DNA of 64,000 bases from Sphingosinithalassobacter tenebrarum. GTDB lineage: Bacteria; Pseudomonadota; Alphaproteobacteria; Sphingomonadales; Sphingomonadaceae. A model generated the notes under the pieces. It ran no database searches and had not been told where the DNA came from. It saw only the letters and a program-made list of their open reading frames with translations. Within the stretch, counting starts at the first letter, position 1, and each line of letters opens with the position of its first letter. The stretch covers positions 3,689,001-3,753,000 of the forward strand of contig NZ_CP049109.1 of the NCBI RefSeq assembly GCF_011057975.1, in the 5' to 3' direction. The position numbers and the translations under genes are program-made. Positions 1-64,000 of this stretch are shown piece by piece.

Positions 1-159
1 GTGAAGCAGAATTTCGCGATGGCGGTGATCTACAACCTGTTCGCGGTCCCGCTGGCGATGGCGGGGTTTGTCACGCCGCTGATCGCCGCCGCGGCGATGT
101 CGGGCTCGTCGCTGATCGTCGTCGCCAATGCGCTGCGACTGCGCGGAGCGGCGCGATGA
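1..159 (+). CDS. ccoI: CcoI/FixI copper-transporting P-type ATPase, C-terminal end (partial)
   Basis: Only the last 52 residues are in the window, in frame from base 1 to a TGA at 157-159. The reading has the typical end of a heavy-metal P1B ATPase: a transmembrane stretch with [12 protein letters not shown], then [14 protein letters not shown] and NALRL. CcoI supplies copper for maturation of cbb3-type cytochrome oxidase in the inner membrane. The assignment rests on this C-terminal pattern and on the overlap (ATGA) with ccoS, which follows directly. The catalytic domains lie upstream of the window, so copper specificity cannot be checked here. Confidence 0.85.
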
Positions 160-317
160 ACGGGCTCGCTATCCTGATCCCGGTCGCGCTGCTGCTCGGC
201 CTGTCGGGCATCGGCGCCTTTTTCTGGGCCGCGAAGAGCGGGCAATTCGACGATCTCGACGGCGCGGCGATGCGGATCCTGATCGACGACGAGGACAAGC
301 CCGACACCCGAGAGTGA
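156..317 (+). CDS. ccoS: CcoS, cbb3-type cytochrome oxidase assembly protein
   Basis: A 53-residue protein starting at the ATG that overlaps the ccoI stop. It has one N-terminal membrane helix (about residues 4-26, ending [13 protein letters not shown]) followed by a short acidic tail. The pattern of helix, then FWAxxxGQFDDLxxxAxRIL, is the CcoS signature. CcoS acts with CcoI in cofactor insertion into cbb3 oxidase. Length and position at the end of a ccoGHIS-type operon both fit. It implies that ccoNOPQ lies upstream, outside the window. Confidence 0.93.
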
Positions 318-364
318 GACGGCATATTCGTTGGCGACGCTAGCGTCTCATTCGGACGCGTCGC

Positions 365-877
365 CTACGCTGATACATAGCCGTTGTCGTCGCGTATCGG
401 CGGCGTCGGATCGTCAACGTAACTCTCTATCCGGCCGTCCGGCGATATCCGAAACCAGCCGCTACCCGAGCCCGATCCGGAGCCTGTTGTTGTGACCTGA
501 TACAAGACGCCGCGCTTGAGTGGCTTGGGCTTCACCTGACCGATACTCTCCCTAGCGGGCGGCCCTTTCAACGGTGCACCATAATAGACCGGAAAATCAT
601 TCTCACACGTGCCGACAGCCCTGAAGTCCCACCAGTAAACACCGCCTCGGGTGACCAGTGCAACATCGTCTCCCGGCTCTGGCTGTGCTTTTGGCCCATC
701 ATCGTCAACCGACACCTCAATGCTCCTGATACAGGACGCCCCCCGCGATGAGGTAGAGTCGACGACAAAGGCCAGCCGGCCTTCGATCGCCACCGCCTTC
801 AGCGAATAGCTATAGGAGCAGCTACCCAGCAGAAGCGGGAAAAGGCAGGCGAGAATGCGTGATGCAAATGCAGGCAT
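365..877 (-). CDS. Putative lipoprotein of unknown function
   Basis: A 170-residue protein if it starts at the ATG at 877. That start is preferred over an upstream one at 1027 because it places a signal peptide at the N terminus, ending in a lipobox-like LLLGSC. After the cysteine come an Ig-like or beta-rich stretch with three more cysteines and a short Gly-Ser repeat (about residues 135-145) before an aromatic C terminus. I do not recognise the family. It lies alone between ccoS and the ompW terminator, convergent with ccoS. Base composition is a little more A+T rich than its neighbours. Confidence 0.6.
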   Translation of the reverse strand: MPAFASRILACLFPLLLGSCSYSYSLKAVAIEGRLAFVVDSTSSRGASCIRSIEVSVDDDGPKAQPEPGDDVALVTRGGVYWWDFRAVGTCENDFPVYYGAPLKGPPARESIGQVKPKPLKRGVLYQVTTTGSGSGSGSGWFRISPDGRIESYVDDPTPPIRDDNGYVSA

Positions 878-944
878 TGCCGGAATGTCACCAGTTCCCC
901 TTGTTTTTGCAACGCCGTCATCCACCTTTCGCGCACAAACAAAA

Positions 945-966
945 CGGGCCGGTTTGCACCGGCCCG
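945..966 (-). terminator. Intrinsic terminator downstream of ompW
   Basis: A perfect 8-bp stem (CGGGCCGG / CCGGCCCG) with a 6-base loop. On the minus strand it is followed by TTTTGTTTG, the usual U-rich tail. A second, longer GC hairpin (991-1017: ten paired bases, seven-base loop) sits just after the ompW stop, with a short T-run on the plus side, so it may act on plus-strand transcripts instead. Confidence 0.75.
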
Positions 967-1026
967 AGGGGAGAGAGCTCTTGAGGAGAGCGGGGGGAGG
1001 CTCCGCTCCTCCCCCCGTTTTCGCCA

Positions 1027-1698
1027 TTACAGGCGAATGCCGACGCCGATGCCGAACACCAGCGGATCGAGGTCGATATCGACATTCTGCATGCCGGCCG
1101 CAGTGGTATCGATGTGCGCGGTCGTATCCATGTCGATGTACTTCACATCGAGGTTGAGAAAGACCGTCGGCGTGATGTCGATGTCGATGCCGGCCTGCAC
1201 TGCCCAGCCGAAGCTGTCGTCCATCTTCACCGTCGTCGGGCCGACCGCCGCTTCCAGGCTGTCCGAGGCTTCTTCGTTCCAGAAGATGGTATAGTTGACA
1301 CCCGCACCGACATAGGGACGGATCGCACCCTTCGGATTGAAGTGATACTGCGCGGTCAGCGTCGGCGGCAGCACCCAGGTCGAAGCCAGCTCGCCCAGCG
1401 AGCCGGTCGTTCCGGTAACACCGCTGGCGCTGTGCTTCGTGGTCGAAGCGATCAGCTCGAAGCCGATATTGTCGGTCGCCATATAGGTGAAGTCGATTTC
1501 GGGCATGACCGAATTGTCGACCGAGACCCCTTCGCCGGGAAAGGCCGGCATGATGCTGCTCGAATCCTCGTTCGGGGCAACAACGATGCCGCGTACCCGC
1601 AGCAGAACGTCGCCGGCCGCAATACCCGTATCCTGCGCCGCAGCCGGCGCGACAAGAACGGTGGCCGCCAACAGCGAAGCCGGAATCAACCCTTTCAT
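1027..1698 (-). CDS. ompW: OmpW-family outer membrane protein
   Basis: A 223-residue protein with a signal peptide cleaved after VAPAAAQ, followed by an eight-strand-barrel-like pattern. Recognisable OmpW elements are GDVLLRVRG near the mature N terminus, YHFNPKGAIRPYVGAGVNYT in the middle, SFGWAVQAGIDI, and a C terminus ending in GIGVGIRL, the usual membrane-insertion signature. OmpW proteins are small outer-membrane channels often induced by low oxygen or iron. The gene is divergent from hemN, and an Fnr-type box lies between them, consistent with oxygen control. Confidence 0.9.
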   Translation of the reverse strand: MKGLIPASLLAATVLVAPAAAQDTGIAAGDVLLRVRGIVVAPNEDSSSIMPAFPGEGVSVDNSVMPEIDFTYMATDNIGFELIASTTKHSASGVTGTTGSLGELASTWVLPPTLTAQYHFNPKGAIRPYVGAGVNYTIFWNEEASDSLEAAVGPTTVKMDDSFGWAVQAGIDIDITPTVFLNLDVKYIDMDTTAHIDTTAAGMQNVDIDLDPLVFGIGVGIRL

Positions 1699-1779
1699 TT
1701 CACTACTCCGTATTCAAATCGGTGAGCAGCTTTTGAACCGGGAGTGATTCGGCGTCCTTGTTTCTGCTCAAACGCAGGC

Positions 1780-1793
1780 TTGACCGGCGTCAA
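1780..1793. promoter_or_regulatory. FNR/FixK-type box between ompW and hemN
   Basis: TTGACCGGCGTCAA, a perfect TTGAC-N4-GTCAA palindrome fitting the family consensus TTGA-N6-TCAA. It is 35 bases before the hemN start and 82 bases before the ompW start, so it could serve either promoter. The likely binder is the Fnr-like protein encoded at 3445-4149. Confidence 0.85.
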
Positions 1794-1827
1794 AACGCAA
1801 AAATATGCGGTTTGATAGGGATGTGGC

Positions 1828-3150
1828 ATGTGGAGCTATCACCCCGAACTGCTGGCGACTCCGGTCCCGCGCTATACGAGCTTTCCGACCGCCGCCGAGT
1901 TCGGCGACGCCGTCGGCCCGGCCGACCTTGCAAGCACGCTGGCAGCGGTCGAAGTCGACGCGCCGCTCTCGCTCTATCTGCACATCCCCTATTGCCATGA
2001 AATCTGCTGGTATTGCGGGTGCAACACCGGCGCGGCGAACCGTTCGGGCCGGCTTTCCGCCTATGTTCAGCGGCTGACCGAGGAAATCGACCTCGTCGCG
2101 CACCATCTGCGCGGAAACGGCAGAGTCGCCCGGATCGCACTGGGCGGCGGCAGCCCCAACGCGCTTTCGCCCGAACAGTTCGAGCTGGTGATGCGCCGCG
2201 TGCGCGATGCCTTTGCCTGCAACGACGCGATCGTCTCGATCGAAATCGATCCGCGCGGCTTCGACGCCCCCTGGGCCGAGGCGATGTGGCGCCAGGGCGT
2301 CACGCGCGCCAGCCTGGGCGTGCAGACCTTCGCGCCCGACATTCAGGCGGCGATCGGCCGCGTTCAACCGGCAGAACATATCGCGCGCACCGTTTCGCTG
2401 TTGCGCGGCGCGGGCATCGATTCGCTCAATTTCGACTTGATGTACGGCCTTCCCGGCCAGTCGGCCGAGATACTGGCGGACAGCATCGATCAGGCAATCG
2501 CCCTGCAACCGGACCGGCTGGCGGTGTTCGGCTATGCCCATGTGCCGCACCTGTTGCCGCGCCAGCGCCGGATCGATTCCAGCGCGCTGCCCGATGCATC
2601 GGCGCGATTCGATCAGGCGATCCAGGCGCACGGGCAACTGACCGCCGCTGGGTATCAGGCGGTCGGATTCGATCATTTCGCCCTGCCTGGCGACACGCTT
2701 GCCACTGCCGCGCGCGAAGGAACGCTGCGCCGCAATTTCCAGGGCTTCACCGAAGATCAGTCGGATATCCTGATCGGCCTCGGCGCGTCGGCGATCAGCG
2801 CCTTCCCCGGTGCGCTGCTGCAGAATGAGAAGAATGCCGGGCGCTGGCATCTGCGCGTCGGCAACGGATCGCTGGCGACCGCGCGCGGGTTGCGGCGCAG
2901 CGCCACCGACGCACAGCGCGGCCGTGCGATCGAACGGCTGCTGTGCGCCGGCGCGACCGATCTGGCGGGCCTGCCCGATCTTGCCGAGATCCGCGAGCGG
3001 TTGGCCCCCTTTGCCGAACGCAATCTGGTGAGCTGGGCCGGCACGCGGTTGACATTGGCGCCCGCATCGCTTCCCTATGCCCGTGCCGTGGCGGCGACGC
3101 TCGATCCCTATCGGCACAATAGCGGAGTACGTTTCAGCAGTGCTGTCTGA
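1828..3150 (+). CDS. hemN: Oxygen-independent coproporphyrinogen III oxidase
   Basis: A 440-residue radical SAM enzyme that converts coproporphyrinogen III to protoporphyrinogen IX without oxygen. The [4Fe-4S] motif CX3CX2C is at Cys56, Cys60 and Cys63, inside YLHIPYCHEICWYCGC. The GGGSPN SAM-binding motif and the DLMYGLPGQ segment follow in order, and the C-terminal HemN domain is present. Length matches the anaerobic HemN class rather than the shorter HemW (about 380). It starts at the ATG at 1828, and the Fnr box just upstream suggests induction at low oxygen. It overlaps the next small gene by 11 bases. Confidence 0.95.
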   Translation: MWSYHPELLATPVPRYTSFPTAAEFGDAVGPADLASTLAAVEVDAPLSLYLHIPYCHEICWYCGCNTGAANRSGRLSAYVQRLTEEIDLVAHHLRGNGRVARIALGGGSPNALSPEQFELVMRRVRDAFACNDAIVSIEIDPRGFDAPWAEAMWRQGVTRASLGVQTFAPDIQAAIGRVQPAEHIARTVSLLRGAGIDSLNFDLMYGLPGQSAEILADSIDQAIALQPDRLAVFGYAHVPHLLPRQRRIDSSALPDASARFDQAIQAHGQLTAAGYQAVGFDHFALPGDTLATAAREGTLRRNFQGFTEDQSDILIGLGASAISAFPGALLQNEKNAGRWHLRVGNGSLATARGLRRSATDAQRGRAIERLLCAGATDLAGLPDLAEIRERLAPFAERNLVSWAGTRLTLAPASLPYARAVAATLDPYRHNSGVRFSSAV

Positions 3151-3409
3151 CCAACGCTGGGCAGGGAAAACCGCATTGGCGGCAGCTGCAATGACTGCGC
3201 TGCTGCCGCTTCAGCCTGCGCTGGCTTCGGGCGGTGACGCGCTGAGCATCGGCGTTTGCGGAACCAACAGTGCGATCCGCATTCCGCTGAAGAAGGAACG
3301 AAAGCGATCGCCGGACTGCCCCGGCGCCTGTCACGCCGCCTGCAGCCGCAGCGACGATCCGGGCGACGAAGCCAGTGACGGCACCGACGGCGATCCGGGA
3401 AATCCCTAA
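3140..3409 (+). CDS. Small exported protein with cysteines, coupled to hemN
   Basis: An 89-residue reading frame starting at a GTG that overlaps the hemN stop. The N terminus is a clear signal peptide (LAAAAMTALLPLQPALAS). The mature part has a basic patch (LKKERKR) followed by CPGACHAAC and a short acidic Asp/Gly-rich tail. I know no family with certainty; the cysteine/histidine cluster could bind metal or haem-related iron, but that is inference. Overlap with hemN and position before the fnr gene support a real gene in the microaerobic module. Confidence 0.65.
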   Translation: MLSDQRWAGKTALAAAAMTALLPLQPALASGGDALSIGVCGTNSAIRIPLKKERKRSPDCPGACHAACSRSDDPGDEASDGTDGDPGNP

Positions 3410-3444
3410 CTGACTCGTTTCGCCCTGCGCGCAATATCGGGCGC

Positions 3445-4149
3445 ATGGAAACGATCCCGTCCCGCTGCGCCGAGTGCATGATCCGCGATAGCTCGCTCTG
3501 CGGAGCGATGCAGGACAATGAGCTCCACGCGCTGAGCAGCATTGCCCGCCGCAAGACCTTTCCCACCGGGCAGGTCGTTGCATGGTCGGGCGATCCCAAT
3601 TCGGTTTGCGCCAATGTCGTCGCGGGCGCCGTCAAGGTGACGGCCTCGACGCCCGACGGGCGCGAACAGATTGTCGGCCTGCTCTATCCCGGAGATTTCG
3701 TCGGCCATCCCTTTGCCGAAGACGCGACTCTAACCGTGACTGCGGTCGGCGAGACCGATCTCTGCCTCTTCCCGCGCGGTCCGTTCGAACGCACGCTTGG
3801 CGAGCATCGCACGATGGAGCGCAGGCTGCTCCAGCAGACGATGGAATCGCTGGGCGGCGCGCAGCAGCGCATTCTTTCGCTCGGGCGCAAGAACGCCGCC
3901 GAGCGCATCGCCAGCTTCCTGCTCGAAGTGCTCGACCGCACCCGGCCGGACCATGAAGACGGCCCTGCCGAAATCGACCTGCCGATCAGCCGCGGCGAAA
4001 TGGCCGACTATCTGGGCCTCACCATCGAAACCGTCAGCCGCCAGCTTACCCGGCTGCGAAAAGACGGGGTGATTGCGATGGCGAAAGGCGACCGTTGCTG
4101 CACGGTGCTTTCTCGCGAGCGGCTGGAGCTGATAGCCGATCCCGACTGA
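3445..4149 (+). CDS. fnrN: Fnr/FnrN-type oxygen-sensing Crp-family regulator
   Basis: A 234-residue Crp/Fnr-family activator. The N terminus has Cys8-X2-Cys11-X7-Cys19, the spacing of rhizobial FnrN, and Cys107 lies where E. coli Fnr has its fourth cluster ligand (Cys122), so a [4Fe-4S] oxygen sensor is expected. A cyclic-nucleotide-like beta-barrel spans about residues 25-120 and a long dimer helix about 125-165. The helix-turn-helix reads ISRGEMADYLGLTIETVSRQ, with the ETVSR recognition set (Glu195, Ser198, Arg199) that reads TTGA half-sites. It is the natural binder of the boxes at 1780, 4646 and 6521. Confidence 0.93.
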   Translation: METIPSRCAECMIRDSSLCGAMQDNELHALSSIARRKTFPTGQVVAWSGDPNSVCANVVAGAVKVTASTPDGREQIVGLLYPGDFVGHPFAEDATLTVTAVGETDLCLFPRGPFERTLGEHRTMERRLLQQTMESLGGAQQRILSLGRKNAAERIASFLLEVLDRTRPDHEDGPAEIDLPISRGEMADYLGLTIETVSRQLTRLRKDGVIAMAKGDRCCTVLSRERLELIADPD

Positions 4150-4588
4150 CGCGCTGGCGACAGCGGCGGTCGAGCAGCGATTCCTTGTACGCGATCGCGC
4201 GGCGACACCCGTCGAAAAAGCAGCGGAGCATATAGGCTAGGTCGGTCTGGCTGCCGATCGGACGATCGCATACGCGCGCCCACAGCACATCGACCAGATC
4301 CTCTGCATGGACCGCATCCATCGTGTGCATACTGCGCAACCTGCGCAACTCGCGCTCGGTTAGCCGCCGGCCCTCGGGCAGTTCGGCGAGCACCCGTTCG
4401 GCGCGCGGAAAATGTTCGTCGACGACACGCTCGATCCGCTCGGCCAGGCGGCGCACCTTGGCCGGCGTCGGCAATTGCGGCAGCGCGTCGGCAATGTCCT
4501 CGAGATCGTGGCACAAGGCTTCCTGAACCTGGTGGTCGATATCGAGATCGGCCGACGACAGCCGGGGGGTATTTGACGGCGGCATCAT
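4046..4588 (-). CDS. Hypothetical protein, convergent with fnr
   Basis: About 180 residues starting at either of two adjacent ATGs (4588 or 4585), with GGAGG 4-7 bases upstream. The first 140 residues are charged and helical, with DVLWARVCDRPIGSQTDLAYMLRCFFDGCRRAIAY; I recognise no family. The last 35 codons run antisense through the 3' end of the fnr gene, a 104-base convergent overlap, and read as low-complexity Arg/Ser. An Fnr-type box lies about 60 bases upstream, suggesting that the gene is in the Fnr regulon. Confidence 0.6.
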   Translation of the reverse strand: MMPPSNTPRLSSADLDIDHQVQEALCHDLEDIADALPQLPTPAKVRRLAERIERVVDEHFPRAERVLAELPEGRRLTERELRRLRSMHTMDAVHAEDLVDVLWARVCDRPIGSQTDLAYMLRCFFDGCRRAIAYKESLLDRRCRQRVSRDRLSAPAAREKAPCSNGRLSPSQSPRLFAAG

Positions 4589-4645
4589 GAATCCTCCGGG
4601 CGAAATGCCATTGCATCCTGATAGGGTCGCTTGCCGCGACAAGCT

Positions 4646-4659
4646 TTGACGCGCGTCAA
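4646..4659. promoter_or_regulatory. FNR/FixK-type box upstream of the gene at 4588
   Basis: TTGACGCGCGTCAA, a perfect palindrome of the same TTGAC-N4-GTCAA form as the hemN site. It is 58 bases before the start of the minus-strand hypothetical gene. The other neighbour, the pirin gene, ends nearby, so that gene is the only plausible target. Confidence 0.8.
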
Positions 4660-4682
4660 AATCTGCAAAACAGCGAAAGGAA

Positions 4683-4713
4683 GCCGCCGGACCAGGAGTT
4701 CCGGTCCGGCGGC
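4683..4713 (-). terminator. Terminator downstream of the pirin gene
   Basis: A perfect 11-bp GC-rich stem with a 9-base loop, 10 bases after the pirin stop on the minus strand. It is followed on that strand by TTCCTTTCGCTGTTTT, a moderate U-rich tail. Confidence 0.65.
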
Positions 4714-4722
4714 CCGACGACT

Positions 4723-5433
4723 TCAGGCGGCGTCGACAAGGACGATTTCGCTGTCCTCGATCGCAGTAACGCGCAGCGTTTCGAGTTCCGCTATCGCCGC
4801 GCCGTCACGGGCGTTCACGCGCACCGCGCCGCCGGCATCGGCGAGTTCGACCGCACCCGTGGCGGGGACGAGATAGGCCTTGCGCTCGCTGCCCAGCCGA
4901 TATTCGGCGGTCTCGCCGGCCTTCAGCGTCGCGCCGACGACGCGCGCGTCGGTGCGGATCGGCAGCGCGTCGCCATCGCCGTCATAGCCACTGGCGAGCA
5001 CGACGAACTGCCCGGCCCGCTCGCCCCTGGGAAAGGGCTTGGCGCCCCAGGCGGGCTCCCCACCCTCGCGCGTCGGGATGATCCAGATCTGGAAGATGCG
5101 CGTGACTTCGTCTTCCATGTTATATTCGCTGTGCCGGATGCCGGTGCCCGCGCTCATCACCTGGACGTCGCCCGCCTCGGTGCGACCCGTATTGCCCAGG
5201 CTGTCCTGATGTGTGATCGCACCCTGACGGACATAGGTGATGATCTCCATGTCGCGATGCGGATGCGGCGGAAAGCCGGTGTTCGGCTGGATCGTATCGT
5301 CGTTCCACACGCGCAGATTGCCCCAATGGACACGCGCGGGATCGTGATAGCCCGCGAAGGAGAAATGATGCTTCGCGTGGAGCCAGCCGTGATTGGCGCC
5401 GCCGAGGCTTTCAAAGGTTCGCAGTTCGATCAT
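4723..5433 (-). CDS. Pirin family protein (bicupin)
   Basis: 236 residues with the full pirin N domain: FPPHPHRDMEIITYV carries two of the metal-binding histidines, and SLGNTGRTEAGDVQVMSAGTGIRHSE supplies the rest of the site including the last histidine. A second cupin follows (about residues 140-236). Bacterial pirins of this YhaK/YhhW size may act as quercetinases or redox-responsive regulators; the substrate cannot be told from sequence. It is divergent from a LysR gene across a 111-base gap, the usual pirin/LysR pairing, so that regulator probably controls it. Confidence 0.9.
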   Translation of the reverse strand: MIELRTFESLGGANHGWLHAKHHFSFAGYHDPARVHWGNLRVWNDDTIQPNTGFPPHPHRDMEIITYVRQGAITHQDSLGNTGRTEAGDVQVMSAGTGIRHSEYNMEDEVTRIFQIWIIPTREGGEPAWGAKPFPRGERAGQFVVLASGYDGDGDALPIRTDARVVGATLKAGETAEYRLGSERKAYLVPATGAVELADAGGAVRVNARDGAAIAELETLRVTAIEDSEIVLVDAA

Positions 5434-5526
5434 CCTGGGTCTCCCTTGCGATGCAGGGATGCATCGGTTGGCTACGATCTAGGGCTTGGCCAGCATTCGA
5501 AACAGTGAGATAAAGTCATCTGATCT

Positions 5527-5543
5527 GTTCAAGAAAGTTGAAC
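5527..5543. promoter_or_regulatory. LysR-type T-N11-A operator in the pirin/LysR intergenic region
   Basis: GTTCAAGAAAGTTGAAC, a perfect 6-5-6 inverted repeat containing the T-N11-A core of LysR-family sites. It ends one base before the TTG start of the LysR gene, so it is well placed for autoregulation and for control of the divergent pirin gene. Confidence 0.65.
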
Positions 5544-5544
5544 A

Positions 5545-6453
5545 TTGGAACCCGGCACGCCCACCTATGATCAGTTGCGCACCTTTCTGGCAGTGGTCGA
5601 GACGGGCAGTTTCGGCGCGGCCGGGCGCGCGCTAAATCGCGCCGTCTCGGTGATCAGCTACGGCATCGCCAATCTCGAAGCGCAGCTCGGCGTCACGCTG
5701 TTCGATCGCGAGGGCAGCCGCACCCCGCGCCTCACCGAAGCGGGCAAGGCCGTCCTCGCCGAGGCACGCAGCGTCGCCGAGGGGATGGACGGACTGCGCG
5801 CGCGGGTGAAGGGGCTGCTCGAAGGGCTGGAGGCCGAAGTCAGCATGGCGGTCGACGTGATGCTGCCCAGCGAATGCCTCGGCCGCGTGCTGCGCGAATT
5901 TCGCGCCGCCTTCCCCACCGTGACGCTGCGGCTGCATGTCGAGGCGCTCGGCGCGGTCACCGCTTTGGTGCTCGATCGCACCGCCGGGATCGGGATCAGT
6001 GGGCCGCTCGCGGTCGGGCATGAGGGCGTGCAGACCGTCGCGGCGGGATCGGTGGCGATGGTGCCGGTCGCCGCGCCCGATCATCCGCTAGCGCGGCTCC
6101 ACGCCATCCCGCCCGGCGCCGCACGCGAGCATATCCAGCTCGTCCTCACCGATCGCTCCCCGCTGACCGAGGGGCAGGATTTCGCGGTGCTAAGCCCGCG
6201 CAGCTGGCGGCTCGCCGATCTCGGCGCGAAGCATGCGCTGCTGCGACAGGGCGTCGGCTGGGGCAACATGCCGCTGCCGATGATCGAGCCCGATCTGATC
6301 GACGGATCGCTGGTGCGGCTGGCGATGCCCGAGGAGCCCGCCGGCGCCTATCGCTTCCACGCGATCCACCGCCGCGATTCGCCGCCCGGCCCGGCGGCCT
6401 GCTGGCTGCGCGACCAGTTCGTCGCCGCAGGAAAGCACGATCCGATGCGTTAG
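5545..6453 (+). CDS. LysR family transcriptional regulator
   Basis: 302 residues, starting at a TTG because an in-frame TGA lies just before it and the LysR N terminus begins there. The winged HTH is residues 7-65 (YDQLRTFLAVVETGSFGAAG, then NLEAQLGVTLFDRE), and the periplasmic-binding-like effector domain follows from about residue 95. It is divergent from the pirin gene, and the intergenic T-N11-A palindrome supports control of pirin. It also lies directly upstream of, and co-directional with, the oxygenase operon, so a role there cannot be excluded. The effector is unknown. Confidence 0.9.
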   Translation: MEPGTPTYDQLRTFLAVVETGSFGAAGRALNRAVSVISYGIANLEAQLGVTLFDREGSRTPRLTEAGKAVLAEARSVAEGMDGLRARVKGLLEGLEAEVSMAVDVMLPSECLGRVLREFRAAFPTVTLRLHVEALGAVTALVLDRTAGIGISGPLAVGHEGVQTVAAGSVAMVPVAAPDHPLARLHAIPPGAAREHIQLVLTDRSPLTEGQDFAVLSPRSWRLADLGAKHALLRQGVGWGNMPLPMIEPDLIDGSLVRLAMPEEPAGAYRFHAIHRRDSPPGPAACWLRDQFVAAGKHDPMR

Positions 6454-6520
6454 CGCGTCCCGGAGAATGCTGCGCAGCATTTTCTACCGCCCGCGCCCAT
6501 CGCCGTAGCGTTAGCCCCGT

Positions 6521-6534
6521 TTGACGAAGGTCAA
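6521..6534. promoter_or_regulatory. FNR/FixK-type box upstream of the oxygenase operon
   Basis: TTGACGAAGGTCAA matches TTGAC-N4-GTCAA exactly, like the two boxes in the microaerobic module. It sits 68 bases before the start of the flavin monooxygenase gene and 26 bases before an inverted repeat. Confidence 0.7.
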
Positions 6535-6559
6535 TTCCCGAAGGCGGCTTCCGAGTCAC

Positions 6560-6581
6560 TAATCAACACCACTGTTGATTA
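6560..6581. promoter_or_regulatory. Perfect 9-4-9 inverted repeat before the oxygenase operon
   Basis: TAATCAACA-CCAC-TGTTGATTA, a perfect palindrome 21 bases before the first ATG. It is A+T rich and has no T-run, so a repressor or activator operator is more likely than a terminator. Size and symmetry suit a TetR- or GntR-type dimer; no such regulator gene is adjacent. Confidence 0.7.
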
Positions 6582-6602
6582 AAACAGACGGGAGAGCCTG
6601 AT

Positions 6603-8459
6603 ATGCCTTTGACCCCCAGCGATTGCCCGCACGTCACGCGCGAGCAGATCGACGTGCTGCACGCCAGATATCTGGAAGAGCGCGACCGCCGGATCAAGAA
6701 GGATCACAACGACCAATATGTCGAAACCAGCGGCAAATGGGCAAAGATATATGAGGAAGACCCGTACAACCCAGTGATCCCGCGCAAGGCGATCACCGGC
6801 GAGACCGACGTCGTCATCCTCGGCGCGGGCTACTGCGGCATGATGGTCGCGACCGAGCTGAAAAAGGCCGGTTTCACCGATTTCTACAATGTCGATCACG
6901 GCGGCGATTTCGGCGGCACCTGGTATTGGAATCGCTATCCCGGCATCCAGTGCGACAATGACGCGCTCTGCTACATGCCGCTGCTCGAAGAGACCGGCTA
7001 CATGCCGTCGAAGAAATTCTGCGACGGCTACGAGATCCAGAATCACTGCCGGATCATCGCCGAAACCTTTGACCTCTATCCCCACGCCCTGTTCCACACG
7101 CTGATCAAGGAACTGCGCTGGGACCCCGAAATCAATCGCTGGCATGTCGGCACCAATCGCGGCGACGACATCAAGGCGCGGTTCGTGGTGCTGGCGATGG
7201 GCCCGCTCAACAAGCCCAAGCTGCCCGGCATTCCCGGCATCGATAGCTTCAAGGGCAAGCTCTTTCACACCGCGCGCTGGGATTATGACTATACCGGGGG
7301 CGAATGGCGCAATCCGGTGCTGAGCAAGCTCAAGGACAAGAAGGTCGCGATCGTCGGCACCGGCGCCACCGCAGTGCAGGTCGTCCCCTATCTCGGCAAG
7401 TACGCCAAGCAGGTCTATGTCATCCAGCGCACGCCCTCTTCGGTCGATGCGCGCGACAACCGGCCGACCGACCCCGAATGGTATAATTCGCAAAAGCCCG
7501 GCTGGCAGGAAGAGCGCATCCGCAACTTCCACCACGCCGCGATGGAGCGACTGGCGCCCGGCGAACCCGACATGATCCAGGACATCTGGACCGAGATCAG
7601 CCGCAATGTCGCCGCCGAGCTGGAGGCCGAAGGCTGGCCCGAAACGACTCCCGAGGAATATGCCGCGCGGCGCGAAGTGGTCGATTATCGCGTGATGGAA
7701 CGGCTGCGCCAGCGCTGCGAGGAAATCGTCGACGATCCCAACACTGCCGAGGCACTCAAGCCCTATTACCGCTTCCTGTGCAAGCGACCCTGCTCGAACG
7801 ACGATTATTATCCGACCTTCAATCGCCCGAACGTCGAACTGATCGACGTCGCCGCGACACAGGGTGTCGAGCGGATGACCGAGAAGGGCTTCGTCGCCAA
7901 CGGCAAGGAATATGAAATCGACTGCATGATCTTCGCTTCGGGATACGAAGTGACCAACGATCTCGATCGCCGCTGGGGCATCGACCGGATCGAAGGACGC
8001 GACGGCCTGTCGATCTACGACTATTGGCGCGAGGGCTTTCAGACCTTCCAGGGGATGATGGCGCATAATTTCCCCAACATGTTCTTCACCGGCTTCACGC
8101 AGGCCGGGGCGAACGCGACCAATTCGAAGACCTTCATCGATCAGGGGCGCCACATCGGCTATATCGCCAGCGAAGCGCTCAAGCGCGGCGCAGTGACGGT
8201 CGAGCCGACGCAGGAAGCGCAGGACGCCTATATCCGGCACCTGCGCTCGGTGGCGGTCGACAACTCGGAATTCGTCAACGAATGCACGCCGAGCTACTTC
8301 AACAACGAAGGCGACCAGACCAAGAAGCGCTTCATCTTCGGCGAACCGTGGGGCGAAGGCTATTACGCCTTCGAGGACATGATCGCCGCCTGGCGCAACG
8401 AAGGCGAACTCGCCGGTCTCGAACTCACCAGCGACCCCCAATTGCAGGCCGCCGAATAA
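6603..8459 (+). CDS. Baeyer-Villiger-type flavin monooxygenase
   Basis: 618 residues, a class B flavoprotein that would use FAD, NADPH and O2 to turn a ketone into an ester or lactone. An FAD Rossmann motif (LGAGYCG, residues 73-79) and an NADPH motif (VGTGATA, 251-257) flank the Baeyer-Villiger fingerprint FKGKLFHTARWD (216-227), which fits FxGxxxHxxxW(P/D) exactly. Length is at the long end of the family, with an N-terminal extension of about 65 residues as in cyclopentadecanone or steroid monooxygenases. It is the first gene of a seven-gene operon. The substrate is not determinable from sequence; a cyclic or polycyclic ketone is plausible. Confidence 0.9.
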   Translation: MPLTPSDCPHVTREQIDVLHARYLEERDRRIKKDHNDQYVETSGKWAKIYEEDPYNPVIPRKAITGETDVVILGAGYCGMMVATELKKAGFTDFYNVDHGGDFGGTWYWNRYPGIQCDNDALCYMPLLEETGYMPSKKFCDGYEIQNHCRIIAETFDLYPHALFHTLIKELRWDPEINRWHVGTNRGDDIKARFVVLAMGPLNKPKLPGIPGIDSFKGKLFHTARWDYDYTGGEWRNPVLSKLKDKKVAIVGTGATAVQVVPYLGKYAKQVYVIQRTPSSVDARDNRPTDPEWYNSQKPGWQEERIRNFHHAAMERLAPGEPDMIQDIWTEISRNVAAELEAEGWPETTPEEYAARREVVDYRVMERLRQRCEEIVDDPNTAEALKPYYRFLCKRPCSNDDYYPTFNRPNVELIDVAATQGVERMTEKGFVANGKEYEIDCMIFASGYEVTNDLDRRWGIDRIEGRDGLSIYDYWREGFQTFQGMMAHNFPNMFFTGFTQAGANATNSKTFIDQGRHIGYIASEALKRGAVTVEPTQEAQDAYIRHLRSVAVDNSEFVNECTPSYFNNEGDQTKKRFIFGEPWGEGYYAFEDMIAAWRNEGELAGLELTSDPQLQAAE

Positions 8460-8525
8460 GCGTGCGGGCGCGGCGCGGCGTGCCAGACGCCGGTCGCGCC
8501 TTCCCGCTTGGCGAAGGAGGATGCC

Positions 8526-9893
8526 ATGAACGAAGTCAAAGCTTTCCCGACGCTCTCGGAAACCCAGTCCGAAGCCGTCGTCATTCCCGTCGAAGCCTAT
8601 GTCTCGCCCGAATATGCCCGCGCCGAGCGCGACAAATTGTGGCGCAAGACCTGGCTGCAGGCCGGCCGGCTGGAGGATATCCCGAATGTCGGCGATTACA
8701 TCACCTACGACATTCTGGACGACAGCGTGCTGATCGTCCGCACCACGCCCGACGAAGTGAAGGCCTATCGCAATGTCTGCACCCATCGCGGGCGGCGGCT
8801 GGTCGACACGCCCGAGGGCATGCGCAACGCGCGCGGCAACGCACGCAAGTTCGTCTGCGGCTTCCATGCCTGGACCTTCGATATCGACGGCAGCGCCAGC
8901 GGCATCCGCCACAAGGAGGATTGGGGCGTCGGCCTCTGCTCCGAAGTGACGCGGCTGGGCGAAGTCAATCTCGACACCTGGGCGGGCTTCCTGTGGATCA
9001 ATCTCGACAAGGATGCCGAGCCGCTGCGCGACTATCTCGAGCCTGCCGCGTCCGCACTCGAGCCGTTCCAGCTCCAGAATATGCGTCCGCGCTGGCGCTG
9101 CTGGACCAAGTTCAACTGCAACTGGAAAGTCGCGCTCGAAGCGTTCAACGAAACCTATCACGTCGCGGGGACGCATCCCGAATTCAACGCGTTCGGCGAT
9201 TTCACCGGCTGGGGCCGCCAGCAGGGCCGGCACAGCCATATCGGCTATGACGCGCCCAAGGGGCTCGAGGCGAACAAGGCCAAGCTGCGCCTTGGCGCGG
9301 GCGATCCGCGCATTTCGACGGCGCAGATGCAGAAATATACCTGGGAAGGCGTCAACACCAACACGACGCAGACTTTGGTCGATGTCGCCCAGACCCTGCC
9401 CGATGTGCTGCCCGAAGGGACGCCCGCGGCCGAAGTGTCCAAATACTGGCTCGACACCGCGCGCAAGATCGACGCCGATCGCGGCGTCTTCTGGCCCGAA
9501 GTCGATGCCGAAACGGCCGGCAAGAGCGGCACTGCGTGGCAGATCTTCCCCAATCAGCAGATCGGCCACGCGGTCAACAACATGCTCTGCTATCAGGCGC
9601 GCCCGTGCGGATACGACCCCGACCAATGCTATTTCGAAGTCGCGGTCTATGAGCTCTATCCCGAAGGCGAAGCGCCCGAGACCGAATGGGCCTATGCCGA
9701 TCCGTCCGATTTCCCGCATGTTCTGAAACAGGATTTCAGCAACATGGCCGCCGTGCAGCAGGGGATGAAGATGGACGGCTATCGCGGCAACATTCCCAAT
9801 CCCAAGTCCGAAGGCGCGGTGATCAGCCTGCACCGCAATCTCGCCAATTACATGGGCACCGGCTTCCCGGTCGCGCTGGAAGAACCGAAATGA
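8526..9893 (+). CDS. Rieske oxygenase alpha subunit (first of three)
   Basis: 455 residues, starting at the ATG at 8526 with GGAGG five bases before. The Rieske [2Fe-2S] ligands are Cys85-His87 and Cys111-His114, with 23 residues between His87 and Cys111 instead of the usual 15-17. The catalytic Fe(II) site is His212 and His217 in EAFNETYHVAGTH, with Glu209 at the position of the electron-bridging Asp of naphthalene dioxygenase. No beta subunit, ferredoxin or reductase gene is nearby, so electrons must come from elsewhere. It overlaps the next gene by 4 bases and resembles it closely, indicating a tandem duplication. Confidence 0.92.
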   Translation: MNEVKAFPTLSETQSEAVVIPVEAYVSPEYARAERDKLWRKTWLQAGRLEDIPNVGDYITYDILDDSVLIVRTTPDEVKAYRNVCTHRGRRLVDTPEGMRNARGNARKFVCGFHAWTFDIDGSASGIRHKEDWGVGLCSEVTRLGEVNLDTWAGFLWINLDKDAEPLRDYLEPAASALEPFQLQNMRPRWRCWTKFNCNWKVALEAFNETYHVAGTHPEFNAFGDFTGWGRQQGRHSHIGYDAPKGLEANKAKLRLGAGDPRISTAQMQKYTWEGVNTNTTQTLVDVAQTLPDVLPEGTPAAEVSKYWLDTARKIDADRGVFWPEVDAETAGKSGTAWQIFPNQQIGHAVNNMLCYQARPCGYDPDQCYFEVAVYELYPEGEAPETEWAYADPSDFPHVLKQDFSNMAAVQQGMKMDGYRGNIPNPKSEGAVISLHRNLANYMGTGFPVALEEPK

Positions 9894-11368
9894 ACGGCCC
9901 CGTCGGCAAGGCGGTCTCGGACGATTTGTCCGAGGCCGTCACCTACCCGGTCGATGCGTTCATCAGCCGCGAATATGCGCAGGCCGAGCCCGAACGGCTC
10001 TGGTCGAAAGTGTGGCAGCAGGCCGGGCGGGTCGAGGAGCTCAAACAGGTCGGCGACTATATCACCTATAATATCTGCCACGATTCGATCCTGATCGTGC
10101 GCGATACGCCGGAGACCCTGCGCGCCTTCCACAATGTCTGTCCGCATCGCGGGCGGCGGCTCGTCGGCAATAACACCGGCGGCGGGCCGAAGACGGTGGC
10201 GCAGGATACCGGCGCGCACAGCGCGAAGGGCAATCGCCTGCGCTTCAGCTGCAACTATCACGCCTGGACCTTCGATCTGGACGGCAGCGCCGAACATATC
10301 CCCGATGCCGAGGATTGGGGCGGCATGCTCGACCATGTCTGCACCAGCCTGACGCCGGTGCAGGTCGATACCTGGGGCGGCTGGATCTGGATCAACATGG
10401 ATATGGAGGCGGGGCCGCTGCGCGAATGGCTCGAGCCTGCCGCCAGCCTGCTCGATCCGTTCCAGTTCGAGGCGATGCGCTATCGCTTCCGCCAATGGGG
10501 CATTTTCGACTGCAACTGGAAAGTCGCGCTCGAGGCCTTTCTCGAAGCCTATCATGTCCAGGGGACGCATCCCCAGCTGATGAAATATGGCGACTTCTAT
10601 TCGTTCAGCCGCGTCATCGGGATGCACAGCCAGACCGGGTTCGACAGCAAGGAAAAGCGCGAGGCTTCGGCTGCCGCGACCAGCGTCCATCGTGCCGCGG
10701 GCGAGGACGATCCGCGCTACACCATCGCGAAGATGCAGGCCGAATTCTGGGAAACCATCGGCGGCAGCACCACCGAAACGCTGGTGAAGGCGGCACAGCG
10801 GCTGCCGGAGGAACTGCCCGAAGGCACGCCCGCCGCCGAGGTGCATCGCCACTGGCTCGAATCCGCCCGCCGCGACGATGCCGCGCGCGGCGTCGACTGG
10901 CCTGAAATCAGCGACAGGGAAATGGCGGCGGCCGGACTCGCGGTCGCGCTCTTCCCGAACATGAACCTGATCCCCGGGCCGACCTTCTCGCTATATTATC
11001 GCGTCCGCCCGTACGGTACCGATCCTGACAAATGCATCTTCGAAGCCGTCGCGCTCGATCGCTTTCCCGAAGGGGAAGAACCCGAGACCGAATGGACCTA
11101 TGCCGAACAAGATCTGTCGCAATGGCCGCACGTCATCGCGCAGGACATTTCGAACATGGTCGAAGTGCAGCGCGGCTATAAGTCGCAGGGGTTCAAGGGC
11201 AACTTGCCCAATCCCTGGCAGGAACGGAAAGTCACCAATCTCCACCGCAATCTCGCCCGTTATATGGACGCCGGGGCGCCGACGCCGATCCCGGGACCAA
11301 GTGACGCTACGGAACACTCCCGATTGAGCGAAATCAAAGAGGGTGCGCAAAATGCTGAGCATAGTTAG
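9890..11368 (+). CDS. Rieske oxygenase alpha subunit (second of three)
   Basis: 492 residues, paralogous to the upstream gene, with ATG overlapping its stop. Rieske ligands are Cys84-His86 and Cys121-His124, separated by 34 residues, far longer than usual because of a Gly/Thr/Lys-rich insertion (about residues 93-117). Catalytic-domain ligands His222 and His227 sit in EAFLEAYHVQGTH, with Glu219 at the bridging position. The C terminus again ends in IPNPW/LHRNLARYMD-like sequence shared with the first copy. It may form a hetero-oligomer with its neighbour or act on the next intermediate; neither can be settled from sequence. Confidence 0.92.
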   Translation: MNGPVGKAVSDDLSEAVTYPVDAFISREYAQAEPERLWSKVWQQAGRVEELKQVGDYITYNICHDSILIVRDTPETLRAFHNVCPHRGRRLVGNNTGGGPKTVAQDTGAHSAKGNRLRFSCNYHAWTFDLDGSAEHIPDAEDWGGMLDHVCTSLTPVQVDTWGGWIWINMDMEAGPLREWLEPAASLLDPFQFEAMRYRFRQWGIFDCNWKVALEAFLEAYHVQGTHPQLMKYGDFYSFSRVIGMHSQTGFDSKEKREASAAATSVHRAAGEDDPRYTIAKMQAEFWETIGGSTTETLVKAAQRLPEELPEGTPAAEVHRHWLESARRDDAARGVDWPEISDREMAAAGLAVALFPNMNLIPGPTFSLYYRVRPYGTDPDKCIFEAVALDRFPEGEEPETEWTYAEQDLSQWPHVIAQDISNMVEVQRGYKSQGFKGNLPNPWQERKVTNLHRNLARYMDAGAPTPIPGPSDATEHSRLSEIKEGAQNAEHS

Positions 11369-11413
11369 CATCTGAGTCGGGAATGGGCCGGCTCAAATGG
11401 AGAGGAGCCACCC

Positions 11414-12259
11414 ATGACCGTCACCACGCGGACCCGCCTGAAGGCCGAGCCGATCAAGGAAAAGATCGGCAGCCGCATATCGAATACCAAGGAAGAATTG
11501 CTCTCGGGCGATCTGACCGACGAAATCAACGAACTGCTCGAAGCGCGCGGCGTACTGGTTTTCAAGAAGATCGGTTTCACCGACGAGGAACAGATCCAGT
11601 TCACCAATCTGCTCGGCGGCAACGCCACCGAGATCGGCGTCAAGGGCGGCGCGGTCTTTTCCATCTCGCTCGACGAGAAGGAAAACGACAAGAGCACGAT
11701 CGAATATCTCAAGGGCTCGCTGTTCTGGCATATCGACGGTTCGATGAACCCGGTGCCGATCCGCGGATCGGTGCTGTCGTCGAAAGTGCTGCCCACCTGG
11801 GGCGGCAACACCGAATTCGCCAATTGCTACGCCGCGTACGACGATCTGCCCGAGGAGAAGAAGGCCGAGATCGACGATCTGCGCGTCAAGCACAGCATGT
11901 GGGTCTCACAGCTCTATCACTGCCCCGAACCGACGCTCGCGCAGCTTGAGGACTGGCAAGAAAAGGGTTCGGCCGAACTACCGCTCGTCTGGCACCATAA
12001 ATCGGGCCACAAGTCGCTCGTTCTGGGCAACACCGCGCACAAGGTTCTGGGCAAGAGCGACGAGGAAAGCGCGCGCATCCTGCACGGCCTGCGGGAACAC
12101 GCGACCAGCGAACCCTACACTTACGCCCATGAGTGGGAAGTCGGCGACGCGGTGATGTGGGACAATACCGGCACGCTGCACCGCGCCCGCCCCTACGATC
12201 CCGATTGCGGGCGTCTTCTCCGCCGTACGATCCTGCTGGGCGACGAGCCCTTTTCCTGA
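11414..12259 (+). CDS. TauD/TfdA-family Fe(II)/2-oxoglutarate-dependent dioxygenase
   Basis: 281 residues with a GGAG ribosome site before the ATG. The Fe(II) facial triad is His106-X-Asp108 in LFWHIDGS and His256 in TLHRARPYD, and the 2-oxoglutarate-binding arginine is Arg270 or Arg271. The order and the length match the TfdA/TauD family, which hydroxylates substrates next to ether, sulfonate or carboxyl groups. Its position between Rieske genes indicates a step in the same pathway. Substrate is unknown. Confidence 0.88.
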   Translation: MTVTTRTRLKAEPIKEKIGSRISNTKEELLSGDLTDEINELLEARGVLVFKKIGFTDEEQIQFTNLLGGNATEIGVKGGAVFSISLDEKENDKSTIEYLKGSLFWHIDGSMNPVPIRGSVLSSKVLPTWGGNTEFANCYAAYDDLPEEKKAEIDDLRVKHSMWVSQLYHCPEPTLAQLEDWQEKGSAELPLVWHHKSGHKSLVLGNTAHKVLGKSDEESARILHGLREHATSEPYTYAHEWEVGDAVMWDNTGTLHRARPYDPDCGRLLRRTILLGDEPFS

Positions 12260-12287
12260 TCGCGGCTGACTGGAGAGGAACAAGATC

Positions 12288-13694
12288 ATGGCTGATTACG
12301 ACGCAAAGGAAGCGCTGGCCGCCGTCAACCCGTTCGCGGTTCGCGATCCCGCGATGGTGCCCGCTTCGCGCTATTACGATCCCGCCTTCTACGCGCTCGA
12401 GAACGAGCATCTCTGGCCGCATGTCTGGCAAATGGCGTGCCGGCTCGAGCAGATCCCCAATGTCGGCGACTGGGTGGAATATACCAATGTCGGCAAATCG
12501 GTGATCGTCGTCCGCACCAAGAGCGGTGTGAAGGCCTATCACAATCATTGCCGCCATCGCGGCGTGCCGCTGACCGAAGGCGGTCACGGCAATTGCAAGA
12601 CCAAGGGCTTTATCTGCCCGTTCCACGGCTGGCGCTGGAACATGGATGGCGAAAACACCTTCGTCTATGGTCGCCAGCTGTTCGAGGAGGACAAGCTCGA
12701 CCCCGCCGAACTCGCGCTGCGCGAAGTGCGCGTCGAAACCTGGGGCGGCTGCGCCTTCATCAATCACGACAAGGATGCGCCTTCGTTCCGCGAGAGCATG
12801 GGCGATGTTCTGCCCGCGCTCGAAGCGCGCGGCATGGACAAGCTGCGCGTCGAATGGTGGTTCGCTACCGAGCTGCCCGCCAACTGGAAGATCGCGATGG
12901 AAGCCTTCATGGAAGGCTATCACGTGATGAAGACGCACCCGCAGCTCCAGCACGCCCAGCCGAGCCTGTATAATGCGCGCTACGGCAACGATACCGGCGG
13001 GCTGGGTCCGCTGATCAATCCCAATCTCGATACCAAAGGCAATATCGCCGAGGCCATCGAGACGATGGAATTGCTCAACGAAGGCATGTCGGGCCTGGTC
13101 CACGCCAAGGAAGTGGCGATCGCCAAGCAGTTCGCCGATGTCGATCTGCCCGAGGACCCCCAGCAGGGCGTGATGGCCTGGTACGGCATGGTAATGACCG
13201 CCATCACCGAGCAGCTTCGCGCCAAGGGCGAGGATGTTCCCGATGTCGCCAAGGTGATGGTCGAGCATCCGGTGGAAGCGGTGACCTACCTCTTCCCCAA
13301 TTATTTCCTGCTCACCTATTTCACCTCGATGGCGTCGTATCGCATCCGCCCGACCGGGCCGGAGACGTGCCGCTTCGAAATCTGGTCGCTGACGCAATAT
13401 CCCGAAGGCGAGGAGCCCGAGGTTCCGCAGGAGCCGACCGTGCTGCCCTATGACAGCCAGGATTTCCCGATGATCCCGCGTCAGGATTATTCGAACATCC
13501 CGCTGCAGCAGAAAGGCCTGCACTCGACCGGCTTCGATTTCATGCGGCTGGCCAAGAGCGTCGAGGGGCTGATCTCCAACTATCAGCGCCTGATCGACGG
13601 ATACATCGCCGGCGCCGAGCCGGAGAAGCTCGCCGCCGCCACCCGCAAGCTGGGTGGCAATTTCGACGGCAAGATATTCGATCTCGACCTTTAA
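12288..13694 (+). CDS. Rieske oxygenase alpha subunit (third of three)
   Basis: 468 residues, more distant from the other two. Rieske ligands are Cys88-His90 and Cys110-His113 with a 19-residue spacing, close to the normal range. The catalytic ligands His212 and His217 are in EAFMEGYHVMKTH, again with Glu209 at the bridging position. The C-terminal half has a region (about residues 245-320) with many Glu and Met residues not seen in the first two. Its own GGAG ribosome site and a 28-base gap keep it in the operon. No partner subunit or electron donor is encoded nearby. Confidence 0.92.
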   Translation: MADYDAKEALAAVNPFAVRDPAMVPASRYYDPAFYALENEHLWPHVWQMACRLEQIPNVGDWVEYTNVGKSVIVVRTKSGVKAYHNHCRHRGVPLTEGGHGNCKTKGFICPFHGWRWNMDGENTFVYGRQLFEEDKLDPAELALREVRVETWGGCAFINHDKDAPSFRESMGDVLPALEARGMDKLRVEWWFATELPANWKIAMEAFMEGYHVMKTHPQLQHAQPSLYNARYGNDTGGLGPLINPNLDTKGNIAEAIETMELLNEGMSGLVHAKEVAIAKQFADVDLPEDPQQGVMAWYGMVMTAITEQLRAKGEDVPDVAKVMVEHPVEAVTYLFPNYFLLTYFTSMASYRIRPTGPETCRFEIWSLTQYPEGEEPEVPQEPTVLPYDSQDFPMIPRQDYSNIPLQQKGLHSTGFDFMRLAKSVEGLISNYQRLIDGYIAGAEPEKLAAATRKLGGNFDGKIFDLDL

Positions 13695-13723
13695 CCCCCG
13701 CTGTTCCTGGAGAGGAATTGAAC

Positions 13724-15052
13724 ATGCAAAAGAATGACATGATCGTGATCAGCACCGACGATCACATTTGCGAACCGCCGACCCTGTTCGACAACCAGCT
13801 TTCGGGCGAACTGCTCGAAAGCGCGCCCAAGCTGCGCGTCGATCCGCGCGGCAAGAATTACTGGGAATATCAGGGCAATATCCGCCCGTCAGTCGGCCTC
13901 AACGCCGTCGTCGGCCGTCCGTTCGAGGAATATGGCATGGAGCCGACGTCGCTCGACCAGCTGCGCGACGGCTGCTGGAGCGTCGATGCGCGCATCGACG
14001 ACATGGACGTCAACGGCATTGCCGCCTCGATGTGCTTCGGCAATTCGATCGGCTTCGACGGGCAGACCTTTCACAAGGCGCCCGACAAGAAGCTCGCGCT
14101 GCGCCACATGCAGGCCTATAACGACTGGCATTACGACGAATGGTGCATGGCCTATCCGGGCCGCTTCATCCCGCTCGGCATCCTGCCGACCTGGGACGCG
14201 CAAGCCGCCGTCGACGAAGTCCATCGCCTTGCGAAAAAGGGCTTTCACTGCGTCTCGATGAACGAGAACCCGACGGTGCAGGGCCTGCCGAGCATCCACA
14301 ATCCCTATTGGGACCCGATCTACAAGGCGATCGTCGAGAACGACATGACGATCGCGCTGCACATCGGCTCCGGCAACCCGGCGCCGCACGCGTCGGAGGA
14401 AACCCCGATCGAGGCATGGATCTCCACCATGCCGCTCTCGGTCGCGCAGGGCGTGTCGGACTGGCTGCAGCTCGAGGAACTGCACCAATATCCCGACATG
14501 CGGATCATCGTCTCCGAAGGCTCGATCGGCTGGGTGCCGTATCTGATGGAACGCGCCGACTTCTCCAACTGGCGCCACAAGGCGTGGACCAAGTCGCGCT
14601 TCCAGGACATCAAGCCGAGCGAGCTGATGAAGCGCCACTTCGCGCATTGCTTCCTCTGGGACCCCTATGGCCTCAAGAACCTGAGCGAGATCGGCGAGGA
14701 TAATGTCACCTATGAAGTCGATTATCCGCATTCGGACGCGCTGTGGCCCGACGCCGCCGAACTGCTCTGGGAGCAGGTCAAGGGTCTCACCGACGAGCAG
14801 ATCGACAAGGTGACGCACCTCAACGCGATCAAGTGGCTGCGCCACGACGCGATGTTCGAGCACAACAAGCGCGAGGACCTGACCGTCGGCGCCTGCCATG
14901 CCCGCGCCAAGGCCAAGGGCGTCGACACCGCGCCGAAATCCTCGGGCGGCGCCGTGCCGATGACCGAGGATCGTCCGGTCACGTCGGGTGACGTGATGCA
15001 GATGTTCCGCGACCATGCGGAACGCCGCGCCAAGGAGATGGCGGAGGCCTGA
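13724..15052 (+). CDS. Amidohydrolase-family metal-dependent hydrolase/decarboxylase
   Basis: 442 residues starting at the ATG at 13724, which has AGAGG eight bases before. The N terminus reads STDDHICEPP, the D-x-H-type metal motif of the amidohydrolase-2 (ACMSD/LigW-like) family, and a TIM-barrel pattern follows: FIPLGILPTWD, then MTIALHIGSGN and the late VDYPHSDALWP acid motif. This family often cleaves C-C or C-N bonds, for example decarboxylation or ring-fission-product hydrolysis, so it likely acts after the oxygenases. The exact reaction is unknown. Confidence 0.87.
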   Translation: MQKNDMIVISTDDHICEPPTLFDNQLSGELLESAPKLRVDPRGKNYWEYQGNIRPSVGLNAVVGRPFEEYGMEPTSLDQLRDGCWSVDARIDDMDVNGIAASMCFGNSIGFDGQTFHKAPDKKLALRHMQAYNDWHYDEWCMAYPGRFIPLGILPTWDAQAAVDEVHRLAKKGFHCVSMNENPTVQGLPSIHNPYWDPIYKAIVENDMTIALHIGSGNPAPHASEETPIEAWISTMPLSVAQGVSDWLQLEELHQYPDMRIIVSEGSIGWVPYLMERADFSNWRHKAWTKSRFQDIKPSELMKRHFAHCFLWDPYGLKNLSEIGEDNVTYEVDYPHSDALWPDAAELLWEQVKGLTDEQIDKVTHLNAIKWLRHDAMFEHNKREDLTVGACHARAKAKGVDTAPKSSGGAVPMTEDRPVTSGDVMQMFRDHAERRAKEMAEA

Positions 15053-15083
15053 GGCCTCCGCCACCGGATTGCAGGAGATTCCG

Positions 15084-15905
15084 ATGAACGGATTTTCTTT
15101 CGACGCGATCGCTGCCGATTACCATTGGCAGCTTTCGCTGATCACCTTGGTGTCGATCTTCGTGGTGAATTTCATCGCCAAGAAGATCGCGGTAGCGCTG
15201 GTGCCGACGCTGCGCGAGGCGCGGGCCGCCAATCATGAAGCCTATGCGACGAAGATGCAGAAGGCCTCCTATGCGGCCAACCAGAAATGGAACCGCAAAT
15301 GGGGCGTCGTCTTCTTCGCGGTGATCTTCGGGCTGATCATTCCCTTCTGCGTCACTGTCGAAGCACAGCCCTGGTGGCGCTATCTGGTCGACATGTTCGT
15401 CATCCTGATGGTGTACGACTTCTTCTACTATCTCGCCCATCGATTCCTCTTCCACGATGAAGGCTTTTTCGGCGGGCCGCTGCTGTGGGTGCATGCCGTG
15501 CATCACCGCCAGCACAATCCCTGCCGCGGCGATTCGAGCTTCATCCATCCGATCGAAGTGGCGCTCGGTCTGTCTCTCTATGTCGGCACGGTGTTCCTGC
15601 TGTCGCGCTTCATGGGCGACTTCCATGTCGTGACGATCGTGATCACCTGGATCGCCTTTTCGGAGATCAATCTGCACAATCACGATCTGTGGACCGCGGA
15701 CAAATTCCCGTTCCGCTATGCGAACACGATGGCGAAGATGCATCACAACCATCATGCCCGCTTCACCGGGGGCAATTTCGCCACGATATCGCTGTTCTAC
15801 GACTGGCTGTTCGGCACGCTCGACTATGGCGACAAGCCGCGCAAGGCCGGCAGCGTGAAACGCCGCCGCAAGGCGCAGGTCAGTCCTCAGAACGGCGCTT
15901 CCTGA
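15084..15905 (+). CDS. Sterol desaturase / fatty acid hydroxylase family membrane protein
   Basis: 273 residues with a start supported by GGAG eight bases upstream. Membrane helices are seen around residues 17-37, 74-92, 102-118 and 158-194. The eight-histidine di-iron cluster is present: His119-x4-His124, His137-x2-His140-His141, His198/His200, and HHNHH at 220-224. These proteins hydroxylate or desaturate lipid-like substrates. As the last gene of the operon it is followed by a palindromic terminator-like element. It suggests that the pathway substrate is hydrophobic or polycyclic, but that is inference. Confidence 0.88.
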   Translation: MNGFSFDAIAADYHWQLSLITLVSIFVVNFIAKKIAVALVPTLREARAANHEAYATKMQKASYAANQKWNRKWGVVFFAVIFGLIIPFCVTVEAQPWWRYLVDMFVILMVYDFFYYLAHRFLFHDEGFFGGPLLWVHAVHHRQHNPCRGDSSFIHPIEVALGLSLYVGTVFLLSRFMGDFHVVTIVITWIAFSEINLHNHDLWTADKFPFRYANTMAKMHHNHHARFTGGNFATISLFYDWLFGTLDYGDKPRKAGSVKRRRKAQVSPQNGAS

Positions 15906-16275
15906 TCACGCTCGACATTCGTGCGACGGAAAAGAAGAGGCGGGACCTTAAGGTTCCGCCTCTTCCGCGTCCGCTTGCCCCGGCCCACGCCCTGACAGCC
16001 GCATCCATGCCGGGAAGCGGATACGCCAAATGTCGTTTCCACCCGGTCGGAAAGCGCTCACTCGTCCATCAGCATCAACCAGTCGACCCGCTCGCCACCC
16101 ATGGGTAGCGAATGCCTTTCGCTGCGCCCACTGCGGCGGATACTCGTCGCATGAAAACAGTGACGAGAAACGACGACGCGGCTTCGTCGAACCCAGCGAA
16201 TGGATGCTGGCCAGCTAACCGGCAAGTGGCGCGTCTGCTGGAATAGGCCGCGCCCGGATGGAGAGACCCGCGAAC
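15906..16275. other. Intergenic stretch between the oxygenase operon and the HEPN pair
   Basis: 370 bases with no gene I can support. It holds the palindrome at 15935-15964 and otherwise unremarkable sequence. A 62-codon open frame (16030-16218) has no ribosome site and no family features, so I leave it out. No repeat or tRNA remnant is visible. Confidence 0.6.
15935..15964 (+). terminator. Palindrome ending the oxygenase operon
   Basis: A 30-base palindrome with 15-base arms meeting at AAGAGGCGGGACCTT; the arms pair with a single G-U exception. It begins 30 bases after the last operon stop. There is no extended T-run, so termination is likely but not certain. Confidence 0.5.
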
Positions 16276-16875
16276 ATGATAGACGCATGGGAATCCTTCT
16301 TGAACCCTGACGTGGTTCGCACGAAGCTCATCTCGGCGGGGTTGTTTCTCATCGGCCATGAGATGTTGCTCGACACGATAAAACGGCACCCACTGGCGTT
16401 CTTCGCCGATCAATGGACGCGCGATGGACCACAACCGAGCGCGAAATACACGAGCGAAATCTTAGCCCGTGACCTTAAAGGAAAGAACGATGCTCTTCGA
16501 GGATCGATTGCTTGGCTACGAATGATGGATGCAATCACGGTCGATGACGAGGCTTCGATTCGCGCGGTGACAGACGCCCGCAACGATCTGGCACATGAAA
16601 TGACGGCTATGGTCGACGGGTCTAAGCCGCCGGAATTCGCGAACCAGTTCACCATTCTAATGGCGCTCGTCCAGAAAATTGAAAAATGGTGGATCGTGAA
16701 CGTCGAAATTCCGACGAACCCGGACTTTGACAGCCAAGAGATCGATGAAGACGAGATTATCTCCGGCCCGAGCTGGGTGATGCAGATGCTCAGCCGCGTC
16801 GCCCTTGGCATCGGCGACGAGGCGTGGGAGTTTCATCGGGAGTTTGTAAAGCAACGAGCAGGCGTAAGCGAATGA
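16276..16875 (+). CDS. HEPN-like hypothetical protein
   Basis: 199 residues from the ATG at 16276, ten bases after GGAGAG; an upstream in-frame ATG at 16258 is possible. The protein is helical. It contains RNDLAHEM at residues 102-109, which fits the R-x4-6-H motif of HEPN domains, many of which are RNases in toxin or defence systems. Other parts (a WTRDGPQPSAKYTSE segment and an acidic C-terminal region) give no family. It overlaps the next gene by ATGA and lies beside a tRNA-Ser, a common integration site. Codon use is less GC rich than flanking genes. The HEPN call is inference from one motif. Confidence 0.5.
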   Translation: MIDAWESFLNPDVVRTKLISAGLFLIGHEMLLDTIKRHPLAFFADQWTRDGPQPSAKYTSEILARDLKGKNDALRGSIAWLRMMDAITVDDEASIRAVTDARNDLAHEMTAMVDGSKPPEFANQFTILMALVQKIEKWWIVNVEIPTNPDFDSQEIDEDEIISGPSWVMQMLSRVALGIGDEAWEFHREFVKQRAGVSE

Positions 16876-17108
16876 GCTTCCTTGACGACCTATTAGCCGG
16901 CGGCCCTGACTATCGAGTCGCTCGCGACATCGGTGGCGCAATTTTCGGGCCAGCAGAAGACTCGGAGGAAGCCTTGGAGCGGTTCCAATCGGTTGTCGAC
17001 AGGATCGTAGCCAACGACGGTCTCGGCTACCGGGTGGTCAAGAGACTCATCCACAGGACCAGTGATTACGCGCAAAACTCTATCGATCGTTTGGTGATCA
17101 ACTTCTAG
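16872..17108 (+). CDS. Small hypothetical protein coupled to the HEPN-like gene
   Basis: 78 residues, with ATG overlapping the stop of the upstream gene, so the two are translated together. The sequence is acidic in the first half (EDSEEALERFQ) and basic in the second (RVVKRLIHRTSDYAQ). I recognise no family. Size, charge pattern and coupling would suit a partner or antitoxin of a HEPN protein, but nothing in the sequence proves this. Confidence 0.5.
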   Translation: MSFLDDLLAGGPDYRVARDIGGAIFGPAEDSEEALERFQSVVDRIVANDGLGYRVVKRLIHRTSDYAQNSIDRLVINF

Positions 17109-17147
17109 CGGAACGCTTGGTGCATTTGCGCTACAATACCGATAAAA

Positions 17148-17240
17148 TGGCGGAGACGGAGGGATTCGAACCCTCGGTACGAGTAATCCCCGTACGGCGG
17201 TTTAGCAAACCGCTGGTTTCAGCCACTCACCCACGTCTCC
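17148..17240 (-). tRNA. serT: tRNA-Ser(GCT)
   Basis: On the minus strand the gene begins GGAGACG and ends CGTCTCC-G-CCA with CCA encoded (17148-17150). The anticodon arm GGTTTGCTAAACC has anticodon GCT. The T arm reads GGTTCGAATCC, and a long variable arm (CGTACGGGGATTACTCGTACG) marks a class II tRNA. Total 93 bases with CCA, as expected for serine. Confidence 0.95.
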
Positions 17241-17399
17241 GAACGGCCTGAAGCGCGCGCTATAGCTTTGCTCTCGAAGCGACGCAACACCATCGCGCGC
17301 CGCGATCCGACGCGAATAGGACTCGGGTGGCCGCCCGTTCATTGCCCGCTCATCGGCTACCGCATAGGGAACGTCACTCTATGTTTGCGGGGTAGGCGC

Positions 17400-18164
17400 A
17401 TGGCCAGCTTTTATCGGATCATCATCGCCGCGGCGGCGGCACTGGCATTCTCGGCGGCTCCGGCCGTCGCGCAGGATATCCAGACGATCGATCCCAACAG
17501 CCAGATCGACGCCGATCTGTACCCGCCGCAGGATTCGAACCAGAATCAGCAGGACGGCCATGCCGATGATCCCTACGATCCCTATGCGACGCCCAGCCCC
17601 ACGCCGACGCAAAGCAGCGGCGGCTATGTCCAGCCCGAATATCCGGCCAGTCAGGGTGCCCAGGTCCCGGCCGAGGACAGCACCACCTACAAACGCGACG
17701 ATCTGATCGGCGCGGCGGAAGGCGTGTTCGGCCAGGGGGCCGAAGGCCTTGCCGGGATCATCGAAGACATATTGCGCGATCAGGGCGAGCCGAACGGTTA
17801 TATCGCCGGACGCGAGGCGAGCGGGGCGTTCATCGTCGGGCTGCGCTACGGGTCGGGAACGCTGTTCCACAAGGTCGAGGGGCAGCGCCCGGTCTATTGG
17901 ACGGGGCCGTCGGTAGGCTTCGATGTCGGGGGCGATGCCAACAAGGTGTTCGTGCTCGTCTACAATCTCTACGACACCCAGGATCTCTACAAGCGCTTCC
18001 CCGGCGGTGAGGGCCGCGTCTATTTCGTCGGCGGGTTTTCGGCGACCTATATGCGCAGCGGCGACGTAGTGCTGATCCCGGTGCGGCTCGGCGTCGGCTG
18101 GCGGCTGGGCGCCAATGTCGGCTATATGAAATTCACCGAGAAGCAGCGCTGGCTGCCCTTCTGA
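17400..18164 (+). CDS. DUF1134 (EipA-like) exported protein
   Basis: 254 residues starting at the ATG at 17400; the longer upstream frame has no ribosome site. A signal peptide ends at AAPAVAQ. Then comes a Pro/Gln/Asp-rich linker (about residues 30-95) and the DUF1134 domain: GAAEGVFGQGAEGLAGIIEDIL, LRYGSGTLF, WTGPSVGFDVGGDANKVF and a C terminus with GVGWRLGANVGYM. In Brucella this family (EipA) is a periplasmic protein needed for envelope integrity. Downstream lies the convergent dihydroorotase gene. Confidence 0.88.
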   Translation: MASFYRIIIAAAAALAFSAAPAVAQDIQTIDPNSQIDADLYPPQDSNQNQQDGHADDPYDPYATPSPTPTQSSGGYVQPEYPASQGAQVPAEDSTTYKRDDLIGAAEGVFGQGAEGLAGIIEDILRDQGEPNGYIAGREASGAFIVGLRYGSGTLFHKVEGQRPVYWTGPSVGFDVGGDANKVFVLVYNLYDTQDLYKRFPGGEGRVYFVGGFSATYMRSGDVVLIPVRLGVGWRLGANVGYMKFTEKQRWLPF

Positions 18165-18182
18165 GGGGCGCCATCGCTTCGA

Positions 18183-19508
18183 TCAGCCGTAGACGACCGA
18201 TTCGAATCGCACAGGTTCGCCCACCGCGCTTTCGGCCAGGTCGCCCTGCCACATCACGCGATTGCCGCGGATGATCGTGCCGACCGGCTTACCGGTCAGC
18301 GCCATGCCGGTGAAGGGCGACCAGCCGCAGCGCGAGGCCAGCCAGCTTTCCTCGATCGTCCATTTCGCCTTGAGATCCACGACCGTGAAATCGGCGTCAT
18401 AACCGGCTGCGATCCGCCCCTTGCGCACCAGCCCGAAAACGCGCTGCGGCCCGGCGCTGGTGAGATCGATCAGCCGCTGCAGCGTGAGCCGCCCTTCGGC
18501 GACATGATTGAGCATCAACGGCAGCAGCGTCTGGACGCCGGGCATGCCGCTGGGGCTCTTGGGATAGGGTTGCGCCTTTTCCTCGCGCGTATGCGGGGCG
18601 TGATCGGAACCGATCACATCGGGCACACCCTGTGTCATCCAGTGCCACAGCCCGTCGCGATGCGCCGCCGATCGGATCGGCGGATTCATCTGCGCATGCG
18701 AACCAAGCGCGGGATAGGCGTCCTCGGCCGCCAGCGTCAGGTGCTGTGGCGTGACTTCGCACGTCGCGACATCCTTGTGCGCGGCGAGCAATTCGAGTTC
18801 GGCGGGCGTCGTCACATGCAGCACGTGAACCCGACGCCGCGCCTCCTGCGCCAGCCCCAAAATCCGCCGCGTCGCGCGGATCGCACTTTCGTCGTCGCGC
18901 CAGACCGGATGGGAGGAAGGGTCGTCAGCGACGCGTTCGCCGGCCCGTTCCTGCATTCGCGCCTCGTCTTCGCAATGCACTGCCACGCGACGATGGCCCG
19001 ACCGCAATACGCGCGCCAATTCCCGATCTTCCGAGACGAGCAGATTGCCCGTCGAAGCGCCCATGAAGATCTTTACCCCGGCCGTTCCGGGAAGCCGCTC
19101 GAGCTCGCCCAGCATATCGGCGTTTTCGGCGGTAGCGCCGACATAAAAGGCATGATCGCACCACATCCGCCCGCGCGCCCGCGCGAGCTTGTCGGCCACC
19201 GCCGCTTCGCTGTCGGTGTTGGGATTGGTGTTGGGCATTTCGAAAACCGCAGTGACGCCGCCGAGCACCGCCGATCGGCTGCCGCTTTCCAGGTCTTCCT
19301 TGTGCTCCAGACCCGGCTCGCGGAAATGCACCTGGCTGTCGATGACGCCGGGCAGGATGTCGAGCCCGGTGCAGTCGATTGTTTCGCCGGCATCGCCAAC
19401 ATTGCCAAGTGCGACGATGCGCCCGTCTCGCACGCCGATATCGCAGTCGACCGGCCCCGCGGGCAGATGAACTCGGCCACCGCTCAGCTTCAGATCCACG
19501 CTCGCCAT
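18183..19508 (-). CDS. pyrC: Dihydroorotase (PyrC class I type)
   Basis: 441 residues of the amidohydrolase superfamily; the reaction would be cyclisation of carbamoyl-aspartate to dihydroorotate in pyrimidine synthesis. Family motifs are present in order: IDSQVHFREPG (residues 57-66), the metal-bridging lysine in GVKIFMGAST, VAVHCED, VHVLHVTT and the catalytic IGSDHAPH. Odd point: the first metal histidine of the usual D-x-H-x-H motif is Gln59 here. Allantoinase-like activity cannot be excluded. It is divergent from ygfZ across only 46 bases. Confidence 0.85.
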   Translation of the reverse strand: MASVDLKLSGGRVHLPAGPVDCDIGVRDGRIVALGNVGDAGETIDCTGLDILPGVIDSQVHFREPGLEHKEDLESGSRSAVLGGVTAVFEMPNTNPNTDSEAAVADKLARARGRMWCDHAFYVGATAENADMLGELERLPGTAGVKIFMGASTGNLLVSEDRELARVLRSGHRRVAVHCEDEARMQERAGERVADDPSSHPVWRDDESAIRATRRILGLAQEARRRVHVLHVTTPAELELLAAHKDVATCEVTPQHLTLAAEDAYPALGSHAQMNPPIRSAAHRDGLWHWMTQGVPDVIGSDHAPHTREEKAQPYPKSPSGMPGVQTLLPLMLNHVAEGRLTLQRLIDLTSAGPQRVFGLVRKGRIAAGYDADFTVVDLKAKWTIEESWLASRCGWSPFTGMALTGKPVGTIIRGNRVMWQGDLAESAVGEPVRFESVVYG

Positions 19509-19554
19509 CGACTATCCCCTTTTCCAGGCCGGGTCTGCCTCCTACCTGTTCCCC

Positions 19555-20298
19555 ATGTCCGATACCAGTCCAGCCACGCTGCTTGCCGACCGCGCCCTGC
19601 TTCGAGTGTCGGGGGAGGATGTTCGCGGATTTCTTCAGGGCCTTGTCACGCAGGACATGACGCTGGTGACGCCGGAAACGCCGCAATGGGCGGGGCTGCT
19701 TTCGCCGCAGGGCAAGGCGTTGTTCGATTTTCTCATCTGGGAAGCGAGCGACGGCACGATGCTGATCGATTGCGAGAGCGAACAGCTTGACGCGCTGGCG
19801 CGGCGCCTGACGCTCTATCGCCTTCGGCGCCCGATCGAGATCACGCCGGTCGACGATATCGGAGTCCATTGGGCCGCCAATGGCACGGACGGCTATGCCG
19901 ATCCGCGTCTCGCCAGGCTGGGACGGCGCTGGCTGGGCACTCGCGATGCGGCGCCGGCGACGGGCTGGCGCGCGCATCGGCTTGGCCTCGGCGTTACCGA
20001 AGGCGTCGCGGAACTGGGGCAGGACAAGACGCTCTGGCTCGAATGCAATGCGCGCGAGCTCAACGGCGTACGGTTCGACAAGGGGTGTTTCATCGGCCAG
20101 GAAAATACCGCGCGGATGCACTATCGCGGCAAGGTGAACCGGCGTCTGGTGGTCGCCCCGCTGGGCGAAGAAAGCAACCGCACCCGGGCGCGCTATCCCG
20201 AGCTGGGCCTGATGGTCGAGCATCGGCGCATCGACGATCTCGGAAATGCGCACATTCCCGACTGGCTGGCTGCCGCGCTCGCAGTGCCGCAGGAATAG
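19555..20298 (+). CDS. ygfZ: YgfZ/GcvT-domain folate-binding protein
   Basis: 247 residues, with the conserved KGCFIGQE motif at 176-183 containing the YgfZ-type cysteine. The N-terminal half has RVSGEDVRGFLQGLVTQD, typical of the GcvT-like fold that binds tetrahydrofolate. YgfZ assists assembly or repair of iron-sulfur clusters in selected enzymes. It is shorter than E. coli YgfZ (326) but usual for alphaproteobacteria. It is divergent from dihydroorotase and ends near the convergent ompA terminator. Confidence 0.92.
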   Translation: MSDTSPATLLADRALLRVSGEDVRGFLQGLVTQDMTLVTPETPQWAGLLSPQGKALFDFLIWEASDGTMLIDCESEQLDALARRLTLYRLRRPIEITPVDDIGVHWAANGTDGYADPRLARLGRRWLGTRDAAPATGWRAHRLGLGVTEGVAELGQDKTLWLECNARELNGVRFDKGCFIGQENTARMHYRGKVNRRLVVAPLGEESNRTRARYPELGLMVEHRRIDDLGNAHIPDWLAAALAVPQE

Positions 20299-20509
20299 AC
20301 TGATGCAGAAGCCGGCTCGCGCTGCAGTTCATCGCGCAGCGCACAGGCGCCGATCCCATCGTCGTTCGGAATAATCTGCCGTCCCCGGACAGTTCGAACC
20401 GCCCCGCCGCATCGACGGCAACCCGAGCTTCGAAGCCGGTTGCCGCGGCTTGACCGGTCTCGCAAAACACTATGCGCCACTCGCAAGGAAAAGCGGCAGG
20501 CATGAAAAA

Positions 20510-20535
20510 GGGGAGGCCGGTTTCCCGACCTCCCC
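20510..20535 (-). terminator. Terminator downstream of the OmpA-family gene
   Basis: GGGGAGG paired with CCTCCCC plus an inner CGG/CCG pairing, followed on the minus strand by TTTTTC. It lies 35 bases after the ompA stop. The 270-base gap up to ygfZ otherwise holds no gene I can support. Confidence 0.8.
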
Positions 20536-20569
20536 GATTTCTTGATCCGAAAGCTTCGGATCGCGTGGC

Positions 20570-21697
20570 TTACATACCCGAACCCGGGCCGTACTTGATT
20601 TCCACGCGACGGTTCTGAAGCTCGCGCACACCGTCCGCGGTCGGGACACGCGGCTGGCTTTCGCCGAACGCTTCGGTGGTGATCACACCCGTCGGAATAC
20701 CGCGAGCGGTGAGGTAGGCCTTCACCGAGTCCGCGCGGCGCTGCGACAGGCCGACATTGTAGCTGGCCGGGCCCGAACGGTCGGCGTGACCGGCAAGCAT
20801 CACCTGGGCGTTGCCGCAGTTGCGATAGTTGCTGATCGCGTTGTTCAGGATGTTGGCCGCTTCCGGCGTGATGTCCGACTCATCCCAGTCGAAGAACACG
20901 ATGTACGGCCCCGGGGTGCAGACCACAGTCGGGGTCGGCGTCGGAGTCGGGGTCGGCGTGTAGACCGGCGTCGGCGTCGGCGTGGGCGTCGGCGTCGGCG
21001 TTGGAGCCGGCGCACCGAAATTGTAGGTCAGGCCGCCCAGGATGCTGTGCGAGCGGAACCGGCCTTCGAATTCACGACCGACGATATCGACAAAGTTGCC
21101 CTTGTCGGTGCTGAAGAAGCGATACTTCAGCGTCACGTCGATGTTGTCCGAAAGCGCCTGACGAACACCGGCGAAGCCCTGATAGGCGAAAACCGTGTCC
21201 GAATCGTCCAGGAACGCACCGCCGTTGGTCAGCGCATATTCAGCGCTGACGCGCGCGACACCGGCACCGCCGCCGACGAACGCGGTCGTCGGACCGTCGC
21301 CGAAGTCGAACATGCCGTTGACCATGAAGCTGAGCGCCGAGGTCTTGCCGCCCGCACCGTTATAGGTGCCGCCGCCGTTGGTCGAAGCCAGGGCGCCGCC
21401 AGCGGTGTAGACCGGCGTGCTGACCGTCGAGGAATAGCTGTCGACCGTGGCACGGCGATAGCCGACCTCGGTTTCGATGCGGAACGCGCCGAAGTCGTAA
21501 CCGACAGCGGCATCCACATCCCAGCCATAGTCGTGATCGACGGTTCCGGCCTGCGGCGCGGAATTGATGTCAAAATCGATGTCTTCGACGAGCATCACGC
21601 CGCCTTCCACACCCACGTACCACGCGTCGTCGCGGGCCAGGGCGGGAGTGCTGAGCGCGGTCGACGCGAGTGCCAGTGTGACGGCAAGCTTCCGCAT
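20570..21697 (-). CDS. OmpA-family outer membrane protein
   Basis: 375 residues: a signal peptide (to TPALARD), an eight-strand barrel domain (about residues 22-235: VGVEGGVMLVEDIDF through SHSILGGLTYNFG), a Thr-Pro repeat hinge (237-262) and a C-terminal OmpA/MotB peptidoglycan-binding domain with IVFFDWDESDITPEA, LAGHADRSG and LSQRRADSVKAYL. It would anchor the outer membrane to the cell wall. The C-terminal peptidoglycan-binding residues Asp and Arg of the domain are kept in HADRSG and NRRVEI. A strong terminator follows. Confidence 0.95.
   Translation of the reverse strand: MRKLAVTLALASTALSTPALARDDAWYVGVEGGVMLVEDIDFDINSAPQAGTVDHDYGWDVDAAVGYDFGAFRIETEVGYRRATVDSYSSTVSTPVYTAGGALASTNGGGTYNGAGGKTSALSFMVNGMFDFGDGPTTAFVGGGAGVARVSAEYALTNGGAFLDDSDTVFAYQGFAGVRQALSDNIDVTLKYRFFSTDKGNFVDIVGREFEGRFRSHSILGGLTYNFGAPAPTPTPTPTPTPTPVYTPTPTPTPTPTVVCTPGPYIVFFDWDESDITPEAANILNNAISNYRNCGNAQVMLAGHADRSGPASYNVGLSQRRADSVKAYLTARGIPTGVITTEAFGESQPRVPTADGVRELQNRRVEIKYGPGSGM
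20929..21008 (-). repeat. Low-complexity Thr-Pro hinge repeat in the OmpA gene
   Basis: Twelve or more near-identical six-base units on the minus strand (ACTCCG/ACGCCG-type, reading Thr-Pro), interrupted once by a Val-Tyr pair. They encode the flexible proline-rich linker between barrel and peptidoglycan domain. Repeat number may vary between strains. Confidence 0.85.
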
Positions 21698-21804
21698 TTT
21701 GATCCCCTTTCATTGATGTCACTACGGACAGCGCTAACTCCCTACCTAAAGGAAGGTTTCCACGCAAGCCGAAGAATCAGGGCACTGTTGCAGGAACGTC
21801 ACAG

Positions 21805-22308
21805 TTAATCGGGCTCGATCAGACCGTGTTCGCGCAATGCGGAAAGCAGCTGCGCCACGACCGTGCGCGCTTCGGTGTCAATCGTTGCCCCCCCGGAAGG
21901 ATCCGCGATCGCCGGCTGCCGCGCGCCGACCGTCTGCACACCGCCGACCAGGAGACGCCCGTGAACCGTGCCGGTTTCCCACGCGCCACCGCGAAACCGC
22001 GCAGTCCCGGGATTTTCCGTCACCCAGGCCGTCATTCCCTCTCGCGGCGCGACGAAGCGCCAGCCGCCTTCGGTCCAGCAGGCAATCGCGCCGGGATGCT
22101 CCGCCCAATCGCCCGTGGGCTCGGTTCCGACGACCCAGCATTCGCCGACGCCGGGCGCGGCCGGCGGAGCATCGATCCCCGCCGCCGTCACCATCGCCTG
22201 GCAAACGATGTCGATCCGCATCAGCGCTTCATTATGAGACATTTCCTTTTGCGCCTGCCCCGCTTGCAACAGCGGAAGGGAAAGGCGCGGCGTGGCAAAT
22301 TCGCTCAT
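21805..22308 (-). CDS. DUF2793 domain protein at the end of the GTA cluster
   Basis: 167 residues, ATG overlapping the stop of the gp15-type gene (ATGA) with GGAG upstream. The sequence follows the DUF2793 pattern: TPRLSLPLLQAGQAQKEMSHNEAL, then the GECWVVG and GAIACWTEGGWRFVAPREG segments. This family is found at the end of phage and GTA tail operons and is probably a tail-fibre or receptor-contact protein. The last 20 residues are helical and may form a trimer handle. It is the last gene of the GTA operon, and its stop is 107 bases from the ompA start. Confidence 0.85.
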   Translation of the reverse strand: MSEFATPRLSLPLLQAGQAQKEMSHNEALMRIDIVCQAMVTAAGIDAPPAAPGVGECWVVGTEPTGDWAEHPGAIACWTEGGWRFVAPREGMTAWVTENPGTARFRGGAWETGTVHGRLLVGGVQTVGARQPAIADPSGGATIDTEARTVVAQLLSALREHGLIEPD

Positions 22309-24482
22309 TGCGATTCTCCGGCAGGGGATAGTTGCAGTTCCAGTGGCGACGATGTGCCGAACGTACCGACCTGGCGGATCGCGATCGCACAGCCCGAAAG
22401 GCGATCTTCGGAAGAAAGCAGATATCCGGGCTCCGACACCTCCACGACGCGCGCGTCGCCGCCGGTCGGCGTGATCGTCAGACGATAGCGTTCGGCCTCC
22501 TCCCCAAGCGGGGCGTCGACGCCGTCGATCCACCGCCAGCCCGAACGACTGCGGCGAATCCATTTGAGCGATGTCGTACCGTCGGCGTGGCGCAATGCCT
22601 CCGGGTGGACAGGCGACAGCGGCAGAACCGAACGCCCCGTAACCGGCGCAACGGTGGAAACACCTTCCGAATCGCCCGCCCCCTGGGCAAGCACATGGAC
22701 CTCCCCTCCGATGAGGCTCGCCGCGAGATCGATAGTGCGCAGCGTGTCCCCGTCGATCAGGACGAAAGGCTCGCCGGCTTGATGGTCACCGCTCGCATCT
22801 TCGGTACCGCGCCGGCCGCGCCACAGCGTCGCGAGCCGCCATTGTCCCTCCCCGAGCGCGGTCGCGGAGCCAAACTGAACCAACTCCTCGCCGATCAGTG
22901 CAAGATTGGCACCGCCGTCGAGCGCCAGGTCATCGGCATCAGCCAGCGTCATTCCGGCTTGGGCAAGCGTCACGTCGATATGGTTGATATGATCGATTAA
23001 CGACGCCGGAGCCGAACCGGGCGCGACATCCACCGTCCCCAGAACCGCCGGCAGCGCGGTCGCGCCGATGTCGCCCCAGCGTCCGCCGCCATCGGTACTG
23101 AGCAACAGGCCGGCACTGCGCCAGCCAGAGCCTGTTCCCGCCGCCGCGACGCCGAGACGCGGCACCGCCACCGCCGCTTCGTCGAGCAGCGGCAGCTCGA
23201 ACGCCTGCAACACCGTGTCGCCGACACGCAGGTCGGGCGGGGAAAGAACGCGCCCGCCGCTCGCGGAAACCGGCAGCGGCGCAGCTGTGATACGCAGCAA
23301 TTCGACGCGAAGCACCATCGCTTCGAGCGACCAGCGATCGACTCGCCACAGGCCGGGCGTTCCGTTGACCGTCACGCGTGTCCCGGGTGACAGGCCGATC
23401 GCCTCCCAGCCCAGCGTCAGCGTCCGACGCTCGCGTTCCCGGTCGAGACGCGCCAACGCAGCCTGCGCGATCGTTCGGGCGGAGCCGGCGGAAATCGCCG
23501 CCGGCAGCTCGAGCCGCGCCTCGCGGATACCCGCGCCGGGACGAACCGCGCGTTGCAGCCCTGCCTGATAGTCACGCGCCGCGTCATAATGCGTCAGCGA
23601 AAGACTGCGCGGCACGCCGTCGATCGACGCGATGCTGCGCCCGGCCGGATCGGCACCGCCGCGCGCGCTGCGCATGCCGTCATCGGACAGCGGGATAGCG
23701 TCGCCCGCGCCGTGACGCATGCGCGCGCCGGTATCGACAAAGCCGAACCAGCCATTGGCGGCGCCCGCAAGGGTTTCGGCCACTGCGCGCAGGCTCGCTC
23801 CCTGCGCCGAGAACCCTTCGAGCGGCACGCTCCCGCTTTCGCCCGAAACCAGACCGCCCGACAATTCCGCCGCGATATCGGCAGCCGCCACTGCCCCCTC
23901 GTCCGCGAAAATCTCGAAGGTCATCGAAGGAATGCGATTGCCATATTCGGCAAGGTCGAGATCCTCGAACACCGCATAGGCGACGCCGCGATAGGCCGGC
24001 GCATTGTCCGCGCCTTCGGCCGCCGCGATCAACGGGTCGACCGGCTGACCCTCGCGGCCGTGGTACAGCCGGTATCCGGTCCGCACCTTGAAGTCGCCGG
24101 CCGCGCCGCGCAGCAACTTGCCGTCGGCCCAGATCCGCCCGACCGAGCGGATTGGTCGCCCCGACAGCGCAACCGCCAGCGATACCGTGTAGCCGTAACT
24201 GGTCGTGCGCGGCTGCCCCTTGCCGCCGCTGGTGGAGCGATGTTCGATCAGGTCGGTCGCCCAGATCACCGATCCGGCAACGCGCATCGCCCCGAACAAA
24301 CGCGGGATCTGCGTGCCGTAAGAGGATGTCTGCACCGCCAGTTCGGTCAGCCGCGGGCCTTCCCGCCCGCCCGGCTTGAACAACACTTCGCGATCGATCG
24401 TACCGCCCAGCGTCGCTCCGATCGCACCGCCCACCGGCCCGCCGAGCATCGTGCCCGCGGCCGTCAGCACCAATGTCGCCAT
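22305..24482 (-). CDS. GTA gp15-like tail-tip/host-contact protein
   Basis: 725 residues from the ATG at 24482, with AGGGGAGAG before it. The N terminus is that of RcGTA gp15: MATLVLTAAGTMLGGPVGGA, then SSYGTQIPRLFGAMRVAGSVIWATDL and GRIWADGKLLRG. The phage-tail-3-like middle domain follows. The RcGTA protein is about 1300 residues and carries a TIM-barrel domain; this one is much shorter and lacks it. The protein should sit at the tail tip below the hub. It is translationally coupled to DUF2793 and separated by 11 bases from the peptidase gene. Confidence 0.88.
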   Translation of the reverse strand: MATLVLTAAGTMLGGPVGGAIGATLGGTIDREVLFKPGGREGPRLTELAVQTSSYGTQIPRLFGAMRVAGSVIWATDLIEHRSTSGGKGQPRTTSYGYTVSLAVALSGRPIRSVGRIWADGKLLRGAAGDFKVRTGYRLYHGREGQPVDPLIAAAEGADNAPAYRGVAYAVFEDLDLAEYGNRIPSMTFEIFADEGAVAAADIAAELSGGLVSGESGSVPLEGFSAQGASLRAVAETLAGAANGWFGFVDTGARMRHGAGDAIPLSDDGMRSARGGADPAGRSIASIDGVPRSLSLTHYDAARDYQAGLQRAVRPGAGIREARLELPAAISAGSARTIAQAALARLDRERERRTLTLGWEAIGLSPGTRVTVNGTPGLWRVDRWSLEAMVLRVELLRITAAPLPVSASGGRVLSPPDLRVGDTVLQAFELPLLDEAAVAVPRLGVAAAGTGSGWRSAGLLLSTDGGGRWGDIGATALPAVLGTVDVAPGSAPASLIDHINHIDVTLAQAGMTLADADDLALDGGANLALIGEELVQFGSATALGEGQWRLATLWRGRRGTEDASGDHQAGEPFVLIDGDTLRTIDLAASLIGGEVHVLAQGAGDSEGVSTVAPVTGRSVLPLSPVHPEALRHADGTTSLKWIRRSRSGWRWIDGVDAPLGEEAERYRLTITPTGGDARVVEVSEPGYLLSSEDRLSGCAIAIRQVGTFGTSSPLELQLSPAGESQ

Positions 24483-24493
24483 CCCACTCTCCC

Positions 24494-24891
24494 CTACCCG
24501 CGCACGCGCCAAGCGCCGATCACCGGCCAGGGAACCGGCCCCGGACGCGCCACCACGCGGCGCAGCATCGCATCGGCATGAATCACGCCGTCCGCATCCT
24601 GTATCGCCAGGTGCAGCTGTCCCGGCCCCATACGGCACAGCAGCAGGTCCCCCCGCCGCGCATCGGCGGCGCGGACCAGCCCGGAGGAATCGAGCAGCGC
24701 GACAACGCGCGCTGCGTCGGCGCTGCGCATCGCATAGCCGCTGGGCACCGGGCCGCCATGCCCCTCCGCCCGCATCGCCAGCGCCGCCAGTCCGACGCAA
24801 TCGAGCCCCGTGGCGCAATCGCGGCCATGCAGGCGAAACCGGGTGCCCAGCGCGGCCCGCGCGGCGGCAAGCGCCGCCTCCCCGTCTTCAT
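24494..24891 (-). pseudogene. GTA gp14 NlpC/P60 cell-wall peptidase, apparent frameshift
   Basis: The body reads LGTRFRLHGRDCATGLDCVG (catalytic Cys in the DC motif), then LAIQDADGVIHADA with the catalytic histidine region, up to the stop at 24494. The frame is open upstream to 24907 but has no ATG before 24775, which would cut off the catalytic cysteine. The natural ATG (24891-24889, overlapping the gp13 stop as elsewhere in this operon) is out of frame by one base. Adding one G to the G-run at 24880-24883 would join them into a 132-residue protein. Sequencing error, a real mutation or an unusual start are all possible. Confidence 0.75.
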
Positions 24892-25697
24892 CCGCCCGGA
24901 TATCGCGTCAGCAGGTCCATGCCCGGCAAGTGCGGCTCGCCGCGAAAATTGGCGGCGTTGCCGAAGCGGCCCGAACAGGTCGCGAGCATCTTGTCGCATC
25001 CCTCGATCAACTCGACCAGCGCGCCGGTGCCATCGAATCGCGGCGGCGCACGCAGCGTGACCGTGGCACCGCTCGAAAGCGCGATATCGTCTTCCAGCCC
25101 GCCATTGCCGCTCGTCATCCAGCGCAGCCTGCCGCCTCCATAGCAATTCGGCTCGGGCTCGACGCCATCGAGCGTGATCGTCTCGTCCGCGACCGAGACC
25201 ACGCGCGCGAAACGCCGCCGCCCCGCCATCGCCACGCGGCACCGCCGGTCGCCCAGCTCGGCGCGGCATTCGGGCGAGGTTTCCTCGACCACCGGCCGCT
25301 CCAGTGCGACCGACCAGCCGCGCAGTTCCGCCGTCAGCCGCTCACCCCGCGTCTCGACCGAGCCGATGAAGCCGTTGCCGAGCGAAACCGTGGCATCCGG
25401 TTCCGACCAGTCGCAGGCGAACAGAGACACCCGGGCGCCGTCCCAACGCCCGGCGAGCAAATCGGCTTCGCTGATCGCCGCTCCGGTCAGTGCACCGGTA
25501 ACGTCCATCGTGTCCGCGTCCAGCCCTGCCGACCGGTCGATCGCCGACGGCGTCATCCCGGGCGCCGCGTGGTGGACCAGCCCGCCGATCTCCAGGTCCC
25601 TGTCATGCGCAGTCAGCCCGATCGTTACCCCGTCGCGCCTGTCGATCCGCCAGCACAAGGTGACGCTCGTCAGATCGCCTTCCAGCCAGTCCGCCAT
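24888..25697 (-). CDS. GTA gp13-like hub protein (DUF2163)
   Basis: 269 residues, taking the ATG at 25697 because GGAG lies eight bases before it; 25709 is an alternative. It follows the DUF2163 / phage BR0599 pattern: LCWRIDRRDGVTIGLTAHD near the start and six conserved cysteines in the C-terminal half (ECRAELGDRRC, NCYGGG, GCDKMLATC), then FGNAANFRGEPHLPGMDLL. In RcGTA the hub links distal tail and tip; the cysteine pattern suits a bound metal or cluster. Its stop overlaps the expected start of the peptidase gene. Confidence 0.88.
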   Translation of the reverse strand: MADWLEGDLTSVTLCWRIDRRDGVTIGLTAHDRDLEIGGLVHHAAPGMTPSAIDRSAGLDADTMDVTGALTGAAISEADLLAGRWDGARVSLFACDWSEPDATVSLGNGFIGSVETRGERLTAELRGWSVALERPVVEETSPECRAELGDRRCRVAMAGRRRFARVVSVADETITLDGVEPEPNCYGGGRLRWMTSGNGGLEDDIALSSGATVTLRAPPRFDGTGALVELIEGCDKMLATCSGRFGNAANFRGEPHLPGMDLLTRYPGG

Positions 25698-25731
25698 CGC
25701 CTGCTCCATCGGTTGTCGCTATCAAAGACGC

Positions 25732-26082
25732 ATGGACACGCCCGCCACCGTCACGCTCTGGCGCCCCGTCGGCCCCGAGGAACTCGCCCTGATCCGCGAA
25801 AGCGGCATGCGCGCCTTCCCGCCGCGCCTGCCCGGGCAGCCGATCTTCTATCCGGTCGTGACCGAAGACTATGCGATCAAGATCGCGCGCGACTGGAATG
25901 TGCCCGACAGCGGTTCGGGCTTCGTTACGTGCTTCGCCGTCCGCAGGGATTTCCTCGACCGCTACAGGGTCGAGGAAGCCGGCGGCCGCGCGCATCGCGA
26001 ATACTGGATCCCGGCCGAAGACCTGTCCGACTTCAACGCCGCGATCGTCGGCGAGATAGAAGTGACGCACAGCTTCCCGTAA
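25732..26082 (+). CDS. ADP-ribosylation/crystallin J1-type small protein inside the GTA cluster
   Basis: 116 residues on the strand opposite to the GTA genes. LWRPVGPEELALI, AFPPRLPGQPIFYPV, YAIKIARDWNV and HREYWIPAEDL are the pattern of proteins annotated as ADP-ribosylation/crystallin J1; no biochemical role is known to me, and the ADP-ribosyl link is by name only. It sits between the hub and distal-tail genes, divergent from the hub gene with 34 bases between starts, and the end faces a palindromic repeat. It is not part of any GTA virion known to me. Confidence 0.75.
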   Translation: MDTPATVTLWRPVGPEELALIRESGMRAFPPRLPGQPIFYPVVTEDYAIKIARDWNVPDSGSGFVTCFAVRRDFLDRYRVEEAGGRAHREYWIPAEDLSDFNAAIVGEIEVTHSFP

Positions 26083-26102
26083 CCGGCCGCTACATCTTCC
26101 AC

Positions 26103-26234
26103 CGTCCCCCCTGCGCAGGCAGGGGCCTATTTCTGTGCAGTGCACATGACCGGCTGACACGGAAGCGCTGATGCCAGTGTCCGGCTGGTCGCGACACGGG
26201 ACGGACATGGGCCCTGCCTGCGCAGGGGCGACGG
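26103..26234. repeat. Palindromic intergenic repeat, copy 1
   Basis: A pair of inverted arms, CCCCTGCGCAGGCAGGGGCC near 26107-26127 and its complement at 26209-26228, enclosing about 80 bases, with CGTC/GACGG at the outer edges. The same arms occur at 60123-60216, so this is a dispersed element of the REP/MITE kind often seen in sphingomonad genomes. Confidence 0.75.
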
Positions 26235-26242
26235 ACGGAGCC

Positions 26243-28525
26243 CTAACCCTCGCGCAGTTCTATCAGTGGTACCGAAACCGCCGCGCCCGCCAGAAAAGTC
26301 GCCCGGCTCACCGTCAGCCGGTCCTCGGCAAAGCGCACCGGCACATCGAAGCGGAATCCCGCCGTCACCACCGCATCCACCTCGGGCGGCGTATCCAACG
26401 TGATGATGCCTCCCTCACCCATACTGAACGCGCTCGTCTCAACCCCGTCGACGGCCACACGCACGCTTCCCGCCACCGGCCGGGTGATGCGCCGCTCGCT
26501 CTCGCCATAGCGTTTCACCAGCGCGAATGCCTGCGCGCTTCCGTCTCCCACGCCCAGCATCTGATCCACCGCCGTCGGATCGCCGCCATCGTTCGAGCTG
26601 CCGTCGAACGGATCGCGCAGCCGGAAACCGCGCGCCGGACCCAGCCGCGCGCGATAAAAGGCGAGCAGCGCCGCGATGTCCGCTTCGGACCGCAGCCCCG
26701 GCCCGACATCGTAAAGGGTGCGCGCCTGCGCCCAGTCGGCATTGCGCTTTTCATGCCCGCCCGCGCTGGTGACGATCGCCGTCGAAAGCTCGGCAGCGAC
26801 TTCCGCCTCGCTGCCCAGCGCCAGTGGAAACAGCACATCGTCAAAAGGCTGCACATCGCTCTCCTGGTCGAAATGGACATATCCGTCGCGTATCACTTGC
26901 GGCAACGCCCAGACGAAAGTCGCCGCGACGCTGCGCGCCCGCGCCGTTTCCGCCGCTGCATCGATGGCGCGCCACTGATGCGCATCCTCGGGACTCAGTA
27001 CGAATCCTGCGAAATAATGCTGTTCGCCGGCCGGATAGCCGAGCCGCGCCTCGGCCTGCGCCACGCCCCGCGCAGTCGCCGCGCTCAGCCCTTCGGCGGC
27101 CCAGTCATAATCCTCCAGCTGCAGGATATCGAAGGCGGGCCGCGCCCAGCCGAGCGGGAGATTGACACGATCGAGTTCGGGCATTGTGCTATCGAGCACC
27201 GTCGGCAGATAGGCGAGCAGCAACACCTGCGCATCGGCCGCCACGGCGCGTACCGCGTCACGCAACGCCAGCGTCGAATCGGCCAGCAACGCTCCCGCCG
27301 CGTCGAGCACATCGATATCGGGCGCGCCGCGCATATTCTGTTCGGCCGGATCGCCCAGCGCCGCCTTCGCCGCGTCGTCATGGATGCACAGCCGCCCATC
27401 GGCCATCACCCACCACCAGGGCTCGCCGATCTGAAAGCGCACGGGCATGTCCGCCGCCGCCGCGATACCGACAAATGCCTGGGCGACTTGCCGCAGATAG
27501 CCCATCGCGCCGGCATGCGCGGGCGAAAGCAGCGCCGATGGCGGCTCCCACCCGGTCAGCGCCGGCGAACCATCGGCCGCGCGCTGCTTCCAGTCGTTCC
27601 AGCAATGCGCGTCGAACAGTTCATAGGAAAGCGACCAGATGATCGTATATCCCAGCGCCTTCGCACGCGCCGCGAAATCGCCGTGCCACGCCGCACAGGG
27701 CGTATTGAGCACGCCACCCGCCAGGCTGACATAATGGTCTTCACCCAGCGGCTCGAGCCGGAAATAATGGCTCATCCCGACATAATGGACGATGGCCCCG
27801 CGCCATCCGAGCTGCAAAATGTTGCGCAGCATTCGCGCGGGCGTGACATGATAGCTGTCGTCATAGCCGGTTGCGATCTGCAGCGCGTGTTCGGGGACGA
27901 GCGCGTCGCCGATCGCCAGCACCGCCCCCGCCCCCTCGCAGGCGATATCGCTGAGTTCGACCCAGCCCTCCGCCGGCGCCGCAAGCAGATCGTCCGCGCC
28001 GGTATATCCCGGTGCCACCAGCGAGACGAACATCCGGTCGACATCGCCCGCGAACACGGGATCGGCTTCGCCCGGCAACAGAAATCCGCCTTCGAGATCG
28101 CCGAAATCAAGCGAAACCGTCGCGTCTTCCGCCGTTCCATCGGCATAGTTCCACAGTCGGACATACCAGGCACGCGAGTCGCCCGCCGCGTCGCGTCCCT
28201 CGATCGTCAGCACCGGGCCATTGACTGTATCGAGCGCCAGCACCCCTGACGACCGCCAGCGAAACGACAGGCGGCAGTCGCGAAAATCCCGGCTGGTTTC
28301 ATAGGCAAGCAACGGATGATCGTGGCGATCCTCCGCTTCCCAGGTCAGTCCCAGCAAGTCATTCTGCCGATAGAAGACGGCATCGACGCGCAGCGCGTCA
28401 GCCGCGGTCGAAACCACGCTCGCCATCATCGGGCGCGGGAAATTGACCGTCCAGAAACGCGGATCAAAGCGCGAGATCACGTCTTCGCTCTGCACCGTCC
28501 GCTCGGACGCGAGCCAGAAAGCCAT
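26243..28525 (-). CDS. TIM-barrel-like protein fused to DUF2460 (GTA gp12 distal tail)
   Basis: 760 residues starting at the ATG at 28525 (AAGGA upstream). Residues 1 to about 550 form a glycosidase-like module: a beta-rich N-terminal part, then a TIM-barrel pattern with GWRGAIVHYVGMSHYF, LGYTIIWSLSYELFD, FQIGEPWWWV (a possible catalytic-type Glu) and FDILQLEDYDWA. The last 210 residues are the usual stand-alone DUF2460 distal tail protein: FPLALGSEAEVAAE, HEKRNADWAQARTLYDVGPG, FRLRDPFDGSSNDGG. RcGTA gp12 is only about 210 residues, so the fusion is notable. The barrel may form a tail sheath or tip decoration. Confidence 0.82.
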   Translation of the reverse strand: MAFWLASERTVQSEDVISRFDPRFWTVNFPRPMMASVVSTAADALRVDAVFYRQNDLLGLTWEAEDRHDHPLLAYETSRDFRDCRLSFRWRSSGVLALDTVNGPVLTIEGRDAAGDSRAWYVRLWNYADGTAEDATVSLDFGDLEGGFLLPGEADPVFAGDVDRMFVSLVAPGYTGADDLLAAPAEGWVELSDIACEGAGAVLAIGDALVPEHALQIATGYDDSYHVTPARMLRNILQLGWRGAIVHYVGMSHYFRLEPLGEDHYVSLAGGVLNTPCAAWHGDFAARAKALGYTIIWSLSYELFDAHCWNDWKQRAADGSPALTGWEPPSALLSPAHAGAMGYLRQVAQAFVGIAAAADMPVRFQIGEPWWWVMADGRLCIHDDAAKAALGDPAEQNMRGAPDIDVLDAAGALLADSTLALRDAVRAVAADAQVLLLAYLPTVLDSTMPELDRVNLPLGWARPAFDILQLEDYDWAAEGLSAATARGVAQAEARLGYPAGEQHYFAGFVLSPEDAHQWRAIDAAAETARARSVAATFVWALPQVIRDGYVHFDQESDVQPFDDVLFPLALGSEAEVAAELSTAIVTSAGGHEKRNADWAQARTLYDVGPGLRSEADIAALLAFYRARLGPARGFRLRDPFDGSSNDGGDPTAVDQMLGVGDGSAQAFALVKRYGESERRITRPVAGSVRVAVDGVETSAFSMGEGGIITLDTPPEVDAVVTAGFRFDVPVRFAEDRLTVSRATFLAGAAVSVPLIELREG

Positions 28526-28613
28526 TTCTATCTCGTCCTTCTCTGCTAGGATCGCGGAAACGATGCGACGCCCGGCTGCGCCGGGGCCGCCACGCGGGAA
28601 GTGGATCACGTCT

Positions 28614-29117
28614 ATGCTTCAGGCGATCACGCTCTTGCTGCTGCCTGCGCTGCTCTTCGGTGATTTCTATCGGTCAGAAGAACCGCTTTTCGCTTTGAAC
28701 GAAGGCGTTCAGCCTCTCGCAGAAGGCTATTATGGCAACGGCTTCGACAGCACGCTTTCCTTCACTCGAGAGGGCGATCATTATCATCTTGCCGGTCGGG
28801 CTTGGCCAGCAACAGTGGCGCTTATCCCAATCGACGGTAGCCCAGGACTTTACCTCTTCCAGCAATCGGACGGGGATCACGATGCATTCTATGGCCTTCT
28901 CCGCTTAATCCCCGACAAACCCGGTTTCGCCCTGTTTGCGGCGGACTGCTCAAAGCCGACTGACCGACATATTGCCGAAGTCGAGGGCGGCCTTGCTGAG
29001 CCATACGGCAATCTGGTTGCCTGCACCTTCGACAGTCGTGACGGCGTGATCAGCGCGCTAACAATGCTCGCCAACAAGGCGACGAACGACGATTGGCAGG
29101 TTTACCACCGGCTCTGA
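28614..29117 (+). CDS. Hypothetical protein on the opposite strand inside the GTA cluster
   Basis: 167 residues from the ATG at 28614; the longer upstream frame runs antisense through the gp12 start and lacks a ribosome site. The N terminus is a hydrophobic signal or anchor (LQAITLLLLPALLFG). The rest has no family I recognise; it has two cysteines and an HYHLAGRAWPATVALIPIDG segment. Base composition is less GC rich than the GTA genes around it, suggesting later acquisition. Its stop abuts the stop of the tape measure gene, which is convergent. Confidence 0.6.
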   Translation: MLQAITLLLLPALLFGDFYRSEEPLFALNEGVQPLAEGYYGNGFDSTLSFTREGDHYHLAGRAWPATVALIPIDGSPGLYLFQQSDGDHDAFYGLLRLIPDKPGFALFAADCSKPTDRHIAEVEGGLAEPYGNLVACTFDSRDGVISALTMLANKATNDDWQVYHRL

Positions 29118-29672
29118 TCACCCCACCTGCGCCAGCGCCGCCTTCACCGCGCGCGCCACCTGGCGGCTCGATTGCTGCAGTGCGCGGGGTGCAGCATCGG
29201 GTGCAGCATTGATCGTGATCGCCACCCGCACATCGCGCGATCCCGCGGCCGCAGGGACAGCGACGGCACCTGCGCTGGTCGGCACGAACAGCTCGGGTCC
29301 ACGCTCGCCAACGACATAGGGCCGCCCCGGCGATACGGGTCCGCCCGTCGCACGGCCCGGCAGGCCGATCAGCGAGAGAAGTCCGCCGCCAAGGCCGCCG
29401 CCGCTGCCGCCGGTCAGCACCTCCAGCCCCAGGTCGAGCGCCTTGCCCGCGATATCGTCGAGCACCGAAAGCGCCAGCGAGCCCAGATCGGCGAATTCGA
29501 GCTTGCCGGTACGGATCGCGCGCAGCAGCGAATTTTCGATGATGCGCCCCGCCCGTTCCACGCCGTTGACCAATGTGCCGTCCAGCGTTCCACGCATATC
29601 CGCCACGTCGCGGGCGAAACCCTGCGTATCGGCACGTACGCTGACGATCAGCCGTTCGATTTCCTCATCCAT
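29118..29672 (-). CDS. GTA gp11-like short tape measure protein
   Basis: 184 residues, coupled to the upstream chaperone (8-base overlap). It has the phage tail tape measure start (VSVRADTQGFARDVADMRGTLDG), a central helix and the conserved ATGGPVSPGRPYVVGERGPELFVP segment seen at the end of tape measure proteins. RcGTA gp11 is similarly short, and a phage tape measure would normally be several times longer. This fits a very short tail spacer and argues for a GTA. Confidence 0.88.
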   Translation of the reverse strand: MDEEIERLIVSVRADTQGFARDVADMRGTLDGTLVNGVERAGRIIENSLLRAIRTGKLEFADLGSLALSVLDDIAGKALDLGLEVLTGGSGGGLGGGLLSLIGLPGRATGGPVSPGRPYVVGERGPELFVPTSAGAVAVPAAAGSRDVRVAITINAAPDAAPRALQQSSRQVARAVKAALAQVG

Positions 29673-29862
29673 CGGGAAATTGCTCCTTCAGCCGCGCGAT
29701 CACCGCGCCATCGGGCGGCGCGGCTTCCTCGCCCCCCGCCGCACGCACCAGCGCGGCCAGTTCCTCGGGCGTCGCGTTCCAGAAACCGTCGGGGGTCCAG
29801 CCGAACATCACGCCAGCCGCGCCCGACAGCCGCTTTGCGGCGTCAACGAAATATGCGCTCAC
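29665..29862 (-). CDS. GTA tail assembly chaperone, second part (gp10.1-like)
   Basis: 65 residues with FGWTPDGFWNATPEELAALV, the phage tail assembly chaperone pattern of RcGTA-type clusters. It overlaps the preceding gene by 4 bases and the tape measure gene by 8. In many phages the two chaperone parts are joined by a programmed frameshift; here they are separate overlapping frames, as in RcGTA. It assists loading of tail tube on the tape measure. Confidence 0.85.
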   Translation of the reverse strand: MSAYFVDAAKRLSGAAGVMFGWTPDGFWNATPEELAALVRAAGGEEAAPPDGAVIARLKEQFPDG

Positions 29863-30170
29863 CGGCCCGCCAATATCTGCCGCAACAGCACGCGCAGCGC
29901 TGGCGTGGCTTCGGCCAGCCCGGCCGCGACCAGTGCTTCGCCGAACGCTTCGCGGTTCAGGCCTTCGGGCACTTCATTGAGGCAATGCCAGAAGAGCGTC
30001 GCCATTTCGCCGAGCGCCAGCCGGCCCTCCGCCGCACGTTCGACCAGCGCGAACAGCGGCCCGAGCTCGGTTTCGGCGGCGACCAATGCTGCAAAGCTGG
30101 GGCGCAGCACAAGCGTCTCCCCCGCGACGCGCAGCGACGCCTCGCCGCGCGCCGGATTGGCGCCGGTCAC
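29859..30170 (-). CDS. GTA tail assembly chaperone, first part (gp10-like)
   Basis: 103 residues of the gene-transfer-agent TAC-N type: RPSFAALVAAETELGPLFALVERAAEGRLALGEMATLFWHCL. It overlaps both neighbours by 4 bases (ATGA). It lies between the tail tube and the second chaperone gene, the usual order. No signal or membrane segment. Confidence 0.85.
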   Translation of the reverse strand: MTGANPARGEASLRVAGETLVLRPSFAALVAAETELGPLFALVERAAEGRLALGEMATLFWHCLNEVPEGLNREAFGEALVAAGLAEATPALRVLLRQILAGR

Positions 30171-30574
30171 GCACTCACCACCGCGCCGGAGCTTTCGAGG
30201 CTGAGCGTATAATTGCGCTCGCCATTATAATCGCCGGCATAGTCGAGCCGCGTGACCAGGAACCTGCCCGTCATCGTCTCACCGCTCTCGAAGGTCAGCC
30301 GATAATCGTCGAGTACCCCCGAAAGCGCATTGGCCTTCACTCGCGACTCCGCCGCCGATCCGGTAAAGACGCCCGCGCCCGATACGCTCACCGAACGCAC
30401 GCCCGCACCCGACAGGAGCTCGCGCCAGCCGCCCGAATCCTTGCTGGTGATCGTCACCGCCTCGCCGTTCACCGAAAGCTGCGTCGTGCGCAGTCCCGCC
30501 ACGGTAGTGAATGCCACCGGACTGCCGCCATCGCCAACTTTCAGCAGGAACGCGCTGCCCTTTTCCGCCGCCAT
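30167..30574 (-). CDS. GTA major tail tube protein (gp9-like)
   Basis: 135 residues of the TP901-1-type tail tube family: KGSAFLLKVGDGGSPVAFTTVAGLRTTQ, a central VTITSKDSGGWRELLSGAG and a C-terminal RLDYAGDYNGERNYTLSLESSG. These proteins stack as hexamers to form the tail tube. Length matches RcGTA gp9. It is followed by the chaperone pair and preceded by the tail terminator with a 14-base gap. Confidence 0.9.
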   Translation of the reverse strand: MAAEKGSAFLLKVGDGGSPVAFTTVAGLRTTQLSVNGEAVTITSKDSGGWRELLSGAGVRSVSVSGAGVFTGSAAESRVKANALSGVLDDYRLTFESGETMTGRFLVTRLDYAGDYNGERNYTLSLESSGAVVSA

Positions 30575-30588
30575 AGTCTTTCTCCCGA

Positions 30589-30993
30589 TCAGAGTTCGCT
30601 GCGCAGCATGCGCAGCCGATATTCGCTGGTGCCGATCCAGCGCGCTTCGCCTTCGCGGACGATCCGGCTGCGCAGCATGACGATGCTGGCAACTGCCCAG
30701 CCTTCGCCAAGCACGCGCGGCATTGCCGCCATCGCATCCTCCGCTGCGCCGACCAGCGCACGCAGCCGCGCCGGACGCTCGCCGATATCGTGCAGCATCA
30801 CGGCGACCCGCGCCTCGCGCCCGGAAAGCGCCTTGGCGCCCCAGTCGGTGAACAGGCTTTCTCCGATGACCGCATAAGGCGGCGCGCTCCGCACCGGCGG
30901 CGCTTCGAAAATGCCGGTGACGCCGTCGGCGAGCGGTGCATGACCCTCCAGCGCGGCCTTGATCGCCGCCTGCAGCACGTCCTGCACGCTCAT
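30589..30993 (-). CDS. GTA tail terminator (DUF3168, gp8-like)
   Basis: 134 residues from the ATG at 30993 that overlaps the upstream stop; a GTG at 31002 is possible. The DUF3168 pattern is clear: VQDVLQAAIKAALEGHAPLADGVTGIFE, YAVIGESLFTDWGAK, AVMLHDIGERPARLRALVGAAEDAM and RSRIVREGEARWIGTSEYRLR. These proteins cap the tail tube and join it to the head. Confidence 0.9.
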   Translation of the reverse strand: MSVQDVLQAAIKAALEGHAPLADGVTGIFEAPPVRSAPPYAVIGESLFTDWGAKALSGREARVAVMLHDIGERPARLRALVGAAEDAMAAMPRVLGEGWAVASIVMLRSRIVREGEARWIGTSEYRLRMLRSEL

Positions 30994-31199
30994 TTCAGCC
31001 ACCCCGCGATCCAGCGCAGCGCCGGATCGGTCATGGCGCGGCGATGCAGGCGCCGGCCGGTAAGGCGTATCACGCCCTGCGATCGCGACACGCGCACGCC
31101 GGGCAGGTGTTCATCGAGTTCCGCCTCGAGCCGCCGCACAGCCGCTTCGGCGGCGGCTTCGGCGCGCGCCCTGCCGCGCGCTTCTATCCGCTCCATCAT
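30990..31199 (-). CDS. Small GTA protein at the gp7 position (head-tail stopper-like)
   Basis: 69 residues starting at ATG 31199 (or 31196), overlapping the connector stop, and ending by overlap with the tail terminator start. The first half is a charged helix (EARGRARAEAAAEAAVRRLEAEL) and the second half basic (VIRLTGRRLHRRAMTDPALRWIAGW). It stands where RcGTA has gp7, but is shorter than that protein (about 110) and I cannot see the stopper fold. Position and double ATGA coupling make it a real gene. Confidence 0.65.
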   Translation of the reverse strand: MMERIEARGRARAEAAAEAAVRRLEAELDEHLPGVRVSRSQGVIRLTGRRLHRRAMTDPALRWIAGWLK

Positions 31200-31744
31200 G
31201 CAGCATGCTCCGCGCCGCGCAGTCGCAACCGCCGCCAGGGGCGCAGCAATGCCGCCGCGGCAACCGGTGGCGCCGCGCCCTCGGCACCGCCGAACAGATG
31301 CTCGATCAGCAGCAGCACGGCCTGCCGGATTGGCGCGGGAAGCGAATCCCAGTCGATCGCCGTGCCGCACTGAAAGGTAACGCGAACCCGCCCGGCCGTA
31401 CCCGGCGCCAGGACGCGGATCCAGCCATTGCCGTCGGCGTCGATATCGATGGCATAGGCATCGACGGGCAGTTCCGCCTCCGGGCCTTCGGCCGGAATGC
31501 CCGTCACGGCGGTAATCGCCATCACCGGCGCCATGTCGAGCCGCTGCCAGGCGCGCGACACGGGCATCACATCCTCGAACCCGCGCAGGATCAGCGCCCG
31601 CCCGACAAAGGCTTCGGCGAGCGCCAGCGCGCTTTCGGCGAGGCTTTCGATCAGCGCGTCCTCGCTCGTGTCGGCGATGCGCAGATAGGCCTTGGCGGCA
31701 TCGCGGGCAGCGGCCAGCACCGCCCCGGAAAAGCCAGGGGTCAT
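31196..31744 (-). CDS. GTA head-tail connector (gp6-like adaptor)
   Basis: 182 residues of the phage connector family (phiE125 gp8 / DUF3356-like): KAYLRIADTSEDALIESLAESALALAEAFVGRAL at the N terminus and VRVTFQCGTAIDWDSLPAPIRQAVLLLIEHLF, with the RV-F--G pattern, at the C terminus. It would form a ring below the portal. A 96-base gap separates it from the capsid gene. Confidence 0.88.
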   Translation of the reverse strand: MTPGFSGAVLAAARDAAKAYLRIADTSEDALIESLAESALALAEAFVGRALILRGFEDVMPVSRAWQRLDMAPVMAITAVTGIPAEGPEAELPVDAYAIDIDADGNGWIRVLAPGTAGRVRVTFQCGTAIDWDSLPAPIRQAVLLLIEHLFGGAEGAAPPVAAAALLRPWRRLRLRGAEHAA

Positions 31745-31840
31745 TTCGGTCTCCCTCGATCGGATCGGTGTCCGGCCGGCGCAGCGCCGGCGACACGCGA
31801 GAGGGCGGCGGCGCCATCGATGCGCCGCCGCCCTGGCAAA

Positions 31841-32899
31841 TCAGCTTGCGGCGAACTTCATCAGCTTGATCGCCTCGCTGTTGCTCACCATGCCGCCGAC
31901 GCGCTTGGTCGCGTAGAAATGGACGTACGGCTTGTTCGAATAGGGATCGCGCAGGATCTGCGTTTCGCCGCGTTCGGCGATCAGATAGCCTGCCTTGAAA
32001 TTGCCGAAGGCGATCGACAGCGAATCGGTGTCGATGTCCGGCATGTCCTCGGCCTCCACCACCGGATAGCCGAGCAGAGTCGCGGGCTGGCCCGCGGCGA
32101 GGCCCGGCTGCCACAGAAACGCGCCGTCGGTGGTCTTGAGCTTGCGGATTCGCGCCAGCGTGGCCGAATTCATCACCCACACCGCGCCCTGGCGATAGGG
32201 CGGCCGCAGCGCCTGGACCAGATCGATCAACTTTTCCTCGGGATTGATGGAGAAGGCACCGTCCGCGCCGCTCGACAGCGTCTGCAGCGTTCCGAACGGG
32301 CGCGTCGCGTCGCCCGCGGCCGAAACCGGCGACTGGAGGAAGCCCCTGGGGCGATTGGTGCCGCTGCCGTTGACGAACGCCTCGCCTTCGGCCCTGGCGA
32401 ACTCCATCGCGATTTCGCCGGCGAGCCACGCCTCGACATCGAAGGCCGCATCATCGAGCATCGTCTGGCTCGCCGCCGGATTGGCGTAGAGATCGCCCAT
32501 CGGCGGCGCGATTTCGTTGAAGGTCGGGGTGCCGGTTTCGTCGCGATCGCCAGTCTCGCTCGCCCAGCCCGACGGCGTGCCGCCGCTCGTCACCAGTTTG
32601 CGATAGCCGGCCGACCCCACCTGGACGACATTGGCGATGCCGCGAATCGGCGAAATGCTCTTCAGCGTCGCGTCGATCTGCGCATCGATTTCCTGCGGCA
32701 CGGCCAACCCGCCGCTGCCGTCGCTCGCGCCGGTGAATGCCTTTACTTCCAGCCCGCCGCTGCCCGAGCGCAAAAAGCTCTCGAACATCGCCCCGCTCCG
32801 GGGACTGGCTCCGGCCAGCATCGGGCGCGCCGCCGGCACGCCCGCCATTTCCACTGCCCCGAAGCTTGCGCCCAGGCCATTCGCCTTCGTCTCAATCAT
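31841..32899 (-). CDS. HK97-family major capsid protein (GTA gp5-like)
   Basis: 352 residues, a length usual for processed HK97-type capsids. After an N-terminal scaffold-like part come GGLAVPQEIDAQIDATLKSISPIR, a flexible E-loop, ETPTFNEI-type sequence, AFVNGSGTNRPRGFL, LPxxYRxGAVWVMN and LLGYPVVEAEDMPDI, all diagnostic. Cleavage by the upstream protease after the first residues is expected. An intrinsic terminator-like hairpin lies just before this gene. Confidence 0.95.
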   Translation of the reverse strand: MIETKANGLGASFGAVEMAGVPAARPMLAGASPRSGAMFESFLRSGSGGLEVKAFTGASDGSGGLAVPQEIDAQIDATLKSISPIRGIANVVQVGSAGYRKLVTSGGTPSGWASETGDRDETGTPTFNEIAPPMGDLYANPAASQTMLDDAAFDVEAWLAGEIAMEFARAEGEAFVNGSGTNRPRGFLQSPVSAAGDATRPFGTLQTLSSGADGAFSINPEEKLIDLVQALRPPYRQGAVWVMNSATLARIRKLKTTDGAFLWQPGLAAGQPATLLGYPVVEAEDMPDIDTDSLSIAFGNFKAGYLIAERGETQILRDPYSNKPYVHFYATKRVGGMVSNSEAIKLMKFAAS

Positions 32900-32914
32900 A
32901 AAAGTCTCCCGCAC

Positions 32915-32943
32915 AAAAAAGCCCTCCACACGCCCGTGAGGAG
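32915..32943 (-). terminator. Terminator-like hairpin inside the GTA operon, before the capsid gene
   Basis: On the minus strand an 8-position stem with one mismatch (CTCCTCAC / GTGTGGAG, loop GGGC) is followed by GGC and a run of six T. It lies 15 bases before the capsid start. It looks like a true intrinsic terminator or attenuator within the operon. Confidence 0.65.
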
Positions 32944-33014
32944 GGGAACCACTCGCCGTCGGCGAGAGGAAAAAGAGGAGCGGCCGCAGCCGCCCCCGGT
33001 CCGGTTTCGAGGAT

Positions 33015-33398
33015 TCAGTCGGTGACAGGCGCCACCGCGTGCACCCGCGCCAGCTTCTGCATCGGCGAAGCGACCAGGCTGATTTCTGCCAGCGCGACCT
33101 GCAACAGCTCGCGTCCGGCCGGCCCGAGCCGGCTTTCCCGCGCGCGATAGCCGAAGGAAAGGCCGGTAACGCCGCCGTCGCGCAACGATGCGGCCAGTAC
33201 CGGATCATCGACGCGCCCGATGACGCGCAGGCCCCGCGCATCCTCTTCCAGCCACTCGACCGCGCCGATCGGCGCGCCGCCATGCTGCCACAGCAGCGGC
33301 ACCGCGCCAGGCGCACGGAACGCGCCCTTGCGCACCACGTCGCCGCCGCGATCGGCGATGTCGAACACCGCCGCATAGCCGGCGAAACGCACGCTCAC
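33015..33398 (-). CDS. GTA prohead protease (HK97 U35-like, gp4)
   Basis: 127 residues if it starts at the GTG overlapping the stop of the previous gene; the longer upstream frame reads antisense-like and is rejected. VRFAGYAAVFDIADRGGDVV and PLLWQHGGAPIG (catalytic His39) are followed by GGVTGLSFGYRAR with the catalytic Ser81. It would mature the capsid protein encoded next. Slightly shorter than the usual 150-200 residue proteases but with all motifs. Confidence 0.9.
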   Translation of the reverse strand: MSVRFAGYAAVFDIADRGGDVVRKGAFRAPGAVPLLWQHGGAPIGAVEWLEEDARGLRVIGRVDDPVLAASLRDGGVTGLSFGYRARESRLGPAGRELLQVALAEISLVASPMQKLARVHAVAPVTD

Positions 33399-33703
33399 TT
33401 CACCCAGCCCGAAAAGCCCAGCTTCACCGCGAGCCCGACCAGCAGCCCCGCCAGCGCGAGATGGGCCAACCAGCCAAGCGCCGCGCGCACCGCCGATTTC
33501 TTGGCGTCGCGCCACGCGCCGAGCAGTTCGCGCAGCTCGGCCATGTCTTTGGGCGCCGCGCCGTCATCCAGCCCCAGCTTGGCGAGCGCGCGCCGCGCGC
33601 CCAGCTCGCCCGCTTCCTCCACGATAGCGCGCAGCGTCGTCAGGTCCGCGCCCGCTTCCTCGCCCTGGCGCAGCAATTGCGCCAGCACCGCAGAATCGCT
33701 CAT
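33395..33703 (-). CDS. DUF6127 family protein of the GTA cluster
   Basis: 102 residues from ATG 33703 (the ATG at 33733 gives an unlikely 10-residue extension). LAQLLRQGEEAGADLTTLRAIVEEAGELGARRALAKLGLDD is the characteristic start and LRELLGAWRDAKKSAVRAALGWL the conserved second half, ending in a membrane helix. It lies between portal and protease as in sphingomonad GTAs. Function unknown. Confidence 0.82.
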   Translation of the reverse strand: MSDSAVLAQLLRQGEEAGADLTTLRAIVEEAGELGARRALAKLGLDDGAAPKDMAELRELLGAWRDAKKSAVRAALGWLAHLALAGLLVGLAVKLGFSGWVK

Positions 33704-33735
33704 CAATGTCTCCTTGCATTGGGCAGGGCACATGA

Positions 33736-34839
33736 TCAGTCGAGCCCGACCAATCCCCGCTTTTCCTCGTCGCTCAGGAAATCCGCGCCGCTAACCTGCG
33801 CCCAGAGCCGCTCGCGGTCCTCGCTGAGCGCAGTGACGCGATCGAGATCGACCGACAACGCGGCATCGGGAAACCAGCCCGCCAGCCCCTGTGAAATCCC
33901 GCCGAGAATCTTCTCGGCAAGCGGCAGGATCGCCAGCCGCCACAGCGCGCGGTTCGCCTCGCGATAATTGGCGTAGGTCGCGTCCCCCGGTAGCCCGAGC
34001 AGCATCGGCGGCACGCCGAAGGCAAGCGCGATGTCGCGCGCGGCAGCCGCCTTCAGCCCGACGAAATCCATGTCGGCGGGCGACATGCTGAGTGCCTGCC
34101 ATTTGAGCCCGCCCTCGAGCAGCATCGGCCGCCCGGCATTGGCCGCGCCCGCGAATCCCGCATCCATCTCTGCCTTCAGCCGGTCGAACTGATCGGGCGA
34201 CAGCACGCTGCCGTCGCCGGGCTCATAGACCAGCGCGCCGCTGGGCCGCGCGGCGTTGTCGAGCAGCCCCTTGTTCCATTGCGACGCCGCATTGTGGATC
34301 GCGACGGCCCCCGCCGCCGCGCCCAGGCACCCCAGCCCATAATGATCGTCGACCGGATTGAACGCCTTGATATGCACGATCTGCGGCCGTCCGGCCGGGT
34401 CCTCCGCCGCCAGCCGCGCGACATGCTCGCCGACGCGATAGCGATAGATAGCCGGCCACCCGCTCGCATCGGGCTCGACCGTCACGCGTTCGGGGCGCAG
34501 CGCATAGAGCTCGCAAAGCTGCCCCTCGGCATCGGTCAGCAGCTGAACATAGGCATTGCCGTGCAGCAGCAATTGCGCCGCGACGGTTTCGGTAAGCGCT
34601 TGCCCGCCCGAGCGCGCGCCGACCAGCGCCGCAACCGCCGGGTCGCTCGTCGAAAGCGGCGCCCCGCCAACGCCCTCGGCGACGAGCTTCACCGCGCGCT
34701 GCGCCACCGGATTGGCGCAATATCCCGTACGCACCTGCGCCTCATAGGAACGCGGCCAATCCCCCGCGACGACCATGTTCGCCCCACGTGAAAGCGCCGG
34801 CCGGTCGCCCGACCGCCGGCGTTTGAACCAGTTTTTCAT
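33736..34839 (-). CDS. GTA portal protein (gp3-like)
   Basis: 367 residues from the ATG at 34839 (MKNWFKRRR). The HK97-type portal pattern is clear: AQRAVKLVAEGVGGAPL, TETVAAQLLLHGNAYVQLL, VHIKAFNPVDDHYGLGCLGAA, WNKGLLDNAARPSGALVYEPG, and FGVPPMLLGLPGDATYANYREANRALWRLAILPLAEKIL. It would form the dodecameric ring for DNA entry. It is separated from terL by about 3.2 kb of unrelated genes. Confidence 0.95.
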   Translation of the reverse strand: MKNWFKRRRSGDRPALSRGANMVVAGDWPRSYEAQVRTGYCANPVAQRAVKLVAEGVGGAPLSTSDPAVAALVGARSGGQALTETVAAQLLLHGNAYVQLLTDAEGQLCELYALRPERVTVEPDASGWPAIYRYRVGEHVARLAAEDPAGRPQIVHIKAFNPVDDHYGLGCLGAAAGAVAIHNAASQWNKGLLDNAARPSGALVYEPGDGSVLSPDQFDRLKAEMDAGFAGAANAGRPMLLEGGLKWQALSMSPADMDFVGLKAAAARDIALAFGVPPMLLGLPGDATYANYREANRALWRLAILPLAEKILGGISQGLAGWFPDAALSVDLDRVTALSEDRERLWAQVSGADFLSDEEKRGLVGLD

Positions 34840-34938
34840 CTGTTGCTCCCCTGAGCTCCTGGCGCGGCACACCGCTTCGGCTTGCGCACTGCCATCGCCA
34901 CCGACATATTCCGATGCTGCGCAGCAAGGACAGAGCCC

Positions 34939-35481
34939 GTGCCGCTACGAAAGACTATTTCCGCAATCGCGATCTCGCTGGCCGCAGTGACGGCGCTTTC
35001 CGGCACGGCCGTTGCGTGCATGGCCAATGCCCCCTTTGTCGTAGAGGATGTTCGGCAGGCCGATATCGTGATCGACGGTGTGTTGACCGGCTACAAGGTG
35101 GTATCGCCCGGCCGACCCGGCACGCTGGACGACTATGGCCTCCTGACGATCCGTGTCGACGAGGCGCTCCGCGGCGAAGTTTCGGGCGAAGTGCAGATTT
35201 ACTGGTGGAATTCCACCTTCGCCATGCCCGAAAAGGTCAAGCTCGGCGAACGCGTGCTGGTCGCCGCTGCGCGGGCGAACCATGCAGGCCTTCCGCTGCG
35301 CGGCACCAGCGCCACCGTCTATGGCTCGCGCCGTCCCGATCTGCCGCAACTGCTGCAGGCGCCGTGCGCGCCCGCATTTCTGCTCCCCTACACCCCCGTT
35401 GCCGCGCAAAATATTGTAACCCTGCTCGATGGCGGCACGGTGGCGCCCCATGACTATTTCGCGGCGGGCTGGCTTTACTGA
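34939..35481 (+). CDS. Exported protein of unknown function inside the GTA cluster
   Basis: 180 residues from a GTG at 34939 with AAGGA nine bases before. A signal peptide (ISAIAISLAAVTALSGTAVAC) suggests export; the cysteine at its end is not a perfect lipobox. The mature part contains APFVVEDVRQADIVIDGVLTGYKV and GEVQIYWWNSTFAMPEKVKLGERVLVAA, an immunoglobulin- or OB-like beta pattern found in many small periplasmic proteins. No defined family. It is divergent from the portal gene. Confidence 0.6.
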   Translation: MPLRKTISAIAISLAAVTALSGTAVACMANAPFVVEDVRQADIVIDGVLTGYKVVSPGRPGTLDDYGLLTIRVDEALRGEVSGEVQIYWWNSTFAMPEKVKLGERVLVAAARANHAGLPLRGTSATVYGSRRPDLPQLLQAPCAPAFLLPYTPVAAQNIVTLLDGGTVAPHDYFAAGWLY

Positions 35482-35518
35482 CGGCCCTCCCTGGCGCGGG
35501 GCGCAAAGGTGAAGCTCG

Positions 35519-36238
35519 TCACACCATCCAGCTGAACGGCAGCCGCGTCTCGCCCGTCACCACGCCATCGGCATCGAAGCGCCGCTCGGCAATCAATCCG
35601 CGCCCCTCGGCATCTACGGCGACTACCGTGCTGCATCGCGTCCCGTACACGGGGTCGCGAATGAAGATCGGTGACCCGGTATCGGGAACATCGGTCACGA
35701 ACCCGCTCTCGTCGCGCAGCGCGTCGAACAGCGGCGCGATATCGTCGCTCCCGCTCGCCGCCCAGCGCTGCACCGAAGCCTGCAACGCCGCCGTCTTCGG
35801 CCAGGCCTGCGTCCCCATCCCGTTCGCCAGCCCATGCAGTCCCGGCGCCAGCTTCGCCCGCATCGGCTCGGGCCGGTTGCTCAGATAGCTCCCGCGCCCC
35901 TCGTCGATCGCGAACAGATTGAACGCATTATAGCGTTCGGGCACCACATCCTCCAGCGCCACCGGTCCCAGCAAATCCACCACCAGCGCCCCGCGCGAAG
36001 CCTTGGCCGGATCGGGATCGCCCTGCCCGCGCACATTGGTCACGACCGCGAACCGCCCCGTCTCGCTCACCCCCAGCCAGGTCCCGCCACCCACGGCATC
36101 GCGCCCGGCGATGATCCACGACCCGTCGTCCCACCGCGCCAGCGGCAGCGAGGGACGCTCATGCCGCTCGTCGCGGTTCCCGGCGGCGACCAGCACCCAG
36201 TCGGGATGCCCGCGCCACAACATTGCGAAAACACACAT
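35519..36238 (-). CDS. NRDE (TANGO2-like) family protein
   Basis: 239 residues with MCVFAMLWRGHPDWVLVAAGNRDE at the start, containing the name-giving NRDE motif, and GRDAVGGGTWLGVSETGRFAVVTN. Members are Ntn-hydrolase-like proteins, linked in animals to Golgi and lipid/haem handling; the bacterial role is unclear. Cys2 may be the catalytic nucleophile. It lies between a GTA-interrupting exported gene and a serine hydrolase, is on the same strand as the GTA genes but is not a GTA gene. Confidence 0.87.
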   Translation of the reverse strand: MCVFAMLWRGHPDWVLVAAGNRDERHERPSLPLARWDDGSWIIAGRDAVGGGTWLGVSETGRFAVVTNVRGQGDPDPAKASRGALVVDLLGPVALEDVVPERYNAFNLFAIDEGRGSYLSNRPEPMRAKLAPGLHGLANGMGTQAWPKTAALQASVQRWAASGSDDIAPLFDALRDESGFVTDVPDTGSPIFIRDPVYGTRCSTVVAVDAEGRGLIAERRFDADGVVTGETRLPFSWMV

Positions 36239-36332
36239 GACTTCTTCTTAGACGCCGCCCGATCCCAGTAAAACCCTGGTGTTTTGACCGATTAACACAC
36301 CCATGTTACCCCACCCGCAAAGGGAGACGATC

Positions 36333-38027
36333 ATGCGCCACCGGATATCGCGACGCCGCCTGCTTGGAACCGGAGCGGGCATAGCCGCCGTCGGAACCTT
36401 CGCCCCCGCCTTTTCGGCCTTCGCGGCATCCGATATCGCCTCCGCCGCCGACGCGATCCTTGCCGATGCCTGGCCGACCGACGGCCCGGGCGGCGCCGCG
36501 ATCGTCACCGAACACGGCGCGACGACCTATGCCGGCGCGCGCGGCCTGGCCGATCTCGCCACCGGCCGACCGATCCGCCCCGACACGCTGTTCCGCCTCG
36601 GCTCGATCACCAAACAATTCTCCGCCGCGCTGATGATGCAGCTCGTCGACGAAGGCAACGTGTCGCTGGACGACCCGCTCACCAAATTCCTGCCCGACTA
36701 TCCCGGCCCCGGGGGCGCGGCCACGGTGCGCCAGCTGCTCAATCACACATCTGGCATCAAATCCTATACCGGCATTCCCGGCTGGATGGTCGAAGCGAAC
36801 ACAAATCGCGCCTTCACCACGCAGCAAATGATCGCAGAATTCGCTGATCTGCCGCTCGATTTCGAACCCGGCACCGATCAGCGCTACAATAACAGCGGCT
36901 ATGTCCTGGTCGGCGCGGTGATCGAAGCCGTCACCGGCAAACCCTGGCATGTCGCGCTGCGCGAGCGAATCCTCGATCCGCTGAGCATCACCGATATCCG
37001 CTATGGCGTCAGCGAAACCGAATTCGCCAACCGCGCCCTGCCCTATACCACGGGCAATGACGGCTTCGTCCCCGCCCAGAAAATCCATATGAGCGTACCG
37101 CATGCCGCCGGCGCGCTGGTCGGCTCGGTCGGCGCGCTCGCCAAATGGTCGCATGCGCTCCATCACGGCAAGGTCATCAGCGCGCAAAGCTATGCGCTAA
37201 TGACCTCTCCCACCGAATTGCCCGACGGCCGCTCCATTCCCTATGGCTTCGGGCTCCAGCTCAACGATGTGCGCGGCCGCAAGGCGATTTCGCATGGCGG
37301 CGGCATTTTCGGCGGCTCCACCTATGCGCTCTACCTGCCGGAAACGGGCATTTTCACCGCCGCCTTCACCAATACCGACACCCCCGAAGTCCAGCCCACG
37401 CTGATCGCGCACAAGCTCGGCGCGGTGGCGCTCGGCGATCCCTATCCGGTCTTCACCACCGTCGCGGTCGATCCCGCAAGCCTAGAGCCGCTGACCGGCG
37501 TCTATGCGATCGCGGGCGGCGAAGAGACGCGCACGCTGTTCCTCGATGACGGTCAGCTCTACTCGCAACGCGAAGGCGGTTCGGCCTCGCCGGTCTATCC
37601 CGCCGGACAGGACCGTTTCCATTTCGGCCCCGGCAGCCTCACCTGGTTCCAGATGCGGCGCGACGCCAACGGCGCGCACATCCTCGAAATGCACCAGAAC
37701 GGCGCAGAGGAAATCGAGCGCGCCGTCCGCACCGGCCCGGTGCCCGAAACAGTTGCGGCAGCGGTTCCGCGCGAAACGCTCGAACGCTATGTCGGCCGCT
37801 ATGCGGTGATGAACATGGTCGCCGATATCGCTCTGGAGGACAACGATACGCTGTCCATCCAGCTGACCGGCCAGCCCTCCTTCGTGCTGGAACCGAAAAG
37901 CGCCACCGAATTCACCATCCCCCGCGTCGGCGCCCGCATCGTCTTCCCCGAAGGCGAAGGCCCGGCACCCTATCTCACCATCTTCCAGGGCGGCGCCGAG
38001 ATCAAAAGCGAGCGGATCGCGGAGTGA
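36333..38027 (+). CDS. Serine hydrolase, beta-lactamase family, Tat-exported
   Basis: 564 residues from ATG 36333 (GGGAG upstream). The N terminus carries a twin-arginine signal (SRRRLLGTGAGIAAVGTFAP). Catalytic motifs of the class C beta-lactamase/DD-peptidase fold are Ser91-Ile-Thr-Lys94 and Tyr185-Asn-Asn187, with HGGG as the third motif. A C-terminal beta domain of about 200 residues follows, as in LACTB-like and PbpE proteins. Substrate is unknown; esterase or peptidase activity is possible. It ends 16 bases before the stop of the convergent terL. Confidence 0.9.
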   Translation: MRHRISRRRLLGTGAGIAAVGTFAPAFSAFAASDIASAADAILADAWPTDGPGGAAIVTEHGATTYAGARGLADLATGRPIRPDTLFRLGSITKQFSAALMMQLVDEGNVSLDDPLTKFLPDYPGPGGAATVRQLLNHTSGIKSYTGIPGWMVEANTNRAFTTQQMIAEFADLPLDFEPGTDQRYNNSGYVLVGAVIEAVTGKPWHVALRERILDPLSITDIRYGVSETEFANRALPYTTGNDGFVPAQKIHMSVPHAAGALVGSVGALAKWSHALHHGKVISAQSYALMTSPTELPDGRSIPYGFGLQLNDVRGRKAISHGGGIFGGSTYALYLPETGIFTAAFTNTDTPEVQPTLIAHKLGAVALGDPYPVFTTVAVDPASLEPLTGVYAIAGGEETRTLFLDDGQLYSQREGGSASPVYPAGQDRFHFGPGSLTWFQMRRDANGAHILEMHQNGAEEIERAVRTGPVPETVAAAVPRETLERYVGRYAVMNMVADIALEDNDTLSIQLTGQPSFVLEPKSATEFTIPRVGARIVFPEGEGPAPYLTIFQGGAEIKSERIAE

Positions 38028-38043
38028 CCCGCCTGGGGTGCGG

Positions 38044-39386
38044 TCACATCACCCGCACCCCGGCCTCGCCCCTTTTCCCCAGCAACAACTCGGTCATCGC
38101 CCACACCAGCGCATCCGCGCGGTCGGGCGAGCGCCCCGGCCCTTCATAGCCGCCGCCTGCGATCAGCCCGCAAAGCTCGTCCTCCAGCGCCGCAAAGCCG
38201 CCGACATGAAACGCCTTGCCGCTTTCATAGAGCGCCGCGACCGGCTCGGCGCGCGCGCTCTTGCCGCGGCTGGCATGGACCAGCCGGATCGGCAGCGCGG
38301 CATCGGCCGCTTCAAGCACGCTGCGCACCATCTCGCCGCCCTGATTGGCCTCTGCCACCACGCGATCGGCGCCGTTGCGCACCGCGCACGCCGCCACCGC
38401 CCGCGCCCATTGTTCGGGCGATGCCGCGCTCACGCTCGCATCTTCCAGCACATAACCATGCCCGTCGCGCCCCAGCGCCACCGCCACGATCCCGCAGGCA
38501 TCGCCGCGCGATCCGGCAGGCGGATCGACGCCGACGACCACGCGCCGCCAGGAACCAAGCCGTTCGGTTCGAGCAGGTTCGAGCCCCGTCGAGAACCGTT
38601 CGTCGAGAACCCGCACCCGGCAGGCTTCAAGCAGACCGCGAGTCCACAGCGCCCCGGCGACGTCGTCGATCAGTTCCCCGTCCAGTTCCTGACGGCCAAG
38701 CCGCGTGCCGCCATAGGTTGCGCGTATCCCCGAAACGAAGCTTTCGGGCAGCAGCCGGTTCTCGTCGGTCCTCCCGGTAACGGTCGCGGTGTCGGGTCGC
38801 GCGCGCAGATCGCGCAGCAACGGTATCGGGCGCGGCGTCGTCGTCACCAGCACGCGCGGCCGCTCGCCCATCCGCATGCCGAGCATCAGATTGTCCAGGC
38901 CGCACCGGGATAAGCCCATTTGGCGATCTCGTCGCACCAGGCGAAATGGAATTGCGGCCCGCGCAGCCCCTCGGGATTTTCGCCCGAATAGGCAAAGGCC
39001 TGCGCGCCGTTGCTCCATTTCAGCCGCCCGCGCGTCGGTTCCCAGTGCGGTCGCTGCGCGCCCGCCGGGGTAGTCGCCAATATGCCGCTCGCGCCCTCGA
39101 TCATCACGGCGCGCACTTCGCCGAGCGTCGCGCCGACCAGCGCGATGCGCAGGCTGCCATCGGCTTCGGCAAGCGCGCGCACCCATTCGGCGCCCGCCCG
39201 CGTCTTGCCGAAGCCGCGCCCCGCCAGCATCAGCCAGACGCGCCAATCGTCGCCCGGCGGCGGCAACTGGCGCGGGTCGGCCCAGAAGGGCCAGTCGTGG
39301 AGCAGCGATTTCCAGTCCGGCTTTCTACGCTCCCAAGCCGCGAGCGCCTGCGGATCGCCCGCAAGCGAGCGCGCCGTCTCGCTCAT
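38044..39386 (-). pseudogene. GTA large terminase (TerL), apparent frameshift
   Basis: The N-terminal part (38886-39386, 166 residues) carries the Walker A motif LAGRGFGKT (54-62) and the Walker B end FAWCDEIAKW, then stops after GAAWTI. The C-terminal part continues in another frame (from DNLMLGMRMGERPRVLVTTTPRP to the stop at 38044) with the nuclease acidic residues VGVDPPAG and EANQGG. Adding one G at the GG of 38895-38896 joins both into a 447-residue protein, the normal TerL length. Either a sequencing indel or a recent inactivating mutation. It overlaps terS by 4 bases. Confidence 0.85.
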
Positions 39387-39922
39387 GCCGCGTCCCCGTC
39401 ATCCTCCATGTCGATGGTGACGTCATCCGCGTCGGGCCCGCGCAGCAATGCGATGCGGCGCAGCACTTCGGCTTTCGCCTCGGCTTCGCTGATCGTCGGC
39501 GGACTGGGCGGTGCGTTGCCGCCCATACGGTCATAGACTTCCGGCCGTTTCGCCTTGAGCAGAAACATGCCGAGACTATCCGAATAGGTTCGAACGCTCC
39601 CAACCACCTCGCCGCGATAATAGACCGGCTTCTCGACCCCGTTGCGCGCCCGCTCCATCAGCTGGCTCTCCAGCTCGTCGAGCGCCTCGGCCACCGCCGC
39701 GTCCCAATCGCGCGCGAAGCCGGGGAAGCGCGCGCGATGGCTGTACACCGTCGAGCTCGACAGCCCCGCTTCGCGCGCTGCCCGGGCGACATTCGCCGTC
39801 TGGCGCAAAATCTCCAGGAAACACGCCTTGCGCACCGCGATCGAGGGCTGTTTCGCCCGGCCGCGCTTGCCGCCCGTCTTCACCAGCCGCAGCTTCGCGC
39901 TACCCTTGCCCGCCTCGGTCAT
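39383..39922 (-). CDS. GTA small terminase-like protein (TerS)
   Basis: 179 residues starting at ATG 39922. The N-terminal half has a helix-turn-helix (VRKACFLEILRQTANVARAAREAGLSSSTVYSHR), then VAEALDELESQLMERARNGVEKPVYYRGEVVGSVRTYSDSLGMFLLKAKRPEVYDRM, the pattern found in GTA and phage small terminase proteins. It overlaps terL by ATGA and is the first gene of the GTA operon. Confidence 0.85.
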   Translation of the reverse strand: MTEAGKGSAKLRLVKTGGKRGRAKQPSIAVRKACFLEILRQTANVARAAREAGLSSSTVYSHRARFPGFARDWDAAVAEALDELESQLMERARNGVEKPVYYRGEVVGSVRTYSDSLGMFLLKAKRPEVYDRMGGNAPPSPPTISEAEAKAEVLRRIALLRGPDADDVTIDMEDDGDAA

Positions 39923-40040
39923 ATCCGCACTCCCCCGAAACTTTCCCGGCCTGAAACGCAATCGGGCCGGAAGGCGTCACCGCCCCGGCCCGACTCGCAA
40001 TTCTTCAGCGTGCTCTCCGGGTAGCCGAACAGCGTGACGA

Positions 40041-40069
40041 TGTCAAGTAAAAAGTGCCAAATAGGTTAT
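40041..40069 (-). promoter_or_regulatory. Probable GTA operon promoter with upstream regulatory motif
   Basis: On the minus strand a perfect TTGACA (40041-40046) is followed 17 bases later by TACCCG, a weak -10. Directly upstream is the 20-bp motif 40050-40069 (plus strand AAAAGTGCCAAATAGGTTAT), which also overlaps the dapF stop. It matches 16 of 20 bases of the motif at 44881-44900. The site is 120 bases before the terS start. Confidence 0.6.
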
Positions 40070-41016
40070 TTCAGGTTGGCAAGCACGGCTTCCCAAGCCT
40101 CGGCCTCGTCAAACCGGCGCGCATGCACCAGCGGCGCCTCGATCATGCCCGTCTCGCGATCGAATCCGATCGTCGCATCGTACAGGAAGCTGGCATTGCC
40201 GCGGATCGTCACCACTGCGCCGGCCTCGGGCGCAGTCGCCGAGGCACGCACCATTCCGCCACGATTGAACACGGTCACCGTTTCGCCAAAGGCGATCCGG
40301 CCGGCCAGCCCCGCCGCGAAGGTGGAAGCCGCCATTGCGCTGCCGCAACTGTCGGTCAGCCCGACACCGCGTTCATAGGTGCGCACGAACAATCCGCCGT
40401 CGCGCGCTTCGACGAAGCTGACATTGGCGCGCGCCGGGATCAGCGGCGGCGCTGCTTCGCACCAGTCGCCCAGCGCCACCAGTTCGGCCTCATCGACATG
40501 ATCGACAAAGGCGACGAGATGCGGATTGGGCATCGCAACGCCCGTGAAATGCCGTTCGCTGGGCAGACCGGGTATCGGCGCGTCGACGATCTGCGCCGCG
40601 TCGATCCGCAGCCCGATATCGGTGGCTGCCAGCGATGCCGGCCCCACCTGGGTGCGGATCGTGACTACGCCAGGCGCAAGATCGGGCTCGCGCGCGACAT
40701 CCGCCGAGCTGGTCTTGAGCCGCACCCGGGCATGATCGAGCCCGAGCAGCTCGAATCCCAGCCGCGCGGTGCAGCGCAGCCCGTTGAGGCACGTCTCCGC
40801 CTCGCTGCCGTCCGAATTGAACATCCGCATGCCGAAGGCGTGATCCGCATCGCCCGCGGTGAGCAGCAGCAAGCCATCGCCCCCCACCGGCCCGGCACGA
40901 TCGGCCAGCGCGCGCGCGAGTTTCTTCCATTCGGCCTCGGCCAGCGTGGCGGCGCGTGCGTCCATCAGCGGAAAATCGTTGCCGGAGCCCTGACACTTGA
41001 TGAAAGCAATCTGCAT
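40066..41016 (-). CDS. dapF: Diaminopimelate epimerase family protein
   Basis: 316 residues with the overall DapF pattern: FIKCQGSGNDF at the start, FNSDGSEAETCLNG with catalytic-type Cys76, and ERGVGLTDSCGSAMAAS with Cys224. In ordinary DapF these loops read CGNG and CGSG (or CGTG); here they are CLNG and CGSA. The protein is also about 40 residues longer than usual. It may be a true epimerase with relaxed loops or a paralogue acting on another amino acid. It is upstream of, and on the same strand as, the GTA operon. Confidence 0.75.
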   Translation of the reverse strand: MQIAFIKCQGSGNDFPLMDARAATLAEAEWKKLARALADRAGPVGGDGLLLLTAGDADHAFGMRMFNSDGSEAETCLNGLRCTARLGFELLGLDHARVRLKTSSADVAREPDLAPGVVTIRTQVGPASLAATDIGLRIDAAQIVDAPIPGLPSERHFTGVAMPNPHLVAFVDHVDEAELVALGDWCEAAPPLIPARANVSFVEARDGGLFVRTYERGVGLTDSCGSAMAASTFAAGLAGRIAFGETVTVFNRGGMVRASATAPEAGAVVTIRGNASFLYDATIGFDRETGMIEAPLVHARRFDEAEAWEAVLANLK

Positions 41017-41082
41017 CGCATCCTTATGGGGCGTTTCGGCTCCGCAAAACAGAGGGGCGGCGCCGATTTCGCGCCGAAGCGC

Positions 41083-41751
41083 TCAGGCCGGTTCCGCACT
41101 CACCGGCCCGCCCATCGCCGCGACGGTGGCATGGTCGCTCGCCACGATGGCGGCAAAGCTCGGACGGGAGAGAATCGCGTCGAAATACGCCGCACAGCGC
41201 GGGTGCCGCGCGCCGTCGATAGCGCACCCGACGGTAGTCAGGCTCGCCCAGGGGCTTGCGACTGCGATATCGGCAAGCGTCAGCCGGTCCTCGACCAGAA
41301 ATTCGCTCTTCGGAATCACGCTTTCGAGATAATCGAACAGCTTGGGCAATTCCTCGCGCTCGGCCGTGTCGGCGATTTCGAGATCGGGAGCGCCGTTCAG
41401 CACGCGCGGGGTGACGAAGCGGTTGCCGAAAATCTTGGGGCCGACCGTCATCAATATGGTGTCGGCAAATTCCTCGAACCAGATCGCGCGGGCGCGGGCT
41501 TCGGGCCGGAGCGGAATCAGATTCGGCTCGGGATGTTTCGCCTCGAGATAGGCAATGATCGCGCTGGAATCGGATATGGCGAAATCGCCGTCGCGAAAGG
41601 CGGGCATCTTGCCGAACGGACTCGCGGCGAAGAATTCGGGGCTGCCGCGCCCCATACCGGCAAGCTCGATCTTGATATCAAGCCCCTTCTCGGCGGCAAA
41701 GACAGCCACCTTGCGGACGTAGGGTGACAGCGTGGAGCCATAGACGATCAT
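41083..41751 (-). CDS. Glutathione S-transferase family protein
   Basis: 222 residues: an N-terminal thioredoxin-fold domain (MIVYGSTLSPYVRKVAVFAAEKGL, with Ser/Tyr near the usual catalytic site, and cis-Pro in FGKMPAF) followed by SDSSAIIAYLEAKHPEP for glutathione binding. The helical C-terminal domain has LTLADIAVASPWASL, the usual N-capping Asp motif. Substrate and role are unknown. It lies 66 bases upstream of the dapF-like gene on the same strand. Confidence 0.9.
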   Translation of the reverse strand: MIVYGSTLSPYVRKVAVFAAEKGLDIKIELAGMGRGSPEFFAASPFGKMPAFRDGDFAISDSSAIIAYLEAKHPEPNLIPLRPEARARAIWFEEFADTILMTVGPKIFGNRFVTPRVLNGAPDLEIADTAEREELPKLFDYLESVIPKSEFLVEDRLTLADIAVASPWASLTTVGCAIDGARHPRCAAYFDAILSRPSFAAIVASDHATVAAMGGPVSAEPA

Positions 41752-41856
41752 CGCAGCATCCTTTTTTGCCGTGGTCGCGTCAGCCTAGCATTTCCGTTTC
41801 ATACTGCAACCCACTTTGCCCGGGACAGCCCCGGCCGGCTATGGCAGGACGCTGCC

Positions 41857-44328
41857 ATGATCGAATTCCTGCTGATCGTCGGCGGTATCCTCATATTCGT
41901 CACGTTGAACGATCGCATCACGAGATTGCAGCGCGAAGTCGCAGGGTTGCGGGACGCGCTGGCGAGAAGCGACCGACCGGAAGTGCCGGCCCGCCGGGAG
42001 GCGACACCCACGCCGCCTGTGCCGGCGCCAGACATGCCGCAGCCCGCTCCGGCCGCCCGCACCGCGACGACCAGAACCCCGGCGAGGAACCGGGCGCTGC
42101 CGCGGCTTCCCGAATTCAGCTTCGAAAGCCTGGTGGGCGGGCAGTTGCCGATCTGGGTCGGCGGCGCGGCACTGGTGCTGGCGGGTTTCTTCCTCGTCCG
42201 GCTGACGATCGAGAGCGGGCTGCTCGGGCCGGTTGCCCGCACTTCGCTTGCGGCGCTGTTCGCCCTCACCCTCGTCGTGGCAAGCGAGTTCACGCATCGC
42301 TTCGCCTGGACGCGCGACGATCCCCGCGTTGCCCAGGCATTTGCCGGTGCGGGCGTGGCAAGCGGGTACGGCACGCTCTACATCGCCGCCGCGCTGTACG
42401 ATCTGGTCGCGCCGCTGCCTGCCTTCGTTACCATGCTCGTGATTACGGGCGGCGCGCTGGCGCTGGCACTGCGGCACGGCCCGCCGACTGCAGTGATGGC
42501 GCTGGCGGGCGGCTTCGCGGCGCCGCTTGTGGCCGGATATGACGCCGCGGGAATCGGACCGCTGCTCGTCTATCTGGCGCTGTTCATCGCCGCCCTGTTC
42601 GGGCTGGCGATGCATCGCGGCTGGGGCTGGCTGGCGCTCGCTGCGGCGGCGGCGGGGTTCGGCTGGGTCAACTTCCTCCTGTACGCGCTCGCCCCGCAGC
42701 ATCTTGCCGGGCTTGGCGCCTTTGTCGTGTTGCTCGCGGCGGCTGCGGGCGCAGCGTTCCCGGCAACCGGCCTTACTGACGTCCGACTACGGCTGGCACC
42801 GCTGCTAGCCGGATTCGTGCAGCTCATGTTTCTGGCGCCCGTGCTGAACTTCGACGGCCTGGCCTGGGGCTTCTATCTCATACTGGCCGCCGCGACGCTG
42901 TTCCTCGCATGGCGCGACACCCGCTATCTGCCCGGCGCGATCGTCGCGCTGGCACTGATGCTGATGCTCGAGGCACTCGGCCTAGGCCCGCCGGATCGCA
43001 CGGCGACGGCAATCGCCGCACTGGTCGCAACCGCGCTGTTCGCGCTTCCGGCGCATTTGCTGCTGGGCCGCGCGCCGGGCTGGACGATACTCGCTGTCGC
43101 GGGCACCGGCGGTCCGTTGCTGATCGCCCAGATTTTCGCCCCCGCCCTGCTTCCTGTGGGCGCGTGGATCGCGCTTGCGCTGACAGCGGCAGCGCTGACC
43201 CTTTGGGTCGGCTGGCGCGTACGCGACACCGCGGGCAATGCCGCGATCACGGGCGCAACCTGTCTCGCCGGATTGCTTGCCGCGATCGGCCTGGGTCAGG
43301 CCGTCCCGTTCGAATGGCTCAATCTTCCCGTGGCGCTGATCATGCTCGGCCTCGGCGGATGGGCGCGCCTGCTTGACCGGCAGACGCTCTTCCTGCTGCC
43401 CGCCATCGCCTTCGCCGGGGCGCTGCTCGTCGCGCTGCCGGTGCTCTGGCCGTTGCTGGAGGCTGCGGCGCGCTCGCTCGCCGGCGCGAAGCTGCCCTAT
43501 CCGCTACTCCCCGGCGCAGGCGACACGGCGCGCATGCTGCTCGCTCCGGCGCTGGCGGCGGCGTGGCTGTTGCGGGATGCGCGCCAGTTCGGTCGCGCCC
43601 GCGCCGCCGCGGCTTTCGCAGCGCTCTTCGCCGGGCTGCTGACGCTCTATGTCGTGGCGAAACAGCCGCTCGCGCTAGCCGACGAATCCGATTTCCGCAG
43701 CTGGGGCTTTTTCGAACGCGCCGCGATCACGCAGGTGCTGCTTGCCGGCGGCTGGGCCTTGTCGCGCGGATCGCGTTGGAGCGCGATCGGCAAAACCCTG
43801 CTGGCGATCGGCTGTTTCCGCCTCGTCTGGTTCGACTGGCTGATGCTCAATCCCGCGCTCCTCCCGCAATCGGTGGGGTCGCTCCCGCTGCTCAACCTGC
43901 TGGTCATCCACCTCGCGCTCGCCGCCTTCTGGCTGTGGTGGCCCGTCAGACGCGCGCTGCGCCCCGCCGCCGCAATCGCGACGATCGCCGCGCTGCTGGG
44001 CGCGGTCCGCCAGGCAAGCCACGGCGCCATCCTGACAGGGCCCGTCACCACGGCGGAAAATGGCGGCTATTCGGCTGTACTGTTGCTTCTCGCGCTGTTC
44101 TGGCTGTGGCGGGGCATTCGCGGCGAGACGCGCGACCTTCGCGTGTTCGGGCTCGGCCTGCTGACCATCGTCACCTTCAAGGTATTCCTGATCGATGCCG
44201 CCGCGCTCGACGGCGTGTTGCGCATCCTTTCCTTCCTCGGCCTCGGGCTGGGATTGATCGCGATCGGCTGGGCCTATGGCCGTTTCCTCGGCGGGCAACG
44301 CCAGCGAAGCGCCGCGCCCGAAAGCTGA
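41857..44328 (+). CDS. DUF2339 family large membrane protein
   Basis: 823 residues. A short N-terminal membrane segment and coiled coil (ILIFVTLNDRITRLQREVAGLRDALARS) is followed by a Pro/Ala-rich linker, then the conserved FSFESLVGGQLPIWVGGAALVLAGFFLVRLTIE start of the family. About twenty or more membrane helices fill the rest, and a VFLIDAA(A)LDGVLRILSFLGLG segment typical of DUF2339 ends it. The function is unknown; the fold is thought to be transporter- or glycosyltransferase-like. It stops 4 bases from the convergent DUF6456 gene. Confidence 0.88.
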   Translation: MIEFLLIVGGILIFVTLNDRITRLQREVAGLRDALARSDRPEVPARREATPTPPVPAPDMPQPAPAARTATTRTPARNRALPRLPEFSFESLVGGQLPIWVGGAALVLAGFFLVRLTIESGLLGPVARTSLAALFALTLVVASEFTHRFAWTRDDPRVAQAFAGAGVASGYGTLYIAAALYDLVAPLPAFVTMLVITGGALALALRHGPPTAVMALAGGFAAPLVAGYDAAGIGPLLVYLALFIAALFGLAMHRGWGWLALAAAAAGFGWVNFLLYALAPQHLAGLGAFVVLLAAAAGAAFPATGLTDVRLRLAPLLAGFVQLMFLAPVLNFDGLAWGFYLILAAATLFLAWRDTRYLPGAIVALALMLMLEALGLGPPDRTATAIAALVATALFALPAHLLLGRAPGWTILAVAGTGGPLLIAQIFAPALLPVGAWIALALTAAALTLWVGWRVRDTAGNAAITGATCLAGLLAAIGLGQAVPFEWLNLPVALIMLGLGGWARLLDRQTLFLLPAIAFAGALLVALPVLWPLLEAAARSLAGAKLPYPLLPGAGDTARMLLAPALAAAWLLRDARQFGRARAAAAFAALFAGLLTLYVVAKQPLALADESDFRSWGFFERAAITQVLLAGGWALSRGSRWSAIGKTLLAIGCFRLVWFDWLMLNPALLPQSVGSLPLLNLLVIHLALAAFWLWWPVRRALRPAAAIATIAALLGAVRQASHGAILTGPVTTAENGGYSAVLLLLALFWLWRGIRGETRDLRVFGLGLLTIVTFKVFLIDAAALDGVLRILSFLGLGLGLIAIGWAYGRFLGGQRQRSAAPES

Positions 44329-44332
44329 CACA

Positions 44333-44815
44333 TCAGGGCAGGCGATAATGGTCAGCGAGGCGGTCCAGCGCGATGCCGAGCACCAGCTTGCCCGCGCGCG
44401 CCGGCCATCCGAGCCCCTTTTCGGCGGCCGCCAACCCTTCGCAGGCGCAAACCACGCGCCACAAAATATCTGACAGGCCCGGCCCCGCCGCGGCCATCGC
44501 CGCGTCGAAGCGGCGCTTCGCCGCGATCTGGGCGAGAGTCGGATCGAGCGGCGCATCCGGTCCGCGCCGCCCCCGTCCGGCCGGGGCGGCATCCCATGTC
44601 ATGGTCACGCGCGCGCCAAGCGCGGCGGTTTCGTAATCGGCGCGCAGCCGCTCGCCGGCCTCATGTTGCCGCGTGCTCACCAAGTTGCGCGCCTTCAGCC
44701 AGGAGAGCGGCGACTCGGCAAGGTTCACCGTCACGCCGCGCCGCCCCCTGCCGGGCGCCTCGCTGCGCACGCGACCCGTGGCGCCGTCGATCTCCCGCTC
44801 GGCCAGTTTGCGCAT
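44333..44815 (-). CDS. DUF6456 domain protein, candidate GTA regulator
   Basis: 160 residues. The DUF6456 pattern fills the second half: ESPLSWLKARN, HEAGERLRADYETAALGARVTMTWDA, AAAGPGLSDILWRVVCACEGLAAAEKGLGWPARAGKLVLGIALDRLADHY. From memory, proteins with this domain include the GafA/GafY-type activators of gene transfer agents; I could not verify this. It is divergent from an XRE gene, with a motif shared with the GTA promoter between them. That makes a regulator role plausible. Confidence 0.78.
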   Translation of the reverse strand: MRKLAEREIDGATGRVRSEAPGRGRRGVTVNLAESPLSWLKARNLVSTRQHEAGERLRADYETAALGARVTMTWDAAPAGRGRRGPDAPLDPTLAQIAAKRRFDAAMAAAGPGLSDILWRVVCACEGLAAAEKGLGWPARAGKLVLGIALDRLADHYRLP

Positions 44816-44880
44816 CCCTTGCTCCCGAATGTTGCGATTCGAAATTCCCTTGCCACGGCAGCCGCTTTGTAGGACAGCAT

Positions 44881-44900
44881 AAAAGTACCAATATGGTTAT
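44881..44900. promoter_or_regulatory. Shared 20-bp motif between the DUF6456 and XRE genes
   Basis: AAAAGTACCAATATGGTTAT on the plus strand, containing the palindrome ACCA-ATA-TGGT. It lies in the 99-base divergent region, 66 bases before the DUF6456 start and 15 before the XRE start. The similar motif at 40050-40069 has the same orientation relative to the GTA operon as this one has to the DUF6456 gene. Confidence 0.6.
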
Positions 44901-44914
44901 CGGGGAGATTGTCG

Positions 44915-45478
44915 ATGATCACGGCCATTAGGGAAGTGCGGCGCGCCAAGGGCCTGACGCTGGAGGACGTGGCGCGGCGCTGCGATCCCCCGACCACGGC
45001 ACAGACCATCGGCCGGCTGGAAACGGGAACGCGAACCGTATCGGTGGGCTGGCTAAACCGTATCGCTGCGGCGCTCGATGTCGACTCGGCCGATCTGGTG
45101 CGGATGCCCGACCGCCCCGAAGTGCCTGTCGTGGCTCAGCTCGACGCGCAGGGCGCGCAGGCCCCGCGACGGGAAGCGTCGGTCGCGCCGCCCCGACCGA
45201 CGCCGGGCATGGTGGCGCTGCGCGTTGCCAGCGGCGTCGGCGAATATCGCACCGGGGACGAAATATGGTGCGAACGGCTGGGCCCGGAGGATTTCAGCAC
45301 CGCACTCAATCGCGACATATTGGTGCCGCGCCCGGCGGGCCGGTTCCTGTTCGGTCGCCTGATCGGCCGCGAGAACGGCAAGCTGCACTTGCTGCCGCTC
45401 GGGGCCGGCGCGCGCCAGCAAGTGCTTTCCGACCCGCCCTGGATCGCCTGCGCGACGCGGCTGATCCGCGCATTGTGA
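44915..45478 (+). CDS. XRE-family repressor with S24-like C-terminal domain
   Basis: 187 residues from ATG 44915 (GGGGAG eight bases before). An HTH fills residues 1-60 (REVRRAKGLTLEDVARRCDPPTTAQTIGRLETG). A linker leads to a C-terminal half (about 95-187) with GEYRTGDEIWCERLGPEDFSTALNRDILVPRPAGRFLFGRLIGRENGKLHLLP, the beta pattern of LexA/CI-like S24 domains, without an evident catalytic serine-lysine pair. In Caulobacter an XRE protein (RogA) represses GTA activators; this one has similar genomic logic here. Confidence 0.85.
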   Translation: MITAIREVRRAKGLTLEDVARRCDPPTTAQTIGRLETGTRTVSVGWLNRIAAALDVDSADLVRMPDRPEVPVVAQLDAQGAQAPRREASVAPPRPTPGMVALRVASGVGEYRTGDEIWCERLGPEDFSTALNRDILVPRPAGRFLFGRLIGRENGKLHLLPLGAGARQQVLSDPPWIACATRLIRAL

Positions 45479-45544
45479 CATCGCTCTCATGCTTCGGCGG
45501 GTCGCCGGCGCGCTTCACAAACATTCTGCGGCCTTGCGGCGCCT

Positions 45545-47962
45545 TCACTCGTAGCGGAGCGCACGAGCGGGCTCGGCACGCGCCACCTTCCAGCTCTGGC
45601 CGATGATCGTGAGCACCGCGATCAGCGTGGCAACCGCCGATGCCAGTAGGAAATAGAACGGCGAGAGGGCGACGCGATCGTCGAACCCGGACAGCCAGCT
45701 GCGCAGTGCGAACCAGGCGAGCGGCCAGGCGATCAGATTGGCCAGCAACACGGGTTGCAGAAAGCGCCCGAGCAACAGGCGCAGCACGTCGCCAGTCGAC
45801 GCGCCAAGCGTCTTGCGGATACCGATTTCCTTGATCCGCCGCGTCGTATCGAACGCCGCGAGCCCGTAAAGGCCGATACAGCCGATCAGCACCGCCAGCG
45901 CCGCGCCCAAGGTGAAGATGTTCGCACGCTGCGCATCCTGCTTGTAATAGCTCTCGTACAGCGACTGATCGGCGGTTTGGCCCTTGAACGGGACGCCCGG
46001 GGCGATGCGCTTCCAGGTCGCCTCAACCGCGGTTTCGATCTGTGCCGGCGAAGCGTTGCGATAGCGAATGGTTGCCAGCGGCCCTCTGGGGTGCACCGTA
46101 TCGAGCATGTACAGCGTCGGGCGCACGCTCTGGCGCGGCGTATCGAAGCGCATATCCTCGACCACCCCAACCACGCGACTGTCGCGGTCGCTGCCGTTGC
46201 TGATCAATGCACCCACGGCGGCTTGCGCGTCCGCAAAGCCCAGGTCATCCACCGCCGTCGCGTTTAGTACGACGTTTCGGGCACCGCGCTGCTCCTCGGA
46301 CGCGGTGTCGTCGCTCGCGCGATTGGCGGCGTCGAACAAGCGCCCGGCGAGCAATCGCGCACCGAAGGTGGCGAAATAGTCTTCGCCAACCGGCACCCAC
46401 AGGACCGAAGGCGACGGACCGTCCTGATCGATGCGATGGAAGTTGCTCGAATTGGTTTCGAACTGCCGTCCCGGCGCGTTGTTCGCACGCGTGACCGAGG
46501 TGACGCCGGGAAGGCGGGCAAATTCGCGGAGCAACGCGTCCTGTTGCTGCTGATCGGCATTGACATAGGAGGACACGACGAACAATCCGTCGCGGTGGAA
46601 GCCGATATCGGCCGAGCGGATATGCGCCATTTGCGCGATCATCACCGTGGTGCCGATCGCAAAGAGGATCGCAATTCCGAACTGCAGCACCACCAGGCCC
46701 TGACGCAACCGCGTACCCGCGCGGCCACCGCCCGGCGCGCGCGCCGAGGCAAGGACCGACGCCGGGCGGAAACCCGACAGCGCGAGCGCAGGATAGGCTC
46801 CGGCGATCAGCCCGACCACCAGTACCAGCGCGACGAGCGGCATCAGGACGCCGCCGCTGCCGAGATAGGCGATTTCGAGGCTGCTGCCGCCGGCTGCGTT
46901 CACGAAGGGCAATGCCAGCTCGGCCAGTGCCAGGCCGATCAGCGCCGCAAGCGCCACCGTCGCCACGGCTTCACCCATGAACTGGCGGATCAGCCCGGCA
47001 CGGCTTGCACCCAGCACCTTGCGCAAGGCGACTTCGCGTGCCCGCAGTCCCGATCGAGCGGTGGCCAGGTTTACATAGTTGAAAATCGCGATGAGCAGGG
47101 TGAGCAACCCGACAACCGCCAGCGTTGTCACCATTGCCCGGTCCGCGGGCGCGAGAAGATGAAGATCGCCCACCGGCAGGATCGATTGTCGAAACGTCTT
47201 CGAAACCGGATTCGAGAAATTGCCGTCCGCGCCGGCATGCCGCTCGATGAAGTCGGGAAGCTTGGCCGCAAAGGCCTCGGCGGCCGCCGCATCGCGAAAC
47301 TGCAGAAAGGTGAGCAGGTTCGAGCTGCCCCAATGGTCATAGACTTCCGACCCGAAACGCTCGCGCAGAAAGGGTACGAACATCGTCGTGTCGAAGGTGC
47401 TGTTGGGCGGCAGATCATGGATGACAGCCCCCACCTTGTAGCGATAGGGCTCACCGTTGAGATCGAGCGCGAGCGTTCGTCCGATCGGCGACTCCTCGCC
47501 AAAATATCTGCGCGCGATGCTTTCGGTCAGGACCAGCCCGTCCGGGTCCGCCAAAGTGGCCGTCGGATCGCCGGCGATGACCGGATATCCGAAGAGTTCG
47601 AAATAGTTGGCGTCTACAGCCGCGAGGTCTTCCGACGCGGCCCGATCTCCATCGCGGACTGCGGCCGAAACCCCCTGAAACCGCGTACCTACCAGATCGG
47701 GGAAATCGGCCTGCAGTTCGTCCAGCTCGCCCTGCATCGTCCAGGGACTCGGTTCGTCGGAGACACCGGGGAAGAAATACTGCTCCTGGATCAGCCACAG
47801 ATTCTGCGACCCCGGAAAATTATCATAGCTCTTCTCGAACCGCACGAAGAGGAACAGCACCAGGAACACCGCGATGCCGAGCGCGAGCCCGCCAATGTTG
47901 AGCAGCGCATAGAGCTTGTGCCGGGTGAGCGCACGATAGAAGGTCAGCAGGCCGCTGGACAT
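45545..47962 (-). CDS. MacB-like ABC transporter permease (FtsX/MacB type)
   Basis: 805 residues from ATG 47962. The N-terminal helix (LYALLNIGGLALGIAVFLVLFLFV) and a periplasmic MacB_PCD domain are followed by three helices near residues 280-430 (ATARSGLRAREVALRKVLGASRAGLIRQFMGEAV), then a second periplasmic domain and helices at the end, ending in LIAVLTIIGQSWKVARAEPARALRYE. Two FtsX halves give a full permease of about 800 residues, as in antibiotic-peptide exporters. It is the last gene of an operon with an ATPase and an adaptor. Confidence 0.9.
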   Translation of the reverse strand: MSSGLLTFYRALTRHKLYALLNIGGLALGIAVFLVLFLFVRFEKSYDNFPGSQNLWLIQEQYFFPGVSDEPSPWTMQGELDELQADFPDLVGTRFQGVSAAVRDGDRAASEDLAAVDANYFELFGYPVIAGDPTATLADPDGLVLTESIARRYFGEESPIGRTLALDLNGEPYRYKVGAVIHDLPPNSTFDTTMFVPFLRERFGSEVYDHWGSSNLLTFLQFRDAAAAEAFAAKLPDFIERHAGADGNFSNPVSKTFRQSILPVGDLHLLAPADRAMVTTLAVVGLLTLLIAIFNYVNLATARSGLRAREVALRKVLGASRAGLIRQFMGEAVATVALAALIGLALAELALPFVNAAGGSSLEIAYLGSGGVLMPLVALVLVVGLIAGAYPALALSGFRPASVLASARAPGGGRAGTRLRQGLVVLQFGIAILFAIGTTVMIAQMAHIRSADIGFHRDGLFVVSSYVNADQQQQDALLREFARLPGVTSVTRANNAPGRQFETNSSNFHRIDQDGPSPSVLWVPVGEDYFATFGARLLAGRLFDAANRASDDTASEEQRGARNVVLNATAVDDLGFADAQAAVGALISNGSDRDSRVVGVVEDMRFDTPRQSVRPTLYMLDTVHPRGPLATIRYRNASPAQIETAVEATWKRIAPGVPFKGQTADQSLYESYYKQDAQRANIFTLGAALAVLIGCIGLYGLAAFDTTRRIKEIGIRKTLGASTGDVLRLLLGRFLQPVLLANLIAWPLAWFALRSWLSGFDDRVALSPFYFLLASAVATLIAVLTIIGQSWKVARAEPARALRYE

Positions 47963-47978
47963 GTCGGTCTTCTCCGGT

Positions 47979-48662
47979 TCAGGCGGCGAGGCGCGCGGAG
48001 GCAAGGATCTTGCCGTCGAGCATATGGACGGTGCGCTTGGCGAAATCGGCATGCGCGGGCGAATGGGTGACCATGACGATCGTCGTCCCTTCGCGATTGA
48101 GTTCGGCAAGGATGTCCATCACCTGCGCACCGTTTTCGGTGTCCAGATTGCCGGTCGGCTCGTCGGCGAGGATCAACGAAGGCCGACCGACAATGGCGCG
48201 CGCGATCGCCGCGCGCTGCTGCTGTCCGCCCGAAAGCTGGTGCGGATGATGGCCGCGTCGATGGGCGATGCCGACCCGGTCCATCGCGGCTTCGACGCGG
48301 GCGCGCTTCTCGGCGCGCGGCAGGCTGCTATAGGCGAGGCCCAGCGCGACATTCTCGACGATGGTCAGTTCGTCGATCAGATTGAAGCTCTGAAAGACGA
48401 AGCCCAGCCGGTCGCGACGGAATTTGGCGAGTTCGGCCTCGCTGGTCGCGGCAAGATCGCGATCCTCGAACCAGTAATGTCCTTCGCTCGGCCGGTCGAT
48501 CGTGCCGAGAATGTTGAGCAGGGTAGATTTGCCGCAGCCCGACGGGCCCATGATCGCGACGAATTCGCCCTCGGCGACGTTGAGATTGATTTCGGCGAGC
48601 GCGGTGGTCTCGACTTCGTCGGAGCGGAAACGGCGGCTGACATGCTGGAGACGGATCATCAT
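47979..48662 (-). CDS. ABC transporter ATP-binding protein (MacB/LolD type)
   Basis: 227 residues. Walker A GPSGCGKST (39-47), Q-loop region FVFQSFNLI, signature LSGGQQQRAAIARA, Walker B LILADEPTGNLD and H-loop VTHSPAHA are all present and intact. The length and the NLD after Walker B are typical of the LolD/MacB group that powers FtsX-type permeases. It partners the downstream permease and the upstream membrane-fusion adaptor. Confidence 0.95.
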   Translation of the reverse strand: MMIRLQHVSRRFRSDEVETTALAEINLNVAEGEFVAIMGPSGCGKSTLLNILGTIDRPSEGHYWFEDRDLAATSEAELAKFRRDRLGFVFQSFNLIDELTIVENVALGLAYSSLPRAEKRARVEAAMDRVGIAHRRGHHPHQLSGGQQQRAAIARAIVGRPSLILADEPTGNLDTENGAQVMDILAELNREGTTIVMVTHSPAHADFAKRTVHMLDGKILASARLAA

Positions 48663-48668
48663 GAGCTC

Positions 48669-49967
48669 CTATCGGATGCGTAGCTGGTCGCGGGTTGCGT
48701 AGTCGTCGATCGAGCCGAGCACGATGCGCTCGCCCGGCGTGAGGCCGGAGGTGATTTCAACCTGTTCGGGATTGCGGCGGCCGACCGCGATACTGCGGCG
48801 GACGGCGCGATTGCCGTCGGCATCGACAACGAAGGCGATGGTGCCGCCGGCGTCGAGCCACGGCCCCGACGGCGCCACCACGGCACGCTGCGCGGCGCCC
48901 AGAACGAGCTTGCCATCGACGATCTGGCCGCGATTGAGCCCGTCGGGCGCGCGTTCGGCGAACACCAGCTCGATGCGGAAGCGGCCGTTTTCGACTTGCG
49001 GCAATATCTTCGAAACGGTCAGTGACACCTTGCGCCCGCCGATCTCGGCGGCGGCATGCTGGCCGATGCGGACGCGGTTGAGGTAGAACTGGTCGACATC
49101 GGCAACCAGCTTCCACGCGCCCTCGGAGTCGATCTGACCGATGCGGTCGCCGGGCTGGATCGCCTGTCCCGGCTGAACGGTGAACGCGGTCAGCCGCCCA
49201 CCGGCGGGCGCGCGGATAGTGAGCGCGTCGAGGCTCTGTTCCACCATTTCGAGACTTGCACGCAGCTGGCGCTGGCTCTGGTCGATCCGCGCCTCCTGAT
49301 CGGCGAGCGTGGCGAGTTCTGCGCGGCGTGCCACTTCGAGCGCCTCCACGCGCTCGCGCAAATAGGCGACGTCCTCGCGCAGCGGCCGCACCGCGGCTTC
49401 GTTGACGATATTCTTCTCGAACAACGTCTGTTTGACGTGGAGGTCATGTTCGGCACGGCGCAGCTGGTTGCGGGCATCGGCGAGCTCGCTTTCAGCCTGC
49501 TGGCGACTGCGCTGCACCGACAGCCGTTCGCCGCTGACATTGCTGAGCTGTCCGGCGATCCCGGCCGTACGGGTCGCCACGTCGCATTGCAGATCGGGAT
49601 TGACCAGCCGTACAAGCGGCTCGCCCGAGACGACCATCGCGCCGTCGCTCGCCACCAGCGCATCGACCTGCCCACCCGCCAGCGCCGAGACATAGACAGT
49701 GCGCAGCGGCGTCACCTCGCCGCGCAAGGGCACATAGTCGCGGAATGGCTCGCTCTCGACCGTGCCGATCCGCACGCTGTCGCGGTCGACCGTCACGGCA
49801 TTGGCGCCCGGCATCAGCAGATAGGCGACGACGAGCACGATCAACACGGCAAGCGCGATCGCCCCGCGTACCAGCAGCTTGCGCCGGCCGCGGCCGGGCC
49901 GCGCGATCCGCTGATCCATCGTCGCGCCCGAATGCGCGCTCGATGCTGTGGGAGTGTCCTGGTTCAT
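48669..49967 (-). CDS. HlyD/MacA-type periplasmic adaptor protein
   Basis: 432 residues from ATG 49967. An N-terminal membrane helix (residues about 29-50) precedes a lipoyl-like half and a long coiled coil (about 120-220, rich in Arg/Glu/Gln), then the second lipoyl half (TIRAPAGGRLTAFTVQPGQAI) and beta-barrel domain (VSLTVSKILPQVENGRFRIELVF), ending with ITSGLTPGERIVLGSIDDY. It would link the ABC permease to an outer-membrane channel, not encoded here. First gene of the operon, divergent from a two-component system. Confidence 0.92.
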   Translation of the reverse strand: MNQDTPTASSAHSGATMDQRIARPGRGRRKLLVRGAIALAVLIVLVVAYLLMPGANAVTVDRDSVRIGTVESEPFRDYVPLRGEVTPLRTVYVSALAGGQVDALVASDGAMVVSGEPLVRLVNPDLQCDVATRTAGIAGQLSNVSGERLSVQRSRQQAESELADARNQLRRAEHDLHVKQTLFEKNIVNEAAVRPLREDVAYLRERVEALEVARRAELATLADQEARIDQSQRQLRASLEMVEQSLDALTIRAPAGGRLTAFTVQPGQAIQPGDRIGQIDSEGAWKLVADVDQFYLNRVRIGQHAAAEIGGRKVSLTVSKILPQVENGRFRIELVFAERAPDGLNRGQIVDGKLVLGAAQRAVVAPSGPWLDAGGTIAFVVDADGNRAVRRSIAVGRRNPEQVEITSGLTPGERIVLGSIDDYATRDQLRIR

Positions 49968-50068
49968 CGCGGACAATGTAACGGACAACCGAACACTGAT
50001 CTAAACTATTGATATTACGATATTATGTGTCGTGCCAACGATCAATGTCAGGCCCGGACTGTACGTAC

Positions 50069-50084
50069 TGTCCGATTTCGGACA
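50069..50084. promoter_or_regulatory. Inverted repeat TGTCCGA-TT-TCGGACA before the response regulator gene
   Basis: A perfect 7-2-7 palindrome between the divergent adaptor and regulator genes, 12 bases before the regulator start, flanked by partially symmetrical GTAC-CTG sequence. Single GGACA half-sites occur at about 49970-49990 near the adaptor start. It is a likely operator of the Fis-domain regulator encoded next. Confidence 0.65.
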
Positions 50085-50095
50085 CTGTACCGGTC

Positions 50096-51353
<1,258 letters not shown>

Positions 51354-51364
<11 letters not shown>

Positions 51365-52550
51365 CAGGGTTCGCGTCCTGCTCAGCGCCACGCTACTCGT
51401 TACGGCGGGGGCGGGCGGCACGATCGCCTTGTCGCATGGCCTCTACGCCAATGCCGCGATCGCCGTAATCGCGCTCGTCCTGTTGACCGCCGGGCTCAAT
51501 ACCCTGCTTCAGCGCACGCCGCCGGCGGCGGCCGATCCGAAGGCGGAAACGACCATTCCCCTTCGCGATGCGCGCGAACAGCGGCGACTGCGCAGCCTGC
51601 TCGACCTCTCGCCCGCGCCTCTGCTCGCCCGCGAACCCGACGGACGGCTCTCCGCGATAAACCGCGCGGCGCGGCGGCTGTTCGGCGTCGACGACCGTAT
51701 CGAAGCACCGCCCGCCGAACTGGCGGCGGCGATCGCCAGCGCCGTCCCGGGACAGGCGATGACATTGCGGCTGACGCTGGACGATGCCGAGCGCGCCTTT
51801 GCGCTCACCACCGCCGATCTGGTCGCCGGCGCCAGCGGTACCCGGATTGCGGCGCTCGTCGATGTCGAAGCGGAGCTGAAGGCAGTCGAAGCGGCGACGC
51901 TGCGCGAACTGATGCAGGTGCTCAGCCATGAGATCATGAACAGCCTCACGCCCGTCGCCTCGCTCAGCCGCACCGCCGTCGACATTCTCGAGGATCCGGC
52001 GCCGGATCTGGATCACGCGCGCGATGCCATGCGGACCGTCGCTACGCGCACCGAAGGGTTGCAACGCTTCATTCTTGCCTATCGCGACATGGCGCGGTTG
52101 CCGCCGCCGGAGCTGCGCTCCGTTGCGCTGGCGCCGCTGCTCGACGATCTCGAGCGTCTGTTTTCGACGCACTGGGAAGGACGCGTCATGCTGTCGCTGG
52201 ACCGCAGCGGCGCGCCGCAGCATATTGTGGCCGACGACGATCAGCTCCATGCCGCGCTTTGGGCATTGCTGCAGAACGCCGCCGAAGCCGCCGGCGAACC
52301 GGGCCAGGTCCATGTGACCCTGTCGGCCGATGCCGCCGCCCTCCGCATTCGCATCGCCGACAACGGACCCGGGGTGGCACCGGAGAATCGCAATGCGATC
52401 TTCGATCTGTTCTTTTCGCAAAAGAGCGGCGGCAGCGGCATCGGACTGACACTCGCGCGGCAGATATTCCGCGCGCACAGGGGCGACCTGGTGCTTGGTC
52501 CGGCAGGCAACCCCGGAGCGGTGTTCGATGCGCAGTTGCCGCGCCGCTAG
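51354..52550 (+). CDS. NtrB-like sensor histidine kinase
   Basis: 398 residues from ATG 51354, overlapping the regulator gene. Two N-terminal membrane helices (about 8-26 and 31-50) with almost no periplasmic loop suggest sensing in the membrane, or of the transporter itself. A PAS-like domain follows (80-180). The H-box is LSHEIMNSLTPV with His192, and the ATPase domain has NAAEAAGEPG, DNGPGVAP and SGIGLTLARQI. It pairs with the response regulator and is likely to control the ABC export operon. Confidence 0.92.
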
Positions 52551-52784
52551 GCTGCAAGCGCGCACCCGGGGGCGCTCAGGCCAATGCGGCTGGGTCGCCG
52601 CCCCAGCGCGAAAATCCCAGAAACCGCGCTTTTCCGCGGCCTGTAATAGTGGACCACGCGGGACGAAACCGCGAACTGGGTTCTGACGGTCCCGCGCGTC
52701 CGTAAATCCGAGGCTGCTAAGTGGGTTGAGCGCGCGGAAGCGCTTCTTGCAACCGGCGCTTCCGCAAGCGCGGCGGCCGCCGAG

Positions 52785-53108
52785 ATGGGCTATGCCTCAG
52801 CCAACGCGTTCTCCAAGCTGTTTAAACAACGCACTGGTCGCTTGCCCGGAGGTATACGAGCCGCAAACGACAAACGATCGACTGTCTCCCAGCGAGTTGA
52901 AGTGGCTCGGCAACTATTGATGTCTGGCGAATACACCGTTGGGCAAGTCGTAAAGCTTTCGGGTTTCGACAATCGTCAGGGTTTGGATAGGGCATTCAAA
53001 CGCATTTACGGTATGCCCCCTGCCGAATGGCTTAGGTGGCATCGTAAGGGCGTGACAATCACTATTGAGACCGCAAAGCTCAGCGAACTTGACGGTTTTG
53101 ATGGGTGA
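52785..53108 (+). CDS. AraC-type DNA-binding fragment with two C-terminal-like HTHs
   Basis: 107 residues from ATG 52785, but the same frame is open upstream to 52646 (after a TAG) without an ATG, GTG or TTG, and that part (WVERAEALLATGASASAAAAEMG) completes the first helix-turn-helix. Both halves, YASANAFSKLFKQRTGRLPGG and FDNRQGLDRAFKRIYGMPPAEW, look like the second HTH of AraC proteins. It may be a decayed or fused regulator, or a small AraC-like protein with a non-standard start. Confidence 0.45.
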   Translation: MGYASANAFSKLFKQRTGRLPGGIRAANDKRSTVSQRVEVARQLLMSGEYTVGQVVKLSGFDNRQGLDRAFKRIYGMPPAEWLRWHRKGVTITIETAKLSELDGFDG

Positions 53109-53138
53109 CTGACAGATCGCACAAAAGGGAGCTTCCAA

Positions 53139-53615
53139 GTGTGGACGATCGGTCGTGAACGCGAAAAGGCTCATGCAGCCAAGTTTGTTCGGGAGGATGA
53201 GGAGGAGGAGCAACAACTGCTGCTCTTCCCGGTGATTGATGCGGTTCACGATCTGAAAGGAGGAACCTGCCAGATCGACGATTTCATCGTCGCGGCACGA
53301 AAGGCCATGATTGAAGGCGGTTCTGGCGCTTGGCAGAATACGGCAAACTGGCTTCGGCAGGTGGCTCGCGAATATCCGGCAGCTTATGACCTATGGAGCG
53401 AGCTCGCAGGGCACGAGAGTTGGCGGGTCAGGTGGAAGGTCGCGTGCTGCCTCTATCTCGACATTCCTGAGCCTCAGTCCGACATTCTATTTGCTGTGCT
53501 GCGCGCCGACCGAAGCCAGAAGGTCCGCGACTACGCGGTTGATCGCTATGAAAACCGGCCAGATGAGCGCGGGAGGGTTGAGAAGCGCTTCGATGCCGCT
53601 CAATTTCGCAGCTAG
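53139..53615 (+). CDS. Hypothetical helical protein, HEAT-like C-terminal part
   Basis: 158 residues starting at GTG 53139 with AGGGAG nine bases before. An acidic N terminus (REDEEEEQQLLLFPV) leads to helices with WLRQVAREYPAAYDLWSELAGHESWRVRWKVACCLYLDIPEPQSDILFAVLRADRSQKVRDYAVDRYENRP, which resembles two HEAT-type repeats. HEAT-like proteins bind other proteins or nucleic acids; no role can be given. It ends 4 bases inside the convergent next gene. Confidence 0.6.
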   Translation: MWTIGREREKAHAAKFVREDEEEEQQLLLFPVIDAVHDLKGGTCQIDDFIVAARKAMIEGGSGAWQNTANWLRQVAREYPAAYDLWSELAGHESWRVRWKVACCLYLDIPEPQSDILFAVLRADRSQKVRDYAVDRYENRPDERGRVEKRFDAAQFRS

Positions 53616-54577
53616 CCTTCCAGCGTCGAACGAAGCAGGCGGATTTTCTCCACTCGTTCTGGAGCGCCGCTTAAAGCCCCAAGCCGCTGATCGAGTGCGC
53701 GAATAGCAGCCTTGGCCTCGACCGCGTCACAGCGTCCTCTCAGCTTGATAGCAGCGAAGGCCAGTGCGATGTCGGCTTCCTGCCGTATCCAATCCAGCTG
53801 AACCTCATCGATCTGCCCGCGCGCCTTTTCGGGGGTCAGGCCCCATCTTCTCAGTAGCCGATCCACATAGCCTTCGTAGGATGCGGTGGGGTTACGCTTG
53901 TTCCAACCCTTGAATGCGGCAAGCAGGTCGCTTCCAGTATCATTCCCGTGAGGTGAATCGTCGTCGGTCTCCGACCAGAAGAATGGCGCATTCAGGGCTC
54001 GCCGTGCGTCTGGATGATACTTCGCCCATTCTATGTCCAGGTCGTCTACCGAGGTCGGGACTTTTCGAGCCGCCTTTCGGGCCTCGTCCATCCGCCTCAT
54101 GTAGGCCAGTAGCTCATCCGGACTTGCTGGGAGGGCAGCCTTGGCTTCCTCAATCGCGGCGTTGAGCCGCGACCCATCAATTTTGCTCCAGATTGCCGGC
54201 TTCACGCGGAGGCCTTCGATGAGCGCCTCAGACAACTCGTCCAACGCTCGTGGCAAGATGTGAGCGACTGCATAGATGCCACCTGGGTGCGCGAACGACT
54301 CCGCCTCACGGAGTTTGCTCGGATATTCGAGATCGAGTTTTCCGGCTTTCGCTCGATACCGCGCGCGGACCCGCTGCGGGAATTTCTCGATATGTCGCTC
54401 AAGAGATTGCTCCAGAGTCGGCCGTGCAGGGCCTTCGTGCCGAATGAACGCGATGACCTCGATCGCCAAATCCGCCGGCTCGACTGCCTTGAGTGTCAAC
54501 TCAAGATGCTGTGATGCGCTGGTGAGGATTGACGCCCCGTAGGAGTTATATGCCCTAGCTAAGCACAGAATCTTCAC
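53612..54577 (-). CDS. Hypothetical protein of the island
   Basis: 321 residues from GTG 54577 (GAGGA seven bases before); a GTG at 54610 is the alternative. The N terminus is compact (VKILCLARAYNSYGASILTSASQHLELTLKAVEPADLAIEVIAFIRHEG), and the rest is helical, with many Arg/Glu pairs and Trp residues (DIEWAKYHPDARRALNAPFFW). No membrane segment or known motif is seen. It overlaps the stop of the convergent 53139 gene. Confidence 0.6.
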   Translation of the reverse strand: MKILCLARAYNSYGASILTSASQHLELTLKAVEPADLAIEVIAFIRHEGPARPTLEQSLERHIEKFPQRVRARYRAKAGKLDLEYPSKLREAESFAHPGGIYAVAHILPRALDELSEALIEGLRVKPAIWSKIDGSRLNAAIEEAKAALPASPDELLAYMRRMDEARKAARKVPTSVDDLDIEWAKYHPDARRALNAPFFWSETDDDSPHGNDTGSDLLAAFKGWNKRNPTASYEGYVDRLLRRWGLTPEKARGQIDEVQLDWIRQEADIALAFAAIKLRGRCDAVEAKAAIRALDQRLGALSGAPERVEKIRLLRSTLEG

Positions 54578-54646
54578 GGGTGAATCCTCGGATGGTTTCG
54601 TCGGTGACACGAAGAAGATGAAACTGGTGAGAGATAGCTGTTGAAA

Positions 54647-54958
54647 CTAAGCAAACCACACCGGCGTATCGACACCCTTCGCCCATAACGCCTCGAACTC
54701 GTCGTGGGGCATCGCCTCCACCCCAACGCCGTCGAATCCCTCGTTCAGCGAACAGTCGATCAGCGAGGGGCAATGATAACCATTGCGCTGTTCGAGGTCG
54801 ATGCTGTTTCGAGTTATCCGGCCGTCCTCGAAAATCTCGATCGTTCGGAGAACGGCATCTGCCGATCTGTCGATCTCGTAGAGCATCCAAGTGGGCGAAT
54901 CTGCCGGCACATCGGCGTCGGGCCAGCGCGCGCGATGGTAGGTGCATTTGGCTAGCAC
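54647..54958 (-). CDS. DUF6881-type small protein
   Basis: 103 residues. DSPTWMLYEIDRSADAVLRTIEIFEDGRITRNSIDL and PSLIDCSLNEGFDGVGVEAMPHDEFEALW follow the pattern I associate with DUF6881. Such small acidic proteins occur beside polymorphic toxin and immunity genes, but that role is inference. It overlaps the next gene upstream by 7 bases, so they are probably co-expressed. Confidence 0.6.
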   Translation of the reverse strand: MLAKCTYHRARWPDADVPADSPTWMLYEIDRSADAVLRTIEIFEDGRITRNSIDLEQRNGYHCPSLIDCSLNEGFDGVGVEAMPHDEFEALWAKGVDTPVWFA

Positions 54959-55485
54959 TCCACACCTCTAAGTCGAAGGCTCTTACAAATGCGGTCGAGC
55001 GCGATCTCACTCTCGTGGTGTCCGATCAAATACCTGCCCGCGTCGTAGGCGGCGCTCCCGGATGGAAGAGCATAAATCCGCTCGGCTAGGTTTTTTATCC
55101 CACCTTCCAAGAAATATCCGAACCCGTCAGCTTCACTGCTGCGCTGATCCCAAACGATTCGGTTACCCCTGAGCCATTTGGCAAATCTCGTTTGAACATG
55201 CGCGAGAGAGGGAAACCGTTGCCTGATATGCTGCGACAGAAAATGCACTTCGCCCACGGTCCAGCGAGCATCACGCACCACGCCGGGTTCAAAAAGTGTC
55301 ACGACCGACGACTGTTTTGGGTCGATGCGGCGATTCTGATCGAGCACCAAAGCGCCGGCACTTTCAAAATGTAGTGCGATAAACCCGTCAGCTTGCAGTT
55401 CGACGGGGCGGGCAGGCAGGGATCGGAACCATTGTAAAACTTCGCCCGCACCGGGTGACTCAAGGTAGAAAAAAGTCGCTGCCAC
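54952..55485 (-). CDS. Hypothetical protein of the island
   Basis: 177 residues from GTG 55485 (AAGG seven bases before); a GTG at 55515 is the alternative. VAATFFYLESPGAGEVLQWFRSLPARPVELQADGFIALHF and a C-terminal ALDRICKSLRLRGVEC give no family. A mixed alpha/beta pattern without membrane segments suggests a cytoplasmic protein. It overlaps the DUF6881-type gene by 7 bases, pointing to a joint role such as effector and immunity, which I cannot prove. Confidence 0.55.
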   Translation of the reverse strand: MAATFFYLESPGAGEVLQWFRSLPARPVELQADGFIALHFESAGALVLDQNRRIDPKQSSVVTLFEPGVVRDARWTVGEVHFLSQHIRQRFPSLAHVQTRFAKWLRGNRIVWDQRSSEADGFGYFLEGGIKNLAERIYALPSGSAAYDAGRYLIGHHESEIALDRICKSLRLRGVEC

Positions 55486-55560
55486 AGCCTGCCCTTCGTC
55501 ACATCGAGTACCCACGATTGGCGCACTTGGCGACCAACTACGGCAGTCGATACCCGCTCG

Positions 55561-55842
55561 TTAAGCGTCGTCTCGCGCATATTTTATGAGGCGTTCACAT
55601 CGTTCAAGTTCTGATACGGCAGCCCCTTCAGTGGTTGCGGAATACTCTTCAATGAAGTCTCGCGCTATGAACGTCTCAAGAAAGTAGTCATAATCTCTGC
55701 CATGAAAGGTAACTGGCTCGGTAGTATTCCCTTCGGCGACGACAAATACCGTCTCAGCATCTGGCGACCACGGTGCCAAGACATATATAATGAGATCGTC
55801 ACTCCATTCTGGTGCCTCTCGAACAGCATCTATAAGTCGCAT
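55561..55842 (-). CDS. Small acidic hypothetical protein
   Basis: 93 residues: MRLIDAVREAPEWSDDLIIYVLAPWSPDAETVFVV and YDYFLETFIARDFIEEYSAT resemble small immunity-type proteins of contact-dependent systems, where a short helix precedes a beta strand with a D-E-I-Y-style pattern. No confident family. A+T-rich codons set it apart from the chromosome around the island. Confidence 0.55.
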   Translation of the reverse strand: MRLIDAVREAPEWSDDLIIYVLAPWSPDAETVFVVAEGNTTEPVTFHGRDYDYFLETFIARDFIEEYSATTEGAAVSELERCERLIKYARDDA

Positions 55843-55893
55843 TGCCGATTCCCCCAGCCAGCGGTGCGCGGAGCGTAAACATCCACAATAGAG

Positions 55894-56184
55894 TTATTGG
55901 TCGTCGTCCTTAGCAGCCCGACGTCGGCGTGGCTGAACAGGCGTCACGTCAGATTCTTTGAGGCGTACGCCCGGTCCAAGCTCGTCGGCGGGAATGAACA
56001 GCACACCCGCCGTGTCCAAAGCTGAGGCGAGCAATTTCATATTCGCCGCTGTGATGGCCGGTTCGCCGTTCGTACCCTCGGCCCGCCGGATGGTGTTGAT
56101 CGCCAGCCCGGTCCGCTCGGCCAATTCAGACACCGAAAGATTGAGGAGGCCACGCGCGGCGCGAAGCTGCGATCCAGTTATCAC
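55894..56184 (-). CDS. XRE-family transcriptional regulator
   Basis: 96 residues from GTG 56184. The helix-turn-helix is LRAARGLLNLSVSELAERTGLAINTIRRAEGTNG, followed by AANMKLLASALDTAGVLFIPADELGPGVRL, the extension typical of small XRE regulators in phages and islands. The C terminus is basic. The intergenic region to the divergent nuclease side has two direct TAGCACCAA repeats, which may be its operator. Confidence 0.85.
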   Translation of the reverse strand: MITGSQLRAARGLLNLSVSELAERTGLAINTIRRAEGTNGEPAITAANMKLLASALDTAGVLFIPADELGPGVRLKESDVTPVQPRRRRAAKDDDQ

Positions 56185-56209
56185 TCACGGCCCCAATTTT
56201 TCTGATCGT

Positions 56210-56237
56210 TAGCACCAATGTTGATAAATAGCACCAA
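56210..56237. promoter_or_regulatory. Direct repeats TAGCACCAA, likely XRE operator
   Basis: Two copies of TAGCACCAA at 56210-56218 and 56229-56237, start-to-start 19 bases, about two helical turns. They lie 26-53 bases before the GTG of the divergent XRE gene and before the plus-strand small ORF. Confidence 0.5.
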
Positions 56238-56263
56238 CGACTCGCAAATTGGAGGATGGTGTT

Positions 56264-56332
56264 ATGGATCAATCAGATCGCCTTTTCCCTCGTTGTCCGC
56301 TGCACGGCAAGCCCAGCAAACGCGAAAGCTAG
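56264..56332 (+). CDS. Very short ORF with a strong ribosome site before the HNH-like gene
   Basis: 22 codons (MDQSDRLFPRCPLHGKPSK...) starting at ATG 56264 with GGAGG nine bases before it, ending ten bases before the nuclease start. It may be a leader peptide or a mis-called start region of the next gene. Only the ribosome site and position support it. Confidence 0.35.
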   Translation: MDQSDRLFPRCPLHGKPSKRES

Positions 56333-56341
56333 CCTGCCTAC

Positions 56342-56824
56342 ATGCGCGGCTATCTGCGCCGTCGTCGGGTCAACACTCCCGGACGGTCGCTTTGGGATCG
56401 GGCGCTGAAGCGCGCGAAGAGCCGCGCCGTCTCGTTCGCTCTGCCTCGCGACTCTGTCACCGTGCCACCGACCTGTCCGGCGCTGGGTATTATGATCGCG
56501 GTGGGACGCCGCCGGTCTGCGTGTTCACCGTCACTCGACCGGATCGTTCCGCAGCTTGGATACGTGCCCGGCAATATGCGGGTCATCAGCGATCGTGCCA
56601 ACCGGCTGAAGGGCAACCGTAGCTTGGCCGAACTGCGGCACCTTGCGGAAGCCGGACCAGCAGCACTGCGTGCCGACTACGCGATGATCGCGACCTATGT
56701 CGAACGCGAGGAGTTGCTGGCCGAGGTCCGCGCCAAGGCTGAACAGGGCGGTCGTGCCGGGCAGGAATGGGCGAAGATCGCGGCATTCCTCGACCGGGTT
56801 TTCCGCAAGTCACTGATCAACTGA
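56342..56824 (+). CDS. HNH-like / endonuclease VII-type phage-style nuclease
   Basis: 160 residues from ATG 56342. CPALGIMI, SPSLDRIVPQLGYVPGNMRVISDRANRLKGNRSLAEL is the pattern of small phage HNH/recombination-endonuclease-VII-like proteins: zinc-type Cys followed by SLDR, GYVPGN and N-x2-K. The N terminus is basic and the last 60 residues helical. It likely cuts DNA at structures or sites; no partner methylase is seen. A second ORF follows 12 bases later. Confidence 0.7.
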   Translation: MRGYLRRRRVNTPGRSLWDRALKRAKSRAVSFALPRDSVTVPPTCPALGIMIAVGRRRSACSPSLDRIVPQLGYVPGNMRVISDRANRLKGNRSLAELRHLAEAGPAALRADYAMIATYVEREELLAEVRAKAEQGGRAGQEWAKIAAFLDRVFRKSLIN

Positions 56825-56836
56825 AAGGAGGTCACC

Positions 56837-57136
56837 ATGCAGCACATTCATCAGCACAATCACCACGATGCCTTAGCCCGGCTTACGGCGAGTCTCTGCG
56901 ACTTAATGGCGCAGTTCGTGGCCGACATGGCTGTCACGCAGAAGCCGGAACCGTCACACACCTACATCGCCGCGAATGACAACGAGGCTGCTGACGGGCC
57001 GGAATCGCGTTGGCCGGACGACCCGATGACGCTGAAAGAGGTTCAGTTCGAGCTGCGCCTCAAAGAAAAGCAGATCGTGGCGCTCCGGCGGCTCTGGGGT
57101 TTTCCTGCTCCTGTTCATCGCGGCGGTGGGCGGTGA
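56837..57136 (+). CDS. Hypothetical protein ending inside tRNA-Val
   Basis: 99 residues from ATG 56837 with AAAGGAGG eight bases before. The N terminus is His-rich (QHIHQHNHHDAL), and a second helix has TLKEVQFELRLKEKQIVALRRLWGF. The last codons run 10 bases into the 3' end of the tRNA-Val gene, so the present stop was probably created by integration next to the tRNA. No family known. Confidence 0.55.
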   Translation: MQHIHQHNHHDALARLTASLCDLMAQFVADMAVTQKPEPSHTYIAANDNEAADGPESRWPDDPMTLKEVQFELRLKEKQIVALRRLWGFPAPVHRGGGR

Positions 57137-57199
57137 CGGGCTCGAACCGCCGACCCTCTCGGTGTAAACGAGATGCTCTACCAACTGAGCTAACCGCCC
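57127..57199 (-). tRNA. valT: tRNA-Val(TAC)
   Basis: 73 bases on the minus strand: acceptor GGGCGGT paired with ACCGCCC, discriminator A, D arm AGCTCAGTTGGTAGAGC, anticodon arm TCGTTTACACCGA with anticodon TAC, and T arm GGTTCGAGCC. CCA is not encoded (CCG follows). The 3' end is adjacent to the accessory island. Confidence 0.95.
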
Positions 57200-57248
57200 T
57201 TTGCGCCGATGCCGCGTATACAAGCACAGGGCGGTTCGGCAAGTCCGG

Positions 57249-57455
57249 CTATTCCTCTTCCGGCCGATAGGTCAACCGCTTGGTCCGGCTGCCCCGAACG
57301 AAGCGCGAGAGAAACCGGCTGCGCTGCGACCGCAAATAGGCGCGATGCCTGCGCGCTTCATGCCGCTGCAAACGCCACCGCTGTCGATAGCGCACAACGA
57401 AAACACCAACGAAGATCAGCACGAAAAGCGCTGCTACGAACAGGATGATCTTCAT
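57249..57455 (-). CDS. Small membrane protein with a basic cytoplasmic tail
   Basis: 68 residues from ATG 57455; an ATG at 57464 is possible. One membrane helix (KIILFVAALFVLIFVGVFVV) is followed by a strongly basic tail (RYRQRWRLQRHEARRHRAYLRSQRSRFLSRFVRGSRTKR), then YRPEEE. It could bind nucleic acid or lipid headgroups. Unknown family. It lies between tRNA-Val and the winged-helix regulator. Confidence 0.6.
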   Translation of the reverse strand: MKIILFVAALFVLIFVGVFVVRYRQRWRLQRHEARRHRAYLRSQRSRFLSRFVRGSRTKRLTYRPEEE

Positions 57456-57534
57456 TTTACCCAACCCCCCTTGAAGGGAAGGGCATCGCCATCAACAGAG
57501 TCAAGCGTTTTTGAAGAGCCGCTCGCGCAGCCTA

Positions 57535-58482
57535 TCAAATGATGTTCAGCCCCTGACGACGCAGAGCGGCGAAATAGCCGCGCATCTTCTCGTCGGCCTG
57601 TCGACTGAGCGCGATATAGGCCCGGCGGCGATCATCAGGATCGGCATGCCGTTCGAACAGCCCCGCCTCGTGCATCCCGCCGATCCAGCGCAGCGCGGTG
57701 GTGGGCGGGACGGCGGCGGCGATACACAGGCTGGAAACCGATACCCTGCGCCGCTCCTGCTTCGCGGCGAACAGGTCCAGCAGCATGTCCCATGCGGGAT
57801 CGGCGAACAGATCCTCGGCGAAGAACTGCGCACGCAGCCGCCGCGCGCGGATCACGGCGCGCACTTCGTCAGCCGAAACATCCGGTGCCGCATCATTCCC
57901 GTCATCCGGGCCGCGATAGCCGTTCGCCGGTTCACGCAGGGCGCCGCCGCCATTGGCCGCCGGTTCGCCACGCGTGAGCCGGACCAGCGTGTCCGCGATA
58001 CGCGCGACTTCCTCGTTCAGCCGGCGCAGCCGCTCCGCCTCGGCATCGCGCGTCACATCGTTGAGCCGCAATTGCCGCCGATCAAGCGCCCGGTGCAGCG
58101 CGAAAATGCGATCAGCCGGAGTGGGATTACAAAGCAGCTGACAATCGCCGTCGAGCCAGCAGTCGGCGACCTGATCGAGCAGGTCGGGCGGTACGGTTGC
58201 GATCACTGCCGCGGCGGCGCCGCGCATCTGATCCACAGCCCGATAGAGGAGCGTGGCGACGTCGGTGCCCGGCGCCGTGCCGCCTTCGATCATGACGATG
58301 TCGGCGACCGGCTCGATCCCTGAAAGCGCCGCACGCCATTCCGGGCCGGCGATTTCGCGCAGATCGGCCGCGGTAATGGCCGCACGGGCGTCACCCGGAT
58401 CGATATCGGGATCGACGAGGAGGATGACGGCAGGGCGAAGGTCATAGGCTTGTGAAGCGTTTTGCGGCGTCGAAGCAGTCAT
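57535..58482 (-). CDS. MarR-like winged-helix regulator with an N-terminal receiver-like domain
   Basis: 315 residues from ATG 58482; ATG 58503 is possible. The N-terminal 130 residues form a flavodoxin/receiver-like alpha-beta pattern (AVILLVDPDIDPGDARAA, ADIVMIEGG, AAAVIATVPPDLLDQVADCW), without a clear phosphorylation Asp. The C-terminal winged helix has DMLLDLFAAKQERRRVSVSSLCIAAAVPPTTALRWIGGMHEAGLFERHADPDDRRRAYIALS, the MarR-type wing. It lies downstream of the transhydrogenase operon on the same strand. Ligand unknown. Confidence 0.75.
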   Translation of the reverse strand: MTASTPQNASQAYDLRPAVILLVDPDIDPGDARAAITAADLREIAGPEWRAALSGIEPVADIVMIEGGTAPGTDVATLLYRAVDQMRGAAAAVIATVPPDLLDQVADCWLDGDCQLLCNPTPADRIFALHRALDRRQLRLNDVTRDAEAERLRRLNEEVARIADTLVRLTRGEPAANGGGALREPANGYRGPDDGNDAAPDVSADEVRAVIRARRLRAQFFAEDLFADPAWDMLLDLFAAKQERRRVSVSSLCIAAAVPPTTALRWIGGMHEAGLFERHADPDDRRRAYIALSRQADEKMRGYFAALRRQGLNII

Positions 58483-58690
58483 TCCCAGGCCCCGTGAGTT
58501 CATCTTCTGTTCCGACCCTGCCCGCTTACTCCGAAATGGTTGAGTTAAATCACGTCCATTTCGGATATATTCTGGCGGCCATATCGAAGAACCCGTCCGA
58601 AGGACGGTCCGGTTCGGATCATTGCACCGCACCGTGGTGGCAAATCGGTAAGATGCCCGGTCCTCCAGGGCGCGACTCGGCGCCCTGCGA

Positions 58691-60103
58691 TCAGTCGAGC
58701 GATTTTACGATTTCCTCGACCATCTTCTTAGCATCCGAGAGCAGCATCATCGTATTGTCGCGATAAAAGACTTCGTTGTCGACGCCGGCATAGCCCACGC
58801 CACCCATCGAGCGTTTGACGAACAATACCGTCTTGGCGTTGGCGACGTCGAGGATCGGCATGCCGTAGATCGGCGATGTCTTGTCGGTCTTGGCAGCCGG
58901 ATTGGTGACATCGTTGGCGCCAATCACGAACGCGACGTCGGTCTGGCTGAACTCGCTGTTGATGTCTTCCAGTTCGAACACTTCGTCATAGGGCACGTTC
59001 GCTTCAGCAAGCAGGACGTTCATATGCCCGGGCATGCGCCCCGCCACCGGATGGATGGCATATTTCACCGTAACGCCTTCTTCCTTGAGCTTGTCGCTCA
59101 TTTCGCGAAGCACGTGCTGCGCCTGCGCCACCGCCATGCCGTAGCCGGGAACGATGATCACCTGCTCGGCCTGTTTCATCAGGAATGCCGCATCCTCTGC
59201 GCTGCCGCGCTTGAACGGGCGATCGATCTTCTCGCCCCCGCCGCTCGCACCGCCGCTGTCGGCGCCGAAGCCGCCTGCGATCACGCTGATGAAGCTGCGG
59301 TTCATCGCCTTGCACATGATATAGGAAAGGATCGCACCCGAGCTGCCGACGAGCGCGCCGGTGATGATCATCGCGCTGTTGCCGAGCGTAAAACCCATCG
59401 CCGCCGCCGCCCAGCCTGAATAGCTGTTGAGCATCGAAACGACGACCGGCATGTCCGCGCCGCCAATCGGAATGATCAGCAGGAAGCCGATGACGAAGCT
59501 GAGGATCGTAACGGTCCAGAAGATCCACGGCGCCTGATCCTGCGTGAAATAGCCGATCAGCCCGACGATGACCGCCAGCGTGCCGAAATTGATGACGTGA
59601 CGACCCGGCAGCATGATCGGCGTACCCGACATGTTGCCGTTGAGCTTCAGGAAGGCGATTACCGACCCCGAAAAGGTGATCGCGCCGATCGCGACGCCCA
59701 GCCCCATTTCGATGCGGCTTACGGGGAAGATGCCCTGCTCGCCGAGAATCCCGAATGCGCCGGGATTGAGATAGGCGGCGGCGGCCACCAGCACGGCGGC
59801 GAGGCCGACCAGCGAGTGGAATGCAGCGACGAGCTGCGGCATCGCCGTCATCGCGATGCGCTGCGCGATGATCCAGCCCACGGCGCCGCCGATGCCGATC
59901 GCGGCGGCCAGCTCGACCGGGCTCGCAATCTCGTGCGTCGCCAGCGTCGTGACGACCGCGATCAGCATGCCGATCATGCCCAGGCGATTGCCCCAGCGGC
60001 TTGTCTCGGGGCTCGAAAGCCCGCGCAGCGCGAGAATGAAGCACACACCCGCCACCAGATAAGCGAGCGCCACCCACGGATTTACCGGTGCTGCTTCGTG
60101 CAT
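58691..60103 (-). CDS. pntB: NAD(P) transhydrogenase subunit beta
   Basis: 470 residues. Nine or so membrane helices (residues 10-250) precede the NADP-binding domain with IIVPGYGMAVAQAQHVLREM, RMPGHMNVLLAEANVPYDEVFELEDINSEF and VIGANDVTNPAAKTDKTSPIYGMPILDV, the full PntB pattern. With PntAA and PntAB it drives NADPH formation by proton entry. Length matches the family. It is the last gene of the operon. Confidence 0.97.
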   Translation of the reverse strand: MHEAAPVNPWVALAYLVAGVCFILALRGLSSPETSRWGNRLGMIGMLIAVVTTLATHEIASPVELAAAIGIGGAVGWIIAQRIAMTAMPQLVAAFHSLVGLAAVLVAAAAYLNPGAFGILGEQGIFPVSRIEMGLGVAIGAITFSGSVIAFLKLNGNMSGTPIMLPGRHVINFGTLAVIVGLIGYFTQDQAPWIFWTVTILSFVIGFLLIIPIGGADMPVVVSMLNSYSGWAAAAMGFTLGNSAMIITGALVGSSGAILSYIMCKAMNRSFISVIAGGFGADSGGASGGGEKIDRPFKRGSAEDAAFLMKQAEQVIIVPGYGMAVAQAQHVLREMSDKLKEEGVTVKYAIHPVAGRMPGHMNVLLAEANVPYDEVFELEDINSEFSQTDVAFVIGANDVTNPAAKTDKTSPIYGMPILDVANAKTVLFVKRSMGGVGYAGVDNEVFYRDNTMMLLSDAKKMVEEIVKSLD

Positions 60104-60122
60104 CCTATTCCTACCCCCTGAA

Positions 60123-60216
60123 CGTCACCCCTGCGAAGGCAGGGGCCAATCTCTCCATCGTCAGTCGCTGCGATCGTGGAGAGAGCAATGGGCTCCTGCC
60201 TCCGCAGGAGCGACGG
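60123..60216. repeat. Palindromic intergenic repeat, copy 2
   Basis: Arms CCCCTGCGAAGGCAGGGGCC and GGGCTCCTGCCTCCGCAGGAG with outer CGTCA and GACGG, enclosing about 40 bases. It matches the repeat at 26103-26234. It sits between pntAB and pntB, inside the operon. Confidence 0.75.
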
Positions 60217-60231
60217 TATCTGACCCTGCGG

Positions 60232-60531
60232 CTATTTCTTCGCCGCTGCGGGCCGTTCCTTCTTCTTGTACATGGCAAGCATCCGCTCGGTGACGGCAAA
60301 GCCGCCGAAGATGTTGACGCTGGCGAGCGCGACCGCGGCCAGCCCCAGCCACTTCGCCACTTCCTGCCCCGCCGCCATGCTGGCGATCAGCGCGCCGACG
60401 ATGATGACCGACGAAATCGCATTGGTCACCGCCATCAGCGGCGTGTGCAACGCGGGCGTGACCGACCAGACGACATAATAGCCGACGAAACACGCCATCA
60501 CGAAAATCGAGAGGATTGCTATGAAGTCCAC
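60232..60531 (-). CDS. pntAB: NAD(P) transhydrogenase alpha subunit, membrane part (PntAB)
   Basis: 99 residues from GTG 60531, with GGAG ten bases before. VDFIAILSIFVMACFVGYYVVWSVTPALHTPLMAVTNAISSVIIVGAL and NIFGGFAVTERMLAMYKKKE is the well known small membrane part of the split alpha subunit. Three membrane helices. Found between an unusual ORF and the pntB gene. Confidence 0.95.
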   Translation of the reverse strand: MDFIAILSIFVMACFVGYYVVWSVTPALHTPLMAVTNAISSVIIVGALIASMAAGQEVAKWLGLAAVALASVNIFGGFAVTERMLAMYKKKERPAAAKK

Positions 60532-60567
60532 CTCAGGTCTCCACAAAAAAAGCAAGAAGCAATGAAA

Positions 60568-60945
60568 TCAGCACCATCGCTCCCCAAAAAATATGAGCAA
60601 AAAAACTAGAGGCTTTTGCCATTCGGCTTTTGGAGTAGCACGGCGAAAACTTTGCCAACCGCGCACTCCCGCCTTGTCTTCCAGCTCCTGCATAACCTGG
60701 CCGCGTACACGCATGTTTTGACGAAGCGCATGATATGACAGCCAGCCAAATATCGCGAAAATAGCAGGCAGCAAACGCGCTACCAACGGGACCGAATGAT
60801 CCTTACCAACGGTGAAGACTAGCCCCCAAAAAGCCAAACTTCCTGCGACATATGAGTACATGAACTTCCAGCGCAGCTCGTGCGCATGCTCATTACGTGC
60901 GTAATTTAGCTCATATATCTTTATCTCAAAATCCGAGACGCTCAT
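60568..60945 (-). CDS. Unknown membrane protein inserted in the pnt operon
   Basis: 125 residues, ATG overlapping the pntAA stop. Two membrane helices (about 28-47 and 54-72) are followed by a charged tail with KAEWQKPLVFLLIFFGERWC at the end. I know no family. It is far more A+T rich (AAAAAAC-type runs) than its neighbours, so it looks acquired. In related genomes pntAA and pntAB normally lie side by side, making this an insertion. Confidence 0.65.
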   Translation of the reverse strand: MSVSDFEIKIYELNYARNEHAHELRWKFMYSYVAGSLAFWGLVFTVGKDHSVPLVARLLPAIFAIFGWLSYHALRQNMRVRGQVMQELEDKAGVRGWQSFRRATPKAEWQKPLVFLLIFFGERWC

Positions 60946-62063
60946 CCCAGCAGCCGTTCGTTGACGACCTTGCCGCCCTGCGTCACGCGCACGGCATTGC
61001 CGATCTCCTCGTCGAGCACCGGCTTGCCGGCTTCCTTGTCCCAGAAGGCCGAGAGGAAGTTGAACAGATTGCGCGCGAACAGCGCCGAAGCATCGGCGGC
61101 GAGGCGGCTCGGCACATTCTTGTGGCCGACGATCTTCACGCCGTGCTTTTCGACGATCTCGCCCGCGACCGCGCCTTCGACATTGCCGCCCTGTTCGACC
61201 GCGAGATCGACGATCACGCCGCCGGGGCGCATCGTCGCGATCTGCGCGTCGGTGATCAGCCGCGGTGCCGGCTTGCCCGGGATCAGCGCGGTAGTGATGA
61301 CGATGTCCTGCTTGGCGATATGGCTCGAAACCAGTTCGGCCTGCGCCGCCTTATATTCGTCGGACATTTCGGTGGCGTAGCCGCCCGTCCCTTCGCCTTC
61401 GATGCCCTGAACATTCTCGACGAAGATCGGCTTGGCGCCGAGCGACTGGATCTGTTCCTTGGTCGCCGCGCGCACGTCGGTCGCCGACACCTGCGCGCCA
61501 AGCCGCCGCGCCGTCGCGATCGCCTGAAGCCCGGCGACCCCGACACCCATGACGAACAGCTTGGCGGCCGAAACCGTGCCAGCAGCCGTCATCATCATCG
61601 GAAAGGCGCGGCCATATTCATAGGCCGCGTCGAGCACCGCCTTGTACCCGGCAAGGTTCGACTGCGAGGACAATATGTCCATCGACTGCGCGCGGGTGAT
61701 GCGCGGCATGAATTCCATCGCCAGCGCTTCGGCACCCATCGCGGCATAGGCGTCGATCCGCGCCCGCTCGCCGAAGGGATTGAGCCCCGCAACGATCCAC
61801 GCGCCCTGTTTGAGCCCGCTCAGGCTGTCCGGGTCCGGGCCCTGCACGCCAAGCACGATATCGGCGTCGGCCAGCACTTCGGCGCGGCTGCCGATCGTCG
61901 CCCCGGCATCGGCATAGGCCGAATCGGCATAGGAGGCCGTATCGCCCGCGCCGGTTTCAACCGCGACGGTGGCGCCCAACCCGGTGAACTTCTTCACCGT
62001 TTCGGGCGTGGCGGAAACGCGCCGCTCGCCGGCAGCGCCTTCCTTCAATACGGCGATGCGCAC
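60942..62063 (-). CDS. pntAA: NAD(P) transhydrogenase alpha subunit part 1 (PntAA)
   Basis: 373 residues from GTG 62063. MRIAVLKEGAAGERRVSATPETVKKFTGLGATV, then the NAD-binding Rossmann GVGVAGLQAIATARRLGAQV and MRPGGVIVDLAVEQGGN, and the C-terminal FNFLSAFWDKE are the alanine-dehydrogenase-like PntAA pattern. It binds NAD(H) in the cytoplasm. It begins 1 base after the CoxIV-like gene, and the next frame overlaps its stop. Confidence 0.97.
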   Translation of the reverse strand: MRIAVLKEGAAGERRVSATPETVKKFTGLGATVAVETGAGDTASYADSAYADAGATIGSRAEVLADADIVLGVQGPDPDSLSGLKQGAWIVAGLNPFGERARIDAYAAMGAEALAMEFMPRITRAQSMDILSSQSNLAGYKAVLDAAYEYGRAFPMMMTAAGTVSAAKLFVMGVGVAGLQAIATARRLGAQVSATDVRAATKEQIQSLGAKPIFVENVQGIEGEGTGGYATEMSDEYKAAQAELVSSHIAKQDIVITTALIPGKPAPRLITDAQIATMRPGGVIVDLAVEQGGNVEGAVAGEIVEKHGVKIVGHKNVPSRLAADASALFARNLFNFLSAFWDKEAGKPVLDEEIGNAVRVTQGGKVVNERLLG

Positions 62064-62064
62064 T

Positions 62065-62190
62065 TTAGCTGGCGATCAGCATCACGACGCCGGCAGTGAT
62101 GATCGCAACGATCACCGTGCCGACCTTCAACATCGACATGAAGCCGTCATAGGTATGCTGGTGCACCTTGATTTCGCCATTGTCGGCCAT
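62065..62190 (-). CDS. aa3-type cytochrome c oxidase subunit IV-like small membrane protein
   Basis: 41 residues: MADNGEIKVHQHTYDGFMSM, then one membrane helix (KVGTVIVAIITAGVVMLIAS). The H-x-x-TYxGFxxM motif before a single helix is the bacterial aa3-type CoxIV signature. It starts at ATG 62190 and ends 1 base before pntAA, the arrangement common in alphaproteobacteria. Confidence 0.9.
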   Translation of the reverse strand: MADNGEIKVHQHTYDGFMSMLKVGTVIVAIITAGVVMLIAS

Positions 62191-62349
62191 TGCGGCTGTT
62201 CCCCTCAACGCAAAGAATTGATGGTTTCCTTAACCGGGGGCCGGGTGCCTGCCAAGCCTAGCTCTGCTCTGCCCAGGCTTAAGCCGGCCTTTACCCATAT
62301 TGCGTATCAACCGCCCAGATACGGGACAATTGGGACTGAGGATTTGCCC

Positions 62350-63780
62350 ATGATGCGCAACGGCCAGCGGCTCCTGATGCTGATTGACGACGAGCCGGCA
62401 CAGCGGCGACTGGTAGCTGCGATCACGGCGCGGCGCGGCTGGCGCACCGTCTTTGCAGGCGATGCCGAAACCGCGATCGCAACGCTCGGCACACCTGATG
62501 GGATGGCGCTCGACGCGGTTCTGCTCGATCACTGGTCGGACGAGTGCGATGCCGCTGGACTAATCGAGGAATTGCGCAATCGTCGCCCGCAACTGCCGAT
62601 TCTGATGCTCACCGCCAATGGCTCGGTTGCCTGCGCCGTTTCGGCGATGCGCGCCGGCGCCACCGATTTCCTGGTCAAGCCGCTGGCGGCGGAACGGCTG
62701 CTCGCCGCGCTTGAAGCGGCGGTCGGGGGCAAGACCGCCGGCGAATTGCGCCCGCTCACCGAAAAGCTCTCGCACCCGCTCGGCTTCGACGAAATCGTCG
62801 GCTCGGCGCCGCAATTCCGCGCCGCCCTTGCCATCGCGGCAAAGGCCGCCCGTGCCCGCGTGCCGGTGCTCATCGAAGGCGAAAGCGGCGTCGGCAAGGA
62901 AGTCATCGCTGAAGCGATCCATGCCGCCAGCCCGCGCAGCAAGAAGGAAATGATCAGCGTCAATTGCGGCGCGATTCCCGCCAACCTGGTCGAATCGGAA
63001 TTGTTCGGCCACGAAAAGGGCTCCTTCACCGGCGCTTTCGAGCGCAAGATCGGCCGCTTCGTCGATGCTGATGGCGGGACGTTGTTCCTCGATGAAGTCG
63101 GTGAACTGCCGATCGACGCGCAAGTGAAGCTGTTACGCTTTCTGCAGACCGGCGAGATTCAGCCGATCGGCGCGCGCCATGCCCGGCAAGTCGACGTCCG
63201 CGTAATCGCCGCGACCAACAAGAGCCTGACCGCCGAAATCGAGGCGGGGCGATTCCGCGAGGACCTTTACTACAAGCTCAACGTCGTTCAGGTCGCGATC
63301 CCGCCGCTGCGCGAGCGCACCGGCGACATTCCCGCGCTTGCACGCCACTTGCTCGGCCGCATTGCCGAACAGCCCGGACTGCGTCCGCTCGGTATCACCG
63401 ACGAGGCGCTTCAGCTGCTTGCCACCTATGACTGGCCGGGCAATGTCCGCCAGTTGCAGAACGCATTGTTCCGCGCCGCCATATTGTGTGACGGCGATGC
63501 ACTGACGCGGAGCGACTTCCCGCAGATCGCGGAACACGCCGCCGGGCGGGGCGGCGGCAGTAGCGCCGGGCGGCGCGGCAGCACCGATCATGCCGGCATC
63601 ACCCTCTATCGCCCCGACGGCAATCTGCGTCCGCTCGACGAGATCGAAGCCGATGTCATCCGCCTCGCCATCGGCCATTATCGCGGGCGCATGACCGAAG
63701 TGGCACGGCGGCTCGGCATCGGCCGTTCGACGCTCTACCGCAAGCTCGGCGAACTGGGGATCGACCAGAACGCGGCCTGA
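62350..63780 (+). CDS. Sigma-54-dependent response regulator
   Basis: 476 residues from ATG 62350 (or 62353). A receiver domain has Asp60 in AVLLDHWSDE and Lys in DFLVKPLA. The AAA+ domain has Walker A GESGVGKE (177-184) and an intact sigma-54 contact loop GSFTGA (224-229), with GTLFLDEVGELP and WPGNVRQLQN. A Fis-type HTH (TEVARRLGIGRSTLYRKL) ends it. No histidine kinase is adjacent. Divergent from the CoxIV-like/pnt operon; its target promoters are unknown. Confidence 0.93.
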   Translation: MMRNGQRLLMLIDDEPAQRRLVAAITARRGWRTVFAGDAETAIATLGTPDGMALDAVLLDHWSDECDAAGLIEELRNRRPQLPILMLTANGSVACAVSAMRAGATDFLVKPLAAERLLAALEAAVGGKTAGELRPLTEKLSHPLGFDEIVGSAPQFRAALAIAAKAARARVPVLIEGESGVGKEVIAEAIHAASPRSKKEMISVNCGAIPANLVESELFGHEKGSFTGAFERKIGRFVDADGGTLFLDEVGELPIDAQVKLLRFLQTGEIQPIGARHARQVDVRVIAATNKSLTAEIEAGRFREDLYYKLNVVQVAIPPLRERTGDIPALARHLLGRIAEQPGLRPLGITDEALQLLATYDWPGNVRQLQNALFRAAILCDGDALTRSDFPQIAEHAAGRGGGSSAGRRGSTDHAGITLYRPDGNLRPLDEIEADVIRLAIGHYRGRMTEVARRLGIGRSTLYRKLGELGIDQNAA

Positions 63781-63817
63781 ATGGAACAGTCGCGCCGCAC
63801 CATGCGATTGAAGCGGC

Positions 63818-64000
63818 ATGCGACATCGTATTTTCCTCGCGGCGCCGCTTGCGGCGCTGACGCTTCACGGCTGCAGCCAGCAGCCTGTTCCGCAAGATGA
63901 CAGCGCCGCGGTACCATCGCCGACGCCGGCCACCACTGCCGGTCCGGGTTCCCCGGCCGATCCGCTCACGGACTGGTCGCGCTATCGCAATGCGCGCTTC
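63818..64000 (+). CDS. Putative lipoprotein, N-terminal part only (runs off the window)
   Basis: 61 codons from ATG 63818 in open frame to the end. MRHRIFLAAPLAALTLHGC is a lipoprotein signal, with LHGC as an imperfect lipobox, followed by a Pro/Thr/Ser-rich linker and WSRYRNARF. Family cannot be told. Confidence 0.6.
   Translation, partial: MRHRIFLAAPLAALTLHGCSQQPVPQDDSAAVPSPTPATTAGPGSPADPLTDWSRYRNARF

Follow-up and report, generated by a model that had tools for sequence, protein, structure and literature searches.

Seven genes on one strand of the 64-kb window (the whole stretch of DNA that was analysed) form a putative operon in which every product is a predicted O2-using enzyme, and the reading that we somewhat favour is a catabolic operon for a bulky isoprenoid-like ketone under dual FNR-type and IclR-type control. 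The set would comprise one flavin Baeyer-Villiger monooxygenase (BVMO), three alpha-only Rieske oxygenases (R1, R2 and R3), one 2-oxoglutarate (2OG)/Fe dioxygenase, one amidohydrolase-related dinuclear oxygenase (ARO) and one PF04116 membrane hydroxylase. Together, these enzymes would probably attack a bulky ketone, likely one resembling a terpenoid or steroid, by peripheral oxygenation and by opening its rings or side chain, with ferredoxins, reductases and CoA-dependent steps drawn from elsewhere in the genome. Two signals would meet at the promoter: at low oxygen an FNR-type regulator would be bound approximately 42 bp upstream of the start site, and the substrate would cause an IclR-type repressor to leave a palindrome lying over that start site. 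The sequence itself shows the genes, their catalytic residues and the promoter sites (Table 1), as well as the conservation and linkage of these, whereas the oxygenase activity of the PF04909 protein, the protein that binds each site, the sign of control, the start site and the class of substrate are inferences.

Table 1. Features of the predicted operon and its surroundings, in positions of the window.
Feature	Position	Strand	Basis or remark
OmpW-family outer-membrane protein	1027..1698	-	154.8 bits (cut-off 287)
hemN, oxygen-independent coproporphyrinogen III oxidase	1828..3150	+	FNR-type box at 1780
FNR-family regulator	3445..4149	+	Best model FnrL, 206.8 bits, cut-off 300; C8, C11, C19, C107
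LysR regulator, judged separate from the operon	5545..6453	+	Divergent pair with pirin-like gene 4723-5433
FNR-type palindrome TTGACGAAGGTCAA	6521..6534 (centre 6527.5)	+	Genome pattern search
22-bp palindrome TAATCAACA-CCAC-TGTTGATTA, predicted IclR-type operator	6560..6581	+	Genome search
Type I BVMO	6603..8459	+	618 aa; Pfam, NCBIfam
Rieske oxygenase alpha subunit R1	8526..9893	+	455 aa; CTH/CGFH, H-x4-H, QDFSN
Rieske oxygenase alpha subunit R2	9890..11368	+	492 aa; 50.5% identity to R1, its tandem paralogue
TauD/TfdA-type 2-oxoglutarate Fe(II) dioxygenase	11414..12259	+	281 aa; has HID and the distal H and R
Rieske oxygenase alpha subunit R3	12288..13694	+	468 aa; shares 29-30% identity with R1 and R2
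PF04909 protein, predicted ARO	13724..15052	+	442 aa
PF04116 sterol-desaturase/fatty-acid-hydroxylase family protein	15084..15905	+	273 aa
16-nt inverted repeat 3' of the last gene, possible transcript end	15934..15965	+	Inverted-repeat search

The original prediction of a one-strand, seven-gene operon (6603-15905) with start overlaps or short gaps was borne out, with intergenic distances of 66, -4, 45, 28, 29 and 31 bp, the R1 and R2 reading frames overlapping by 4 bp. The mechanical first starts of the R1, R2, PF04909 and PF04116 genes are probably too early, and later ATGs, picked by eye, were adopted. All seven proteins have at least one Pfam match above the curated cut-off, and in agreement with the original claim, neither the ORF list nor the Pfam scan revealed a beta subunit, ferredoxin or reductase inside the operon. 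Between 6400 and 16300, terminator-like matches occurred at chance level (7 versus 8.1 expected, with one plus-strand match inside the operon), and a sigma-70 promoter scan gave 0 matches versus 2.7 expected, which is compatible with an activator-dependent promoter but is no proof of one. The operon has a GC fraction of 0.616 and the window one of 0.648, a difference that was not decisive as a sign of recent acquisition. The protein first called an “amidohydrolase” is better taken as one more oxygenase, the seventh. Overlooked at first were a paralogous island, the proximity of cbb3/hemN/fnr and the two operator-like sites.

The BVMO has the Rossmann motifs GAGYCG and IVGTGATAV together with FKGKLFHTARWD, an instance of the type I fingerprint FxGxxxHxxxW. 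Its top NCBIfam model is PtlE (NF045818) at 633.7 bits, below the cut-off of 1100, and it is thus not assigned as a neopentalenolactone D synthase; similarly, PtlD (NF045815) is the second-best NCBIfam model for the 2OG dioxygenase, at 84.8 bits versus a cut-off of 550. R1, R2 and R3 each carry CxH...CxxH, H-x4-H and a facial-triad Asp, as Rieske alpha subunits do; by homology, we take the Asp of their QD motif to be the third iron ligand, and the Glu at the bridging position presumably parallels that of CntA/GbcA. GbcA is the top NCBIfam model of all three (122, 113 and 102 bits versus a cut-off of 670), and an alpha/beta dioxygenase system of the naphthalene type is not indicated by the gene content of the operon. 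In the PF04116 protein, His-rich motifs lie at residues 119-124, 137-144, 198-200 and 220-224, and a PDB comparison gave no relatives at E <= 1.

The PF04909 domain scores 86.9 bits against a cut-off of 26.4. All six residues that bind the dinuclear metal site in AibH2 (three His and three carboxylates) have their counterparts in its protein, which, in addition, has an acidic second-shell residue at the D342 position. In two overlapping alignments, D12, H14, H213, E265, D333, H336 and D338 are invariant in 23/23 and 52/52 rows. The closest relatives of solved structure are, by a wide margin in the PDB comparison, DitZ and PtmU3. The protein is probably an oxygenase of the ARO type, and it is because of this ligand set and this kinship that all seven products are predicted to use O2.

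In the operon promoter, an FNR-type box lies approximately 40 bp upstream of the 22-bp palindrome. Genome-wide, TTGAY-N4-RTCAA occurs at 12 sites, that of the operon among them, compared with one for a reversed-pattern control; the operon box is the TTGAC-N4-GTCAA variant of the TTGAT-N4-ATCAA type, the kind of site expected of an FNR target. The same 14-mer was found between the cydA- and cydD-like genes, and similar sites are positioned 48 bp 5' of hemN and just 5' of the point at which ccoN probably begins (its mechanically called start lies 9 bp 5' of the site, and homologues start some 20-30 codons later). The candidate reader of the box is the FNR-family regulator encoded nearby, the four candidate Cys ligands of which we take to match those of FNR-type regulators. 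In the open-licence PMC literature, no published case was found of a BVMO/Rieske/ARO operon as an FNR target.

The palindrome is centred where the start site of an FNR class II promoter would fall. The genome contains its 20-bp core just twice (<=2 mismatches), each time preceding a BVMO gene; the second copy precedes a paralogue, BVMO2, whose operon (BVMO2-Rieske-TPP enzyme-aldehyde dehydrogenase) lies in a 180-kb catabolic island. An iclR gene of the same island has degenerate copies of the palindrome in its own promoter, and its product (G000:C1:2875370-2876182) contains an IclR helix-turn-helix domain (40.5 bits versus 22). Since the palindrome precedes both operons and, in degenerate form, iclR, the three may constitute one regulon, and we infer from the co-occurrence and the self-promoter copies that this IclR protein binds the palindrome. 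With <=1 mismatch, the palindrome was found in 13 genomes, in 7 of which it lies away from any BVMO, cases that were counted as chance.

A prediction made in advance was largely borne out: the FNR-type box was present in 14/14 new BVMO orthologue promoters and 0/9 paralogue promoters, and the palindrome in 12/14 of the former; the prediction that paralogue promoters would carry the palindrome mostly failed (2/9). Altogether, TTGAY-N4-RTCAA was found in 20/20 orthologue promoters and both sites in 18/20, counts that are not independent, as these promoters represent one genus and some (e.g. L150 and L152) are near-identical. The BVMO orthologue occurs in 3 of 296 genomes of the order, the source genome included, and ccoN (cbb3 oxidase) lies within 12.4 kb of it in 14/15 same-contig cases. 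Six of the seven genes co-occur in three further loci, of which one is carried by a Sphingobium plasmid, and six have paralogues in the 180-kb island. Acyl-CoA dehydrogenase-, ligase- and thiolase-like genes abound in this island, which also holds KstD-like, P450 and ChsH2-like genes. Unless a Pfam or NCBIfam match is given, genes of the island and of related loci were named by eye from their first residues; our own ORF calls missed R2 and set some starts wrongly.

Several other explanations have to be weighed. A different CRP-family regulator might recognise the box, or FNR might act as a repressor, in which case the linkage to cbb3/hemN/fnr would reflect a shared insertion place and the operon would be an ordinary aerobic catabolic one. 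The sign of control is unreadable from sequence, the operon box is the variant form, and, in a passage of PMC5398030, the sites of Fnr, Anr and Dnr have overlapping sequences and members of the Fnr family can act as repressors; however, the identity with the cydA/cydD site and the similar sites at hemN and ccoN point to FNR, a position approximately 42 bp 5' of a start site at the palindrome fits activation, and the box precedes the PF04909 gene at five loci (L018, L020, L021, L032 and L033) with no cco gene in the examined flanks, so that we regard this explanation as rather unlikely. The upstream LysR is the nearest regulator, on the same strand, and ends 149 bp 5' of the operon, but we consider it very unlikely as the specific regulator and rejected it on synteny: the pirin-LysR divergent pair is retained in related genomes without the operon and kept in 10/24 related loci, 13 congener regions (20 kb around pirin) have LysR in 8/13 and the operon or a cco gene in 0/13, and loci L014-L054 contain no LysR homologue at E <= 1e-25.

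With respect to the enzymes, the PF04909 protein could be an ordinary mononuclear hydrolase (e.g. a lactonase that opens the product of the BVMO) or a decarboxylase, leaving six oxygenases only. This is unlikely given its nearest solved relatives and its complete set of dinuclear ligands, among them the acidic residue that a passage of PMC7782822 describes as conserved only in binuclear members. It is also improbable that the operon serves to remodel an isoprenoid of the cell itself, such as a hopanoid or carotenoid, as a low-oxygen adaptation, a role suited to the promoter type, the neighbourhood, the PF04116 membrane hydroxylase and the absence of transporter and CoA genes from the operon; the six paralogues dispersed in the island, the palindrome common to the operon and the BVMO2 operon, and the patchy distribution argue for catabolism instead.

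For the catabolic reading, a bulky isoprenoid-type substrate is reasonable because the best BVMO model is PtlE and because DitZ and PtmU3 are the closest solved relatives of the PF04909 protein; the steroid- or terpenoid-like substrate originally proposed is thus plausible as a class. The tomatine/steroidal-saponin pathway was rejected: the plasmid BVMO homologues of Sphingobium RC1, TomTYG64 and TomTYG65 are only 42-44% identical, the gene context differs at the one region examined, and the main text of the RC1 paper has no words beginning with monooxygenase, oxygenase or amidohydrolase. Locus L023 belongs to a MAG labelled Novosphingobium sp. Chol11. The bile-salt pathway of Chol11 was not adopted, as the main text of the cholate paper contains neither “amidohydrolase” nor “Baeyer”, although that text describes three Rieske monooxygenases acting on a steroid, so that a steroid link is conceivable.

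It is possible, and we suggest it tentatively, that sphingomonads possess a low-oxygen catabolic switch, in which the FNR-type sensor of the high-affinity oxidases would also induce seven oxygenases behind an IclR substrate gate, and that these oxygenase genes spread from genus to genus together with the cbb3/hemN/fnr locus, in one case by way of a conjugative plasmid. Oxygenase operons are usually regarded as aerobic functions; if the suggestion holds, scarce O2 would go to the opening of a recalcitrant isoprenoid and not to respiration alone. The pairing of a site of the oxygen-scarcity type with a pathway-specific operator makes it testable whether oxygenase capacity is raised when O2 falls. 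In addition, the many PF04909 proteins that public records call amidohydrolases (4331 relatives at E <= 1e-30, with the ligands checked in the 23 and 52 aligned rows) become candidate dinuclear oxygenases, and the linked partner genes narrow the search for substrates.

The open-licence PMC literature yielded no counterpart of this gene set, in line with the original view that no described pathway has it. In the abietane dit cluster (Pseudomonas, Paraburkholderia), ditA1 and ditA2 encode alpha and beta subunits. The cluster likewise combines a Rieske oxygenase with further genes for a tricyclic terpenoid, but was rejected as a match because its gene set, which includes ditA1 and ditA2 in passages of PMC10710418, is a different one. 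PtlE and PtlD act in pentalenolactone (sesquiterpenoid) biosynthesis, and the BVMO and 2OG enzyme resemble them without being members. PtmU3 (PDB 6omp; 23% identity to the PF04909 protein) is a non-heme di-iron hydroxylase of diterpenoid biosynthesis that, in a passage of PMC7782822, accepts CoA-ligated substrates, whereas the PF04909 gene sits in a multi-oxygenase operon. DitZ of Rhodococcus rhodochrous is represented by a Mn-substituted structure (PDB 8uyr); literature searches found no paper on it. AROs of the AibH2/SfbO type share the metal ligand set, but about 90% of the AibH2-like members have a small Rieske protein adjacent (PMC10401708, section 7), which is absent here, R1, R2 and R3 being the sole nearby Rieske matches, and the protein falls outside that subset. 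The CntA/GbcA alpha subunits (carnitine/glycine betaine monooxygenase) have the same Rieske and mononuclear iron motifs as R1-R3 and likewise work without a beta subunit, although on a different substrate. Finally, in the FNR (FnrL/Anr) regulons that control cbb3, cyd and hemN, both the type of site and the neighbouring genes are as at the operon.

The run of seven genes on one strand, uninterrupted by any other gene, that the original prediction described was borne out, with intergenic gaps of 66, -4, 45, 28, 29 and 31 bp, and each of the seven proteins has a Pfam match above cut-off. Judged by the usual motif patterns, the catalytic sites are intact in each: the BVMO has its fingerprint (FKGKLFHTARWD), the Rieske proteins R1, R2 and R3 all carry CxH/CxxH, H-x4-H and QD-x-SN motifs, the TauD-type 2OG enzyme has HID with distal His and Arg, and the PF04116 hydroxylase retains its His-rich motifs. 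R1 and R2 form a pair of tandem paralogues with 50.5% identity, and R3 is 29-30% identical to either. An inverted repeat of 16 nt lies downstream of the final stop codon. Elsewhere in the window, a run of genes looks, by eye and from the first residues only, like the tail, portal and DUF3168-like components of a gene transfer agent cluster.

Positions of the operon, its promoter elements and compared features
Feature	Replicon or locus	Coordinates	Remark
Oxygenase operon	window	6603-15905	+ strand, seven genes
FNR-type box	window	6521-6534	TTGACGAAGGTCAA
Predicted IclR-type palindrome	window	6560-6581	TAATCAACA-CCAC-TGTTGATTA
Candidate weak -10, ACTAAT	window	6558-6563	
Predicted start site	window	~6569-6570	would coincide with palindrome centre
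Box in fnr/pirin-like interval	window	4646	
Pirin-like/LysR divergent pair	window	4723-6453	conserved at 10 of 24 related loci
Genes resembling gene transfer agent cluster	window	22305-34839	judged by eye on first residues alone
Box 5' of Rieske oxygenase gene (L124)	G000:C1 (own genome)	2105258-2105271	125 bp 5' of gene
Island with operon paralogues	own genome	2.74-2.92 Mb	
Oxygenase set L055	Sphingobium sp. WTD-1 plasmid NZ_CP119128.1	82680-114005	plasmid typed conjugative
Small hypothetical gene	L130, Rhodococcus plasmid	7780-8016	directly 3' of PF04909 gene
Small hypothetical gene	L131, Rhodococcus plasmid	16231-16449	directly 3' of PF04909 gene

Genes for a cbb3 oxidase lie in the neighbourhood of the operon: ccoN (774.6 bits, cut-off 583) and homologues of ccoO, ccoP, ccoG and ccoI lie upstream of the window, and are followed within it by OmpW, hemN and an FnrL-like regulator carrying Cys 8, 11, 19 and 107. 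All or some of the cco, OmpW, hemN and fnr-type genes, in varying order, flank the cluster in the compared loci L014, L015, L019, L023 and L024, in genome G117 and in WTD-1. Our own genome was compared with 20 genomes of the genus of G117 (BVMO orthologue of at least 75% identity). In 15 of these 21 the BVMO and ccoN genes are on one contig, at 2.6-12.3 kb from each other in 14 and at 251 kb in G568; they are on separate contigs in five, and one has no ccoN match.

The pattern TTGAY-N4-RTCAA occurs at 12 sites in the genome (control, 1), four of them inside 14 kb: the likely ccoN promoter, 5' of hemN, the fnr/pirin interval and the operon promoter. Such clustering arose in 1 of 20,000 simulations, in a test picked after the fact. 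A fifth box, its 14-mer identical to that of the operon, sits between a cydA-like gene (708 bits) and a cydD-like gene (392 bits), each scoring below its model's cut-off. Another precedes the gene of a 392-aa Rieske oxygenase that scores 153.5 bits with the GbcA model, and may indicate low-oxygen control of oxygenases beyond the operon; others are inside or between genes without evident link. In relatives, the box stands 5' of all seven readable BVMO orthologues and of 16 of 23 PF04909 genes, the other seven lying behind another same-strand gene (four) or being of the island type (three). A cruder count on predicted starts found it in 21 of 35 PF04909/BVMO windows versus 3 of 206 other genes (ccoN 4/8, OmpW 5/10, other operon genes 2/28). 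Five of the 16 box-bearing PF04909 genes (L018, L020, L021, L032 and L033, closely related Novosphingobium loci) sit at a different locus, with the box 96-98 bp upstream and neither cco genes nor other oxygenases in the examined flanks, which argues that the box is more than a by-product of the cbb3 neighbourhood.

The expectation of box and palindrome, fixed before looking, was tested on 30 BVMO loci, one partial, from 195 genomes. Among 20 orthologue promoters, the box was present in all, the palindrome (at most 2 mismatches) in 18, and both, 38-48 bp apart, in 18. Six of these share site letters and positions with earlier loci and were treated as identical to them; the 14 new ones gave 14, 12 and 12, with the spacing inside the predicted 39-44 bp in 10 of the 12. 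Nine BVMO paralogues (57-67%) lacked the box, matching the prediction, but only two of the nine had the palindrome, which had been predicted for them. At the same threshold, the palindrome is absent from the WTD-1 plasmid copy and from the remaining two of the 20 orthologue promoters (G606 and G668), whose genomes also have no PF04909 gene above 64% identity.

The 20-bp palindrome core occurs at two genomic places at up to 2 mismatches (control, 0), the second directly 5' of the island BVMO2 (62% identical to the operon BVMO), whose promoter lacks the box and whose operon runs BVMO2-Rieske-TPP enzyme-aldehyde dehydrogenase. At up to 1 mismatch it was found in 13 of 249 family genomes, preceding BVMO in six (G000, G117, G361, G364, G444 and G477) and lying elsewhere in seven. 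The island's IclR-family gene (HTH_IclR, 40.5 bits, cut-off 22) is present in all six palindrome-BVMO genomes versus 4 of 243 others (hypergeometric 6.7e-10, confounded by the island's shared inheritance). Degenerate copies precede iclR in all four members examined (3, 3, 4 and 5 mismatches). Over 264 kb of the genome, the reversed control pattern gave no match at up to 5 mismatches; the true pattern gave the named sites and three 5-mismatch matches at unrelated places, so the weakest degenerate copy counts for little.

The box and palindrome centres are 43 bp apart. If FNR acts from -41.5, transcription would start at the palindrome centre; FNR would activate, and a repressor at the palindrome could block the start site sterically, giving an AND gate whose inputs are low oxygen and inducer, a scheme that the box/start-site/palindrome geometry fits. 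A variant-sequence Fnr site is reported to lie 41.5 bp before a start site in Dinoroseobacter shibae (PMC5398030), and in Sphingopyxis granuli lack of oxygen is reported to induce cydA as well as the distal cco operon genes (PMC6472365). The inserted oxygen may open a ring or side chain of a bulky ketone, with later steps that would be performed by the BVMO2-operon TPP enzyme and aldehyde dehydrogenase, plus ligase/dehydrogenase genes nearby and in the island.

In an order-level sample of 296 genomes, own genome counted, the PF04909 protein (E <= 1e-40) was found in 12 and a BVMO orthologue of at least 77% identity in three, compared with ccoN in 182. Within 21 named loci, G117 and the WTD-1 plasmid, 12 loci (L014-L017, L019, L023-L026, L034, L044/L045 and L055) pair the PF04909 gene with at least one further operon homologue, both at 62% identity or more. 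Six of the seven genes occur together in L017, L044/L045 and L055; the full set was seen in none of the 12, several of whose contigs are short, and among them the PF04116 gene is present in L019 only (63%). The WTD-1 plasmid also carries hemN, cco genes and a gene for a helix-turn-helix regulator; its cluster is broken up by an oleate hydratase gene and by IS256 elements, and its BVMO is truncated (match over 390 of 618 residues). The island holds scattered paralogues of six operon genes (R2 49 and 51%, PF04909 67%, 2OG 59%, R1 62%, R3 72%, BVMO 62%), surrounded by acyl-CoA dehydrogenase-like genes (by eye), together with P450 and Fer2 ferredoxin genes, a ChsH2-like OB-fold plus thiolase pairing, and KstD-like genes that score below cut-off. 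The small proteins encoded beside PF04909 genes on two Rhodococcus plasmids (72-78 aa) are possible partners of the PF04909 protein.

Plasmids from Mycobacterium branderi and Rhodococcus sp. USK13 also have the BVMO-Rieske-TPP-aldehyde dehydrogenase grouping with TauD, as does Sphingobium RAC03, where no aldehyde dehydrogenase is annotated. In sphingomonads and actinobacteria (L043, L059, L061 and L062), BVMO, Rieske and TPP enzyme genes are again grouped, for the most part accompanied by SDR and aldehyde dehydrogenase genes and at some loci by TauD and P450, in what looks like an uncharacterised degradation module. Our searches of open-licence PMC listings turned up no counterpart of the operon's oxygenase combination and its regulation; all seven enzymes belong to known superfamilies, and the low-oxygen control is the surprising and testable part.
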